Assembly (NCBI GenBank): GCA_937870795.1 | Contig: CALMWS010000315.1 | Location: forward strand, 1-54,948 | Direction: 5' to 3' | From: an uncultured Bacteroidota bacterium | GTDB taxonomy: Bacteria; Bacteroidota; Bacteroidia; Chitinophagales; Saprospiraceae | DNA: 54,948 nucleotides | The notes under the pieces: model-generated | The model's input: the letters and a program-made list of their open reading frames with translations, nothing else | Databases searched by the model: none | What the model was told of the DNA's origin: nothing | Translations under genes and position numbers: made by a program | In this document: positions 1 through 54,948 of the stretch, in pieces | How positions within the stretch are numbered: the first letter of the stretch is position 1 | How the letters are laid out: every line of letters begins with the position of its first letter

Positions 1-1464
1 CCTGGTGAGATTGGCCCTTTTTCATTGACCAATTACATGGAAGTAAAATCGTATGGAGAAACCATCAAATGGGTTACCGGCAGTCGCTACATGCCGCCCT
101 GGAAGGCAGACCCTGTATACAGGCATTACCAGGAAGAAAATTACCTGACTGATGAACAAATAAACAAAATAGCGCAATGGGTTGACAATGGCATGCCATA
201 TGGCAGTGCCAATGAAGAGCCTTCTTTTCCTGACTATCCTGAGGGCAGTGCATTGGGCACACCTGATTTGGTATTAAATTTTGCCACCCGCTATTTGCAT
301 AAAGGAAATGGCACTGATGAATACAGATACTTTGTATTGCCAACAGCTTTGCCAGAAAATAAAATCATCAAAGCCATTGAATTGCGACCCGGAAATAAAA
401 AGATAGTGCATCATGCATTGTTTTTTCAAGACACAACCGGAAAGGCCAGAAGTTTCGATGCTAAGACACCAGAATATGGTTTTTCGGCCAATACCTCTGG
501 TTTTGATGTCAACTCTGTATTGTTGTATGAACAATATCCTGGCTATGTTCCAGGTCAAAAACCCATCCGATACCCGGAGTCATTTGGTCAACGAATGAAT
601 AAAAATGCCGATCTGGTCATACAAATGCATTATGCACCTACCCCTATAGACGAATACGACAGTACAACCGTGAATGTTTTTTTTGCAGACCCAGAAGAAC
701 AAATTGATAGATTTGTAAAAGACAGGATCCTGTTGCCATCTGATCTTCCAGGAGGTTTTTTTGCATTCAATATCCCCGCCAATCAAAAAAGAGTGTTCAC
801 CGGAAAATGGAAGACAACCCAGGATCTTACTTTTCTGAGCGTTTTCCCTCATATGCATTTGTTGGGTAAAAGATGGAAGGTATGGCTACAAAGGCCGAAT
901 GGTACCATTGAAAATCTGATTAAAATCGATGATTGGGATTTCAATTGGCAGGGAGGTTATTACTTTAATGAAGCTGTAATTGCGCCAAAAGGCACCACTG
1001 TTTATGCTGAGGCAGAGTACGACAATACTACCAACAATCCGCTAAATCCCAATACACCACCCGTTGCAGTAGGATGGGGAGAAAAAACCAGTGATGAGAT
1101 GTATTATTTTCCTATATTACACACACCATATAAAGCAGGTGATGAAAACTTGGTTTTTGGTCAAGTTACTGCAACAGCTGATCCTATATCTGAGGAAGGA
1201 AAGTTTGCAGCCAGCGTATTTCCAAACCCCTCCAGGTCAGAAATGGTAAACTTTGAATTTAAATTGTCCGATGCCAATACGCTTAACATCTTTCTGACCG
1301 ACGAAAGTGGAAAAGTAGTGAGAAATCTTAGGAAGGGTGAATTTTACAATCGAGGCTACAATTTTATTCATTTCGACGCCAGTCAGCTGAATGGAGGTAC
1401 CTATTTTATAGTTGTTACCGGTAAAAATTTGCAACACACTGAAAAAATTCAAGTCATAAAATAA
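1..1464 (+). CDS. Copper type II monooxygenase-like secreted protein with T9SS sorting domain (5' end outside window)
   Basis: The frame is open from base 1, so the gene begins upstream; the TTG at 25 is not a credible start. The first residues (PGEIGPFSL, then MPPWKADP and a helix ending in QWVDNGMP) resemble the end of the cytochrome c-like domain that often precedes copper type II, ascorbate-dependent monooxygenase (PHM-like) domains in Bacteroidota. Copper-ligand-type motifs follow: an HH pair in VHHALFFQD, H in VIQMHYAP, and H/M/H in FPHMHLLGK. The last 80 or so residues are a T9SS type A sorting domain (FPNPSRSEMV, then GGTYFIVV and a lysine-rich end), so the protein should be exported and surface-attached or released. 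The stop overlaps the next ATG by one base (TAATG), suggesting coupling. The substrate is unknown. The family call is good; the reaction is inferred. Confidence 0.75.
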   Translation, partial: PGEIGPFSLTNYMEVKSYGETIKWVTGSRYMPPWKADPVYRHYQEENYLTDEQINKIAQWVDNGMPYGSANEEPSFPDYPEGSALGTPDLVLNFATRYLHKGNGTDEYRYFVLPTALPENKIIKAIELRPGNKKIVHHALFFQDTTGKARSFDAKTPEYGFSANTSGFDVNSVLLYEQYPGYVPGQKPIRYPESFGQRMNKNADLVIQMHYAPTPIDEYDSTTVNVFFADPEEQIDRFVKDRILLPSDLPGGFFAFNIPANQKRVFTGKWKTTQDLTFLSVFPHMHLLGKRWKVWLQRPNGTIENLIKIDDWDFNWQGGYYFNEAVIAPKGTTVYAEAEYDNTTNNPLNPNTPPVAVGWGEKTSDEMYYFPILHTPYKAGDENLVFGQVTATADPISEEGKFAASVFPNPSRSEMVNFEFKLSDANTLNIFLTDESGKVVRNLRKGEFYNRGYNFIHFDASQLNGGTYFIVVTGKNLQHTEKIQVIK

Positions 1465-2174
1465 TGATCAATCAACAAACTGCACTAATTACGGGAGGCT
1501 CACAAGGCATTGGAGCAGCCATTGCCTCTACCCTATTGGATTTGGGAATGAATGTAGCCGTGACAGGGCGTGATGCTACCAAACTTTCTGCTCTTGAAAA
1601 TCAGCTTAATGCCAGTGGCAACAAGCCATTGTTGTGCATTGAGGCAGATGTAAGAGACCGGTACGAAATGGATCGGGTGGTAAAATCCTGTAATGAAAAA
1701 TTTGGCAAAATTGGCATTGTGATTGCCAACGCAGGTGTAGGCAGTTTTGTTTCAATTGACGAAATGAGTTATGACTTGTGGCACCAAACCATAAACACTA
1801 ATCTCACAGGTGTATTCAATACACTAAAATCTTCACTCGAAGATCTTAAGAGTAGTCAAGGATATTTTATAACGATGGCAAGCTTAGCCGGAACTAATTT
1901 TTTTGAAAAAGCATCAGCTTACAATGCCAGTAAATTTGGGTTGGTTGGTTTTACCCAAGCGGTCATGTTGGATCTTAGAAAGTTTGGCATTAAAGTTACC
2001 ACCATTATGCCTGGCTCTGTGGCTACACATTTTAATGATCACGTCCCTGATGAAAAAGATGCGTGGAAGATTCAACCTGAAGACATAGCACAAATCGTTG
2101 TTGATTTGCTAAAAATGCCTACCCGGACACTGCCCAGCAAGATTGAAGTCAGGCCAAGTTTTCCATCAAAATAA
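1464..2174 (+). CDS. SDR family NAD(P)-dependent oxidoreductase
   Basis: This is a 236-residue classical short-chain dehydrogenase/reductase. It has the N-terminal nucleotide-binding motif TGGSQGIG (residues 10-17), the NAG motif (around 89-91), the catalytic Ser140 in MASLAG, and the YxxxK pair Tyr153/Lys157 in SAYNASK. Length is normal for the family and the protein looks cytoplasmic. It starts one base inside the stop codon of the monooxygenase-like gene, so the two are probably cotranscribed. It converges on the next gene with only 6 bp between stops. FabG-like and sepiapterin reductase-like members share these motifs, so the substrate cannot be assigned. Confidence 0.88.
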   Translation: MINQQTALITGGSQGIGAAIASTLLDLGMNVAVTGRDATKLSALENQLNASGNKPLLCIEADVRDRYEMDRVVKSCNEKFGKIGIVIANAGVGSFVSIDEMSYDLWHQTINTNLTGVFNTLKSSLEDLKSSQGYFITMASLAGTNFFEKASAYNASKFGLVGFTQAVMLDLRKFGIKVTTIMPGSVATHFNDHVPDEKDAWKIQPEDIAQIVVDLLKMPTRTLPSKIEVRPSFPSK

Positions 2175-2180
2175 TTTGTC

Positions 2181-5100
2181 TTAAATTTTTATAAATCGAG
2201 CTGTCCTTATGATGCCGGAAGACAAGAATTGAACGGCATATAATCCAGCTGGAAACGCGGATGTGTCCAAGATATATTTATTATTACCAACCAGATTGAG
2301 ATTCAGTGTCATTTCGATTCCATTGAAGGCAAAAACTTTCATGTTTTCAATTGAAAAGGGCAGCTGGACTTCAAGATAATCATGAGCGGGAACAGGACTC
2401 ATCACAATGGATGCCTCCAACTGATCAATAAAATTTATTACATCAATGGTCACCGAATTTTCAACTGAACAACCAAGTTCATCGGTGATTTTATAGTAGT
2501 AAGTACCTGGTGGCAAGTTTGAAGGGTTAAACCCGTTAATCGCAGGAGGTTGCCAGGAAATGGTATAATTGCCCTGCCCTCCCAAGGGTGTGATGTTGAT
2601 ATAACCTGAATTTTGTCCTGGCGAAGCATCTTGCTTTTCCACATTTACAATGATATCGGAAGTAGAAGGCAGTATAAGCGGACCCACCACTAATTTGCAA
2701 TCTTTTGCATCACTCACAGTAGCAAAATAGAGTCCGTTTTTTAGATTTTGTATTTTGTTGCCGATTTGTTGATTACTCCAACTTATCAAATAAGGCTTAG
2801 TTGCACCATTGACAGTTAGAGCAATGGCTCCCGTGCTATCAGAATTACATAGATTTTTTATCAAATCAATGGAATAATTAAATGCCGGAATTTGTGCCAC
2901 AGCAATGGAGCCGGACTGACTTATACATCCATCGGCATCTGTGATGGTCACACGATAATTGCCACCACTCAATTGATCCAAAGTATCTGAAGGGCCTTGA
3001 ATCATGCGTTGGGTTCCATTGCTCCAATTAAAATCAAGCGGAGACCTCCCATTAAAACATGAAGCTGCTATTTTCGCAGATTGATCTGATGGGCAAATAT
3101 TGTCGGTCAATTTTAATATATCCACAGTATAAGCAATATTTCCGGATGGTACGGTAATTGACTCTGTGGTAATCTTACAATTACCAGCATCCACTGCGGT
3201 AAGTGTATAGACCTTTGGCAATAAGCCAATAATATCTTCTCTATTTTGATTGGTACCCGTCCAAAAATATTTATATGGCGGTAGCCCTCCAAAGACAGTA
3301 GTGTATATCGCACCATCCATTTTTTGCAAACATCCCGCGGGAATTACATTGTCAATACTATAAAACAATTGTGGCGGTTCTCTCACAATTATATTTTCTT
3401 TTTGAGCAGAACAACCATTGTTGTCATATATGGTCACACTGTAGTTGCCGGCCGTCAGGTTGGGTCGGAATTGGGTTAGAGGCCCATTATCATTCCAAGA
3501 ATAACTATAGGGGGATGTACCTCCCGCAACATGGATTCGAATTTGACCAGTTCGGGTACCAAAACATCTGACATCTTCGAGATTGGTTACATCGAGTTCA
3601 AGAGAATCGGGACCTGGAAGGGTAGGATTATATATTTGACTACAATTAACTCCATCCGTAATAGTCAAATGATAAGTGCCTGCAAGAAGTGAAGTTCTTC
3701 TATTTCCAACAAATCCATCTTCCCATTCAAACGTATATGGTGGAATACCATTGACTACATTGATTTCAAGTATACCTGTTGCATCGCCATAGCATAAAGG
3801 TGGTTTAACAAATGTAATGACTGGTTGTAATGCTGAAGCGGGTGTTACATCTATGGGGCCAAGTTCTTTCACGCAGCCAATACCATTGGTAATGGTTACA
3901 TAATACGTTCCGGCTGAAACATTGACAAGATTGAGTGTGGTATCTCCCCTACTCCATCTGTATTTGAAGGGTGTATATATACCATTGTGATTGATTTTAA
4001 TCTGTCCATCATTTAATCCTACACATGTTGGTTTTTGTATAGATTCAACAACAGCCTGAAAGTTGGAAACAGATTTAATTTCAATAAAAGACGTTTCAAG
4101 ACCACAGCCATTTACATCTGTGATTTTACATTTATAAAAACCACTCGTCAATTGATCAATGTAATTGCCGGTAGCTCCATGTAACCAATTGAACTGGATA
4201 GGAGGACTACCACCAGTAACATCTATAGCAAGTGTGCCGTCACCCTTGCCGTTGCATGTTTCATCCGTGATAACTAAATTTTGGATTTGCATAGGGTTTG
4301 AGGTGTCTGTTAATACCAAAACTCCATCGCAATTCTCATCAATCTGATTGCAGGGAATATCTGGTTTTCCGGGATTTATATTTGGGTTTGTATCATCACA
4401 ATCACCTCCAAACAGACTATAACCTACAGGTACCTTACTGTCACATTTTCTTACAAATTGATCTGGATTTCCATAGCCATCAGCATCGGAATCAAGATAA
4501 TAAATAGCACTTTCTACCGTCGAAACATTGCCCAGGGTAATGAGATCCAATGCGATATCCCCTTCACTTCCCTCGGATGTCTGACCTGAAAAGCGCATTG
4601 TGAAAAGAGTTGATGGCGGTACTTCAATGGCTTGAATTGCTTTATTCCACTGATTTCCTTTGTCCCCATTTTGGAGAAAGATGGAATGCCAGCTTGTCTT
4701 ATTGTCTGTACTAACCTCTACGTTCAGGCTTCCAATGTCTTTGCCATACATATGGTAAGCAAAATCCAAATCGCAGCCTGAAGAAATAACACCCGATTTA
4801 AGACAAGAAGTCTCTAATATTGCTGTCATGTTTGTTTTACATAGGGCAGGACTGCTTTCTATGTAAACATATTTACCACCACCCAAATATCCAGAGCTTG
4901 GTCCGGTAAAATCTGTTGGTGTTTCTCCTTCATTTACCAACCAATCTGTATCATCACTTTTGATATTTTTAAAAATATTGTCAACATCACACGCTTCTTC
5001 ACAACTTTGCTGACAGAGCAGATAGTCTTCAAACCCTTCCAGCAAGTTAACATTGGTACAGGAAGTTTTGAGGGTTCTTACACAACTTGGCACCGAAAAA

Positions 5101-6143
5101 AGAGGTGTCAGGCAAGAAGAAACAAGATAAAATTCATACTCTACATCAGGCTCCAAACCCGGAACCAGGTAGCGTTGTAAATTACAATTTACTACAACAG
5201 TCCGTGCAGTGCCTGGCTGACCTTTTTTCTGGTAATGAATCTCCAAATTTTTGCATGAAGAGGGCTGGTTCCATGAAATTTCAAAAGCAGTGTTGGTGAT
5301 TTTGGAAATAAAAAAGGATTCAACTGTATTGCATGGTTCCTCTACAAAATTGAGATAAACAAACTTTAATATACCTTTATCGTTGGCTGCTCCGTCACAT
5401 ACTATCAATTTCCAGAGTCCGGAGGGATTGGCAGGTATGTTTAACTCCGACAAAGCTTCATCCGGCTGATAACTGCCTGCAAAAGGAGGAAAACCCTCTG
5501 CAATGGACAAGCAAGCTTCATCAGAAAAAACGGAAGGTTGACTGCAATCTGCTCCAGGAATACCATAGTTATCGTCAACCGTTCCATGCCTGTCTGTTAA
5601 AATAATTCGATTTCCTTGTGGACTTTCCAATTGAATCAACAAATCTGCCGGCCAGGTATGGGTGGCGATCATGGAAACCGATTGTAGTTTGTAAGGCGTT
5701 GCGGATGGTGGCAGGTTGACTTCTATGTTGAAAAAATCAGTTAGGCCATTATCGCAATTATTATCTCTAAGTTCAAGGTTGAGTTCGCACGAAGCATTGT
5801 TGTCGATAGCGGTAACAAAACTAAACGGCCCGGCCCATTTACTGGTATCTGCTGCTGCACATACCGCTCTGATCCAAAAAACGTAAGCTGTGCCGGCAGT
5901 CAGATTGTCAAGTTTTCTGAATTTTTGACTTGCAACAGGCGTTTTTGTGGTAGCCGACAAGGCAACTCCTTTTTCTCCATAAGCCAATTGGTAACCCAGA
6001 ATTGGATTGTTGTTGTCTACCCAACTAATGGTAATAGATCTGGAAGTGATTTCAGAATATTTTAATGAAAACGGCTCTTTGCATGCACCCAACATTTTGG
6101 ATGCAATAAATAATATTAAAACCAATGAACCAATCCACTTCAT
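2181..6143 (-). CDS. Multidomain T9SS cargo protein (Fn3, P-domain, MopE-like and SprB repeats)
   Basis: This is a 1320-residue secreted protein. The signal peptide covers about residues 1-19 and ends before ACKEPF. Domains in order: fibronectin type III (about 25-112); a proprotein convertase P-like domain (about 120-265, with THTWPADLLIQLESP and SGLWKLIVCD); a second Fn3 (about 270-360); a Cys-rich MAM-like beta-sandwich (about 365-545); a MopE-type Ca-binding-like segment (DSDADGYG, GGDCDD, DENCDG, about 550-615); and about seven SprB-type repeats (GGxxPYxYxW...GxYxVTITDxxGC, about 620-1230). It ends in a T9SS type A domain (VMSPVPAHDYLEV ... FPAGLYAVQF). It is likely displayed on the surface as an adhesin or matrix protein. 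The start gives a normal signal peptide, and the gene appears monocistronic. Confidence 0.85.
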   Translation of the reverse strand: MKWIGSLVLILFIASKMLGACKEPFSLKYSEITSRSITISWVDNNNPILGYQLAYGEKGVALSATTKTPVASQKFRKLDNLTAGTAYVFWIRAVCAAADTSKWAGPFSFVTAIDNNASCELNLELRDNNCDNGLTDFFNIEVNLPPSATPYKLQSVSMIATHTWPADLLIQLESPQGNRIILTDRHGTVDDNYGIPGADCSQPSVFSDEACLSIAEGFPPFAGSYQPDEALSELNIPANPSGLWKLIVCDGAANDKGILKFVYLNFVEEPCNTVESFFISKITNTAFEISWNQPSSCKNLEIHYQKKGQPGTARTVVVNCNLQRYLVPGLEPDVEYEFYLVSSCLTPLFSVPSCVRTLKTSCTNVNLLEGFEDYLLCQQSCEEACDVDNIFKNIKSDDTDWLVNEGETPTDFTGPSSGYLGGGKYVYIESSPALCKTNMTAILETSCLKSGVISSGCDLDFAYHMYGKDIGSLNVEVSTDNKTSWHSIFLQNGDKGNQWNKAIQAIEVPPSTLFTMRFSGQTSEGSEGDIALDLITLGNVSTVESAIYYLDSDADGYGNPDQFVRKCDSKVPVGYSLFGGDCDDTNPNINPGKPDIPCNQIDENCDGVLVLTDTSNPMQIQNLVITDETCNGKGDGTLAIDVTGGSPPIQFNWLHGATGNYIDQLTSGFYKCKITDVNGCGLETSFIEIKSVSNFQAVVESIQKPTCVGLNDGQIKINHNGIYTPFKYRWSRGDTTLNLVNVSAGTYYVTITNGIGCVKELGPIDVTPASALQPVITFVKPPLCYGDATGILEINVVNGIPPYTFEWEDGFVGNRRTSLLAGTYHLTITDGVNCSQIYNPTLPGPDSLELDVTNLEDVRCFGTRTGQIRIHVAGGTSPYSYSWNDNGPLTQFRPNLTAGNYSVTIYDNNGCSAQKENIIVREPPQLFYSIDNVIPAGCLQKMDGAIYTTVFGGLPPYKYFWTGTNQNREDIIGLLPKVYTLTAVDAGNCKITTESITVPSGNIAYTVDILKLTDNICPSDQSAKIAASCFNGRSPLDFNWSNGTQRMIQGPSDTLDQLSGGNYRVTITDADGCISQSGSIAVAQIPAFNYSIDLIKNLCNSDSTGAIALTVNGATKPYLISWSNQQIGNKIQNLKNGLYFATVSDAKDCKLVVGPLILPSTSDIIVNVEKQDASPGQNSGYINITPLGGQGNYTISWQPPAINGFNPSNLPPGTYYYKITDELGCSVENSVTIDVINFIDQLEASIVMSPVPAHDYLEVQLPFSIENMKVFAFNGIEMTLNLNLVGNNKYILDTSAFPAGLYAVQFLSSGIIRTARFIKI

Positions 6144-6232
6144 ATTGTAAAAATACTTCAGATTGCTGTACCCTGAGTGTTAAAAAGTAGAATTTGTCTT
6201 CACCTACTATACAATAATCCTAAAATTGGGGC

Positions 6233-6775
6233 TTAACTAAGTTTTTCCAACTGTTTTGACAATTCCCTGAGCCGTACTTTCATGGCAGGACTTTCACTTT
6301 GCGACCAAACGGGGATCATACTTTTTAATTCATTCGCCAATTCCGGATATTTAACACATATTTTACCACATACAGTTGCCGAAAAAGCACGAATGGCCAC
6401 GGCCTGGTGTGCAGAAGACAGGAGTTTGAAACATACTTCAAATACTTCTCCTAAATATGGATCTTTTAAATCAATAAATTGCCAAAGTCTAACAATATTG
6501 CGAGCCACAGCATCGTGATGGGGTTTTCTGATAGCCTTTAGCAATTGATCCATGTAGGGGAGAAATAAATCAGCATGATGGTCTCCCAGGAGCCCAACAA
6601 CCCAGGCTGCGCGTTGAGCCAATAGCTTATCTTCTCCATTCAACCACTGTACAAGGGCCTTAACCAAGGCTGGATTTGACACAGCAGACTGCCCAACTAA
6701 CACACAACTTGCCTTTGAAAATTGATCCAAAAGCAAAGCAGCTGCGGCATTTTTATCCAGGGGTTTCATTTGCAA
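6233..6775 (-). CDS. HEAT-repeat-like protein of unknown function
   Basis: This 180-residue soluble protein has no signal peptide or membrane segment. It is built of short amphipathic helices with HEAT-like spacing (for example LAQRAAWVVGLLGDH, HHDAVARNIVRLWQF, HQAVAIRAFSATVCGK), which suggests an alpha-solenoid scaffold. The ATG at 6775 lies 23 bases inside the preceding PAP2 gene; a second ATG at 6769 is equally possible. The overlap and shared strand point to cotranscription with the PAP2 phosphatase and the secreted protein upstream. No catalytic motif is visible and no function is assigned. Confidence 0.7.
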   Translation of the reverse strand: MQMKPLDKNAAAALLLDQFSKASCVLVGQSAVSNPALVKALVQWLNGEDKLLAQRAAWVVGLLGDHHADLFLPYMDQLLKAIRKPHHDAVARNIVRLWQFIDLKDPYLGEVFEVCFKLLSSAHQAVAIRAFSATVCGKICVKYPELANELKSMIPVWSQSESPAMKVRLRELSKQLEKLS

Positions 6776-7340
6776 ATAAAATGTAGCGGTAATATTTCAT
6801 AAATACATACGACCAAAGCCATCCGATTCCAATACCAATCAAACTACCCGTTAAAACATCGAGTGGGAAATGCACCCCTACATAAATTTGAGCAAAGCCT
6901 ATGATCGCCGCCCAGGTTATCAACGGAATACCGATTCTTTTGATGACCCTTCCCAGCGTGAGCGTTAAAAATACAGCGATGGCAAAATGGTTGGTGGCGT
7001 GAGATGAAGTAAAACTGTATCCACTGCCGCACCGGATTCTTACAACAGGATTGTGTATGGCATCGTTTCTGCATGGTCTTTCTCTTTTCACCGTCTTTTT
7101 TATCAATTGACTGCTGACTGTGTCTGAAGTACCAACGGTGAGAAAACAAAACAATATCAGCCAATAAGCGTTCCTGCCGTAATTATAAATAAAAAATGAT
7201 ATTATAAAAACATACAAAGGGAACCATATCCATTCATTACGCATCCATTTAAGCCAAAAATCAAAAAAGGGATTCGACAAAGAACCATTGATCAGATGAA
7301 AAAGGTTATAGTCTGCATTTAGAATTGCCTCCATGAACAA
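6753..7340 (-). CDS. PAP2-family membrane phosphatase
   Basis: This is a 195-residue integral membrane protein with about five or six hydrophobic helices. It carries the PAP2 signature: KX6RP at Lys81-Pro89 (KKTVKRERP), a PSGH-equivalent TSSH at 111-114, and HX3D at His157-Asp161 in VGVHFPLDV. In the third motif the usual Arg (SRX5HX3D) is replaced by Gln151 (AQIYVGVHFPLD). Family members dephosphorylate undecaprenyl diphosphate, phosphatidic acid or lipid A-type substrates at the membrane surface. The gene starts 13 bp after the preceding CDS and overlaps the HEAT-like gene. ATG 7334 (third residue) is an alternative start. Confidence 0.85.
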   Translation of the reverse strand: MFMEAILNADYNLFHLINGSLSNPFFDFWLKWMRNEWIWFPLYVFIISFFIYNYGRNAYWLILFCFLTVGTSDTVSSQLIKKTVKRERPCRNDAIHNPVVRIRCGSGYSFTSSHATNHFAIAVFLTLTLGRVIKRIGIPLITWAAIIGFAQIYVGVHFPLDVLTGSLIGIGIGWLWSYVFMKYYRYILFANETPG

Positions 7341-7353
7341 TTAAACTTATGCT

Positions 7354-8058
7354 TTAATCGCATTTGGTTGCATGGATGTAAACATGTTTTGAAAAGAAGT
7401 CCCAGTCAATCTCTTCCGGATAGGCTTTATTAATGGCCTCACAATTGCCAAAAAGTGACTCGAATTTGTCTTCGTAGTGTTTCTTTTCAAGTTTATAGGC
7501 TACTTCATTGCCTACTTTCACATAATACGATTTAGGTTGCCCTCCAGCAACGGAAAAGCCTCCAATGCCCACAGAAGCGCTTTCCTTAGCCTGCGGGTCA
7601 AAGAAGACCTTGATTTTATTGCAATAACCAGGATTGATCAATTGAAGGAGCAAAGATTTTTTCTCATTTTTAATCATTACTTCCGAATATTCAAAAAGAG
7701 CATAACCTTCTTTGATGTGAGCCAGGTTAACCTGTTTGTTTTTGTCCCATTCTGTAAAATCATTCATTTTATCCATCCCTTTTGAAAACTTATCCCACTT
7801 GCTTGGGGCAATGTACATGTGATGGATATCCTGAGGCTGAAACTCCATTTTTTTACCCAGAGAATCCTTGATGGTTATTTTTTCGATCAAACCTTTTTTT
7901 CGATCGATGTCATCAATATATCCGGTCACCTCCCTTCCATCAGCGAGAGTAATGTAACTGATTTTTGATGAGGAAAAAGTAAAATTACCATCTAAGAAAT
8001 CCTGCGCAGAACAATAAAACGTCAAGAAAAGAAGTGTGATAAGTGTAGTCATTTTCAT
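7354..8058 (-). CDS. Secreted protein of unknown function (Bacteroidota-type)
   Basis: The open frame extends to 8130, but the residues before ATG 8058 do not resemble a secretory N-terminus. Starting at 8058 (or 8052) gives a clean signal peptide (TTLITLLFLTFYCSA before QDF) and a 234-residue precursor. The mature protein begins with a segment (ITLADGREVTGYIDDIDRKKG) that could be a small beta-barrel or SH3-like fold. A long polar region and a C-terminal stretch with two Cys (GNCEAI, HATKCD) follow. No enzymatic motif is recognised. A TAGCTTTG -7-like element lies 18 bases upstream of the chosen start, supporting it. It is the first gene of a likely three-gene operon with PAP2 and the HEAT-like gene. 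Confidence 0.65.
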   Translation of the reverse strand: MKMTTLITLLFLTFYCSAQDFLDGNFTFSSSKISYITLADGREVTGYIDDIDRKKGLIEKITIKDSLGKKMEFQPQDIHHMYIAPSKWDKFSKGMDKMNDFTEWDKNKQVNLAHIKEGYALFEYSEVMIKNEKKSLLLQLINPGYCNKIKVFFDPQAKESASVGIGGFSVAGGQPKSYYVKVGNEVAYKLEKKHYEDKFESLFGNCEAINKAYPEEIDWDFFSKHVYIHATKCD

Positions 8059-8075
8059 GGTGTAAATATTTTTCA

Positions 8076-8083
8076 CAAAGCTA
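8076..8083 (-). promoter_or_regulatory. Candidate -7 element (TAGCTTTG) for the unknown secreted protein operon
   Basis: The minus strand reads TAGCTTTG, matching the Bacteroidota -7 consensus TAnnTTTG. It lies 18 bases before ATG 8058 and inside the longer open frame, which argues for the downstream start. No well-spaced -33 TTG was found. Confidence 0.4.
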
Positions 8084-8182
8084 AGAATTTTTAGCCAAAG
8101 ATGTAAGCCATTAAACCGGTTAACACACAAATATGAATGAAGTAAATTGAAGAAACACCATTATAAATTCGGTAAAAGAAGC

Positions 8183-8190
8183 TATATTTG
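8183..8190 (+). promoter_or_regulatory. Candidate -7 element (TATATTTG) for lysA
   Basis: TATATTTG matches TAnnTTTG and is followed 28 bases later by the lysA ATG at 8218. A TTG at 8147 is too distant (33 bases) to be a normal -33 element, so the call rests on the -7 match and its position. Confidence 0.5.
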
Positions 8191-8217
8191 CATTTTTTCA
8201 AAATTTAATTCACATTT

Positions 8218-9453
8218 ATGATCCTGGAACAAGACAGGTATACTTTTTCGGGTGGCATAGATCCACTTGATTTGGTTGAAAAATACAGGGCACCTCTATA
8301 CGTTTATGAAGCGGCAACCATTCAATCGAAATATGAAAAAATGGTAAACGCCTTTTCTGTGTCAAGGTTTAAAATCAATTATGCCTGCAAAGCACTTACC
8401 AACCTGTCTATCCTCAAATACATGAAATCACTTGGAGCGGGACTTGACACGGTTTCCATCCAGGAAGTAAGGTTGGGACTGGCTGCCGGCTTCCATCCCC
8501 AAGACATCATTTACACTCCCAATTGTGTGGGCATTGAAGAAGTAAATGATGCGGTAAAACTAGGTGTAAGGATCAACCTCGACAATTTATCTATTCTCGA
8601 ACAATTTGGAACCTTGTATCATGCCACCTATCCAGTTTGCATACGCATCAATCCGCATATCATGGCAGGAGGGAACGACAAAATTTCGGTAGGCCATATT
8701 GATTCAAAATTTGGAATCTCAATACACCAGCTGCCCCACGTTTTGAGAATCGTCAAAGCTACAGGATTAAAAATAGAAGGTCTTCACATGCATACAGGCA
8801 GCGATATACTGGATGCGGAAGTGTTTTTGCTGGGAGCTGAAATACTGCTTACTGCAGCCAACTCATTTGAAGATTTGGATTACATAGATTTTGGATCCGG
8901 TTTTAAAGTGCCTTACAAAGACGATGGCATTCAGACCGATATTGAAGATCTTGGTGAAAAAATATCTGCCCGATTCAACAGTTTTTGTGAAGAATATGGC
9001 AAGGAAGTCATGTTGATGTTCGAACCCGGCAAATACATGGTTAGCGAAGCCGGTACATTTTTGGTAAAAGTCAATGTGGTAAAACAAACAACCAGTACTG
9101 TTTTTGCAGGCGTAGACTCAGGTTTGAATCACCTGATCCGACCCATGTTTTACAATGCCTACCACAAGATTGTCAACATCTCAAAAACCAGCGGCAGAGA
9201 ACGAATTTATACCATTGTAGGATACATCTGCGAAACCGATACCTTTGGATCAGAGCGAAGATTACACGAAGTCAACGAAGGTGACATTTTGGCCTTTTAC
9301 AATGCCGGGGCTTATTGTTATGCTATGTCTTCCAATTACAATTCGAGATTCAGGCCAGCAGAAGTATTTATTGTCAATGGCAAAGATTACCTGATCAGAA
9401 AAAGGGAAACGATGGATGATCTGATGAGGAATCAAATAGAGATAGATTTATAA
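8218..9453 (+). CDS. lysA: Diaminopimelate decarboxylase
   Basis: This 411-residue PLP-dependent fold III decarboxylase makes L-lysine from meso-diaminopimelate in the cytoplasm, the last step of lysine synthesis. The PLP-lysine is Lys58 in NYACKALTN. Family motifs follow: RINPHIMAGG, the glycine-rich HMHTGSDI and IDFGSGF segments, EPGKYMVSEAG, and the active-site Cys region YICETDTFGSER. Length is typical. The N-terminus has no extension, and the ATG lies 28 bp after a -7 element. The histidine-phosphatase gene starts 10 bp downstream and is probably cotranscribed. Related fold III decarboxylases (ornithine, carboxynorspermidine) are less likely given the ICETDTFGSER segment. Confidence 0.9.
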   Translation: MILEQDRYTFSGGIDPLDLVEKYRAPLYVYEAATIQSKYEKMVNAFSVSRFKINYACKALTNLSILKYMKSLGAGLDTVSIQEVRLGLAAGFHPQDIIYTPNCVGIEEVNDAVKLGVRINLDNLSILEQFGTLYHATYPVCIRINPHIMAGGNDKISVGHIDSKFGISIHQLPHVLRIVKATGLKIEGLHMHTGSDILDAEVFLLGAEILLTAANSFEDLDYIDFGSGFKVPYKDDGIQTDIEDLGEKISARFNSFCEEYGKEVMLMFEPGKYMVSEAGTFLVKVNVVKQTTSTVFAGVDSGLNHLIRPMFYNAYHKIVNISKTSGRERIYTIVGYICETDTFGSERRLHEVNEGDILAFYNAGAYCYAMSSNYNSRFRPAEVFIVNGKDYLIRKRETMDDLMRNQIEIDL

Positions 9454-9463
9454 TAGCAAATAA

Positions 9464-10054
9464 ATGAAACAGCACCTATTAAGCAGTATTATTTTGGTCT
9501 TAACGACTTTGATACTATTTTCATGTAAGCAAGAAAAATCGGAAGAAAGTAAGATTGCGTTCATTAAAAAGAATGAAGTGCATTTTGAAAATGGCAGCAC
9601 ACTTCAACTCGGAGACAGTCTATCAAAAGTCTATTTTCTTATCCGGCATGCAGAGAAAGATACTCAAAAAATGGATCCTCCTCTTAATGAGGCCGGTAAA
9701 TTGCGGGCTACAAAACTTACCCAAATGCTTAGACAGTCCTGGCTGGATGCTGTGTATACAACACTTACAGCAAGAACAATGATGACGGTTGACAGCATCA
9801 CACAATACAAAGGGCTTGTCAACAATATTTATACAACCTCCAACATGAAGGAGACCTTTACAGAAGTAGCTGCTTCTCCCAACATCAATCGAGTACTCAT
9901 TGTTGGGCATTCCAACACTATTCCGCCACTGGCCAATTTTTTAGCAGGCAGAACACATTTTAACAAAACCATAGATGAAAAAGCTTACGACAATTTCATC
10001 ATAGTAGTGCAGAAAAAGGACAGTACAAAACAAGTATATGAATTGAAGTATTAA
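9464..10054 (+). CDS. Histidine phosphatase-superfamily lipoprotein
   Basis: This is a 196-residue protein with a lipoprotein signal (TLILFSC, Cys21), so it should be anchored in an envelope membrane. The histidine-phosphatase core is visible: LIRHAEKD with Arg61 and the phospho-acceptor His62, and the second catalytic His in VGHSNTIPP (about residue 148). NEAGKLRA is also typical. The branch resembles SixA/phosphoglycerate mutase-like phosphatases; the substrate is unknown. It follows lysA by 10 bp. Its stop overlaps the stop of the convergent gamma-glutamyltransferase gene by 4 bases, so no room exists for a separate terminator. Confidence 0.83.
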   Translation: MKQHLLSSIILVLTTLILFSCKQEKSEESKIAFIKKNEVHFENGSTLQLGDSLSKVYFLIRHAEKDTQKMDPPLNEAGKLRATKLTQMLRQSWLDAVYTTLTARTMMTVDSITQYKGLVNNIYTTSNMKETFTEVAASPNINRVLIVGHSNTIPPLANFLAGRTHFNKTIDEKAYDNFIIVVQKKDSTKQVYELKY

Positions 10055-11748
10055 TAGCCCCTGGCATGATCATCGCCTCGAGGATCGGCACCACCCTGCA
10101 GTCGGCCATCGGGCAATACAAGAATGGCTTCTAATCTTCCAAAGGGTTTTCTTTCTTTAAATTGGTGTCCCATTTTTTTCAATTTTTGAATAACCAATGT
10201 ATCAAAGCCGCCTCTTTCGATTTGTATGCTATCCGGCTTCCATTGGTGGTGAAACCGGGGTTTAGCAACAGCTGTATGTGCATCCATGCCATATTCAATC
10301 ACATTGATGAGGGCTTGAAATACACTGGTGATGATGGTTGAACCTCCCGGCGTACCCACCACCATGAATAACTTTCCATTCTTCTCTACAATGGTGGGTG
10401 TCATAGAAGACAACATTCTCTTACCGGGTTCAATTTTATTTGCTTCCGCCCCTATCAATCCATACAAATTGGCTACACCTGGTTTGATTGAAAAATCATC
10501 CATTTCATTATTGAGTAAAAACCCGGCATCACCTACTACCACAGATGAGCCATATGCACCATTCAAAGTAGTAGTCACGGCCACCGCATTGCCTTCTTCA
10601 TCCACAATGCTCAGATGGGTTGTTTCTTCATGTTCAGCCTGCCCCAGTCCTGCCTGTATAACTTTGGAGGATGAAGCTTTATTGACATCAAAATCACTCA
10701 TTCTATCCGCAGCATAAATGGAATCAATTAATGCGGATACAGGAACCGGATAAAAATCTGCATCACCCAGATGTTTTGCCCTGTCTGCATATACACGCCG
10801 CTCAGCTTCTACCATCAAGTGCATCATGGCCGCATCATGAAATGGCATCGTTTTGAAGTCAAAAGACTCAACACACTTAAGCAGTTGAATTAAGGCGACA
10901 CCTCCACTTGAAGGGGGAGGCATAGAATAAACTTTAAAAGTCTTGTATTGGGTGGATAAAGTAACACGCCACTTTGCCCTGTAATTTTCCAAATCCCTGG
11001 CAGAAATAACACCTTTACCACGCTGCATTTCTGATACAATTTTTTGGGCCGTAACCCCTTTGTAAAACCCATCCACACCCTGATCGCGAATGAGCTCTAA
11101 CGTAATGGCAAGTTCTTCTTGTTTCAGCACATCTCCGGCCTTCCAGATTTTGGATGTAAAAATGGTAGGACTTGTGTTTACTTTTTCAAAAAGCGATCGC
11201 TGTTCGTTTAAATTTTTAGCCTCCCTCTCTGTAAGGGCAACACCCTCCCTGGCAAGATCGATGGCGGGTTGCACCAAAATTTTCCAGTTTTTTAACTTAC
11301 TAAATTTTTCATACGATGCCCATAAGCCCGCTACCGTTCCCGGCACACCTGCGGCCAGGTGGCCATGCTGGCTTAAATCGCTAAGTGCATTACCAAGACT
11401 GTCGAGGTACATGTCTTTTTTTGCAGCAGCTGGCGCCATCTCTCTATAATCAAGAGCTGAAACTTTGCCATCTGCCGTGCGCACTACCATAAAACCTCCA
11501 CCTCCCAAATTTCCTGCTACAGGGTAACAAACGGCCAATGCCAATTGAACAGCAATAGAAGCATCAATTGCGTTGCCACCCTTTTTCAAGACAGAAACAC
11601 CTACTTCCGTAGCCAGGGGATGTGCGGTCACTACCATGCCGTGCTCTGAAGTAGCGGTTTTTTGGGGTGTATCTGGAATATGAGGACCCCTCTTTTGGCA
11701 CGAAAAGCTTACAAAAGTCAGTAGTAATAAAAAAAGAACCGCCTTCAT
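10051..11748 (-). CDS. ggt: Gamma-glutamyltransferase (lipoprotein)
   Basis: This 565-residue precursor of an Ntn-hydrolase cleaves or transfers gamma-glutamyl groups from glutathione-like substrates. The N-terminus is a lipoprotein signal (TFVSFSC, Cys17) rather than the soluble periplasmic signal of the E. coli enzyme, so it is probably membrane-tethered. The family signatures are present: HPLATEVGVSVLKKGGNAIDA, PVAGNLGGGGFMV, and the autoprocessing/nucleophile site EETTHLSIVD with the likely nucleophile Thr376. Substrate-loop motifs include NNEMDDFS, SSMTPTIV and GTPGGSTI. It lies 54 bp downstream of the ABC permease on the same strand and could share that transcript. The stop overlaps that of the convergent phosphatase. 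Confidence 0.92.
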   Translation of the reverse strand: MKAVLFLLLLTFVSFSCQKRGPHIPDTPQKTATSEHGMVVTAHPLATEVGVSVLKKGGNAIDASIAVQLALAVCYPVAGNLGGGGFMVVRTADGKVSALDYREMAPAAAKKDMYLDSLGNALSDLSQHGHLAAGVPGTVAGLWASYEKFSKLKNWKILVQPAIDLAREGVALTEREAKNLNEQRSLFEKVNTSPTIFTSKIWKAGDVLKQEELAITLELIRDQGVDGFYKGVTAQKIVSEMQRGKGVISARDLENYRAKWRVTLSTQYKTFKVYSMPPPSSGGVALIQLLKCVESFDFKTMPFHDAAMMHLMVEAERRVYADRAKHLGDADFYPVPVSALIDSIYAADRMSDFDVNKASSSKVIQAGLGQAEHEETTHLSIVDEEGNAVAVTTTLNGAYGSSVVVGDAGFLLNNEMDDFSIKPGVANLYGLIGAEANKIEPGKRMLSSMTPTIVEKNGKLFMVVGTPGGSTIITSVFQALINVIEYGMDAHTAVAKPRFHHQWKPDSIQIERGGFDTLVIQKLKKMGHQFKERKPFGRLEAILVLPDGRLQGGADPRGDDHARGY

Positions 11749-11802
11749 TTTTGTTCAAAAATAGGAAAGTACCATCAAATTGTAAAACTTAATATTCTGC
11801 TG

Positions 11803-12615
11803 TCAAATGTCTTTTTTCATAAAAATCCACCACGACAATGAAATAAAAAGTGCAATGTACAAAGCAGAAAAACCCAAAGCTTCGGTATGGGAAAGCAGGA
11901 TTTTGAAGCCCCATTCCTTTTCCAACCATACATCAGGCAGCTTAAAAAATGGGTTGGGCATCAAATCCTCTACTACATTCATTGGATAAAACAAGGTGGA
12001 TCTGTTGTTAAAATAATAGAGATGGATGGCCCTGATTACGGGCTCAATAAACATAATGTATGAAAAGTAAACAAGTATAGCAAGTGTTCCTTTACGTATC
12101 CATACAGCTACAAAAAAAGCAAAACTCAAATAACCAAGGCACATCATAAAAAATCTGGGTATGGCAAAGTTGTTGTCCCATATTATTTCAAAATCATAGC
12201 CATCTGTGTGAATAAGACCCAATAAAATAGAGGAAACTACGTACATTAGTGTAGCCACAAATGAAAGTGACAGCAATACCGATATTTTAGACATCCAGTA
12301 TTCCTTTCTTGTAAGTCCGTTTATGATAGATTGGCGTTGAGTTCGATTGGACACTTCAGAAGTAATCATATAGACCATCATGAAGCCCAAACAAAAAGAA
12401 ACAAACCAATTGCCTACATAACCCTGATAATCCCAGACAGTAGGGAATTCGTAAAAAGTAATACTACCCGGCATGGGCGGTGGGACGTTGGCAAACACCT
12501 TCTTGCCAGTAAGAATGATCAGAGGAAACAAAGCCACGAAGATGGCCGAAAGCGCTATGACAACGCTGTTTTTCCTGAATTTAAGCCACTCTAGTTTCAA
12601 TAATGTTCTCATCAT
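11803..12615 (-). CDS. ABC transporter permease (ABC-2 type)
   Basis: This 270-residue membrane protein has about six hydrophobic helices. It starts with the LKLEWLKFRKNS segment typical of ABC-2/gliding-type permeases, followed by a first helix, a periplasmic loop, and an RTQRQSIINGLTRKEYWMSK cytoplasmic segment. Its ATG overlaps the stop of the ATPase gene (ATGA), so it is the dedicated partner of that ATPase. The substrate is unknown; such pairs usually export lipids, peptides or antibiotics. The architecture supports an exporter and the absence of a binding-protein gene argues against an importer. Confidence 0.85.
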   Translation of the reverse strand: MMRTLLKLEWLKFRKNSVVIALSAIFVALFPLIILTGKKVFANVPPPMPGSITFYEFPTVWDYQGYVGNWFVSFCLGFMMVYMITSEVSNRTQRQSIINGLTRKEYWMSKISVLLSLSFVATLMYVVSSILLGLIHTDGYDFEIIWDNNFAIPRFFMMCLGYLSFAFFVAVWIRKGTLAILVYFSYIMFIEPVIRAIHLYYFNNRSTLFYPMNVVEDLMPNPFFKLPDVWLEKEWGFKILLSHTEALGFSALYIALFISLSWWIFMKKDI

Positions 12616-13514
12616 TTGGTTTTATTTTGACTTCGGGTAATTTCCAGGAACTCCTCTTCTAATCTCTGTTTCCTTAGCACCAGATGGTTGACATAAATGC
12701 CCTTTTCAACTAGTGCCCTATTGATGGCGGAAGCCGATATTTGCGGCTGTACAGTGCATTCAATATACGACTTTTTGGCGGATGTAATTTCGATGCCTTC
12801 CATCTCATCAAGCGCAGCTACAAGGGCTTTTAAATCGTCGCTACCGATCTCACCCAACAGGTTATCATTGAGCATGGCTCCAACCGGGCCAGATGCCAGC
12901 AAAACACCATTCTTCATTATTCCTACGTGGGAGCAAATTTTTTCTACTTCATCCAGGATGTGACTAGCCATGATTACAGTTTTACCTGAATCTGCAATTC
13001 TCCTGAGGATTTGCCTGACCTCTGCTATACCTTGAGGATCCAGGCCATTGGTAGGTTCATCAAAAATCAGTACTTCCGGGTCCCCTATGAGGGTAGCCGC
13101 AATGGCCAGGCGTTGTTTCATGCCTAGTGAATACGTAGAAAATTTACTTTCCTTACGGTGCCATAGATCTACAGTTTTGAGCAGGCTTTCATAATCTGGA
13201 TTCGACACCCCTTTGATCAGGGCCACGATCTCTAGATTGTCAATTGCATTGAGGTAAGGATAAAAATTGGGGGTCTCAAGTATGGCGCCTATTTTCACCC
13301 GATGCTTGTCGCCATATTCCCCTCCAAACCACGAAAATGATCCTGAGTCATATTTCAATATACCCAGAATTACAGCCAGTGTGGTGGTCTTGCCACTTCC
13401 GTTCGGCCCCAAAAGACCAAAAACCATACCCTGGGATATGGTGAGATTTAAATCATTGACAGCTTTTATCCTGCCATATGATTTATGTAAATTCTTTATT
13501 TGTAGTATTTCCAT
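12612..13514 (-). CDS. ABC transporter ATP-binding protein
   Basis: This 300-residue cytoplasmic ATPase has Walker A GPNGSGKTT (residues 36-43), a signature motif in the variant form YSLGMKQRL, Walker B LIFDEPTNGLD and the H-loop MASHILDE. A C-terminal extension of about 80 residues, common in ABC-2 exporters of the CcmA/NatA type, follows. It overlaps the permease gene by 4 bases. Upstream (13515-13649) no TAnnTTTG element was found, so the promoter is undetermined. Confidence 0.92.
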   Translation of the reverse strand: MEILQIKNLHKSYGRIKAVNDLNLTISQGMVFGLLGPNGSGKTTTLAVILGILKYDSGSFSWFGGEYGDKHRVKIGAILETPNFYPYLNAIDNLEIVALIKGVSNPDYESLLKTVDLWHRKESKFSTYSLGMKQRLAIAATLIGDPEVLIFDEPTNGLDPQGIAEVRQILRRIADSGKTVIMASHILDEVEKICSHVGIMKNGVLLASGPVGAMLNDNLLGEIGSDDLKALVAALDEMEGIEITSAKKSYIECTVQPQISASAINRALVEKGIYVNHLVLRKQRLEEEFLEITRSQNKTK

Positions 13515-13649
13515 GAATGGATGATTGTTTTGTTTTTAAACCAGATCATGTGATACTGATTGTTTGACTATATAAAAATAACGAATCAAAGTCTTGGATC
13601 ACTGTAATTTTCGATTATCGAAGGAAAAAATACGATTTAGGATGTCCCG

Positions 13650-14480
13650 TCAGGCATCAACGAACAATGGAAAGGTCAATTTATTCTTGTCTGTGTTTAG
13701 GGGCAATTGAGCAAAAAGCATGTCAACGCCTTTGAGTCCATCGGGGCCCAAATCGATAGAGCGTTGATTTACGTAAAGAGAAATATGGGCGTCTACAACT
13801 TCTTTTTTCATTTCCTGGGCATGATCCATAATAAACGGAAGGCTGATTTCAGGGTGGTTGAAGGCGTATTGAACACTTTCAGCCACCAATCGATTGACAG
13901 CAGTTTTAACTTCTTCCGGAAAAGAACGCTTAATCACAATACCCCCTAAGGGTATAGGTGTATGGGTTTCTTCTTCCCAAAATTCTCCTAAGTCCTTTAT
14001 TAAAAACAGCCCTTTATCACGATAAGTAAATCTACTTTCATGAATAATAAGTCCGGCATCAAATTCACCAGATAACACCCTATCTTCAATGTCTGAGAAC
14101 AAAACCTCTTTTTTATTATTCAAAAAAGGAAAGGCTTTTGACATCAAAAAATGAGCCGTGGTGTGCCAACCAGGAATGGCAATTTTGCTGTCTGCGTCAG
14201 GCACAAATCCAGCCCTGGCAGCTACCAATAACGGTCCGCAATTGTGGCCCAATGCCCCTCCACTGCGCAGCATTTGGTAAACATGGGTCATCTGGGTAAA
14301 TGCATAATAACTAAGCTTGGTTACATCAAAACTTCCTTTGGCGGCTTCTCTGTTGAGTTGCTCCACATCCATCAACTCAAACTGAAACTGCAAGCCATTC
14401 GTATTTATGCGATGATTGTAAATAGCATCAAAGATGAAAGTATCGTTGGGGCAGGGAGAAATGCCTATTGTAAGTGTCAT
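13650..14480 (-). CDS. mqnD: 1,4-dihydroxy-6-naphthoate synthase (menaquinone, futalosine pathway)
   Basis: This 276-residue protein belongs to the periplasmic-binding-protein-fold MqnA/MqnD family. The N-terminus GISPCPNDTFIFDAI is characteristic of MqnD, as are DVTKLSYYAF, GHNCGPLL and the IPLGGIVIKR segment. MqnD converts cyclic dehypoxanthine futalosine to 1,4-dihydroxy-6-naphthoate in the cytoplasm, so the organism probably makes menaquinone by the futalosine route. The ATG overlaps the stop of the DUF4350 gene (ATGA), making it the last gene of a membrane-protein operon and not part of a mqn cluster. The stop lies 135 bp before the next gene on the same strand. Confidence 0.9.
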   Translation of the reverse strand: MTLTIGISPCPNDTFIFDAIYNHRINTNGLQFQFELMDVEQLNREAAKGSFDVTKLSYYAFTQMTHVYQMLRSGGALGHNCGPLLVAARAGFVPDADSKIAIPGWHTTAHFLMSKAFPFLNNKKEVLFSDIEDRVLSGEFDAGLIIHESRFTYRDKGLFLIKDLGEFWEEETHTPIPLGGIVIKRSFPEEVKTAVNRLVAESVQYAFNHPEISLPFIMDHAQEMKKEVVDAHISLYVNQRSIDLGPDGLKGVDMLFAQLPLNTDKNKLTFPLFVDA

Positions 14481-15724
14481 GAAACTCGGTTGGTATTGTA
14501 AACAAACTCATTGATCATCTGGTTCGCTGCTTTTAAATATCCATCAGAAACAGTAGCCAAAGCTTTAGACTGCAAGGCAAAACGTGAAATCCGCTCCAGT
14601 TTTTCAAGATCAAAATCCGCCATAAGGCTTAAAGCATGGATAGCATGAGGGCTCCAATCGAAATCTCTTATACCGTATCTGTAAAAGATAAAAGTATTGA
14701 GCCATTTGATTTTTTTATCCAACAACTGACTGTTGTCCCGGGCAGATAGATAAACCGATGCCAGCATTTTTATAAACTCCATGGATTCATTGCCCGGTGG
14801 CTGCCAAACAGGTATGGCTCTTTGCTTTCTTTTAATGGAAAATATAAAAAACAAAAGTACTCCTGCCATCAGAAAGTAATAAGTGTATCTCAAAAGATCG
14901 TGTTTCAAAACTTCATACATCGGACTTTTTTCCACTCTGGCAAAGTGTGAACCACTCAGATTGGCATCGGCCATTTCGCCCAAGGCTCTTTCAGTAAAAA
15001 ATAAATCCTGCATAAAACGGCCATTACCCAATAAATTCAAAAGATAATCTACTTGAGATTTACTGCCATGGGTTAACCCAAAATTACTAAAAACTACTGG
15101 CAAACTGTGCACAAGCAACTGACCTCTGCCCAGGTTAATTTTCAGCGCAAATAATCTGTTGTCATTGTCTTGCAACATGAGGGTATCATACGACAACATA
15201 TTTATCAGTACCTCATGATTGGAAGAATCCCCCGCCTTAAGCTCCAGATGTGACAAAGGAAGTTTAGGCATCACATCATGCCAACAATTGCTGAATTTAT
15301 TATTTGCCCATTGACATACGCGCACTGAATCAGAGAATGTGGCTACGTTAAAATTCCAGTTTAGATTCAAAGAATCTTCTGCTGTGGCATTGGCTGATGA
15401 TGCTGAAAGTACAATATTGCCTCCATTTTTAACAAAATTGAGAAGTTTGTTCATTTCATGCGCAGAAGGATTGAAGCTGGGAGTAATCAGTAATATTGTC
15501 GAATTGAATTTTGAAGCCAGTGTTGTTAAACTATCGGGAATCTGATTATGTGTTGAAATTACGGCTTTTGGTTGTATTGCCTTGTGTAAGAGCGCACAGC
15601 CATAAGGTAGTTTATCTTCGGGGTGATAGGTTGGAGTCCAGTTTTCATTGTGGGGTATGAATAGCCAAAGCAAGGCCAGCAGGCTGCCGTAGATGATGAG
15701 CAATACAGTTTTGCTTAGCTTCAT
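14477..15724 (-). CDS. DUF4350-family membrane protein
   Basis: This 415-residue protein has an N-terminal transmembrane anchor (VLLIIYGSLLALLWLFI), a periplasmic DUF4350-like domain beginning NWTPTYHPEDKLPYGC, and a second transmembrane helix at about residues 270-290 (YYFLMAGVLLFFIFSIKR). A cytoplasmic tail of about 120 residues follows. Proteins of this type are found in Bacteroidota next to DUF4129, SpoIIM-like, MoxR and DUF58 genes, an arrangement linked to envelope or aerotolerance-like functions. No catalytic motif is seen. It overlaps both neighbours by 4 bases, so tight coupling is likely. Confidence 0.75.
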   Translation of the reverse strand: MKLSKTVLLIIYGSLLALLWLFIPHNENWTPTYHPEDKLPYGCALLHKAIQPKAVISTHNQIPDSLTTLASKFNSTILLITPSFNPSAHEMNKLLNFVKNGGNIVLSASSANATAEDSLNLNWNFNVATFSDSVRVCQWANNKFSNCWHDVMPKLPLSHLELKAGDSSNHEVLINMLSYDTLMLQDNDNRLFALKINLGRGQLLVHSLPVVFSNFGLTHGSKSQVDYLLNLLGNGRFMQDLFFTERALGEMADANLSGSHFARVEKSPMYEVLKHDLLRYTYYFLMAGVLLFFIFSIKRKQRAIPVWQPPGNESMEFIKMLASVYLSARDNSQLLDKKIKWLNTFIFYRYGIRDFDWSPHAIHALSLMADFDLEKLERISRFALQSKALATVSDGYLKAANQMINEFVYNTNRVS

Positions 15725-16434
15725 AATTCCATTCCTTTTTCGCTTAAAGTTGAAATGGCAGGCATTGCCAGTTCTTTATATTTAAGGTATGAAATGTGGT
15801 CGGTCAAATGATGGCCAAACCAGGCATCATTGTAGCCTTTCATCAAAGTATTATAAACTTGCTTAATCTGTATGTTTGACAATTCCTTGCTATAATCCAG
15901 GTTCGTTTTGCCAGATTGCCAGACAATCATTTGGTGTTTTTCCAACTGTGAAAGATACTTTATAAACATCCACCTTACAGCTTCTGCCCAGCTTTCTTTT
16001 GACTCAAACAAAGCCAGATTTTCCAGAAATGTATCGTCTTTTTGGGCCTGTTGGTACAACATATCCCATTCGGTATCTGTAGTGCTTGTTGCCGGATTGC
16101 GCTTTTGCATGAAACCCGAAGTAGATAAAAAATAAAACAAAGTCACAAATAAGGCCACAATGGCAACTATTTTGAAATTGTCATTTTTTTGAAGTTCAAT
16201 AAACTTTTTAATTATTGATTGAACAAACGAATTCCATTTCTCTCTCCAGGAAGAGGGAGCACTCAATTGTCTGGGTACAATATAAGTAAAATCATTACTT
16301 TTAAGCGAGGCATTGATAATGGAATCATTAATTAAAACACCTGCTTTTTTTTGAGTAAGGGCAGGTGTCTGCGCCGTCGCCACATTGAAAAACACCATTA
16401 CCAGCAAAAACAGGACATTATTCATCCAATTCAT
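15721..16434 (-). CDS. DUF4129-like membrane protein
   Basis: This 237-residue protein begins with a cleavable signal (LFLLVMVFFNVATA before QTPA). It has a periplasmic stretch, one transmembrane helix at about 90-112 (IVAIVALFVTLFYFLS), and a cytoplasmic C-terminal domain with the DUF4129-like AVRWMFIKYLSQLEKHQMI segment. Its start overlaps the preceding gene by 17 bases and its stop overlaps DUF4350 by 4. The partner role is inferred from context and the molecular function is unknown. ATG 16425 is an alternative start. Confidence 0.75.
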   Translation of the reverse strand: MNWMNNVLFLLVMVFFNVATAQTPALTQKKAGVLINDSIINASLKSNDFTYIVPRQLSAPSSWREKWNSFVQSIIKKFIELQKNDNFKIVAIVALFVTLFYFLSTSGFMQKRNPATSTTDTEWDMLYQQAQKDDTFLENLALFESKESWAEAVRWMFIKYLSQLEKHQMIVWQSGKTNLDYSKELSNIQIKQVYNTLMKGYNDAWFGHHLTDHISYLKYKELAMPAISTLSEKGMEL

Positions 16435-17332
16435 CCACCAATGTTTTACCTATATTGTTGATTCGACTTTCCAAATTGCTGCCATACCGATTGTCGAGTA
16501 AATCATAATATTTCAGGTTGAAACAAATTGTGCTATACCCATTAAAAACAATGTAAACTGCAATTTGAAACATGCTGAGCAAAGTGAATGCTGTCTTCGG
16601 CATTTCAGCATTGGTGCCTTTAGAAATCGCAGAAAAATTTTCGATCACTTGCGCAATTGTAAAAGGGAGGAAAATAAGGCTATGGAATGTATTGACAATG
16701 ATGCCCAATAAAATCATAAAACCAAAAGCTACCCACCATTGGTTTTGTGTAAGTTGCAGGGCTTTTTTTATGGAATCCCAGATACTAACCTGGTAACGAA
16801 TAGCTATAAAACTGGCATAGATGGCACTGTTGATGTACCATAATATTAAAATTGCTGCTATTCCTAAAAAGATGCCACCGGCTATCGGTGATGCAAACAT
16901 CAATAGAAAGCCCAACATTACCAGCATAGCCGGTAAAAGCCAAATCAAAAAACCAATACCAATCATCTTACCCAGTACTGGTCGCAACACTTCCCAAAAT
17001 TCTGAAACGTCTTTAGCATAGTCACCTTTCTGCCGATATACTTCCACCAAAGCAATGACCATCAATTGTGTAGCTAAACTGGCTAGAAGAAATATGACTG
17101 CTACCCCTGAAAAGGCATAAACGGCTGACATGATTGCATCTTCCATGGCCACTCCATTAAAATCACTTAATGCCATGTAATAAATCACAAATGCTACCAG
17201 AAAAAAAGGAAGGGTTATGTAAGCCATACTCCATAACAGCGGTTTCCAGCTTTTGAAAAACAAGATGGCCGAATCTGTCAATACCTCTCCAAAATCCCTT
17301 GCTTTTTCAATAGTAATTTTGTTCGACTCCAT
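16418..17332 (-). CDS. Multi-pass membrane protein of the SpoIIM/DUF4129 operon
   Basis: This 304-residue protein has about six or seven hydrophobic helices. It has an N-terminal cytoplasmic segment (residues 1-30) containing a DFGEVLTDSAILFFKSWKPLLW stretch and an interfacial segment before each pair of helices, and it ends in an acidic cytoplasmic tail (TLVDELDE). It resembles the general glycerophosphodiester phosphodiesterase membrane-domain/DUF975-like group that accompanies SpoIIM-like genes in Bacteroidota. It starts one base after the SpoIIM-like stop and overlaps DUF4129 by 17 bases. No enzyme motif was seen. Confidence 0.68.
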   Translation of the reverse strand: MESNKITIEKARDFGEVLTDSAILFFKSWKPLLWSMAYITLPFFLVAFVIYYMALSDFNGVAMEDAIMSAVYAFSGVAVIFLLASLATQLMVIALVEVYRQKGDYAKDVSEFWEVLRPVLGKMIGIGFLIWLLPAMLVMLGFLLMFASPIAGGIFLGIAAILILWYINSAIYASFIAIRYQVSIWDSIKKALQLTQNQWWVAFGFMILLGIIVNTFHSLIFLPFTIAQVIENFSAISKGTNAEMPKTAFTLLSMFQIAVYIVFNGYSTICFNLKYYDLLDNRYGSNLESRINNIGKTLVDELDE

Positions 17333-17333
17333 G

Positions 17334-18299
17334 TTATACTTTTTCTTTTAGTTGGTTGACTACCATTTTCGGGTAAATGACAAAGTAACCTATGATGAAT
17401 GCAAATGAAATTAAAATTACAAATATTCGGCTTACATCGTACAGGGATTGGTAATGCCTGGTTAAAAAACTCTCCAACATTGCTGCCACTACGATGACAG
17501 GTGTTATGCCCACCATAATGGACAGCCCCCTCCTGGCCTGCATGACCAAGGCAGTAATGCGCGGATAAGTACCCGGAAACAACCACGAATTCCCTATGAT
17601 TATGCCTGCTGCTCCCGCAATAACTATACAAGACAATTCAAGGGCACCATGTAAAAAAATGGTAGTAAAAGCTATCCATCCTAAGCCTTTGGAAACAAAA
17701 TAATACAAAAAACATCCTACCATGATGCCATTAGAGATGAGTATAAACGCGGTAACAAAGGATGAAAGCAGACCTACTGCAAAGGCGAGTAAAGCCACCC
17801 TCACATTGTTGATTCCGATGCCCATAAACATATTGGTCTGAGATTCGGATTTATAAATAGCCAGAGGATCTCCTTTGCGGATGTTTTCTTCTGTTACATC
17901 CACATATTCATCGCTTAATATCTGTCTAACAAATGCAGGGTTCTGCCAGGAACTAAAACCACCAATGACCACACTTATCAAAAAAACAAGCAAGCTCAAC
18001 CGCATAGCAGGGAATGCACCATGCATCACTAACGGAAGATCAACGGTCCAGAAACGAGAAAATGGCTGTGGTTTTTCCTTGTGGCGATAGATGCTATTGT
18101 GAAACCGTGCTGCCAGATTATTGAGGTATTCAATCAGACTGCTGCCGGGATAAGTAGAACGCGCAAAAGCAAGATCTTCAGTGATGCCAACGTATGCATT
18201 GGCCAAATCATCTGCATTCATTTTGGTATTACCCGCCAGGTGTGCTTCCACTTTTTTCCAGGAGGGATCATTCTCAGAAATAAATTGCTGTTCTCTCAA
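17334..18299 (-). CDS. Stage II sporulation protein M-like (DUF95) membrane protein
   Basis: This 321-residue protein starts with about 100 cytoplasmic helical residues (SWKKVEAHLAGN, ADDLANAYVGITEDLAFARS). Five or so transmembrane segments follow, with the SpoIIM-type GIGINNVRVALLAFAVGLL and FLHGALELSCIVIAGAAG motifs. In non-sporulating Bacteroidota this family normally sits with RDD, DUF4129, DUF4350, MoxR and DUF58 genes; here it heads a five-gene operon ending in mqnD. The start codon lies 20 bases downstream of a TATTTTTG -7-like element. Confidence 0.85.
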   Translation of the reverse strand: MREQQFISENDPSWKKVEAHLAGNTKMNADDLANAYVGITEDLAFARSTYPGSSLIEYLNNLAARFHNSIYRHKEKPQPFSRFWTVDLPLVMHGAFPAMRLSLLVFLISVVIGGFSSWQNPAFVRQILSDEYVDVTEENIRKGDPLAIYKSESQTNMFMGIGINNVRVALLAFAVGLLSSFVTAFILISNGIMVGCFLYYFVSKGLGWIAFTTIFLHGALELSCIVIAGAAGIIIGNSWLFPGTYPRITALVMQARRGLSIMVGITPVIVVAAMLESFLTRHYQSLYDVSRIFVILISFAFIIGYFVIYPKMVVNQLKEKV

Positions 18300-18318
18300 G
18301 AAGCTGGGCTATTTTCAA

Positions 18319-18326
18319 CAAAAATA
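18319..18326 (-). promoter_or_regulatory. Candidate -7 element (TATTTTTG) for the SpoIIM-like operon
   Basis: TATTTTTG on the minus strand is 20 bases before the SpoIIM-like ATG. A -33-like TTG (plus-strand CAA at 18351-18353) is spaced 24 bases away, slightly long for the consensus. Confidence 0.38.
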
Positions 18327-18400
18327 ACAAATTTTAAAATTTAATTTCGTCAAACGATGACAATTGATGTGGTTTCAATCCATCTAAAGTTGATAATATC

Positions 18401-18408
18401 TATCTTTG
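18401..18408 (+). promoter_or_regulatory. Candidate -7 element (TATCTTTG) for the PKD/T9SS gene
   Basis: TATCTTTG is an exact TAnnTTTG match 20 bases before ATG 18428. It is divergent from the SpoIIM-like operon promoter about 80 bases away. Confidence 0.5.
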
Positions 18409-18427
18409 GAAGAAATTAGCACATCTT

Positions 18428-21031
18428 ATGAGGTTACGTTTTTTGTTTTTTTCATTCATTTTTCTTCTAAGTGGGCTTACTTCAACGGCTCAAAAGAATG
18501 AAACCTATTACAGTTCAACCCTCCTGCAAAGCGATCAGATTGCTTTTCAAAAAGGCTTGCAAAACACTGACCGTCAATGGGATGTTCAACTCAAATCCTT
18601 CGCAGCATCGGCCAATAAGAGTAGTGTGTCTGAAGAAGAACTGGAAAAACTGAGACAGTTACCAGATCATCATACCATGCCTCAAATTACCCGAATGAGA
18701 TCAAATCCAGCAAGGCTTAATGTCAATTATGAGGGAAACAGAGGTACAGGCTCTGTTCCACCTGACAATACAATTGCTGTTTCGACCAATGGATTTGTTA
18801 TCTCAGGCATCAACTCCAATTTATTTTTTTCAAGGACAGATGGCAACGTAATTTATACCCAGGCCCTGGCTGACTTTTTCACCGATCTTGGACTGGGAGC
18901 AGGTTATTTTGACCCAAGGGTCTATTTTGATGTGGTAAGCAAACGCTTTATAGTAGTAGCATTAAGTGGTTCTGAATCAAATGTATCTTCGGTTTGTATT
19001 GCTTTTTCCGAAAATGAAGACCCTTCACTTGGCTGGCACTTTTACAAATTAAAAGGGGATGTGTTGAGTGAAAGCTTGTGGTTTGATTACCCGAATATTG
19101 CAGTGACAGAAAAGGAACTATACATCACCGGCAATATGTTTACAGATGCCAATCAATTCCGTTACTCAACGATATTACAAATCAACAAAGAAAATGGTTA
19201 CAAGGGGGAAGCTTTGACTTATAAGTTTTATGCCAAAATGAAAGAACCCACAACCAATCAGTTTTTTTTCAATATTACACCGGTTTCTTCAGGATGGACC
19301 CAACACAAAGCCGGTGGTATCAGGTTTTTGACCAATGACCCCAGAGGTGGGAGCAACATCACAGTGCTGTGTCAGACTTCAGGAACCTTAAATGAAAACC
19401 CTGAATTTGAAATTTTAGATGTCAAAACAGGAGATAGCTACGACGTTTCTCCTACTGTACCCCAAAAAGGAACTACCAATGTACTTCAAACCGGCGACTG
19501 TAGAATTCAATACGCGGTAGAGCTCAATGGCGTAATTCATTTTGTATTAAAGGCAAAAATCAACAACAAAGCCGGCCTTTATTTTGGCAGATACGATTTA
19601 ACCAACAACAAATTGTACACACAGGTCTATGCTGAGACAGACATGCATGTGAGTTACCCCTCATTGGCACCTATGGGAAAAGATGCATTAGATAGCAGAA
19701 TGCTTGTACAATACCTTAGAAGCAGTGATGCCATCTTTCCGGAGCAAGTGGCCATGGTTTTGGATGGAAGTGGGGAAGATTTTGTTTTTTCAGAACCCAT
19801 GGTTATCAGAGATGGTGATTCATTTGTAAATGCACTGGATGCCAATAATGAGCGATGGGGCGATTATTCGTGTGTATCCCGGAGATTTTATAATGGATTG
19901 GCAGAAACCTGGACAGGAGGTTGTTTTGGAAGAGTACGGTTTGGAACATGGATAGGACAATTCATTCCATCTGAGGAAGACTTCAGAGATATTTTTGCCA
20001 ATAAAACAGTGATCAATGAAGGTGACACAATCCAATTTTCTTACGTGGGTACAGACAGTCTGACCTCCTTTACATGGTTGGCAGATGGAGGTGTTTTCAT
20101 CGATTCCGTCAGAGCAAGTTATGACAGCCTGGGAAGTTATCCTCTTGAAATCAGGGCCATCAACACAAGAGGAGAAAGCATTCGTTTGATCAAAGAAGAT
20201 TTTATTCATGTTGTTCCCAGGGTCATCTCACCAATAGCCCAATTTGAAGCAGATAAAAACCTGGCATTTGAAGGGGATACCATCCAACTTTACGACAGGA
20301 GTGAAAACGGACCCACCAAATGGAAATGGACCCTTACTGGCGCTACCCCATCCTCTTCTGCAGAACAAAACCCAAAGGTTGTATATTCCAAAAAAGGGCA
20401 ATACAATGTAGTACTTAACGCCAAAAACAGCGCTGGTGAAGATGTAGAAGTGAAACAGAAATTTATTAAAATTGAAGCGAAAATTCTGGCACCCGTTGCC
20501 AATTTTATGGCAGATAAACGAGAATTGATTGAAGGAGATTCAGTGCAGTTCACAGATTTGTCTAACAATCAGCCAACAACATGGCAATGGCTGATTGAAG
20601 GTACAGAGACTGATACGTTGACCACACAAAATCCTGTTTTTACTTTCAACAAAGCAGGAAGCTACAACGTACAACTTACAGCTTCGAACTCAGCGGGGGC
20701 CAACACAAAAAGAGAAGAGGCTTATATTGTGGTGGGTACAGCATCTACCAAAGATGCTCAATGGATCAATACTACCAAATTTTATCCCAATCCTGTTATC
20801 ACTGATAAATTTTATTTGACTTTTGAGTTAAAACAATCCGAAAAAATAAAATTTGAAATCATTTCCTCATCAGGTACTGAGGTTAAGACGTTGCTATATA
20901 AAGATGTAAAAGCCGGAAGAAATGAACTTTCATTCAATGCCGACATGCTTGGATCAGGTCATTATTTTCTAAAATTAACCGGAAGCGCTGAAAGGCACAT
21001 TGTGGCCATACCATTTGTAGTAGCCAAATAA
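18428..21031 (+). CDS. PKD-domain protein with T9SS type A sorting domain
   Basis: This is an 867-residue secreted protein. The signal peptide is residues 1-22 (ending TSTAQ). Residues about 90-500 form a beta-propeller-like region with GTGSVPPDNTIAVS, FDPRVYFDVVSKRFIVVAL and WGDYSCVSRR motifs, as seen in Bacteroidota secreted proteins of unknown activity. Three PKD-type domains follow (about 510-595, 600-685, 690-770), the last two with FxADK, GDxxQFxDxS and KWxWxL patterns. The T9SS type A domain covers about 785-867 (FYPNPVITDKFYL ... GSGHYFLKL). No protease or glycosidase motif was recognised. The following 103 bp (21032-21134) separate it from the convergent DPP IV gene without an obvious terminator hairpin. 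Confidence 0.85.
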   Translation: MRLRFLFFSFIFLLSGLTSTAQKNETYYSSTLLQSDQIAFQKGLQNTDRQWDVQLKSFAASANKSSVSEEELEKLRQLPDHHTMPQITRMRSNPARLNVNYEGNRGTGSVPPDNTIAVSTNGFVISGINSNLFFSRTDGNVIYTQALADFFTDLGLGAGYFDPRVYFDVVSKRFIVVALSGSESNVSSVCIAFSENEDPSLGWHFYKLKGDVLSESLWFDYPNIAVTEKELYITGNMFTDANQFRYSTILQINKENGYKGEALTYKFYAKMKEPTTNQFFFNITPVSSGWTQHKAGGIRFLTNDPRGGSNITVLCQTSGTLNENPEFEILDVKTGDSYDVSPTVPQKGTTNVLQTGDCRIQYAVELNGVIHFVLKAKINNKAGLYFGRYDLTNNKLYTQVYAETDMHVSYPSLAPMGKDALDSRMLVQYLRSSDAIFPEQVAMVLDGSGEDFVFSEPMVIRDGDSFVNALDANNERWGDYSCVSRRFYNGLAETWTGGCFGRVRFGTWIGQFIPSEEDFRDIFANKTVINEGDTIQFSYVGTDSLTSFTWLADGGVFIDSVRASYDSLGSYPLEIRAINTRGESIRLIKEDFIHVVPRVISPIAQFEADKNLAFEGDTIQLYDRSENGPTKWKWTLTGATPSSSAEQNPKVVYSKKGQYNVVLNAKNSAGEDVEVKQKFIKIEAKILAPVANFMADKRELIEGDSVQFTDLSNNQPTTWQWLIEGTETDTLTTQNPVFTFNKAGSYNVQLTASNSAGANTKREEAYIVVGTASTKDAQWINTTKFYPNPVITDKFYLTFELKQSEKIKFEIISSSGTEVKTLLYKDVKAGRNELSFNADMLGSGHYFLKLTGSAERHIVAIPFVVAK

Positions 21032-21134
21032 CCAAGATTGATAAAACACAGAAATATGAAACTTAAGACCCCTATGGGTTATGCCACCATATAAGCAAAT
21101 TTTGCCTATGCCGCGAAATTACTTATAAGTTGTA

Positions 21135-23318
21135 TCAGAGTTTTGTAAGTATGAAATCAGTGATTTTAGTAAACAGGTGGATGGTGGCATTATCACCATA
21201 AATACCGTGATTTCTGTTGGTATAAACCACTGAGTCAAACTGTTTATTGGCCTTAATCAACTCTTTGAACATTTCAGCTGAATTCTGAAAATGTACATTG
21301 TCATCAGCAGTACCATGCGCAATGAGCAAATTGCCTTTCAACTGATCTGCAAAATATACGGGTGAATTGTTTTTGTAACCAGCTTCGTTGTCTTTAAGAG
21401 TGCCCATATACCTTTCGGTATACACTGAATCGTACCACTTCCAATTGGTCACAGGAGCCACAGCCACTGCAGTTTTAAAAACATCGTTACCCTTGAGTAT
21501 GGCAAGGCAACTTTCATATCCCCCATAAGACCATCCAAAAATACCAATCCGGCTACCATCAACGTATGGGAGTGAAGCAAGATATTTGGCAGATTCAATC
21601 ATATCCATGGTTTCATATTTACCCAATTGCCCATAGGTCATTTTTCGAAATTCTTCGCCTCTTGCACCTGTGCCACGAGGATCAACGCATACTACCATAT
21701 ACCCTTTTTGGGCCAACATTTGGAACCACCAGTAATAGGAACCCATCCAACCATCGGTCACTTCCTGACTGCCCGGGCCGCTGTATTGATAGATGAGTAC
21801 AGGGTATTTTTTGGTAACGTCAAAGTTGGAAGGCATAATCTTCCATGCATTAAGCGTGACATTCTCTGAAGTATTAAATTTAAAGAATGATACTTCACTA
21901 AGCTGATACTTTTTCATTTTTGTACGCAGGGATTCATTGTCCTGAAGTACCCTTAGTTTAAGGCCTGCATTGTTGTACAGCGCAATCACAGGCGGTGTAT
22001 TGATGGTGTTGTGGTTCCATGAATAATAATCAAATGTAGGTGAAAAAATAACATTGTTGTCACCCTGAGCAGGAGTAATGCTCACTGCGGCACCTCCTTC
22101 GAGAGACACCTTGTAAACCTGTCGATCTATGGGTGAATCGATAGAAGCTTTGAAGTAAACAACATTCCTTTTTTTATCCAAACCGTACACAGATAAAACG
22201 TCATAACCATTTTGGGTAAGCTGCCTTACTTCTTTTCCCTGCATATTGTATACATAGATAGAATTGAACCCATTTTTTTCCGAGGTCCAGATAAAATGTT
22301 GCCCATCTTCCAGGAAATCAAGATTATCATGCATTTCAATGTAATACTTACTTTTTTCCTTCATTAGCACAGAAGAAATACCTTTGTTGGCATCTACCAA
22401 AAGCAACTGAAGGTGGTTCTGTAATCGGTTGAGTTTAATCACAGCTACTTGATTGTTGTTTTGGGTCCATTTCAATCTGGGCAAATACATATCTGTCAAA
22501 TCTCCTATTTTGGCGTCAACCGTAATTGCCTTTTTGCAATTGTAAATCTTGAGAGAAACGCTCGCATTGGTATCCCCCACTTTTGGATATTTAAAGCGTT
22601 CGTATCGCGGATGACTTCCATCTTCAAACATTGGCATGATGAATTCCGGAACCTTCGTTTCATCAAATCGCATAAAAGCAAGGTGATTTCCATCAGGTGA
22701 CCATTCAAATGCCCTGGTGAAGCTGAATTCCTCTTCGTACACCCAATCACACATGCCATTGATGATGTGATTCTTTTTACCGTCTTTGGTTACCTGACTG
22801 GTTTTGCCCTTCTTGAAATCACGGATGTAAATATTGTTTTCATAAACAAAAGCTGCCTTAGAGGCATCGGGTGAAAAGAGCGTGTTGGAAATTAAACCCT
22901 TATCAAATAAGGATTCCAGCGTAGCTTTTTGCCTGTTATAAACATAAATTTTGCCTTTGCTTGAATGTCTGTAAATGCTTTCAGTTTCTTCCTCAAGTAT
23001 AATATAGGCTTCATCCCCGGAAAAACTGTACCTGGAAATTTGACCCGAAAAGCCGGCAACCCCTTTTATGGTGCTGCCTTCCAGTAAAGTGTCAGTCTTT
23101 TGACCTGATTCCACATCAAAAACTACGATGGCGTTGCCTTCAATTCGTGTATAATGCCGGCCATCATTCATAAACCTGAAGCCCGACGCAGGCTTGGTTT
23201 GAAAAGTGCCATTAACATAAATATCTTCCAGCGTAATGGGCGTTTGGGCCACGCAGGATATATGAATGGCGGTGAGAACGAAAAAAATCCACAAGCTGTG
23301 ACTTACCAGTTTATTCAT
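21135..23318 (-). CDS. Dipeptidyl peptidase IV-type S9 serine protease
   Basis: This is a 727-residue exported peptidase with an N-terminal signal (ending SCVAQ), a DPP IV-type beta-propeller and a C-terminal alpha/beta-hydrolase domain. The DWVYEEE motif, which binds the substrate amino terminus, is present near residue 190. The triad is visible: Ser597 in GWSYGGYES, Asp672 in HGTADDNVHF and His704 in RNHGIYGD. The expected reaction is release of N-terminal X-Pro or X-Ala dipeptides in the periplasm or outside the cell. There is no T9SS sorting domain. It is the last gene of a cytochrome c, SDR-like, DPP IV operon with an 8-bp gap. Confidence 0.92.
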   Translation of the reverse strand: MNKLVSHSLWIFFVLTAIHISCVAQTPITLEDIYVNGTFQTKPASGFRFMNDGRHYTRIEGNAIVVFDVESGQKTDTLLEGSTIKGVAGFSGQISRYSFSGDEAYIILEEETESIYRHSSKGKIYVYNRQKATLESLFDKGLISNTLFSPDASKAAFVYENNIYIRDFKKGKTSQVTKDGKKNHIINGMCDWVYEEEFSFTRAFEWSPDGNHLAFMRFDETKVPEFIMPMFEDGSHPRYERFKYPKVGDTNASVSLKIYNCKKAITVDAKIGDLTDMYLPRLKWTQNNNQVAVIKLNRLQNHLQLLLVDANKGISSVLMKEKSKYYIEMHDNLDFLEDGQHFIWTSEKNGFNSIYVYNMQGKEVRQLTQNGYDVLSVYGLDKKRNVVYFKASIDSPIDRQVYKVSLEGGAAVSITPAQGDNNVIFSPTFDYYSWNHNTINTPPVIALYNNAGLKLRVLQDNESLRTKMKKYQLSEVSFFKFNTSENVTLNAWKIMPSNFDVTKKYPVLIYQYSGPGSQEVTDGWMGSYYWWFQMLAQKGYMVVCVDPRGTGARGEEFRKMTYGQLGKYETMDMIESAKYLASLPYVDGSRIGIFGWSYGGYESCLAILKGNDVFKTAVAVAPVTNWKWYDSVYTERYMGTLKDNEAGYKNNSPVYFADQLKGNLLIAHGTADDNVHFQNSAEMFKELIKANKQFDSVVYTNRNHGIYGDNATIHLFTKITDFILTKL

Positions 23319-23326
23319 GTATAAAA

Positions 23327-24109
23327 TTATTGAAGAGTGTTATTTTCGTTGAAGATGATCGCATCGGACTTTGTATGGTCAATTTGCAATCTATTTACAG
23401 GCGCTTTCTTTTTGCCAAACCATTTTGACAAAAAGTTTTCACGCTCATTAATAAACATCTGCCTGCTGCTGCTTTCCTCCTGCACAACAAAAATTTTGGA
23501 TAATGGGAATTCGATTAAATGGATATAATGCAGTGCTTTTAATATCAAATCCGAACTTGAGCTGTAATAGTGCTCACGCTCATTCAGATCATTTTTTGCC
23601 ATACAAGATGCAGCTAACAGTACTATTTGTAAACCTTCTTCACCGGCTCTTGTGCATTCTTGTTCGCATAGATACCAGTACTTCTGAATTTCATTTGCCT
23701 TGGTTTGACCTGACCACAAACTGGCCTCATCTATTGTCATAGGACGCAGAGATGCTCCCATAGCTTCTATGTCTGAAAGATAAGTAAATCTTTTAATGCC
23801 ATTTAACAAAGACATATTTAGCACATTGCTCAAGCTCACAAAATCTGCCTCCACTAAATCGGCCAACTTTTCCTCCCAGGAAGGAATGCGGGGCAAATAA
23901 AAAACATGTGTAACCTCCTGCAATTTTTCAGCAAGGGCCACCACATCGAGTGTAAGCTGACCTTCCAATTCTTGCTCCTGTCTATGCTGTAAATTTACTG
24001 CAATAACCTCTGCTTGTCCATTACTTTGCAATACCTCATGCAATTGAAGGGCTAACTGAGTATCAGTCCTTGCATTAAAAATCAGGCACTTATTTTGAAT
24101 ATTGCTCAA
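23327..24109 (-). CDS. Degenerate NAD-dependent epimerase/SDR-like protein
   Basis: This 260-residue protein has the alternating beta/alpha pattern of an extended SDR. Segments such as THVFYLPRIPSW, NVLNMSLLNGIKRFTYLSDIEAMG and KYWYLCEQECTRAGEEGLQIVLLAAS sit where the cofactor and catalytic segments of epimerases lie. The glycine-rich GxxGxxG is replaced by FNARTDTQ. The YxxxK pair is absent: the best candidate, YWYLCEQE, has no Lys. It is therefore probably not an active reductase but a binding or regulatory relative. It is sandwiched between the cytochrome c gene (3-bp gap) and the DPP IV gene. Its function is unknown. Confidence 0.62.
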   Translation of the reverse strand: MSNIQNKCLIFNARTDTQLALQLHEVLQSNGQAEVIAVNLQHRQEQELEGQLTLDVVALAEKLQEVTHVFYLPRIPSWEEKLADLVEADFVSLSNVLNMSLLNGIKRFTYLSDIEAMGASLRPMTIDEASLWSGQTKANEIQKYWYLCEQECTRAGEEGLQIVLLAASCMAKNDLNEREHYYSSSSDLILKALHYIHLIEFPLSKIFVVQEESSSRQMFINERENFLSKWFGKKKAPVNRLQIDHTKSDAIIFNENNTLQ

Positions 24110-24112
24110 AGA

Positions 24113-24451
24113 TTAAGGTTGCTTTAAACTAAAAGTATACTCGGCCACTGCTTTAATTTCTTCAGGCTTAAGTATTGCTCCCTGGGCCGGCATTACTCCT
24201 TTACCATTGGTAATTAAAGCAATTCTCTCCTCCAGGGAAAGCACACTGATGCTCAAATCTTTGCTTCCATTTAACCCCAATTTGCCATCCATGCCATGAC
24301 AAATGGAACAACTGACTTTAAAAATTTTTTGTCCGTCTACAGCAGGAGCAGAAGTCACAGGGGCAACTTCTGGAACAACTTCTTCTTTTTTGTTTCCACA
24401 AGCCAAAAGCGCTAAGCACAAAGCAGTGCCGATGAAAAGTTTTGTTTTCAT
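24113..24451 (-). CDS. Small c-type cytochrome lipoprotein
   Basis: The frame could open at a TTG (24475), but the ATG at 24451 gives a standard lipoprotein signal (LCLALLAC, followed by GNKKEE) and a 112-residue protein. One heme c site, CSICHG, is present, with a likely axial Met in GVMPAQG. It is a small electron carrier expected to be anchored in the envelope. It is the first gene of the SDR-like/DPP IV operon, an unusual pairing of electron transfer and peptidase genes. No TAnnTTTG was found upstream. Confidence 0.85.
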   Translation of the reverse strand: MKTKLFIGTALCLALLACGNKKEEVVPEVAPVTSAPAVDGQKIFKVSCSICHGMDGKLGLNGSKDLSISVLSLEERIALITNGKGVMPAQGAILKPEEIKAVAEYTFSLKQP

Positions 24452-24567
24452 AATTCTTACATTCACAATTGTCAAAAAAATAATTAAGTTTAAATTAGAT
24501 TAATGGCGAAAATACAAAATAAAATTTGGTGAAAATCGAAAAAATCGCAGCTCCTATTAAATTTCGT

Positions 24568-25101
24568 TTATCCCTGATTTTCAAAATTATCTTCGTACCA
24601 GGATGCATACATGTTGTAATTTCCTGCAATTCTTTTGATTTCACCCTCAATGTGGTCAATGGAAATATCTTTAAGCTTCCTTGCTGGCACCCCTCCGTAT
24701 ACAACGCCACCTTCTATTTTGGTGTTTTCCAATACAATGGCTCCTGCTGCAATTATGGTATTACTGCCTATCTCGGCGCCGTCCATCACAATAGCTCCCA
24801 TACCTATCAATACATTGTCGTGGATGGTACAGCCGTGCACCATGGCTCCATGTCCGATGGAAACATTGTTGCCAATTGAGGTAGCATATTTTTGGTACGT
24901 ACCATGGATGATGGCACCGTCCTGTACATTTACATAATCACCCAAGCGGATGGTATTGACATCTCCCCTTACCACACAATTAAACCAAAAACTACAACCA
25001 ACTCCTGTGGTTACCTGGCCAGTAATGGTTGCATTGGGAGCAAGTTTATTGTCTTTCCCAAACTCTGGAAAAACGCCTTTAACCGGTAAAATGAAAGCCA
25101 T
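24568..25101 (-). CDS. Gamma-carbonic anhydrase-family hexapeptide-repeat protein
   Basis: This 177-residue left-handed beta-helix protein has isoleucine-patch hexapeptide repeats (IGNNVSIGHGAMVHGCTIHDNVLIGMGAIV). The three zinc-ligand His of gamma-CA-type proteins appear to be present (the His of the IHGTY segment and those in GHGAMVHG). It ends with a helix (EIKRIAGNYNMYASWYEDNF) typical of the YrdA/PaaY branch. Whether it hydrates CO2 or acts on acyl/CoA substrates cannot be told from sequence. The start is 12 bp from a -7 element and the gene diverges from GH53. Confidence 0.87.
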   Translation of the reverse strand: MAFILPVKGVFPEFGKDNKLAPNATITGQVTTGVGCSFWFNCVVRGDVNTIRLGDYVNVQDGAIIHGTYQKYATSIGNNVSIGHGAMVHGCTIHDNVLIGMGAIVMDGAEIGSNTIIAAGAIVLENTKIEGGVVYGGVPARKLKDISIDHIEGEIKRIAGNYNMYASWYEDNFENQG

Positions 25102-25112
25102 ATTTTTTAAAA

Positions 25113-25120
25113 CAAAGATA
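25113..25120 (-). promoter_or_regulatory. Candidate -7 element (TATCTTTG) for the gamma-CA gene
   Basis: TATCTTTG on the minus strand lies 12 bases upstream of ATG 25101, implying an almost leaderless transcript. The -7 element of the divergent GH53 gene begins 13 bases away. Confidence 0.5.
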
Positions 25121-25132
25121 GTGCATATTGCT

Positions 25133-25140
25133 TACCTTTG
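25133..25140 (+). promoter_or_regulatory. Candidate -7 element (TACCTTTG) for the GH53 gene
   Basis: TACCTTTG is 21 bases before ATG 25161. It lies inside the longer TTG-started frame and therefore supports the downstream ATG as the real start. Confidence 0.5.
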
Positions 25141-25160
25141 AATGGAAAATCAAGTTACTT

Positions 25161-26519
25161 ATGATACTGAGACTTACCTGTTTGCTCCTCTTACCATTTT
25201 GGATGAGTGCACAAACATTTTACAGGGGAGCCGACCTCTCGTACGTCAACGAAATGCAGGATTGCGGTGTGGTTTACAAACAAGAAGGGACTGACATTGA
25301 TCCGTATGCCTTATTTGCCAAAGAAGGCTGTCAATTGGTACGACTTAGGTTGTGGAACAATCCTACCTGGTACAAAGATCTCAACAGTGGCAAAATGTAC
25401 AGCAATCTGGAAGACGTAAAAAAAAGTATATCCAGGTCAAAGCAGGCAGGCATGAAAGTGTTGTTGGATTTTCATTTATCCGATAGTTGGGCAGATCCGC
25501 AAAAACAACTTGTACCTGCCTCCTGGGCGAACGTAGTTGGCAATACCGATGTTTTAAAAGACTCTCTTTACAATTATATTTACCATACGCTGATGGGTCT
25601 TGACGAGGCGGGACTCTTGCCTGAAATGGTTCAGGTAGGCAATGAGACCAACAGGGGCATTCTTTTGTCGGCTGCCGACAATGCCAAGTGGACCATGGAA
25701 TGGCCCAGAAATGCCATTCTGTTCAATGCCGGCCTCAAGGCAGTCAGAGATGCTGCCTTGCACAGTCAGAAACAGATTTTCTCCATCATCCATCTGGCAG
25801 ATCCGGGTGAAGCTAGCTGGCTTGCTGAGACCTTCAACAAAAATGGCGTTACAGATTATGATGCGATAGGGCTTTCTTATTATTGGGCCTGGCACAAACC
25901 ACGTACAATCCAGGATTGTGCTCAAACCATCAAATCACTCAAACAGAAATACAACAAAGAAATAATCGTTCTTGAAACAGGTTACATCTGGACACTGGCC
26001 GGAAATGACCAGGCCAACAACATCATCAACGAAGTGCATCCATCTTATGCGCCTCCGAGTCACGACAGTCAATACCGCTGGTTGCGCGATTTGTCAAAAG
26101 CGGTGGAAGAGGCAGGTGGCATGGGTGTTTTGTATTGGGAGCCTGCATGGGTAAGTTCCCCATGTTCTACCCCATGGGGTAAAGGATCACATCAGGAGAA
26201 TGCAACCTTCTTTGATTTCAACAACAATGCCGCCCGGGATGGAGGATTCCGATGGCTGAGAGAAGGAAAGGTACAGGCCACTACTTCAACAAAGACCGAG
26301 CCTATGATCACATTCGATACAACAAGTCGCAGCATTTTTTACATGGGTCACGAACAAGCGATGGTCAACGTATATGCCATCGATGGTAAGTTGATATACA
26401 AGACTACTATCTCCCCGGAAGGCAGTCAGGTTTTGCCAGGCAACATAAAAGGGCTTGTCATTGTCAACCTGAGTACAAAGTCTGGCATAAACAATTCGAT
26501 CACCATAACCCTACCTTAA
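25161..26519 (+). CDS. Glycosyl hydrolase family 53 endo-beta-1,4-galactanase
   Basis: The frame opens at TTG 25128, but ATG 25161 gives a proper signal peptide (LRLTCLLLLPFWMSAQ). The GH53 catalytic domain (about residues 20-350) starts with FYRGADLSYVNEM. It has the acid/base Glu in VQVGNETNRG and the nucleophile Glu in IIVLETGYIWT. It hydrolyses beta-1,4-galactan such as pectin side chains outside the cytoplasm. The C-terminal 80 or so residues (VNVYAIDGKLIYKT ... NIKGLVIVNL) resemble the core of a T9SS type A sorting domain but lack the usual YPNP start, so the domain may be degenerate. The MFS gene follows by 4 bp. Confidence 0.9.
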   Translation: MILRLTCLLLLPFWMSAQTFYRGADLSYVNEMQDCGVVYKQEGTDIDPYALFAKEGCQLVRLRLWNNPTWYKDLNSGKMYSNLEDVKKSISRSKQAGMKVLLDFHLSDSWADPQKQLVPASWANVVGNTDVLKDSLYNYIYHTLMGLDEAGLLPEMVQVGNETNRGILLSAADNAKWTMEWPRNAILFNAGLKAVRDAALHSQKQIFSIIHLADPGEASWLAETFNKNGVTDYDAIGLSYYWAWHKPRTIQDCAQTIKSLKQKYNKEIIVLETGYIWTLAGNDQANNIINEVHPSYAPPSHDSQYRWLRDLSKAVEEAGGMGVLYWEPAWVSSPCSTPWGKGSHQENATFFDFNNNAARDGGFRWLREGKVQATTSTKTEPMITFDTTSRSIFYMGHEQAMVNVYAIDGKLIYKTTISPEGSQVLPGNIKGLVIVNLSTKSGINNSITITLP

Positions 26520-26523
26520 ATTT

Positions 26524-27744
26524 GTGAAAATTCAGAGAAACGCCGCAGTAGGATTCATTTTTATTACTTTATTGATTGATGTCATTGGTTTTGGCATCAT
26601 CATCCCTGTATTGCCTAAAATGCTGGCAGAAATGAACCATATAAGCATCAATGAAGCCAGCAAGTATGGAGGTTATCTGCTTTTTTCATTTGCTCTGGCA
26701 CAATTCATTTTTTCTCCCGTCATGGGCAATCTAAGCGATCAATATGGGAGGAGGCCGGTCTTACTTTTCAGCTTACTGGGCTTTGGTATCGACTACCTGA
26801 TTCTGGCATTTGCACCGAGCTATTCCTGGTTGTTAATAGGCAGAATCATTGCCGGCATCACAGGAGCAAGTTTCACAACTGCTTCAGCATATATTGCTGA
26901 CATTAGCACGCCGGAAAACAGGTCCAAAAATTTTGGCATGATTGGAGCGGCTTTTGGACTGGGCTTTATCATTGGTCCTTTGTTGGGTGGATTGTTGGGA
27001 CAATTAAGTCTGAGGGCTCCCTTTTATGCAGCCGCTTTGCTATCTTTTTTGAATCTATCCTATGGCTATTTTGTTCTGCCCGAATCTTTGTCTGAAGACC
27101 TGAGAAGACCTTTTAACTGGAAGCGGGCCAATCCGTTGGGTACCTTAAGACAGCTAGGGCGATACAAACAAATTGGTTGGTTGTTGATTGCCTATTTCTT
27201 GCTTTTTATGGGAGGACATGCAGTACAAAGTACCTGGAACTATTTTACGATGTACCATTTTCAATGGAATGAAGCCATGGTCGGATTTTCGCTGGCATTG
27301 GTGGGTGTTCTGGCGGGTGTTGTTCAGGCTGGTCTGGCGCAGAAAGCGGCCAACAAATTGGGCATAGGCAAAAGCGTTTATACTGGATTTGCCCTGTATA
27401 CAGCAGGCATGTTTCTTTTTGCTTTTGCCTCTTCAACATGGATGATGTATGTTTTTCTAATCCCCTATTGTTTTGGGGGCATAGCCATGCCAAATCTGCA
27501 ATCTCTTATGGTGGGCAAAGTACCTGCCAACGAACAGGGAGAATTACAGGGCGGCCTCACCAGCCTTATGAGTGTTACCACCATCTTTGGTCCCATGTTG
27601 ATGACCCATGTTTTTTATTTGTTTACGAGCCCTTCTGCCCCAATAGTTTTTCCAGGTGCAGCGTTTTTCCTGGGTGGTATTTTTATGCTTATGAGTTTTC
27701 TTATTACCTTTTTGTTACTCAAAAATTATGATTCACAAAAATGA
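26524..27744 (+). CDS. MFS transporter (TetA/TCR-like family)
   Basis: This 406-residue protein begins at GTG with 12 predicted membrane helices. It starts with LLIDVIGFGIIIPVLPKML and has the MFS motif A, GNLSDQYGRRPVLL, in the loop between helices 2 and 3. It belongs to the Tet-like drug:proton antiporter branch, but its substrate cannot be told from sequence, and no resistance function should be assumed. The 4-bp ATGA overlap with the following MDR gene and the 4-bp gap to GH53 indicate one transcript. Confidence 0.88.
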   Translation: MKIQRNAAVGFIFITLLIDVIGFGIIIPVLPKMLAEMNHISINEASKYGGYLLFSFALAQFIFSPVMGNLSDQYGRRPVLLFSLLGFGIDYLILAFAPSYSWLLIGRIIAGITGASFTTASAYIADISTPENRSKNFGMIGAAFGLGFIIGPLLGGLLGQLSLRAPFYAAALLSFLNLSYGYFVLPESLSEDLRRPFNWKRANPLGTLRQLGRYKQIGWLLIAYFLLFMGGHAVQSTWNYFTMYHFQWNEAMVGFSLALVGVLAGVVQAGLAQKAANKLGIGKSVYTGFALYTAGMFLFAFASSTWMMYVFLIPYCFGGIAMPNLQSLMVGKVPANEQGELQGGLTSLMSVTTIFGPMLMTHVFYLFTSPSAPIVFPGAAFFLGGIFMLMSFLITFLLLKNYDSQK

Positions 27745-28700
27745 AAGCCATTGTTTTTGAAACCATAGACACGCTGCCTTCACTCAAAGACATGTCGATA
27801 AGCCCAAAGGCAGATGAAGTTGAAGTCGATATCATTGCAGCTGCTTTAAACCACCGTGACATTTGGATTACCAAGGGACTCTATCCCGGGCTTGTGCCGG
27901 ATACTATAATGGGAGCTGATGGCGTTGGCTATTACAATGGCAGGCGAGTGGTCATCAATCCCGGTCTGGCCTGGGGTGAAAATGAACAATTCCAGTCGCC
28001 AAAATTCAGAGTATTGGGAGTGCCTGATCATGGCACCTTTGCTGAAAAAATCTATATTTCTCCAAAAGCGTTATTTGATGCTCCTTCGCACCTTACCGAT
28101 GAAGAGGCAGCCGCCCTTCCTGTGGCGGGTGTGACTGCCTACAGAGCCTTGTTTTCCAGGGCAAAACTTCAGAAAGGTGAAAATGTATTGATAACGGGTA
28201 TTGGCGGTGGTGTGGCACTCATGGCAGCACAATTAGCCGAGGCAGCCGGAGCCAATGTATTTTTTACAACCGGAAGTGATGACAAACTGGAAAATGCTCT
28301 TGCCCTAGGCTTTAAAGGGGGAGTCAACTACCGAAATGAAAATTGGCTGGAAAATCTTGCAACGTTATGCGGTCATCTGGATGTGATCGTAGATTCAGCT
28401 GCGGGAGACAACATTAGCAAACTCTTGAAACTGGCTACTTATGGCAGTCGAATTGTTTTGTATGGAGGTGCTTTAGGAAAAATGGGGGGCATCAACCCAC
28501 AACCCCTTTTTTGGAAACAAATGGAAATCATGGGTTCGACCATGGGCTCACCTCATGACTTTGAGCAATTGTTAGCTTTTGTAAATGACCATCAAATCCG
28601 AACCAGGGTGGATAAGGTTTATCATTTTGACGATTACGGCCATGCCTTCGCAAGGCTCTCAGTTGGGGAACAAATGGGTAAGGTTGTGTTGAAGTTATAA
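27741..28700 (+). CDS. MDR-superfamily zinc-free oxidoreductase (quinone reductase-like)
   Basis: This 319-residue protein is in the medium-chain dehydrogenase/reductase superfamily. It has a GroES-like N-terminal domain, the ADGVGYYNG turn and a Rossmann motif (TGIGGGVALMAAQLA), but no run of zinc-ligand Cys residues. That fits NAD(P)H quinone oxidoreductase/enoyl reductase-type members. The sequence overlaps the MFS gene by 4 bases and is followed 3 bases later by the phosphoesterase GTG. The substrate is unknown. Confidence 0.85.
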   Translation: MKAIVFETIDTLPSLKDMSISPKADEVEVDIIAAALNHRDIWITKGLYPGLVPDTIMGADGVGYYNGRRVVINPGLAWGENEQFQSPKFRVLGVPDHGTFAEKIYISPKALFDAPSHLTDEEAAALPVAGVTAYRALFSRAKLQKGENVLITGIGGGVALMAAQLAEAAGANVFFTTGSDDKLENALALGFKGGVNYRNENWLENLATLCGHLDVIVDSAAGDNISKLLKLATYGSRIVLYGGALGKMGGINPQPLFWKQMEIMGSTMGSPHDFEQLLAFVNDHQIRTRVDKVYHFDDYGHAFARLSVGEQMGKVVLKL

Positions 28701-28703
28701 ATA

Positions 28704-29228
28704 GTGAAACGAATTCTAATCATTTCAGATAATCATGGCTTTTTTTCCCATGAGTTGGATGTGCATGTAAAATCTGCGGATGAAATATGGCACGCGGGAG
28801 ATATAGGAAGTCTTGATTCTTTGCGTAGCTATATGGCTACAAAACCTTTTAAAGCCGTTTTTGGCAACATAGATGATTTGGACATCCGGCAAACCTTTCC
28901 TCAAAATTTGGTATTTGAATGTGAAGGATTAACAATTTTAATGACCCATATTGGAGGTTATCCGGGTAAATATCCCACCAAAATTAAGCAGTGGATTCAA
29001 TCGCAAGGAGCTGATATATTTGTTTGTGGCCATTCGCATATATGTAAAGTAATGAAAGATCCTGTGCTGGGCCATTGGCACATCAATCCCGGCTCCTACG
29101 GTCATCATGGATTCCACCACATGCGCACTGCCATACTGCTTACCTTAGATAGAGGGAAAATAATAAATATGAGTGTCATAGAGTTGGGCAAACGAGGCAT
29201 CGTTGACAAGGAAATGACATTGGAATAG
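28704..29228 (+). CDS. YfcE/MJ0936-type metallophosphoesterase
   Basis: This 174-residue single-domain phosphoesterase starts at GTG. The metal-binding motifs are in order: DNHG (Asp9, His11), GDIGS, GNIDD, the MTHIGG His, and GHSH followed by HINPGSYG. This set defines the calcineurin-like YfcE group, which hydrolyses phosphodiester or phosphomonoester bonds. Cytoplasmic location is expected. It is the last gene of a probable GH53-MFS-MDR-phosphoesterase transcript, since hemE has its own promoter. Confidence 0.88.
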   Translation: MKRILIISDNHGFFSHELDVHVKSADEIWHAGDIGSLDSLRSYMATKPFKAVFGNIDDLDIRQTFPQNLVFECEGLTILMTHIGGYPGKYPTKIKQWIQSQGADIFVCGHSHICKVMKDPVLGHWHINPGSYGHHGFHHMRTAILLTLDRGKIINMSVIELGKRGIVDKEMTLE

Positions 29229-29248
29229 ATGGGCTTAAAGTATCTTTG
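29220..29248 (+). promoter_or_regulatory. hemE promoter: -33 TTG, 18-base spacer, -7 TATCTTTG
   Basis: TATCTTTG at 29241-29248 with a TTG at 29220-29222 gives a spacing within the Bacteroidota range. Transcription should start near 29255, only about nine bases before ATG 29264, so hemE mRNA is probably almost leaderless. The TTG overlaps the last codons of the preceding gene. Confidence 0.6.
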
Positions 29249-29263
29249 CGCACAATTTGTTTT

Positions 29264-30295
29264 ATGGAGTTAAAGAATGATTTATTAGTTAGGGTATTAG
29301 AAGGTCAGGAAGTGGAAAGGCCACCGGTATGGCTAATGAGGCAAGCAGGCAGGATTTTACCCGAATACAGAAAAGTAAGAGAAAGTCTTAGTGGCTTTAT
29401 TGAATTGGTACAAAGTCCTGATCTTGTTGCAGAAGTAACAGTTCAACCCGTTGATGCGCTGGGCGTAGATGCCGCCATTTTGTTTTCCGATATCCTTGTC
29501 ATTCCTGAAGCGATGGGCCTGCCTTACGAGATGGTAGAATCAAGAGGCCCCTATTTTCCCAGAACCATAGAAAACAAGCAAGATGTAGATCAGCTGTCAA
29601 GTGGAAAACCCGCAGCTGAGAATCTATCATATGTTTATGAAGGCATTGAAAAAACGTTGAATAAATTGGATGGCCGGGTGCCTTTGATAGGTTTTGCAGG
29701 AGCCCCTTTTACCTTGTACTGTTACATGGTAGAAGGAAAAGGCAGCAAAACTTTCTCTAAGGCTAAAAAGATGTTGTACGCTGATCCTCAATTAGCCCAT
29801 CATCTGCTTCAAAAAATTACAGATACCATTATCCAATACCTCTTATTAAAAGTTAAGGCTGGTGTACAGGTGGTGCAGGTGTTTGACTCCTGGGCGGGGG
29901 TGTTGGATTCATCTACCTATGATACCTTCTGCATACCGTATTTGAAACAAATCAGCGATGCTTTGAGTCCAGTTTGTCCTGTAATATTATTTCCTAAAGG
30001 GGCATGGTTTAGCTTACCAGCACTGCATCAAATTGGCAGCTCGGGCCTTGGCATCGATTGGAGTATTGACCCGGCTTACGTTAGATCTATCACAGGTGCC
30101 GAAAAGGTACTACAAGGCAATTTGGACCCATGTATTTTATATGCACAGGAAGAGGTTATTCGTGAAAAAGCCAGGCAATTGTGCGACGGTTTTGGCAGGA
30201 ACCACATTGCCAATCTGGGTCACGGAGTTTATCCGGATACCCCTCTTGATAATGTAAAAATTTTTGTTGATGAGGTCAAAAAGTACCGATATTAA
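29264..30295 (+). CDS. hemE: Uroporphyrinogen decarboxylase
   Basis: This is a 343-residue cytoplasmic enzyme of heme synthesis that decarboxylates uroporphyrinogen III to coproporphyrinogen III. The N-terminal signature PVWLMRQAGRILPEYR and the motifs GVDAAILFSDILVIPEAMG, GFAGAPFTLYCYM and DSWAG are diagnostic. The open frame extends to a TTG at 29246, but that codon lies within the -7 element, so ATG 29264 is the start. The 3' spacer (30296-30360) holds only a weak GCACA/TGTGC pairing. Confidence 0.93.
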   Translation: MELKNDLLVRVLEGQEVERPPVWLMRQAGRILPEYRKVRESLSGFIELVQSPDLVAEVTVQPVDALGVDAAILFSDILVIPEAMGLPYEMVESRGPYFPRTIENKQDVDQLSSGKPAAENLSYVYEGIEKTLNKLDGRVPLIGFAGAPFTLYCYMVEGKGSKTFSKAKKMLYADPQLAHHLLQKITDTIIQYLLLKVKAGVQVVQVFDSWAGVLDSSTYDTFCIPYLKQISDALSPVCPVILFPKGAWFSLPALHQIGSSGLGIDWSIDPAYVRSITGAEKVLQGNLDPCILYAQEEVIREKARQLCDGFGRNHIANLGHGVYPDTPLDNVKIFVDEVKKYRY

Positions 30296-30381
30296 GCACA
30301 GCCCCCATCAATAAATGTGCATATGTTAAAGAATACTTGCATTTTTTCTTTAATTTATAAACATATTACATAATTTCTATA

Positions 30382-30389
30382 TATATTTG
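30382..30389 (+). promoter_or_regulatory. Candidate -7 element (TATATTTG) of the HTH/S24 regulator gene
   Basis: TATATTTG is an exact TAnnTTTG match about 28 bases before ATG 30417. Its last bases are also the left arm of an inverted repeat that runs to the start codon, as expected of an autoregulated promoter. Confidence 0.5.
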
Positions 30390-30418
30390 CCTGATGAATC
30401 ACCCTCTTTCAGGCAAAT
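30385..30418. promoter_or_regulatory. 10-bp inverted repeat overlapping promoter and start codon: candidate operator
   Basis: The arms ATTTGCCTGA (30385-30394) and TCAGGCAAAT (30409-30418) are perfect reverse complements separated by 14 bases. The left arm overlaps the end of the -7 element and the right arm overlaps the ATG. A dimeric repressor such as the encoded HTH/S24 protein binding here would block its own transcription and translation. In RNA the same repeat could hide the start codon, if transcription starts at or before it. Confidence 0.5.
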
Positions 30419-31127
30419 GAACCTTCCTGCCATATCAAAACGGTTTGCTGAAATTGTAGAAATCCTCAATTCCAGAGGGGTAATCAAATCTGTAAGTCAA
30501 CTGGCAGATACCCTGGACACCCACAAACAATCATTAAACGAAATTGTAAAGGGTAAACGCAATCTTACACTTGAGTTGGCCAGCCGGATTTGTGAGACTT
30601 TTTCGGTCAATCCCGCCTACCTGCTCATGGGTCAACAACCCAAGTTTATCCAGGCAGAAAATGGATATAGAAAAGACAACATATCTTATATACCTGTAAA
30701 GGTACAAGCAGGCTACGGAGAGCAAATCAGCAATCCCATATTTGAATCAGAGCTGGAAAAATTTAACCTGCCGGGCTCCCAATTCCAGGACGATGAATAC
30801 AGGTGTTTTGAAGTTGAAGGAGAAAGCATGTCACCCAATTACCTGAATGGAGACAAGGTAATTTGCTCACATTTACCCAAAATATATCTGGGTCAGGCTA
30901 TACGAGACTATATGGTTTATGTGGTGGTCACAGAGCATTCACTTCTGCTAAAGAGACTGGTAAATAAAATAAAGACAGAAGGATGCATTGAACTCATATC
31001 CGACAATCCCCTCTTCGATCCAAAACAAATACCTGTATCGGAAATTCTCGAAATATGGAAGGTTGAGGGCGTAATTACCCAAAGAAGTTTTGCTGCCAAA
31101 AAAGCCGGAGAGCCCGCTATTGGTTAA
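30417..31127 (+). CDS. LexA/CI-like repressor: HTH domain plus S24 peptidase
   Basis: This 236-residue regulator has an N-terminal XRE-type helix-turn-helix (about residues 15-70, SVSQLADTLDTHKQSLNEIVKGKRN with LELASRICETF). A C-terminal S24 domain follows, with a possible Ala98-Gly99 cleavage site (VQAGYG), catalytic Ser137 in EGESMSP, and catalytic Lys179 in LLLKRL. RecA-stimulated self-cleavage is therefore possible. The start is ATG 30417; the earlier TTG is within the promoter. Its stop overlaps the convergent accC gene by 11 bases. A stress or SOS-type role is an inference. Confidence 0.82.
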   Translation: MNLPAISKRFAEIVEILNSRGVIKSVSQLADTLDTHKQSLNEIVKGKRNLTLELASRICETFSVNPAYLLMGQQPKFIQAENGYRKDNISYIPVKVQAGYGEQISNPIFESELEKFNLPGSQFQDDEYRCFEVEGESMSPNYLNGDKVICSHLPKIYLGQAIRDYMVYVVVTEHSLLLKRLVNKIKTEGCIELISDNPLFDPKQIPVSEILEIWKVEGVITQRSFAAKKAGEPAIG

Positions 31128-32538
31128 GATTTGACAATAGAGCCGCTGCTGCTCCCCCCTTCTCTTTTACTTGAGCTAAGTAAGTATCTTTTGAAAAATA
31201 CCTACCTACAAACGAGGTGTCAAATTTGCCTGATACAAAGGCATCGTGGTGCATGACAAAACTTCCAAAGTCCAAAGTTGTCTCAATACCATCAATGTCG
31301 TAATGCTGAATAGCCCATTTCATTTTTTCTATGGCTGCCTTGCGCGTTGTACCATGGGTAGCCAATTTTGCTATCATAGGATCATAATACATTGGGATCT
31401 CCATTCCTTCTCTAAATCCATCATCCACTCTTACCCCATCACCAACGGGAATTCGGTATTTTTTTAACACATTGATGCTGGGTAAAAAATTATTGAAGGG
31501 ATCTTCAGCATAAACCCGAAGTTCCATCGCATGGCCGTTGATAGAAAGTTCGTCCTGAGCATAGGGAAGTTCATATCCCATGGCTACTTTTACCTGCAAT
31601 TCCACAAGATCAATGCCTGTGATCATTTCGGTTACCGGGTGTTCCACCTGCAAGCGGGTGTTCATTTCAAGGAAGTAAAAATTCATGTGTTTATCCACCA
31701 GAAATTCAACCGTTCCTGCCCCAATATAATTGCAGGATCTGGCAACATTAACCGCCGCGTCTCCCATGCGTTTTCTCAATTCAGGAGTGAGCACACTGCT
31801 GGGTGCTTCCTCTACTACCTTCTGGTGTCTGCGTTGTATACTGCATTCCCTTTCAAAAAGGTGGATAACATTGCCGTGTTTATCAGCCATGATTTGAAAC
31901 TCAATGTGCCTGGGTTCTTCCACGTATTTTTCGATAAAAACAGATGAATCTCCGAATGCGGATTGGGCCTCACTCATTGCCATTTGGAGCTGATCTTTCA
32001 TTTCATTTCCGGAGTTAACCAAGCGCATGCCCTTACCTCCGCCGCCTGCAGAAGCTTTGATTAGTACAGGATATCCTATTTCTCCGGCTATTCTTTCACA
32101 CTCAGATGGATCGCTAAGAGCATAGTCTGTACCTGGCACAAGAGGTATATCAAATTTTTTGACAGCATCTTTGGCCGCCAGTTTACTGCCCATGATTTCC
32201 ATAGAAAAAGCAGATGGGCCGATCAATAAGATATCGTGTTTTTCCAGATTAGCTGCAAAGGTTGGGTTTTCACTCAAAAAACCATATCCAGGGTGGATGG
32301 CATCTACATTGAGTCTTTTGGCAACTTCAATGATTTTGTCCTGTAAAAGATATGATTGAGCAGAAGGAGGTGGTCCAATCAAAACGGCTTCGTCTGCCAT
32401 TCCAACGAACGGAGCATTGGCATCGGCTTCACTGTAAACAGCAACTGAGGAAATGCCCATTTTTCTTAGTGTCTTAAATACTCTGCAGGCAATCTCTCCC
32501 CTGTTGGCAACCAATACTTTATGGATAGGCTTAATCAT
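31117..32538 (-). CDS. accC: Biotin carboxylase subunit of acetyl-CoA (or other acyl-CoA) carboxylase
   Basis: This 473-residue ATP-grasp biotin carboxylase carboxylates the biotin carrier with bicarbonate and ATP in fatty-acid synthesis. It has the N-terminal VLVANRGEIACRVFKTL, the HPGYGFLSE motif, the glycine-rich ATP loop KASAGGGGKGMR, and the catalytic segments ERECSIQRRHQKVVEEAPS and EMNTRLQVEHPVTE. The nearest genes on this strand do not encode a BCCP, so it could also serve propionyl- or pyruvate-type carboxylases. Its C-terminus overlaps the convergent regulator gene by 11 bases. Confidence 0.88.
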   Translation of the reverse strand: MIKPIHKVLVANRGEIACRVFKTLRKMGISSVAVYSEADANAPFVGMADEAVLIGPPPSAQSYLLQDKIIEVAKRLNVDAIHPGYGFLSENPTFAANLEKHDILLIGPSAFSMEIMGSKLAAKDAVKKFDIPLVPGTDYALSDPSECERIAGEIGYPVLIKASAGGGGKGMRLVNSGNEMKDQLQMAMSEAQSAFGDSSVFIEKYVEEPRHIEFQIMADKHGNVIHLFERECSIQRRHQKVVEEAPSSVLTPELRKRMGDAAVNVARSCNYIGAGTVEFLVDKHMNFYFLEMNTRLQVEHPVTEMITGIDLVELQVKVAMGYELPYAQDELSINGHAMELRVYAEDPFNNFLPSINVLKKYRIPVGDGVRVDDGFREGMEIPMYYDPMIAKLATHGTTRKAAIEKMKWAIQHYDIDGIETTLDFGSFVMHHDAFVSGKFDTSFVGRYFSKDTYLAQVKEKGGAAAALLSNLNQ

Positions 32539-32607
32539 GGTGGTCTGATTTAGGATGTAAATTTAAAAATTTGACACCTTATTAGGATTGACTTGTGTAA
32601 TTTTATT

Positions 32608-32615
32608 CAAATTTA
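32608..32615 (-). promoter_or_regulatory. Weak candidate -7 element (TAAATTTG) for accC
   Basis: A TAnnTTTG match on the minus strand lies 70 bases before the accC ATG and only 3 bases before the divergent glycerate kinase ATG. No suitable -33 TTG was seen, and an AT-rich spacer could give this match by chance. Confidence 0.25.
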
Positions 32616-32618
32616 AAG

Positions 32619-33704
32619 ATGACCTTACTCATTTGTCCTGATAGTTTTAAAGGTAGCATGACGGCAGTTGATTTCTGCATGTGGTCACAACAATTTTTTC
32701 AAAAGCATTTGCCTGGCTTTTCCACTACTTGTGTGCCTTTGGCAGATGGTGGTGAAGGGAGTTTGGTTGTGTTGGCCTCCTTACTTGACAATCCCAATTG
32801 GGTCAATTGTCATTCAGTGGATGCTTTACACCGCCCCATATTATCCCAATATTTAACATGTGGAAACAAAGCATACATAGAGTTAGCCAAGGCATCAGGT
32901 TTACCACTTATTCACCCTCAAGAGCAGGATTTGCTGAAAAGTAATACTTATGGCACCGGCCTGTTGATGAAACATGCCTACGAAAGTGGCTTCAAAGACA
33001 TAGTTCTTTTCTGCGGAGGCAGCGCTACCATTGATGGGGGAACAGGCATCTTACAAGCATTGGGCTTCCGTTTGCTGGACAATAGGGGCAAAGAAATTTC
33101 AAATCGGGTAAATGCTCTGACTTCCCTACATACAATTGAAAATTCATCCAATTTTAGGCCCGATCATTTGACTTTGGTTGTGGATGTAAGGAATCCTATT
33201 TGCGGAGTCAATGGCGCGGCCAGAGTTTTCGGGCCTCAAAAAGGAGGAAGTGCCGAGGTAATAAAAAAACTGGATACCGCTTTACACAACTTTTCAGCCA
33301 TGCTTCTAAACGGTGGCTATATAGAAGATACAGCAGAAGAGGGCTTGGGTGCAGCTGGAGGAGTTGGACTCGGCTTAAGCCTTTTTTCTCCAGTGACTAA
33401 ATTTGGAAATGACTATTTTGTAATTGCGACCAATCTAGTAAAACAACTAACAGCCGCTGATACCATTATCACCGGCGAAGGAAGATTTGATGAACAAAGC
33501 TCAATGGGCAAAATAACAGGTACCGTAATTGATCTATGCCACCAGTACAAGAAAAAATGCATTGTCGTTTGTGGCAGCTCCAGTACGAGGTCTAATGCTG
33601 CATTTGAATTAATCAACCTTTGCAATGAATCGGAAATAAATGATTGTATAGCAGAACCAAAATTGTATTTAGAAAACACCCTGAAGCGAATATTTATAAA
33701 ATAA
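32619..33704 (+). CDS. Glycerate kinase (GarK/GlxK family)
   Basis: This 361-residue cytoplasmic kinase of the type-1 glycerate kinase family phosphorylates glycerate to 2-phosphoglycerate (or 3-phosphoglycerate). It has the N-terminal CPDSFKGSMTA motif, PLADGGEGS, GGSATIDGGTG, DVRNPICG and GEGRFDEQSSMGK, all in family order. Length is normal. The gene diverges from accC and is followed by a clear hairpin terminator before the T9SS gene. Confidence 0.9.
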   Translation: MTLLICPDSFKGSMTAVDFCMWSQQFFQKHLPGFSTTCVPLADGGEGSLVVLASLLDNPNWVNCHSVDALHRPILSQYLTCGNKAYIELAKASGLPLIHPQEQDLLKSNTYGTGLLMKHAYESGFKDIVLFCGGSATIDGGTGILQALGFRLLDNRGKEISNRVNALTSLHTIENSSNFRPDHLTLVVDVRNPICGVNGAARVFGPQKGGSAEVIKKLDTALHNFSAMLLNGGYIEDTAEEGLGAAGGVGLGLSLFSPVTKFGNDYFVIATNLVKQLTAADTIITGEGRFDEQSSMGKITGTVIDLCHQYKKKCIVVCGSSSTRSNAAFELINLCNESEINDCIAEPKLYLENTLKRIFIK

Positions 33705-33729
33705 AAAAGGGACCCATTAGATCCCTTTT
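33705..33729. terminator. Bidirectional intrinsic terminator between glycerate kinase and T9SS gene
   Basis: An 8-bp perfect stem (AAAAGGGA, 33705-33712, and TCCCTTTT, 33722-33729) encloses a nine-base loop. It is A-rich on the left and T-rich on the right, so either strand yields a stem followed by U-rich sequence. It separates two convergent genes. Confidence 0.75.
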
Positions 33730-33755
33730 ATATTGTGTCAATCAATTAAAGCAAA

Positions 33756-34805
33756 TTATTCAACTTTAATGAACTTACGGTTGATCACCTGATCACCCAC
33801 ATTGAATTGTAAAGAATAAAATCCAGGAGCAATGTCTTTAACAGAAAGCTCTTGAGGATTGCTGGTGTCAACTCTTACTTTTCTTACCAACTTACCCTGA
33901 ACATCCAACAGATCCATCACAATCACCTGGCCTTTAATGCCATTGAAGTTAAGGTTCAACTTGTCTGAAGTTGGATTGGGATAGATTGAAAAATCAGTAA
34001 CATCAAAACAGTTGTAATCATGAGAAATGGTCTCAGATACTTTGAAAGTGCCGTCCAAATCCAATTCTACCAACCTGTAATAGTAGGTACCATTTGATTT
34101 GAAGTTTACATCCTCAAATGAATACTCACGAACTACGGAAGAATTCTGATTGCTGCTAATGAAAGCTACTTTTTCAAACTCTTTTCCGTCCAAAGATCTT
34201 TCAACATTAAAACCTTTGCTGTTGATTTCAGATTCTGTTGTCCAGTTTAACTGAATGCCTTCGCAGTCAATTGATCTGGTTTTGAAACCGGAAAGTTTCA
34301 CTGGAAGTGGTGCTGTTACACTTAAACTTGCACTTTCGCCATCATTGTCACCTGAATTGGTATTGGAACAATTTAGAGCATCAGAAGCATTGCTTGAGGT
34401 AACACCATTGGAAACCAATGAGAATCCAGTCACATTCACTGTGATCAATCCACCATCACCATCTGCAAGCGTAACGATGTTGTTACCATACAATGCATTG
34501 TCAATAGCTGAATATACCCAGGTAAAACTTGGACCGAAACCTGTCATAGCTACAGCTGCAGCACCACCTGTTGGCTTATAAGAACCAGAAGCAGGAAACG
34601 AAATGATCACGTCCAAACAGCCAGGAGCCAATTCACCGCCAGCGCTTGTTTCATTGATTGAAATAAAGGTGAGGAAATTGGTTGTTCCACCAACGGGTAT
34701 AGATGTTGTGGAAAAACCAGCAGAACTCACGATAAAGTCTACCTGCGAGTAGCCATTAAAGGCTACTGCAGTTAGTGTTATTAACAATAAGAATATTTTC
34801 TTCAT
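33756..34805 (-). CDS. Secreted protein with T9SS type A sorting domain, partner gene of the giant mosaic protein
   Basis: This 349-residue precursor has a signal peptide ending NGYSQ. The N-terminal region (about 22-165) is a beta-rich domain, perhaps DUF11-like, with VGGTTNFLTFISINETS. A Fn3-like domain follows (LSGFKTRSIDCEGIQLNWTTESE to YYYRLVELDLDG, about 170-260). The C-terminal T9SS type A domain begins FSIYPNPTSDKLNL and ends GFYSLQFNVG...FIKVE. It begins 11 bp after the stop of the roughly 3.6-kilo-residue giant on the same strand, so cotranscription is likely. It may present, anchor or help secrete the giant, but this is inference. Confidence 0.85.
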   Translation of the reverse strand: MKKIFLLLITLTAVAFNGYSQVDFIVSSAGFSTTSIPVGGTTNFLTFISINETSAGGELAPGCLDVIISFPASGSYKPTGGAAAVAMTGFGPSFTWVYSAIDNALYGNNIVTLADGDGGLITVNVTGFSLVSNGVTSSNASDALNCSNTNSGDNDGESASLSVTAPLPVKLSGFKTRSIDCEGIQLNWTTESEINSKGFNVERSLDGKEFEKVAFISSNQNSSVVREYSFEDVNFKSNGTYYYRLVELDLDGTFKVSETISHDYNCFDVTDFSIYPNPTSDKLNLNFNGIKGQVIVMDLLDVQGKLVRKVRVDTSNPQELSVKDIAPGFYSLQFNVGDQVINRKFIKVE

Positions 34806-34816
34806 TGTGTTTTATT

Positions 34817-37800
34817 TTAATTGATTGACAAACTTGATACTTTCATGTTATTGTTGGTCGGTGTTTCACCTCCACCTGTGCCAGCTACTACAGTAGTAGT
34901 GAGGTTGGCAGTTGCGCCCTGATTACCGGTTGCTGTCAACTGAATTGCTACAAAATTTGTAGTGTTTCCGTTGATCACTACACCAGGTTTAGATACGAAT
35001 CTCCACCTTGTGGCTTGCTCAGTAATCACCCAGTCGCTGTTCATTACAGAGAAGTTGTTGATACCCACTGTAGCATTGGTTGCATTTGGATCTACAAACA
35101 CACTAAAGTTTGGATCCATTTTCTGAACAAAGAAGGTAATAGGTGCTGTTGTTGGGTTGGCACTCAAGTTCCTGATTCTTACCACCACATTCTTGGTCTG
35201 ACCCGGAGCATAGCTGGTACTACCAGTTGTATGTTCAGGAGAAAGATCTGGTGCAGGAGGAGTACAAGTACCTACCACGTTTACATTGAATGAGCAAGTT
35301 GTAGTGTTTCCACTGGCATCTGTTGCTGTATATACTACATTGGTTGTTCCCAGTGGGAAGGCATAACCAGGGAAGTATTGGTTGTTGTTCTGTGTGGTCA
35401 TCATTACACCTGAACAGTTGTCAGATGGAATTGGAACTGGCCAGAACGCTTGAGCCGTGCACAATGTAGGATTCACATTCACTGTAACATCAGCAGGACA
35501 ATTAGAAATGATTGGTGCCCAAATATCGTTCACCTGAACGAAGTATTGACAAGAATCAACATTGCCTTCAGCATCGGTTGCAATAACTGTAATTCTATTA
35601 TTACCAACCGGCAAACCAAAGGTAGCAGTGATGGTATAACCACCAACACCCAGTGGTGAAATCGTCATTGGTATAACTCCGTTGTTGGCAACTACTCTAC
35701 CTTTTACCTGAACTGCGATTGCTCCAGGAGCTGTACAGTTATCAAAGATGGTATCCAAAACAATTTGATAGTTTTGGTAACATCCGTTTGGATCAGAGTT
35801 TAAGGTTGAGTTACCTGGGCACTGGCTAAATACAGGCGCCAATGTATCTTCTACGGTCACTATGGCGATGCAAGTTGCTGAATTGCCATTGACATCAGTC
35901 ACGGTAAGAATAACATTATTGGCTCCAATGTCACCACAATCAAAACTTGTCTGGCTTGCTGCGTAAGTTAATCCTCCGCACGCATCTGTGCTACCTCCAT
36001 CCAACTGAACTGCTGTAACAGAAGCAAGTCCGTTTGCATTCAAATAGATGGTTGTGTCTGAACAGATCACATTAGGTGCGATGGCATCGATAACAGTTAC
36101 AGTAGCACTGCAAGTTGCTGAATTACCATTAACATCTACAACAGTAAGAACAACAGTGTTACTTCCAACATCAGAACAGTCAAAGTCGTAAATATTCAAA
36201 TACATAGTATCAATGCCGCAAGCATCGTTGCTGCCATTGTTTACAGCTGCAGCTGTTGTGCTTCCATTGCCATTAACATCCAAATTCACAGTTACATTCT
36301 GGCATATAGCAACAGGAGGAACGAGGTCTTGAACTGTAACAATAGAAGTACAGGTAGATGTATTACCATTTACATCGGTTACAGTCATAACCACTGTATT
36401 TGGTCCTACATTTGAACAATTGAATGTGTTTGGATTTGCACTATAACTTGCGATACCGCATGCATCAGAACTTCCGTTGTTCAATTGACTGCCTGTTATG
36501 CTAGCAGTACCACCGGCGTTCAATTGGATGGTAATATCCTTACACAAAGCAACTGGAGGAACAAGATCTTGAACTGTAACAATTGACGTACAAGTTGCAG
36601 TATTTCCATTTACATCGGTAACAGTCATTACCACTGTATTTGGACCTACATTGGCACAAGTAAATGTGTTTGGATTGGCTGAATAACTTGCTATTCCACA
36701 AGCATCAGAACTTCCATTATTTAACTGGCTGCCAACGATTGAAGCATTTCCTGTTACATCAAGTTGAATTGTAATGTTTTGACAAAGGGCAACCGGAGGT
36801 ACCAAATCCTGAACAGTAACAATTGACGTGCAAGTTGCAGTATTTCCATTTACATCGGTAACAGTCATTACCACTGTATTTGGTCCTACATTGGCACAAG
36901 TAAATGTATTTGGATTAGCGCTGTAGCTTGCTATTCCACAAGCATCTGAGCTTCCGTTGTTTAGCTGGCTTCCTACAATACTTGCAGTTCCACCTGAGTT
37001 TAACTGGATGGTAATGTTCTGACATATAGCCACTGGATCAATTGTATCAAATACCATTACAGTTCCAACACAAGTTGATGAATTTCCATTGATATCCGTT
37101 ACAGTAAGCACTGATGAGTTAGATCCAACATTGGCGCAAGTAAAGTTCGATGGGTTGGCACTGAAGGTAAGTCCACCACAAGCGTCACTGCTTCCTCCAT
37201 CCAAATCCTGTGCATCTAGAGTAGCCACTCCCATTGCATCGAGGTACAATGTTGTTGTAGTACAAACAGCGATTGGCGCTATGGTATCAATTACAGTTAC
37301 AACTGTGTAACAAGTGTCACTATTTCCGTAAACATCGAATACAACCATTTGAACTGTAACCGGTACGGCTACATTAGAACAATTGAAGTTGTAAACACTC
37401 AGTGTCATGGTATCTATGGCACAGTTATCCCAGCTACCGTTGTTTGTATCTGTTGTATCGATTGTAGCCATTCCAGCTGCATCCAGATAAACATCTATTG
37501 CTGCATTACAAATAGCAACCGGTGGTTCAGTATCTACCACGGTAACAACGGCAACACAAGTTGCGGAGTTACCACAAGCATCAGTTACTGTAAGAACTAC
37601 ATTATTTGGACCAACTTCACCACATGTAAATGTAGTAGGTGTAGCAGTAAGATTCAATAAGCCGGAAGGCATACAATTGTCTGAACTTGTGCCATTGACA
37701 TCAGCAGGTACGATACTAACCATACCTGAAGGCAGAAGGTTAACAGAAGTATTAACACAAACCGGAGTTGGAGCCGTAGTATCCTGAACGGTGATGATTT

Positions 37801-40800
37801 GGTTGTCGGTTGCTGTGTTTCCACATGCATCGGTAACCACCCATGTTCTTGTTACTACATAATTATAGTAAGTACAATCTGCAGGATCACTTCCCTGTGT
37901 AGAAGAATTGCTATGGCTGTAAGTTACAGGCGCATTACAATTGTCATCACCGGTAGGCGCACCCAATGCCAATGCTGTAGAATCTGCATCACAATTGATG
38001 AGCGTATCCAAAGCATAGGTTACAAAAGTTGGAGCAATGCTATCTTTAACGATGATCAATTGCTCGCATGTATTAGAATTATTGTAGATATCTACAACGC
38101 TATATGTTCTGATCAATGTGTCTTTGTTAACGCATTCAGGAGTACCTGTACTCAAAGTTGAAACGTGAACTACACTTGAAAGGTCAACTGTACAATTGTC
38201 ATTCAACACACCACCTGCATTGATAAAGGCTACAAAACCTACCAAAGGAGCTGAAATATCCTCAATACAAGCAATTCTTTCAGTTGGAGGACACAGAATA
38301 ACAGGAGCAATTGTATCGATTACTGTTACGTCAAAAGTACAAGCCACGGTATCAGGACCTGGGTTTGTATAAGTAACTGTATAGGTGCCGATTGCAAAGT
38401 TTGCCTGTTGAACTCCGGCTGCATAGCCCTCATTAACAGCACCTCCCAAATCAACATCCAATTCGATTACATTACAATTGTCGGTAATAGTTGGAGCAAC
38501 CCATGCAAAAGAAATGTCACATTCCAAAACATACAATGTTGTATCAGAAGGACAATTTACAACTTGTGGGGCCCCAGGACCTGTAACTCCAACAGTTGCA
38601 GAAGCAGTAGTAGTACATCCATTGTTATCAGTAACAGTTACTGTGTAGGTGCCTGCAGCCAAACCTGTAGCAATTGCACTTGTCTGGCCATTGCTCCATG
38701 CATAAGTATACTGAGGTGTTCCACCTGTTGCATTTACAGTGGCAGTACCGTCTTCAGCAGTTGTACAACTTTCATTTGTAGATGAGGTAGTTGCTGCAAG
38801 AGCTGTAGGTTGACCCACAACGACTGCTACAGAATCTCTACAAGAATGAGAATCTTCTACAACAAACATGTAGGTACCTGCAGGGGCAGAGAATACCGGT
38901 GAGGCTTGACCACCGTTAGGGAAGTCAATGAAGAAGGTATATCCAGAAGTTCCACCGCTGGCAAAGCCGTTGATGGTTCCATTTCCACCAAAACAAGCTG
39001 CATTTACAGCAGTCGCAGAAACTTGCAGTGCTGTTGGTTCAGTGATTGTGAATTGTGTTGAAGCAACACAACCGTTATCATCTTCTACATCTACCGTATA
39101 TGTATCCGCTGGTAATTGATCAAAGTAGAAACCAAAGTCGGTTTGTGTCAATGTCAAAGCAGATCCTGTAAGAGTGACATTGTATCCACCTACAAGAGGT
39201 GTGCCGCCAGTAATGGTAGCAAAAGCAGTACCTGTACTGTCTCCGTTACAAAGTACATTGGTTACGATAAGTCCCTGGATTTGGATAGCAGAAGGTTCAC
39301 CAACTACCAATAATGTATCGATGGTACAACCAGCTGCATCTGTAGCAGTAACATGGTAAGTGCCAGCTGTCAGTCCACTGGTAGCAGATGGATTTCCGTC
39401 TCCATCTTCCCAGCTCAAGGTCACCATTGGGGTACCGCCGGAAACAGTAGCTGAAACTGAACCGTCATTACCACCGTTGCAAGACGCATCGGTTGCTGTA
39501 GCGCTTGACCAGGCCATTGCAGGGCTGACAGTAATTGTCTTGCTTGCAGTATTTGAACAACCCTCAACATCTGTTACGGTAACAGTATAGGTGGTTGTGG
39601 CATTCACATTTACCGTGATGGCAGCAGTATTTGCCATTGTTGACCATGAGTAAGTACCACCACCTGATGCAATAAGTGTTACAGCATCACCTGCACAAAC
39701 CAACTCATCAGAAGCTGAAATGGTCGCAATTGGTAGTGGATTTACGATTACTGTTGCAGACGTACTGTTTGAACATCCGTTTGCATCTGTAACTACTACA
39801 CTGTAGTTGGTGTTTACAGCAGGGCTAACAGTAATGGAAGATGTATTCGCCATGGTTGACCACAAATAGCTGGTTCCACCACTTGCAGTTAGTGTAGTTG
39901 ACTCTCCAGCACAGATTTCCAGGTCACCAGAAATACCGGCAGTTGGTAGAGTCCAGGTATTGAGTGCAAAACTTGCTACAGCGTAGCAGCCATTTACATC
40001 TTCTACCCTAACCCATACTACCTGATTGTCTACACCTGTATAAGTAGCAGCATTGGCGATATCACCTGTGCCGGCAGCAGCATCACTTTGTGAAACGTGG
40101 AAGGTAATGGTTCCTGAAGTGGTAGGAACTGCATTATTTAAGTTGAAAGTACCTACGCCACCACCTTGAACACTTTCACAAGCATTGAGTGCCAAAGGCT
40201 CTCCTACGGCAAAAGTTGGATTTGGATTCACGTTGATGGTAGCAGACTCACTATCTGTACATCCGTTTGCATCAGTTACTGTTACAGTATAAGATGTTGT
40301 GGATGCAGGAGAAACTGTAATTGAAGGAGTAACAGCCATATTTGACCAAGCATAAGAGCTTCCTCCTGTTGCAGTCAATGTAGCAGATGCTCCGTTGCAA
40401 ATGGTTGCAGAAGAAGGAGTAATTACTGCAACTGGAAGTGGGTTAACGATTACGGTTACACTTTCAGAATCGGTACATCCGTTGCCATCGGTAACTACAA
40501 CAGTATACGTTGTATTAGCGGCCGGGCTTACTGTGATTGCTTGTGTAATTGCCATATTTGACCAAGAGTAAGTACCACCACCTGACGCGGTCAAGGTAGT
40601 AGACTCTCCTGCACAAAGTACAAGGTCACCAGAGATAGAGGCAACTGGAAGTGGGTTGACCGTTAGGATTATGCTTTGAACCGCATAACAGCCATTAACG
40701 CCTGTTAATCTTACCCAGATTTCCTGGCCATTGTTGCCTGTATAGGTTGTAGGATTTGGTATAGCACCGATACCTGCATTAGCGTCAGATGCACTCACAT

Positions 40801-43800
40801 GGTAAGTGATACTTCCAGTGGTTGTAGGAACACTGTTTGACAAGTTAAAGATGCCTTGCTGTCCGTTGGCTACTGTAGCACAAGCTGCCAGATCCAAAGG
40901 CTCGCTGCCTGCAAAAGTAGGTACTGGGTTAACGGTAAATGTGAATGAAGTGCTATCTGCACATCCTTCCGCATTAATTACTTTCAATTTTACTGTCAAT
41001 GCATTTGTATTATCAGTCTGAGCTGTCAATACTGCATTTTGTGTATTGGCATTTGCCAAAGAAGCATTTCCCGGAGATGCACTAACAATTGACCATTCAT
41101 ATGTAAATGTGGATGGCGGCAAGTTGGTTGCATTACCTAAGAGTGTTCTTTGTTCACCTTGACAAAGTGTGTTGTCACCATTTGGATTCAAGGTTACAAG
41201 AGGCTTATTATTTACTACAACACTCACTACAAAAGGAGTTCCTGCGCAACCAAAAGTACTGGTTGGAGTCACTGTATAATTTACAGTAAGCGGGAAGTTA
41301 AAGATATTTGTTACGTTATCAGTCAAGGTAGCACCTGATCCAGTATCGCCCACTGCTGCACCAACAGCAAAAGGAGCTGGAGTCATTGAAGTAATCTGCC
41401 AGTTGAATGTAACAGGCTCAAGATCGTCATCTGCTGGATTAGGATATGCACCCAGATTTGTCAAATTTTCATTTAAGTCGAAGTTGAAAGTAACACCTGA
41501 ACAAGCTGTTTCTGTACTACCTGCTCCTACTGGTTCAGGATAAACAGGCACTTTCACCTGGAAGGTATCACCAGCACAAGAACCGGTAGCTACAGAAGTG
41601 ATAGGAATGATCCTATACCTTACTGTATCGTGCAGACTGGTTACATTGTTAAAGTTATCGTTGTTGATGATTGCTCTGTGAATTCCTGCAAAACCGCCAG
41701 TATTGGTAAGGTTAAACGGATAGTTTCCTGCTGTTGATGAATTGATTGTTCCTAAAGGCAGTGCTAATGGGTCAGCAGCGCCATTTACCGTAATGGTTCC
41801 AGGCACTGTAAGGCTTGTCCATCTGTAGGTTGCCACTGCAACAGGAGTATTAACAGGGCTGGTAGGCAATGTACTGGAAGCACCAACATTTACATCTGAA
41901 CAAGCAGCTGCTGAAGCGAAGCTATTTACAACTGGTTCTGGACGGATGGTAGCTGTCACTGTAAAAGTAGCTCCTACACAACCGTCAGCTGAAACAGGTT
42001 CAACTGTATAGGTTACCGTTTGAGTAGCATTAGTTTTATTTTCCCAAACATCATTTGCCAAAGCATTTGCAGCCATTCCCATTGTACCAGCTGTTTCCAC
42101 GGTTGCACGTGGAGTAAGACTGCCTGGGTTCGCAATTGAAATCAGGTTATAAGTTAAAACCCCAAGTCCTGGATCTCCATTGTAGTTAACCCCAAATGCT
42201 ACATCTGAACAAATTGGTCCTACGGTCTGATTAGCAACAACTGGTTCTGGATTTACAGTAATTGTAACTGTAAATGGATTACCTAAACAGCCTGCACCAC
42301 TTACTGGAACAACCGTATAGATTACATTAACCGGTGCATCTGTTGTATTGGTCCATGCATCATCTGCAATTACATTATTTGCAAAGCCTGTGCCTGTTGC
42401 AGGCATTCCAGCGCTTGCAGTCAAACCATTGGTAGTAATGTTGGTAATGTTGTACGTTACAGCGGAAGGGCCATCAACATCATCAGCCAGGATAAGACCA
42501 TTGGCAACGTCACTACAAACTGTAGTGGATTGTGGCCCAACAACTGGTTCTGGATTGATTGGCACTGTAAGCGTAAATGTTGAACCCTGACAGCCAGAAG
42601 CTGCGTTAAAGGTTGAAATGGTATAAACCACATTTACAACTGCATTGGTGATATTTGTCAAAGTTTCAGACAAGGTAGCAGAAGTTCCAGGACCAGGATT
42701 GTATGCGCCACCTGTAGCTGCACCATAATTGGCAGTATAGCTGAAATTTGATGGAACCATGTTATCAATATATGACTGGAGATTGAAGCTAAAATTCACA
42801 TCAGAACAAACAGCTGTTTCTGTTACATTGTCAGCCAATGGATCCAAAGGCATAATTCTAAAAGTAACTGAACATGTAGAAGTATTAAGAGCACAATCGG
42901 TCACAGTCAATGTTCTGGTGGATAAGTTATTAACACCATCTGTATCACCTGAATCATCACAGTTAAAGAATGTATCATCAAGACTGAAGGTAACTGCTAC
43001 TCCACAATTGTCTGAAGATCCGGCACCAAGTGCATTTACTTCGGCAGGAGACAATGTATATTGTCCCATAGCATTAAGAGTTACAGTGACATTGCCCATT
43101 GGACAAACAGCAGTTGGAGCAATGTTGTCGTCAACCGTATATGTATAGACCCATTGGTGGGAATTACCTTCGCAGTCAGTATAAGTCCATGTATAGGTTC
43201 TTGTGCCTTCACATGCTGGCTCACCACTATCAACAGGTCCTGTTGGCGTAAGAGTGACACCACAATTGTCCATTACTGTTGGTGGAGTAGGAATTACATC
43301 TGAGTCATCATGACAAGCTACGGTTGAACCTGTATTTGCAGGCATGATAAAGTCCTCATATTCGATGGTATAAGTGTAAACCCATGGGTGTGTGTTTCCT
43401 TCACAATCAGTATAAGTCCATGTATAGGTTCTTGTGCCTTCGCAAGCAGGTTTTGGTGAAACTACCGGGCCTGTTGGTGTCAAAGTTACACCACAATTGT
43501 CCATCACAGTTGGTGGCACTGGCACAACATCAGTATCATTTGGACAATCCACAGTTAAACTTCCGTTTGAAGGAACTGTAAAATCCAAGTATTCAATTGT
43601 GTAAGTATAAACCCAAGGGTGGGAATTTCCTTCGCAATCAGTATAAGTCCATGTATAAGTTCTTGTACCTTCACAAGTTGGCTTTGGTGAAACTACCGGG
43701 CCTGTTGGTGTCAAAGTTACACCACAATTATCCATTACAGTTGGTGGAACTGGTACAACATCTGTATCATTTGGACATGCTACAGTAGATGAACCACCGG

Positions 43801-45724
43801 CAGGAACAGAGAAATCAAGATATTCAATGGTATAAGTATAAACCCAGTTATGGGTATTGCCCTCACAATCTGTGTAGGTCCATGTGTATGTTCTGGTTCC
43901 TTCACATGATGGTTTTGGAGAAACGACCGGACCTGTTGGTGTCAATGTTACACCACAATTATCCATCACAGTTGGTGGCACTGGCACAACATCCGTATTG
44001 TTTGGACATGCTACGGTAGATGAACCATCTGCAGGAAGCATGAAGTCGTTATACTCTATTGTATATGTATAAACCCAATCGTGAGTATTGCCCTCACAAT
44101 CGGTGTAAGTCCAAGTATAGGTTCTTGTGCCTTCACAAGAAGGTTTTGCTGAAACAACCGGACCTGTTGGTGTCAATGTTACACCACAATTGTCCATCAC
44201 AGTTGGTGGTACTGGCGCAACATCCGTATCATTTGGACATGCTACAGTCGAAGAACCATTTGCAGGAACTGAAAAGTCATTGTATTCTACAGTATAGGTA
44301 TAAACCCAATCGTGGGTATTGCCTTCACAATCTGTATATGTATATGTATAAGTTCTATCTCCCTCACACGTTGGAATTACACTTACAACAGGTGCACCAG
44401 GTGTCAGAATATTTCCACAATTATCCATAACAGTTGGAAGCGTTGGTGCCACATTGGTTGCGGCTGGGCAAGCAACAGTAGAACCAGCATTAGCCGGCAT
44501 GGTGAAATCCTGGTACTCAACAGTATAAGTATACACCCATGTAACCGGTGGATTAAAACCGTCTGACCAACTGTATGTATGAGTCACAGTACCTTCGCAA
44601 GCTGGAGCAGCTGAGATCATAATTGTTGGAACTATGGGTGAAGTACAGTTGTCATTAACTGTAGGTACCTGTGATGGAGCTACCAGAGCATCTGCAGGAC
44701 AAGCCACTGTTGAAGATGTTGGATACATATTGGCAACCATTACAGGTGGTTCATTGTCTACAACGGTAACTGTAAAGCTGCAGGTAGATGTATTGGAAGC
44801 AAGGTCGGTAGCTCGATAGGTTACTGTTGAAACACCTACATTTACGAAGGTACCAATTGCAGGACCTGCGATTTGTACAACATTCACACCCGGACAGTTA
44901 TCAGAAACGGTAAAGGCACTCCACTGTACTGTGGCGCCACAGTCACCTGCAATGTTATCGTCTCCACCACTAGATTGAACAGTAATATTTGGAGGGCAAT
45001 TCAAAATAGGTGGATCATTATCACTAACTGTTACATTATAACTGCAAGTAGTGGTATTACCTGCGCCATCGCTTACTGTGTATTCAACCGCATTGACACC
45101 TGCCGGCAAAACCACAGGGCTACCTACAGTATATCCAGGAAGTGCATTCACAGATATTGTAGTTATCGTAGGTGTTCCACAATTGTCAGAAGAAGAGGCC
45201 AAAGCCTGGATGTTAAATGGTGAGGTACACTGGTTGGCCGGATTGGTAAATATCGTTGTATTTGCCGGACAAGCAATAGTTGGTGGTGTAATATCAGGAT
45301 TACATGGATCCTTGACATTAACAACTACATTGTTACCAACCTTAGACCAAGACCAAACCAAATTAACCATTGGGTTCATGCCCGCAATGGTTGGAAAGTT
45401 TGTGCTGGTGAAATTTCCAGACAATCCGGTTGAAGTCAATACTACATAGTCATTGCCAGCAGCCGTATTTGGTTTCACAAAACCCGGAAGGTCAAGTATC
45501 TCCAAAGTACCGCCCAAGATGGCAGTGCCCGTTACCTGCAACTGGTCATGGCCGGTGCAAGGCGTAGTGTTAATCACTTGAATGCTAAGAGTACCTCCGC
45601 CTGACTGGTCGAAGCTACCAACCGTCATACAACCCACCTGGGCGTTGACTTTTGCACTGGGAAGTACAAATAGGAATACAGCCAACAAAAGTGGGGCTGA
45701 TAAACCATGTAGTATTCTTTTCAT
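34817..45724 (-). CDS. Giant secreted mosaic protein (HYR, PKD-like, Ig-like and SprB repeats)
   Basis: This is about 3635 residues from ATG 45724, chosen because it starts a canonical signal peptide (to VNAQ). ATG 45772 would add 16 residues. Map in approximate residues: beta-strand module (30-145); HYR (146-335); seven 77-residue repeats of STVACPNDTDVVP/NCGVTLTPTGP type (336-865); HYR-like (865-960); PKD-like NPEPVV repeats (960-1515); Ig-like NPLPVASISGDLVLCAGES repeats (1515-2075); SprB repeats (2065-2380); HYR (2385-2650); an 80-residue NGNTATC array (2645-3300); HYR; and a C-terminal beta-sandwich ending MKVSSLSIN. No T9SS type A or B domain is recognisable. Likely a fibrous surface adhesin. 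Confidence 0.85.
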   Translation of the reverse strand: MKRILHGLSAPLLLAVFLFVLPSAKVNAQVGCMTVGSFDQSGGGTLSIQVINTTPCTGHDQLQVTGTAILGGTLEILDLPGFVKPNTAAGNDYVVLTSTGLSGNFTSTNFPTIAGMNPMVNLVWSWSKVGNNVVVNVKDPCNPDITPPTIACPANTTIFTNPANQCTSPFNIQALASSSDNCGTPTITTISVNALPGYTVGSPVVLPAGVNAVEYTVSDGAGNTTTCSYNVTVSDNDPPILNCPPNITVQSSGGDDNIAGDCGATVQWSAFTVSDNCPGVNVVQIAGPAIGTFVNVGVSTVTYRATDLASNTSTCSFTVTVVDNEPPVMVANMYPTSSTVACPADALVAPSQVPTVNDNCTSPIVPTIMISAAPACEGTVTHTYSWSDGFNPPVTWVYTYTVEYQDFTMPANAGSTVACPAATNVAPTLPTVMDNCGNILTPGAPVVSVIPTCEGDRTYTYTYTDCEGNTHDWVYTYTVEYNDFSVPANGSSTVACPNDTDVAPVPPTVMDNCGVTLTPTGPVVSAKPSCEGTRTYTWTYTDCEGNTHDWVYTYTIEYNDFMLPADGSSTVACPNNTDVVPVPPTVMDNCGVTLTPTGPVVSPKPSCEGTRTYTWTYTDCEGNTHNWVYTYTIEYLDFSVPAGGSSTVACPNDTDVVPVPPTVMDNCGVTLTPTGPVVSPKPTCEGTRTYTWTYTDCEGNSHPWVYTYTIEYLDFTVPSNGSLTVDCPNDTDVVPVPPTVMDNCGVTLTPTGPVVSPKPACEGTRTYTWTYTDCEGNTHPWVYTYTIEYEDFIMPANTGSTVACHDDSDVIPTPPTVMDNCGVTLTPTGPVDSGEPACEGTRTYTWTYTDCEGNSHQWVYTYTVDDNIAPTAVCPMGNVTVTLNAMGQYTLSPAEVNALGAGSSDNCGVAVTFSLDDTFFNCDDSGDTDGVNNLSTRTLTVTDCALNTSTCSVTFRIMPLDPLADNVTETAVCSDVNFSFNLQSYIDNMVPSNFSYTANYGAATGGAYNPGPGTSATLSETLTNITNAVVNVVYTISTFNAASGCQGSTFTLTVPINPEPVVGPQSTTVCSDVANGLILADDVDGPSAVTYNITNITTNGLTASAGMPATGTGFANNVIADDAWTNTTDAPVNVIYTVVPVSGAGCLGNPFTVTITVNPEPVVANQTVGPICSDVAFGVNYNGDPGLGVLTYNLISIANPGSLTPRATVETAGTMGMAANALANDVWENKTNATQTVTYTVEPVSADGCVGATFTVTATIRPEPVVNSFASAAACSDVNVGASSTLPTSPVNTPVAVATYRWTSLTVPGTITVNGAADPLALPLGTINSSTAGNYPFNLTNTGGFAGIHRAIINNDNFNNVTSLHDTVRYRIIPITSVATGSCAGDTFQVKVPVYPEPVGAGSTETACSGVTFNFDLNENLTNLGAYPNPADDDLEPVTFNWQITSMTPAPFAVGAAVGDTGSGATLTDNVTNIFNFPLTVNYTVTPTSTFGCAGTPFVVSVVVNNKPLVTLNPNGDNTLCQGEQRTLLGNATNLPPSTFTYEWSIVSASPGNASLANANTQNAVLTAQTDNTNALTVKLKVINAEGCADSTSFTFTVNPVPTFAGSEPLDLAACATVANGQQGIFNLSNSVPTTTGSITYHVSASDANAGIGAIPNPTTYTGNNGQEIWVRLTGVNGCYAVQSIILTVNPLPVASISGDLVLCAGESTTLTASGGGTYSWSNMAITQAITVSPAANTTYTVVVTDGNGCTDSESVTVIVNPLPVAVITPSSATICNGASATLTATGGSSYAWSNMAVTPSITVSPASTTSYTVTVTDANGCTDSESATINVNPNPTFAVGEPLALNACESVQGGGVGTFNLNNAVPTTSGTITFHVSQSDAAAGTGDIANAATYTGVDNQVVWVRVEDVNGCYAVASFALNTWTLPTAGISGDLEICAGESTTLTASGGTSYLWSTMANTSSITVSPAVNTNYSVVVTDANGCSNSTSATVIVNPLPIATISASDELVCAGDAVTLIASGGGTYSWSTMANTAAITVNVNATTTYTVTVTDVEGCSNTASKTITVSPAMAWSSATATDASCNGGNDGSVSATVSGGTPMVTLSWEDGDGNPSATSGLTAGTYHVTATDAAGCTIDTLLVVGEPSAIQIQGLIVTNVLCNGDSTGTAFATITGGTPLVGGYNVTLTGSALTLTQTDFGFYFDQLPADTYTVDVEDDNGCVASTQFTITEPTALQVSATAVNAACFGGNGTINGFASGGTSGYTFFIDFPNGGQASPVFSAPAGTYMFVVEDSHSCRDSVAVVVGQPTALAATTSSTNESCTTAEDGTATVNATGGTPQYTYAWSNGQTSAIATGLAAGTYTVTVTDNNGCTTTASATVGVTGPGAPQVVNCPSDTTLYVLECDISFAWVAPTITDNCNVIELDVDLGGAVNEGYAAGVQQANFAIGTYTVTYTNPGPDTVACTFDVTVIDTIAPVILCPPTERIACIEDISAPLVGFVAFINAGGVLNDNCTVDLSSVVHVSTLSTGTPECVNKDTLIRTYSVVDIYNNSNTCEQLIIVKDSIAPTFVTYALDTLINCDADSTALALGAPTGDDNCNAPVTYSHSNSSTQGSDPADCTYYNYVVTRTWVVTDACGNTATDNQIITVQDTTAPTPVCVNTSVNLLPSGMVSIVPADVNGTSSDNCMPSGLLNLTATPTTFTCGEVGPNNVVLTVTDACGNSATCVAVVTVVDTEPPVAICNAAIDVYLDAAGMATIDTTDTNNGSWDNCAIDTMTLSVYNFNCSNVAVPVTVQMVVFDVYGNSDTCYTVVTVIDTIAPIAVCTTTTLYLDAMGVATLDAQDLDGGSSDACGGLTFSANPSNFTCANVGSNSSVLTVTDINGNSSTCVGTVMVFDTIDPVAICQNITIQLNSGGTASIVGSQLNNGSSDACGIASYSANPNTFTCANVGPNTVVMTVTDVNGNTATCTSIVTVQDLVPPVALCQNITIQLDVTGNASIVGSQLNNGSSDACGIASYSANPNTFTCANVGPNTVVMTVTDVNGNTATCTSIVTVQDLVPPVALCKDITIQLNAGGTASITGSQLNNGSSDACGIASYSANPNTFNCSNVGPNTVVMTVTDVNGNTSTCTSIVTVQDLVPPVAICQNVTVNLDVNGNGSTTAAAVNNGSNDACGIDTMYLNIYDFDCSDVGSNTVVLTVVDVNGNSATCSATVTVIDAIAPNVICSDTTIYLNANGLASVTAVQLDGGSTDACGGLTYAASQTSFDCGDIGANNVILTVTDVNGNSATCIAIVTVEDTLAPVFSQCPGNSTLNSDPNGCYQNYQIVLDTIFDNCTAPGAIAVQVKGRVVANNGVIPMTISPLGVGGYTITATFGLPVGNNRITVIATDAEGNVDSCQYFVQVNDIWAPIISNCPADVTVNVNPTLCTAQAFWPVPIPSDNCSGVMMTTQNNNQYFPGYAFPLGTTNVVYTATDASGNTTTCSFNVNVVGTCTPPAPDLSPEHTTGSTSYAPGQTKNVVVRIRNLSANPTTAPITFFVQKMDPNFSVFVDPNATNATVGINNFSVMNSDWVITEQATRWRFVSKPGVVINGNTTNFVAIQLTATGNQGATANLTTTVVAGTGGGETPTNNNMKVSSLSIN
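35830..37790 (-). repeat. Array of about eight 240-bp units (80 residues) inside the giant gene
   Basis: Equivalent positions recur every 240 bases at 35851, 36091, 36331, 36571, 36811, 37051, 37291 and about 37537, on the GTAAC/GTTAC segment that encodes the start of each unit. Three central units are nearly identical in DNA. Each encodes one HYR-like domain (NGNTATC, ASYSANPNTFTCANVG, SNNGSSDACG-type motifs). Exact register and high identity suggest recent duplication and a recombination-prone, length-variable region. Confidence 0.85.
43130..44715 (-). repeat. Seven 231-bp tandem units (77 residues) inside the giant gene
   Basis: The segment encoding STVACPNDTD recurs with a 231-base period (for example near 43773, 44004 and 44235). 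The DNA is close to identical in several units; the outer ones are more diverged. Each protein unit has NCGVTLTPTGP, CEGTRTYTWTYTDCEG and WVYTYTIEY segments with three Cys. Copy number variation by homologous recombination is likely. Confidence 0.85.
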
Positions 45725-45924
45725 TATTAAAGGTTTTTTAAATGCCTGATTATGTAATTGAATCTTGGTCATATAACTAAGAGATTATATACTTATTTGC
45801 AACAATCAAACCACACAGACAAGTGGCATTGAAGCCGGAAGATTGGGCTTCTTTACAACAGGTTCTTAAAGCAGGTTTTCTCGTCATTGGTTTTTTATTC
45901 AACAAATCATTTAAATACACTATC

Positions 45925-45938
45925 TGCCGAATTCGGCA
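45925..45938. promoter_or_regulatory. 14-bp perfect palindrome overlapping the giant gene promoter
   Basis: TGCCGAATTCGGCA is a perfect palindrome whose right end shares bases with the TAACTTTG -7 element on the minus strand. The likely transcription start falls inside it. This position fits an operator for a dimeric regulator. No regulator can be named. Confidence 0.45.
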
Positions 45939-45944
45939 AAGTTA
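45937..45944 (-). promoter_or_regulatory. Candidate -7 element (TAACTTTG) for the giant mosaic gene
   Basis: TAACTTTG matches TAnnTTTG on the minus strand about 213 bases upstream of ATG 45724, implying a roughly 205-base leader that contains a GAAGCC/GGCTTC hairpin (45831-45851). No -33 TTG at standard spacing was seen. The AT-rich context raises the chance-match risk. Confidence 0.4.
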
Positions 45945-46700
45945 ATTAAAAAATCTGACTAAAAATAACTTTATATGTTTAAAAATTTACATTAAGTTTT
46001 ACTAACTGATAATCAATAATATATAACAAATTTAACATATTTGTTTTAATTTAACTACCACCCCAAATGGGTAGCTTTTTGACATAATTCTCCATATTCA
46101 GTGGTTCTTGTTGCCATTACAGCCAAAAACCCGTGGGAATGAACCCATTTTGAGGTACCTTCTAAAAGACAATTTTTTCCCATTCCTACCCTTTCCGCAA
46201 TAAAAAATCTACTTTTTTTACTAAAACATGCACAAAAATTTGCGATTTTTAGAATTGTACTGATTGAAAATTGTGATAAGCTTGCAATAAAACCTGAGAA
46301 ATTATTTTCCTTTTTTAGGATTGATTTGAAATATTTATAATTTTTGAAAAATGTTCCAAGTAAGGTACAGGTCACACAATATGCTGTAAAACAACAACTT
46401 AGGTTAAATTTATAACTTTGTTTTTTTATGGCAATGTGGCCCATTACAAGTTGATTAATTTAAAAAGTGACCATTTATGATGGCTCAACTTTAATAAGAA
46501 CAAAAATAAAGCCAATTTCCGATATTGAAGTAGATATTTATATAAATAAATTAATACTTATATGTAATTAATTTATAAGATATTACACATACAACAATTT
46601 ACAGCTTATTGATTTTCTAAATTCTATTTACCATGTAAATTTAATGAATCTAGATCTAATGTGTTAAGGGTTTTCACCCAAAATACACTTATCACTTTGC

Positions 46701-46743
46701 AAACTTAAGACTCTAAGGCTTGTAAGCTTAGAGTCTTAAGTTT
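46701..46743. terminator. Strong hairpin downstream of the beta-helix gene
   Basis: The arms AAACTTAAGACTCTAAG (46701-46717) and CTTAGAGTCTTAAGTTT (46727-46743) pair perfectly over 17 bp around a nine-base loop. It lies 65-107 bases beyond the stop of the minus-strand beta-helix gene. The stem is AT-rich and the T tract after it is short (TTT), so it might be an intrinsic terminator or an mRNA 3'-end stabiliser. Confidence 0.65.
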
Positions 46744-46807
46744 TACAGTTGACTTATTTATTTTTGCTAAAGGCTACTAAAACTTTACAAAGTTATACAG
46801 CGTATAT

Positions 46808-49800
46808 TTAGTTACCCGGGCTCACAACACCCATTGGTGAATTGACAAAATTGCCATCAAAGAACCCTGTGCCCTTATAAATTCCATTGTTATTGTAAGT
46901 GCCGCCATCCAGTTTCAAGACTCCATTATTAAACACAGTGCCTATATTGGTTAAGGAAGTTCCTGAATTAACTACTAATATTTTACCCATTGCTATAGTG
47001 AGAGAACTTGCGTTTACATTTCCCGCAACAATGTGAATTTCATGTAAGTTTGCAATACTAGCATCCAGAGCAGTCTGCAAATCGCAATAATTAACCATGG
47101 TCGTTGTATTCACAATGGCATATCCAGCTGAACATCCATTGCAAGAATTGGCAACTGGCTGAAATCCAGAAGTAGCCGGCATGTCATCTGTTCCATTTGT
47201 AAGGAAAAACTCATAACCAACAACTCCAACCATTAGTGAGGGAACATTGGAAATTGTACCCCACCAATTACAATCAGCGTTGATTGTATTTCCGCCAGTA
47301 TTGTTGGCTCCAAATGCTAAAGCATTTCCGTTCATTACAATACTGTTGTTGTGCGCTTCAATTGTATTTGCTCCCGGAATGTTACCCGTTATAAAAGCGT
47401 AAACATTGTGTGTGCTACTTGCCGGGTGTGTAATAAAATTATTATTGGCATTGACAATTGCACCCCGCTGGGCGAGAATGGTAAAGCCTTCATTGCCTCC
47501 AATACCCCAAGGCGCATTTCCATTATCGGTAAAAGTACAGGCATCAATATTTGCTGTGACATAACCCCTTGAATCAACACCTCGGTTATGGTTGTCAGAA
47601 ATTACACATTGTGTAATATTTACAGTCTGTACAGAAATTCCACCTGTACTGAAGTCACCTAAATAAACCGCTGCTCCAGATGCACTTATACTCCCAGTAC
47701 CGATGATAGTATCATTACTGACGCTTATGAGCAATCCGGTCGACGGAATAGTTGAACCTGCTGTAAATGTATACACTCCTGCATGGAAATTGTAAGCTGG
47801 CAATGCTGGATAGTTACCAGTAAACCCACTCATGTGCATGCCTGTAATATTCAAATTAGAAGGAGCAAGCGGACCTCCCAGTGTATTTACGACAGCTATA
47901 CCTTGTAACACACCTGATATGGTTCCATTTGAAATTACTCCGGGGGCTAAAGTAGCATTACCGTAAACCACATAACCATAAAATCCATCTGTCACTGAAT
48001 TGTTATTTAAAGTGACCCCAATACTTCCGGTTACGCCAGCCAATAGTACACCCATGGTTGGGGTCGGGCCTGCTGCAGTTTGGGTAGTAAGGTCAATACA
48101 ATTATTTTCGATGGTCAATGTATTTCCCGGAGATGTGGTTATCCCCGCAACATTAACGCCGATCGCGTCAGCTTCGATCTTATTATTTATAATGGTCAAG
48201 TTGGTATAAGCGGATGCCGCAACAGCAGTACTTCCTACTATTTCCAATCCGTTTATTGTTACTCCATTGGATGCAATGGTAATGGCTGTTCCATTTCCAC
48301 CATCTATTGTGGTTTCGGCTACCCTGGAAGGACTACATCCATCTACTCCCTGATTGGCACCTAAAAGGGTTAATGCCTTACTAATTGTTATATTTTCATT
48401 GAATGTTCCTGCACTAATCACCAAAGTATGTCCATTAAGTGTATTTATATCATCAATAGCAGATTGGAGAGTGCAAAATGTTTCAAGTGTGGTGGTATTG
48501 GTAACATTCGAAGAGCATCTCGTTAAAACCACATCATTGCCATCTCCACCAGTGTAGTTTATTTCAAAGATATAAGGCCCTGAATTTACATAAGTCCCCT
48601 GAGCAAAAACACCGCTTACCAAATCCATACCATCATTGTCGATGATTAAAAATTGTTGTCCTACAGGTGGAGTGTACATTCCAACATTTACAATGAGGTT
48701 AGCGCCTCCAAGTGTTACTGTTCCTGTGACCTGGACCTGATCAAACAAAGAGCAAGCTGTGTTGCCTTCAATTTCAATTTCAAGCGCATCACCGGAATTT
48801 AAAATCATCCCTGTTACACCAACGCAGCCGGGGCTTGATCCCGGAACAATCGTCAGATCCTTTCCTGTAGCATCTATCGGTTCTGGGTAAGTACCACTTT
48901 CAATATTGAGTTTATCGCCAGTCATCGCTGCTGCAGTATTGCCTCTTGCAATTGTTTCATCAGAAAGTCCTGTACCGGGTGTTGATACATAAAGATTAGT
49001 GCCATTAATTCTAATGACTCCTGATGAAAGATTGTCGAGCGCCCCATACATTTTATCAGTAATTCTGAAGTAATTGCTTTCATCATAAGTATCTGAACTA
49101 ACATTAATAGAATTTGCACCTAAATTTTCTATAAAATAGGAATCACCCGCAAACTGATTGCTTCCTCCACTGGTAATAACAGAACCTGCTGCCACCTGAA
49201 TATCTCTATTGTTATCTACCCCTCCATCAAACACATTGCCAGAGAATTGAGCCTTGCCATTTGACTGAACTAAAGCTGCAATATAGTTTCTAGTTAATGT
49301 ATTACCTGAAACAACAACCGGATTTTGAGCTGAAAAATTACTTCCTGTTATCCACTGCATACCCAGATTTGCCCCATTCACAATATTGTTGGCGTAGGTC
49401 ACAGTTGAACCTGGTCCTGAATGCGAAGTCACCCTGAATCCCCTCTGCAGATTGAGGGCTGGATCATTTCCGGGAGCCAGATTATTAAACTGGTTACCTG
49501 AAATATTTATATTACTGGTATGTGCATGACCATTGTCCCAGATACCAATGATAACCTGGGGATTGGCAGATTGAGCGTTGATAACATTAATCACATTGCC
49601 TGTTATATTTAAGCCATCATATATGCCTCCTCCGCTTGTATTGGATTGCATGCCGATACTTGATGAAAAGTTGGCCCCGTTGCTGATTCCGTCGCCTGCT
49701 ATATTAAATACATTATTGGAAATGGTTTGATTGGTTCCAAAAGCATAGTGCAAGCCAATGTTTTGATTCACATCTGCAGGTGCAACCGTAGCGTTCAAAT

Positions 49801-52800
49801 CTGTTGCCATATTGAATACATTGTTATTGATGGCTGTATTGCTGAATGCATCAGTGCCCCCTGCTCCAAAAAACATACCTATCGACAAATCGAATTGATT
49901 AAAGGTAAGATTAGAAATGGTCCATCCTTGATTGTCACCTCCATCAAAATAAAATACACCTTCCAAATTGGCACCCGCCAGGTCACCTGGACCATCAATG
50001 GATGCGGATCCCAGCCCTCCAGGAGCAGTGAACGTCACGTTGTTAATGTTTGCTGGCATAATCAAAGAATAGTCATCTCCTGTGCTGACAGTATTATCAT
50101 TACCCAAAGCCCATGCAGCTGCGGCATTGGCTTCAACCCAATCAAAACTGCCGAACAAATTCACCTGCTTTCCATTACTCAGTAATTCAACTGCATTTCT
50201 TAACCTTGTGTAATCATTGTTGACAGCAGAGGGTGTTGCAATATCAGTTACATGGATATGATTGGCTTTTACTGTAACAAAACCATATATCTGATTATCA
50301 ATTTTATGACTGATCAAATCTTCAATTGCAAAAAGTTGGGCATCAGAAGCTCCGGTAGAATTGACTCCATTGTATATATTACCACCTGTTGCATTAATAT
50401 TATTTATTCCTCCATAGCCCTGATCAACACCGGCTGAGTTAAAGGTCCGTTGAATGCTGATTGCCTGTTCTGTAGCTGAGAGATTATTACCTGTCAATAC
50501 AATATCGGCTGCGGCATCGTGCACAAATCCAGTTTTAACACCAGAAACGGTATTGTTTGAAAACTGCATTGCCGTTGATGTAGAAGAATTGCCCATGTAC
50601 TGGAGGCCATACACTGCCCACCAATTCATTGGATCCGAAATATTATTTCCGTTAATGATATTGTTCGTAACCACTCCCCCATTTGATGAGGCTCTTATGG
50701 TTTCTGCTGCTATACCCTGCCATCTAACGGGCCCAGTAGGATTAGCGGGTGGTGCAATGGCATTTATGGTATTGCCAGAAATAGTCCATGCAGTAGCATT
50801 GTTTTCTGCATAATTGTAATAAATACCTGTTCTCCAAACATTGAAGGTATTGCCTGATACCACAGGGGCAATCACATTTTGTTGCACCTGATAGGGTTGG
50901 ATCTGAATACCTGATCGTACACTTGAAATCGTATTGTTGGTAATGGCACCTGTTGTTCCCTGGATATACATGCCATAGCCATAACCAATTTGGGTGAGGT
51001 CATGTATGTGTTCAAATTTATTTTGCGTTACTATTATATCCTTATAATGAGGAGATGCCAATCCGCCTCCGGCAAAAAAGCCCATGGTTGTTGCGTTGTC
51101 GATTACATTGTTTCTAAATGTTACATTGCTGCCTTCTGAATAAACACATTGGCCTTTTTCCAAATTTAAACCCGCGTATGAATAACCACTAATACCCGGA
51201 TTATCTCCACTCACTCTAAAACCATCAAAAGTTACATTGTTGGCTGCAATGTAAACTACCTCTGTCCATGGATCTCCTGGCATCAGATTGACTTCAGGCA
51301 CAATTAATGCCTCTGGTCCGCGAACTGCATTGCCGTTGACCCCATAATTAGGTCCTCTTAGTTCTACAGATTTATTGATAATCACATGTTCTGCATAAGT
51401 ACCAGCACTCACTGTAATGATATCACCATTCTGGGTAAGAGGATCATCAATGGCATCCTGAATGGTGCAATAATATAAAGTCGTATTGGTATTATGAACC
51501 GAATTTCCTGATAAACAGCCACTACATGAACCCGCTACTGGCTGAAAGCCTGTAGTCACCATATCATCATCAGAGCCATCAACCAAATAAGCTTGAAAAT
51601 CAATATTTGCTGAACCAGGTCCCAGGATATCTGGTTGTCCTCCTGGTGGAACAGCTGAACCACCGTAGGCAACGGGTATTTGACCCGCATAGCCAGGTTC
51701 TGTGCTATTGGCTGTACTTACAACAGGCAAGGTGTTTCCAAACCAATTGCATTCAAAATTTTTCAGGTTTGTAGTTCCGGGAGCCGGAAGGCTGCCACCA
51801 GCCTGTCTGTCCACTACTTGTCCATACCAATTACCAAAAATGGTGTTGTCATTAAAGTTGCTGTTTAACGCCGATTGAACTGGCACGTTAGTTCCCCCGC
51901 TGGCATCCAGAAATAGTACACCCACGGTCCAGTTATCTGAAATTTCATTTTCGATGAGTTGGGTATTATCGGTTTGATTCCTAAAAAGCAATCCGGTTCT
52001 GTTGAATGTAATTATATTGTTGTGGATATTGTTACCCGTACTATTATTAATATCAATCCCTGTTCGATTACCCGTTATTTTACAATTTCTTATTTCTGCA
52101 CTCACGGTAAGGCCTTGGATTGCTACTCCACCTCCATTGTTTATATTGGGGTTATTCCAATCCGTTGTATTGTTGCCTTCCCTTGTTATTGTTACCCCGT
52201 CAACTACTACTCCGGTCGTGCCCACTATAACAGTGGCTCCTTGTCCACCAATAGGGCCGCTTATGGTGGTAGAATTGTATCCTGTTCCCAAAACAGTAAC
52301 GCCTTTCGTTATGTTCACATCTTCAACATAAGTTGTGGCAACCAAAGACAATGTGTGGCCCGCCAAGGTCTGTGCATCATTGATCGCAGCTTGTATGGAA
52401 CAAAATGCCTCACTCGTATTGGTATTGGTTACAAGACCTGTACCAACACCTATGTTTCTATAATTATCAGTAAAAGCAGAAACGGTGTTGCCGGTGATTA
52501 CATTATTACATGTCATAGGTGAGTTACCCCTGCCAAAATACAAATCAGCTACATTGGATTGATCTGCGTCATTCGGATAATTAGATGGATTCTGCTGTTG
52601 CAAAATTCCTACATCACAAGCTGATACATTGTTACCGGTTACTGAATGATTAATTCCTTCTACTACTATACCAAAGCCTTCGCTGGTTGAAGACTGGGTC
52701 CAGCCCGAAACATTGTTTCCTGTTATGGTTACTCCATTGGGAACATCGACATTTCCAACTAAAACACTTCTTCTTAATATTGCAATACCTGCCCTATCGC

Positions 52801-53776
52801 GCAAATCGGCATTGGCTGAAATCATGTTAACCGTATTTCCTGATACTGTTACACCTCCGGCAGGGTTTTTTATTTCGATGCCAAATCTTCCTCCACCTGA
52901 AATCATGTTATTTGATATCAGGTTGCTGCCTATGGTAGCGTTTAGTCCGTTAATCCCAAGGCCATTGTCTCCAGTACCTATATCCAAAGTATTGTTGGAT
53001 ATTGTAACTGCTGATGCTGTTCCATCCTGTAATTCTATGCCACAACAACTGTTATTGATCACGGTATTGCCTGAAATATTAATATTGGTTTTAAAGCCAT
53101 TCCAGATTACAACACCTCTTGCAGAGCCACCATTGTTTTGAACCATACAATTGGTAATGGAAACATTGTCTACAGGACCATTGGCATAGAAACCGGATGC
53201 TGTAGGATTATTGAGCATGGCAACATTGGTAACAGTTAAATCATCATTACCACCGACACCATAAATACCTGCGTGGCTATTGCCAGAAGAGCCTGTGAAA
53301 TCCTGAACAGTTAAATTACGAATTGTGACATTGGTCACATTTACATTAATCACTATTCCTGAACCGGGTGAAGGCAGCCCTGTGCCATCAATTACATAGA
53401 GGGTCTTATCTGAGGTAGCACCCTGTAATGTGAGGCTTTTGGTAATTACCACATTTTCTGAGTAAGAGCCAGCGTTGAGTTGAAGAATATCACCAGGATT
53501 AGCATTATTAATGGCATCCTGTATTGTAGGATGAGAAGTTAACTGGGTTAAATTGTCCACGTTAGGCATCAGCGTCATGGCTAATGGCGCAGACTTACTA
53601 TTGAATTCCAGAATTTCGGAATTAACAACGCTACTTCCTGCCGAGAGGTTAAACGCCATAGCAATAAAAAATAAATGAAAAAAAATTCCATTCATCGAAG
53701 ATAAAGGCCAAAATTTTGTGCCGGAGTTTGAATTTAGCCTATAAAAAGGTGCATTTTCAAAAGATTCAATTTTCAT
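46808..53776 (-). CDS. Giant secreted parallel beta-helix protein
   Basis: This protein has 2322 residues. ATG 53776 leads into a hydrophobic segment (NGIFFHLFFIAMAFNLSA); ATG 53695 would give a more standard signal peptide. It is dominated by right-handed parallel beta-helix rungs (ITNNTIS, VSGNTVN and NVTIRN-like patterns). These are arranged as five blocks, each opening with a C.IQ.AI......G..L.V..GTY.E.V.I.K...L.G module at about residues 83, 459, 769, 1769 and 2232. A beta-strand module (SPGCVGVTG ... DQVQVTGTVTLGG) sits near 1655-1755. It ends VLKLDGGTYNNNGIYKG...GVVSPGN with no recognisable T9SS sorting domain. Polysaccharide or surface binding is possible. Confidence 0.82.
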   Translation of the reverse strand: MKIESFENAPFYRLNSNSGTKFWPLSSMNGIFFHLFFIAMAFNLSAGSSVVNSEILEFNSKSAPLAMTLMPNVDNLTQLTSHPTIQDAINNANPGDILQLNAGSYSENVVITKSLTLQGATSDKTLYVIDGTGLPSPGSGIVINVNVTNVTIRNLTVQDFTGSSGNSHAGIYGVGGNDDLTVTNVAMLNNPTASGFYANGPVDNVSITNCMVQNNGGSARGVVIWNGFKTNINISGNTVINNSCCGIELQDGTASAVTISNNTLDIGTGDNGLGINGLNATIGSNLISNNMISGGGRFGIEIKNPAGGVTVSGNTVNMISANADLRDRAGIAILRRSVLVGNVDVPNGVTITGNNVSGWTQSSTSEGFGIVVEGINHSVTGNNVSACDVGILQQQNPSNYPNDADQSNVADLYFGRGNSPMTCNNVITGNTVSAFTDNYRNIGVGTGLVTNTNTSEAFCSIQAAINDAQTLAGHTLSLVATTYVEDVNITKGVTVLGTGYNSTTISGPIGGQGATVIVGTTGVVVDGVTITREGNNTTDWNNPNINNGGGVAIQGLTVSAEIRNCKITGNRTGIDINNSTGNNIHNNIITFNRTGLLFRNQTDNTQLIENEISDNWTVGVLFLDASGGTNVPVQSALNSNFNDNTIFGNWYGQVVDRQAGGSLPAPGTTNLKNFECNWFGNTLPVVSTANSTEPGYAGQIPVAYGGSAVPPGGQPDILGPGSANIDFQAYLVDGSDDDMVTTGFQPVAGSCSGCLSGNSVHNTNTTLYYCTIQDAIDDPLTQNGDIITVSAGTYAEHVIINKSVELRGPNYGVNGNAVRGPEALIVPEVNLMPGDPWTEVVYIAANNVTFDGFRVSGDNPGISGYSYAGLNLEKGQCVYSEGSNVTFRNNVIDNATTMGFFAGGGLASPHYKDIIVTQNKFEHIHDLTQIGYGYGMYIQGTTGAITNNTISSVRSGIQIQPYQVQQNVIAPVVSGNTFNVWRTGIYYNYAENNATAWTISGNTINAIAPPANPTGPVRWQGIAAETIRASSNGGVVTNNIINGNNISDPMNWWAVYGLQYMGNSSTSTAMQFSNNTVSGVKTGFVHDAAADIVLTGNNLSATEQAISIQRTFNSAGVDQGYGGINNINATGGNIYNGVNSTGASDAQLFAIEDLISHKIDNQIYGFVTVKANHIHVTDIATPSAVNNDYTRLRNAVELLSNGKQVNLFGSFDWVEANAAAAWALGNDNTVSTGDDYSLIMPANINNVTFTAPGGLGSASIDGPGDLAGANLEGVFYFDGGDNQGWTISNLTFNQFDLSIGMFFGAGGTDAFSNTAINNNVFNMATDLNATVAPADVNQNIGLHYAFGTNQTISNNVFNIAGDGISNGANFSSSIGMQSNTSGGGIYDGLNITGNVINVINAQSANPQVIIGIWDNGHAHTSNINISGNQFNNLAPGNDPALNLQRGFRVTSHSGPGSTVTYANNIVNGANLGMQWITGSNFSAQNPVVVSGNTLTRNYIAALVQSNGKAQFSGNVFDGGVDNNRDIQVAAGSVITSGGSNQFAGDSYFIENLGANSINVSSDTYDESNYFRITDKMYGALDNLSSGVIRINGTNLYVSTPGTGLSDETIARGNTAAAMTGDKLNIESGTYPEPIDATGKDLTIVPGSSPGCVGVTGMILNSGDALEIEIEGNTACSLFDQVQVTGTVTLGGANLIVNVGMYTPPVGQQFLIIDNDGMDLVSGVFAQGTYVNSGPYIFEINYTGGDGNDVVLTRCSSNVTNTTTLETFCTLQSAIDDINTLNGHTLVISAGTFNENITISKALTLLGANQGVDGCSPSRVAETTIDGGNGTAITIASNGVTINGLEIVGSTAVAASAYTNLTIINNKIEADAIGVNVAGITTSPGNTLTIENNCIDLTTQTAAGPTPTMGVLLAGVTGSIGVTLNNNSVTDGFYGYVVYGNATLAPGVISNGTISGVLQGIAVVNTLGGPLAPSNLNITGMHMSGFTGNYPALPAYNFHAGVYTFTAGSTIPSTGLLISVSNDTIIGTGSISASGAAVYLGDFSTGGISVQTVNITQCVISDNHNRGVDSRGYVTANIDACTFTDNGNAPWGIGGNEGFTILAQRGAIVNANNNFITHPASSTHNVYAFITGNIPGANTIEAHNNSIVMNGNALAFGANNTGGNTINADCNWWGTISNVPSLMVGVVGYEFFLTNGTDDMPATSGFQPVANSCNGCSAGYAIVNTTTMVNYCDLQTALDASIANLHEIHIVAGNVNASSLTIAMGKILVVNSGTSLTNIGTVFNNGVLKLDGGTYNNNGIYKGTGFFDGNFVNSPMGVVSPGN

Positions 53777-54127
53777 TTCAGTTGCTTTTCATCATTACAT
53801 AATAAAAAATTGCAAGCAACAATGTCAGATATATTTATACATATAGATTTTTTAACTTTATATAACTTTTGTTATATAATGAACGAATATATGTTACAAC
53901 AAACAAAAGACATTAACTTACAATATAATTCAAATATACAAAATCCATGCATTTCTGTAATATTTTATTCTGAATGTAGCTAATAATGTATATGTTGCGG
54001 TATATTTTGTTTAACCGGCATAGCTCCAATTAACTTAAAACTTAAAAAGTTATTAAAAATATTTCTGAAAATAAATAATTAATTGTTCAGTTATATTTTA
54101 TTTCTTATGCATGGCAAAACTTATGAT
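53777..54127. other. 351-bp AT-rich spacer between giant genes
   Basis: The spacer has no convincing gene. It contains a GTTGCTT/AAGCAAC pairing (53781-53787 with 53814-53820) next to the start of the beta-helix gene, a TATATTTG -7 match at 53931-53938 (minus), and an AT-rich remainder. No clear terminator for the right-edge gene was seen. Confidence 0.6.
53931..53938 (-). promoter_or_regulatory. Candidate -7 element (TATATTTG) for the beta-helix gene
   Basis: TATATTTG on the minus strand lies 155 bases before ATG 53776. The context is very AT-rich and no -33 element was found, so support is limited to the consensus match and its position. Confidence 0.3.
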
Positions 54128-54948
54128 TTAAATACCACAAGGCCCAGGCTTTACTGTACCGCCACTGCCATTTATAAAATTACCATTAAACATTCCCTGA
54201 CCGCCATACACCCCACTATTGATGTATGTTCCTCCATTGAGATTGATGGTACCGTAATTGCAAATCATTCCAGCGTTTGTTACCACTGCTCCATTGTGTA
54301 TTTCAAGCACAACTCCGGCTGGAATTTCAAAAGATTCAATCAAATTATTACCGTAAACATGGATGGTATCTCCTAAAACGACACCAGCCAAAATAGCCGC
54401 ATTGATGGACGGGTAACATATGCCGTTTAAAACAACAGGCGCACCAGCATTGGATATTACTACGTTTTGAGGTACAACAATGGAATTGCCATTACCATCA
54501 ATAAATGTCCAGTTAACTGTATAATTTCCAATAACGTCATAGTAAACAGGGTCAGTTGTTGTGCCCGTAATGGAACCAGCACAATTGTCTGTTGTCGAAG
54601 GTGCAGATAAGGAAACTGGCACCAGGCAATCACTCATCACTGTTGATAAAACCGGTGTGCTTGGAGGTGTTATGTCATCAACCAGAAAACTTTGGTTGAT
54701 ACTTGAAATATTGCCATTACCATCATCAAATGACCATGTTACAATCGTCGTCCCCTGTGTAGTTATAGGAAAAACAGTCGTGGTTGTGGCTGAAATCATT
54801 CCTGCACATGCATCGTTGGCAACCGGTATCACAGGAGTACCACCACACTCAGGTAATGTCACAGTATTCAAAACTGGCAAAACAGGTGAAATGGTGTCTT
54901 GTACACTCACTGTAGCTGCACAAGTGGCTGCATTACCATTTACATCTG
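54128..54948 (-). CDS. C-terminal part of a giant HYR-repeat protein (N-terminus beyond the window)
   Basis: The frame is open to the window edge. Its upstream residues (DVNGNAATCAATVSVQDT) continue an HYR-type repeat, so the GTG at 54910 is not the start. Two HYR-like domains are visible (VLPVLNTVTLPECGG and PPSTPVLSTVMSDCLV type). A beta-helix-like module (CYPSINAAILAGVVLGDTIHVYGN) follows, and the tail VLEIHNGAVVTNAG...INLNGGTYINSGVYGGQG...GTVKPGPCGI. This tail aligns closely with the end of the neighbouring beta-helix protein. No T9SS sorting domain is present. Confidence 0.8.
   Translation of the reverse strand, partial: DVNGNAATCAATVSVQDTISPVLPVLNTVTLPECGGTPVIPVANDACAGMISATTTTVFPITTQGTTIVTWSFDDGNGNISSINQSFLVDDITPPSTPVLSTVMSDCLVPVSLSAPSTTDNCAGSITGTTTDPVYYDVIGNYTVNWTFIDGNGNSIVVPQNVVISNAGAPVVLNGICYPSINAAILAGVVLGDTIHVYGNNLIESFEIPAGVVLEIHNGAVVTNAGMICNYGTINLNGGTYINSGVYGGQGMFNGNFINGSGGTVKPGPCGI

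Follow-up and report, generated by a model that had tools for sequence, protein, structure and literature searches.

Two large proteins encoded in the window (the whole analysed stretch of 54,948 nucleotides of an uncultured Saprospiraceae bacterium) end in homologous tails, and the same tail was found at the very C-terminus of 38 proteins, distributed over three genomes of the genus. No known sorting signal was recognised in or behind these tails and all starts examined in tail-bearing proteins of the window's genome are signal-peptide-like. Judged from these sequences, the tail is a mobile C-terminal domain in its own right, standing where a sorting signal would be. A putative role in sorting or anchoring is inferred from this position, the chances of this reading being about even. 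Exported Bacteroidota proteins are commonly predicted by their T9SS type A and type B signals.

Two homologous tails in the window

The gene of the first protein (46808-53776, minus strand; 2322 aa) carries PF13229, encodes a hydrophobic N-terminal segment and a PGN tail and lacks a T9SS C-terminal domain (CTD). The tail of this beta-helix protein (46811-47089, minus strand), which was used for the homology search, the profile and an AF2 model, ends with the sequence NSPMGVVSPGN directly before the stop codon, and an orthologue of the same length as the whole protein was identified in a relative within the genus (contig C78 of genome G002). The second gene encodes a HYR protein and only its 3' part is situated within the window (54128-54948, minus strand, with a HYR_4C match), the 5' end being located beyond it. 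Its tail (54131-54418, minus strand), likewise used for homology search and profile, ends with GGTVKPGPCGI. A sequence alignment of the two tails revealed 39% identity with an E-value of 8.5e-15, which is beyond chance and bears out the preliminary description, in which the two giants were said to have a common tail that stops right after a PG without a T9SS domain. Both tails stay below every cut-off in Pfam and NCBIfam, T9SS type A and type B included, and gave only weak sub-cut-off chance matches.

An internal copy in the beta-helix protein, said in the same description to continue beyond the PG, was located within 48515-49015 (minus strand). This segment, IVPGSSPGCVGVTG...DQVQVTGTVTLGG, has its PG at about 48839-48844 and goes on into SSPGCVGVTG...DQVQVTGTVTLGG, reading through the PG into DQVQVTG. 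The ordinary T9SS type A ends that had been noticed elsewhere in the window were recovered as well by a family profile scan, in four proteins among the seven other stretches or proteins scanned, with the domains situated at 2214-2396 (minus strand, in another exported protein), 33768-33986 (minus strand), 1216-1455 (plus strand) and 20783-20992 (plus strand).

Distribution of the tail within the genus

A profile of the tail (22 rows, 91 positions) was used to search six genomes of the genus at E-values up to 0.05. These were the genome of the window (G000), the two tail-bearing relatives G001 and G002, and three other species, G004 and G005 among them, in which no PGN tail was found at this threshold. 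The search gave 41 rows, of which 38 are genuine tails, 16 in G000, nine in G001 and 13 in G002. The three rows that were dropped consist of an internal beta-helix stretch (G004:C104), a match to the profile start only in a protein that stops early without PG (G005:C234) and a weak match running on by 312 residues (G002:C47:8241). Single-sequence searches of G000 with the two window tails returned 15 and 17 rows, and in each of the 13 genuine copies from elsewhere in this genome the PG is followed by a single last residue. Among these rows the matches on C219 and C298 were dropped as weak; C298 ends in a solenoid of a second class, described further below.

The end point was re-derived by a scripted check of stops and hairpins, performed on 42 rows from which four unrelated ORFs were removed, and showed that 38 of 38 tails stop one to four residues past the PG (in one case TG instead). 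The tail ends with PGN in 26 of the 38 proteins and with PGD, PGK, PGE, PGL, TGN, PGPCGI, PGVCTF or PGNSN in the rest. As nothing follows the tail, none of the 38 has a CTD behind it, and what had been described for two proteins now extends to 16 copies in G000 and 38 in the three genomes, all of them terminal. In most tails (29 of 38) the match begins at profile position 1 or 2, and because in the other nine only the later part of the profile is matched, in seven of these only the last 30-48 positions, the tail varies in length, with most copies consisting of about 90-130 residues.

A DNA pattern scan of about 85,000 species, in which the pattern was strict and the window's own genome may have been omitted, revealed 19 stretches. 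By eye four of them are terminal tails and 14 are unrelated, and in one copy, from Planctomycetota, the sequence continues past the tail stretch. The four terminal tails, three in CALMSX01 and one in JAGNSQ01 (a Saprospiraceae MAG), are not independent of the profile census, those of CALMSX01 being identical to tails of G002 and that of JAGNSQ01 to one of G001.

Homologues outside the genus

In a run of the profile against 298 family and 395 phylum genomes, with at most 15 and at most 11 candidates scored per genome, matches were found in at least 63 genomes (the genus included) and at least 15 genomes respectively. Outside the genus at least 46 distinct rows, 41 from the family and five from the phylum, reach position 85 of the 91 or beyond, many of them being weak profile matches. 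Among the 31 of these 46 that were examined, the sequence continues for 94 residues or more in 29 and stops in the other two, in G238 after 8 residues and in G265 after 12 residues with a class-2 end. A further match that covers profile positions 1-75 only, in G099, also stops. G099, with a body that by eye is LRR-like as in C427, and G238 are cases of terminal solenoids without PGN in other genera.

The continuation past the PG outside the genus often reads SPG...DQLxVTG...LGG, and a T9SS type A end was identified in 10 of the 12 continuing proteins tested with Pfam and NCBIfam. Pfam, run on ten continuing proteins, gave Por_Secre_tail at E-values up to 0.001 in eight, of which six exceed the curated cut-off, and no match at all in the other two. 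NCBIfam was run on five and gave type A in L075, L081, L090 and L174, where L090 and L174 come in addition to those of Pfam, and did not find it in L082.

The best reading of these sequences would be that the tail corresponds to the front half of a module known from surface proteins, with the cut lying precisely at the PG join. Two alternatives had been put forward in the preliminary description, the repeated edge of a modular family and a distinct anchoring or export signal. The first agrees with the 29 of 31 rows that continue, while the second would hold as far as position is concerned, the tail being terminal in 38 of 38 cases, on varied bodies and interchanged with other ends on one of them.

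Bodies, protein starts and alternative ends

The bodies preceding the tail consist of HYR repeats, right-handed beta-helices, receptor-L/leucine-rich, PKD-containing and, by eye, Gly-rich sequences; further bodies have sub-cut-off matches to Calx-beta or kelch and others belong to no family at all. Starts were examined in 10 of the 16 tail proteins of G000, the other six being C247 and five proteins interrupted at contig ends. In all ten the hydrophobic peak at the N-terminus exceeds all those from residue 80 onwards, and this hydrophobicity profile is what is meant here by signal-peptide-like. In eight of the ten, by eye, a small residue precedes a Gln at the likely cleavage site, as in the Q-rule described for Bacteroidetes in PMC5837995.

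The neighbours of the tail genes were clustered in 14 stretches of G000, using crude ORF calling, and no gene family occurred in more than two stretches, the exception being three neighbours that grouped with the tail proteins. By this clustering no recurrent candidate for a shuttle gene was seen next to the tail genes in these 14 stretches.

To compare ends on one and the same body, the body of C246 was searched in 199 genomes of the family, which gave matches at seven places in six genomes. It ends in the PGN tail in G000, in G002 and in G001 (contig C63). In G117 the C246-type body is followed, after about 200 residues in between, by a T9SS type A end (37.1 bits, cut-off 23), and in G167 an IPTL-CTERM match over the cut-off is situated near the protein end. 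G090 has an IPTL-CTERM match just under the cut-off and then about 90 more residues, and the two copies in G004 carry yet another end, of no known class. The protein of G117 also showed a sub-cut-off match to a 'choice-of-anchor' domain, which was not found in C246 itself. On this one body type the tail is situated where other sorting ends are found in relatives, and the body with its different ends is ready test material. Two other bodies gave no swap information: that of C215 was found only in G000, in G002 and in one match of 28% identity, and the copies of the C301 repeats looked at in G004 and G005 run off contig ends.

Predicted fold and putative function

In the AF2 model of the window tail, made within a six-sequence alignment (pLDDT 87.3, pTM 0.83), a single short helix is accompanied by 12 strands, of which ten follow the helix one after another, and the model is read here as a putative beta-solenoid. 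A Foldseek search of the model against the PDB gave no match with an E-value below 1, the best being 1.6, and the solenoid assignment therefore rests on the model together with the repeat pattern.

In the mechanism that we propose, the front half of a module, once cut at the PG joint, would have become a mobile C-terminal domain. The tail protein would be exported by Sec/SPI, the tail would fold in the periplasm and there it may be recognised by a machine for export or anchoring in the outer membrane, the likeliest candidate being the T9SS translocon with a shuttle of its own. The body would then reach the surface without an Ig-like CTD, with the solenoid in the role of the C-terminal sorting or anchoring signal. 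In its widest form the proposal is that, in Saprospiraceae-type bacteria, the C-terminal beta-solenoid represents an unrecognised class of surface-sorting or anchoring domains, derived from a cut adhesin module, which as a cassette has reached at least 38 proteins in three genomes, in parallel with the class-2 solenoid present in several genera of the family; this is put forward tentatively, its probability falling somewhat short of even. If true, groups of large surface proteins are now missed in the abundant, mostly uncultured Saprospiraceae, a family described as common in wastewater plants in PMC9304909. It would also mean that the T9SS or a parallel machine reads a wider range of shapes than the Ig-like fold and that the edge of an adhesin module can give rise to a sorting domain.

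The tail may instead be a module that assists folding or caps the protein, or else an adhesive tip, spread by domain shuffling and without a sorting role, the proteins arriving by another route or remaining periplasmic, which we regard as possible though rather doubtful. The presence of the tail in only three of the six species of the genus, together with the abundance of known T9SS signals in G000 (at least 150 type A rows, with 150 of 203 candidates scored, and 21 type B rows, 6 of them over the cut-off), suggests that it may be a passive structural cap. In the same direction, the fold resembles ordinary beta-helix edges, starts of the kind YxTLQAAIDAAxxGDTI are similar to the N-caps common in beta-helices, comparable solenoids are also located inside other proteins, and three of the homologues outside the genus match the autotransporter passenger EprS weakly, far below the cut-off. 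Capping does, however, leave unexplained why no sorting end is present behind 38 copies and why the stop is exact and common on different bodies, and it offers no explanation for the swap on the C246 body, features that one would expect of a sorting or anchoring signal.

The complementary half-module

The next large gene downstream of the beta-helix gene encodes a giant of 3651 aa with HYR, PKD and SprB repeats (34817-45772, minus strand), in which no T9SS CTD was found by the family profile scan. Directly after a signal-peptide-like start this protein opens with the module's back half (VGCMTVGSFDQSGGGTLSIQV...HDQLQVTGTAILGG), a half-module at 45293-45643 (minus strand) that contains VGCMTV...HDQLQVTGTAILGG and is complementary to the tails. 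The pair of genes, one ending in the front half and the next starting with the back half, is conserved in G002, and these adjoining halves in the window and in G002 suggested a docking of two half-modules. The C-terminal half of one protein would then dock onto the N-terminal half of the other (SPG/DQLQVTG), so that giants are joined head-to-tail on the surface. Such a split module appears quite improbable, as a back half is located downstream (up to 1.2 kb) in only two of the 38 tail loci and as a giant in G004 has, by eye, an N-terminal back half, yet no PGN tail was found in that genome. Nor did AF2 give a usable model of the whole PG-spanning module, the structure obtained not being confident (pLDDT 33.5).

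Conservation of the stop

A search for the missing half-module in the 1.2 kb following each of the 38 tails (shorter at contig ends) found it only in the window and in G002:C78, and in both cases the match belongs to the next gene. Two other matches, with E-values of 0.17 and 0.28, are situated on the opposite strand. All three stop codons are used among the 38 copies, and in the G002 orthologue of the beta-helix gene the same end is followed by another of the stop codons. When orthologous pairs of tails were compared codon by codon (position by position, ungapped), synonymous changes outnumbered non-synonymous ones in nine out of ten, the exception being C246 against its counterpart in G002.

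A perfect hairpin of 17 bp (46701-46743), terminator-like but with no T run, is located 64 nt past the stop codon of the beta-helix gene. Perfect hairpins of at least 7 bp within 130 nt downstream were identified for 14 of the 38 tails compared with 32 of 400 random stretches; these control stretches are mostly coding and AT-rich intergenic DNA may inflate the count for the tails, four of the 14 hairpins being short AT-rich ones (7-8 bp). At 10 of the 38 tails the stem reaches 10 bp or more, and at least four T in the eight bases after the hairpin were found for seven of the 14 tail hairpins against 7 of 400 in the control.

In the preliminary description, homologues usually followed by a T9SS CTD had been taken as a sign that the two genes are simply truncated, and homologues of this kind do prevail outside the clade, while simple truncation fails inside it. 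The view that the tail genes are truncations, frameshifts or assembly errors that have lost a downstream T9SS signal, which could draw on those continuing homologues and on the 460 contigs of the G000 assembly, is extremely improbable and was rejected in the light of the stops conserved in 38 of 38 copies and in orthologues, the mostly synonymous change, the downstream hairpins and the lack of any remnant outside the two conserved next genes.

Comparison with known systems

No description of a C-terminal solenoid or beta-helix sorting domain, or of other unclassified T9SS ends of this kind, came up in searches of an open-access library; diverse C-terminal sequences were reportedly noted by Kulkarni in 2017. 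A parallel within the family is the class-2 solenoid, whose profile (NGGAIxNNGxLxL...KAFTN...) matched 39 of 150 family genomes at E-values up to 1e-5. In 14 of the 30 class-2 loci examined the protein ends no more than 60 residues from the match (in 13 no more than 25), and the remaining ones continue, many of them with longer beta-helix repeats, or leave the stretch or contig. Both kinds of tail are small, solenoid-like and C-terminal without a CTD, but class 2 occurs in several genera, has a different sequence and lacks the PGN end. One class-2 query found no such tail in plasmid records and one class-1 query no relative in viral contigs.

The beta-helix of autotransporter passengers has joints in the style of PGNSPG, and the tail is similar in its sequence style of solenoid, PG and SPG. 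The tail proteins differ from autotransporters (type V) in that they stop at the PG and have no C-terminal beta-barrel translocator. IPTL-CTERM and other CTERM anchors are comparable as an alternative C-terminal end on the same body (G167). Unlike the CTERM of exosortase and rhombosortase systems, the tail is polar and has by sequence no transmembrane segment or basic end, and in the ten G000 proteins with examined starts the hydrophobicity of the N-terminus is not equalled anywhere from residue 80 onwards.

Among T9SS signals, type C is represented by the C-terminal region of F. johnsoniae ChiA, and the tails gave no match in NCBIfam, a library that may lack a type C model. The type B CTD (TIGR04131, with PorP/SprF shuttles) is like the tail a terminal signal on large surface adhesins, and no TIGR04131 match to the tails was found in NCBIfam. 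Proteins with type A signals are secreted through SprA/PorV and cleaved by PorU. Neither PF18962 nor TIGR04183, the families of the type A CTD, matched the window tails, their proteins or three further class-1-like tails. The type A CTD is described as a seven-strand Ig-like sandwich (PMC10202324, PMC12618676), which the tail, judged from the strands of its model, does not appear to resemble. In their occurrence the two are alike, being located on the same kind of body (the type A CTD in G117) and recurring at the very end of unrelated, apparently Sec-exported Bacteroidota proteins.

Split module and gene ends

The gene of the beta-helix protein (46808-53776, minus strand) ends with the front half of the solenoid module, and the back half of the same module opens the next large gene downstream, that of the HYR giant (34817-45772, minus strand), where it is located at 45293-45643 on the minus strand, directly after a signal-peptide-like start. 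The same gene pair, a front-half end followed by a back-half start, is kept in contig C78 of the congeneric genome G002. A perfect hairpin of 17 bp (46701-46743), situated 64 nt past the beta-helix stop codon, is terminator-like but lacks a T run.

The C-terminus of the HYR giant, likewise a large protein that looks exported, falls into no known class: in a scan of 34820-35419 (minus strand) its last ~150 residues gave no T9SS signal match, the scan returning only a partial HYR domain, upstream.

Terminal solenoids and other ends in relatives

A second, distinct class of solenoid (NGGAIxNNGxLxL...KAFTN-like) forms the protein C-terminus in several genera of the family (loci L219-L226, L228, L229, L231, L240 and L246), with no T9SS C-terminal sorting domain (CTD) behind it.

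In G004, of the same genus, copies of the body of the tail-bearing C246 protein (L122, L126) carry yet another end (...CAAISVSGP-stop, ...CAGISVMGPR-stop), in which no known signal was recognised by eye. Two proteins of genome G258 (L196, L098) seem to lack a CTD as well: each stops soon after a beta-helix stretch of YxSLxxAIxAA-like or GTYxE type.

In a Planctomycetota MAG contig (L109:7498-7998) a YKGTGTF...VAPGSSAGT module continues into a DLLDITG half, and the intact module may therefore occur beyond Bacteroidota too.
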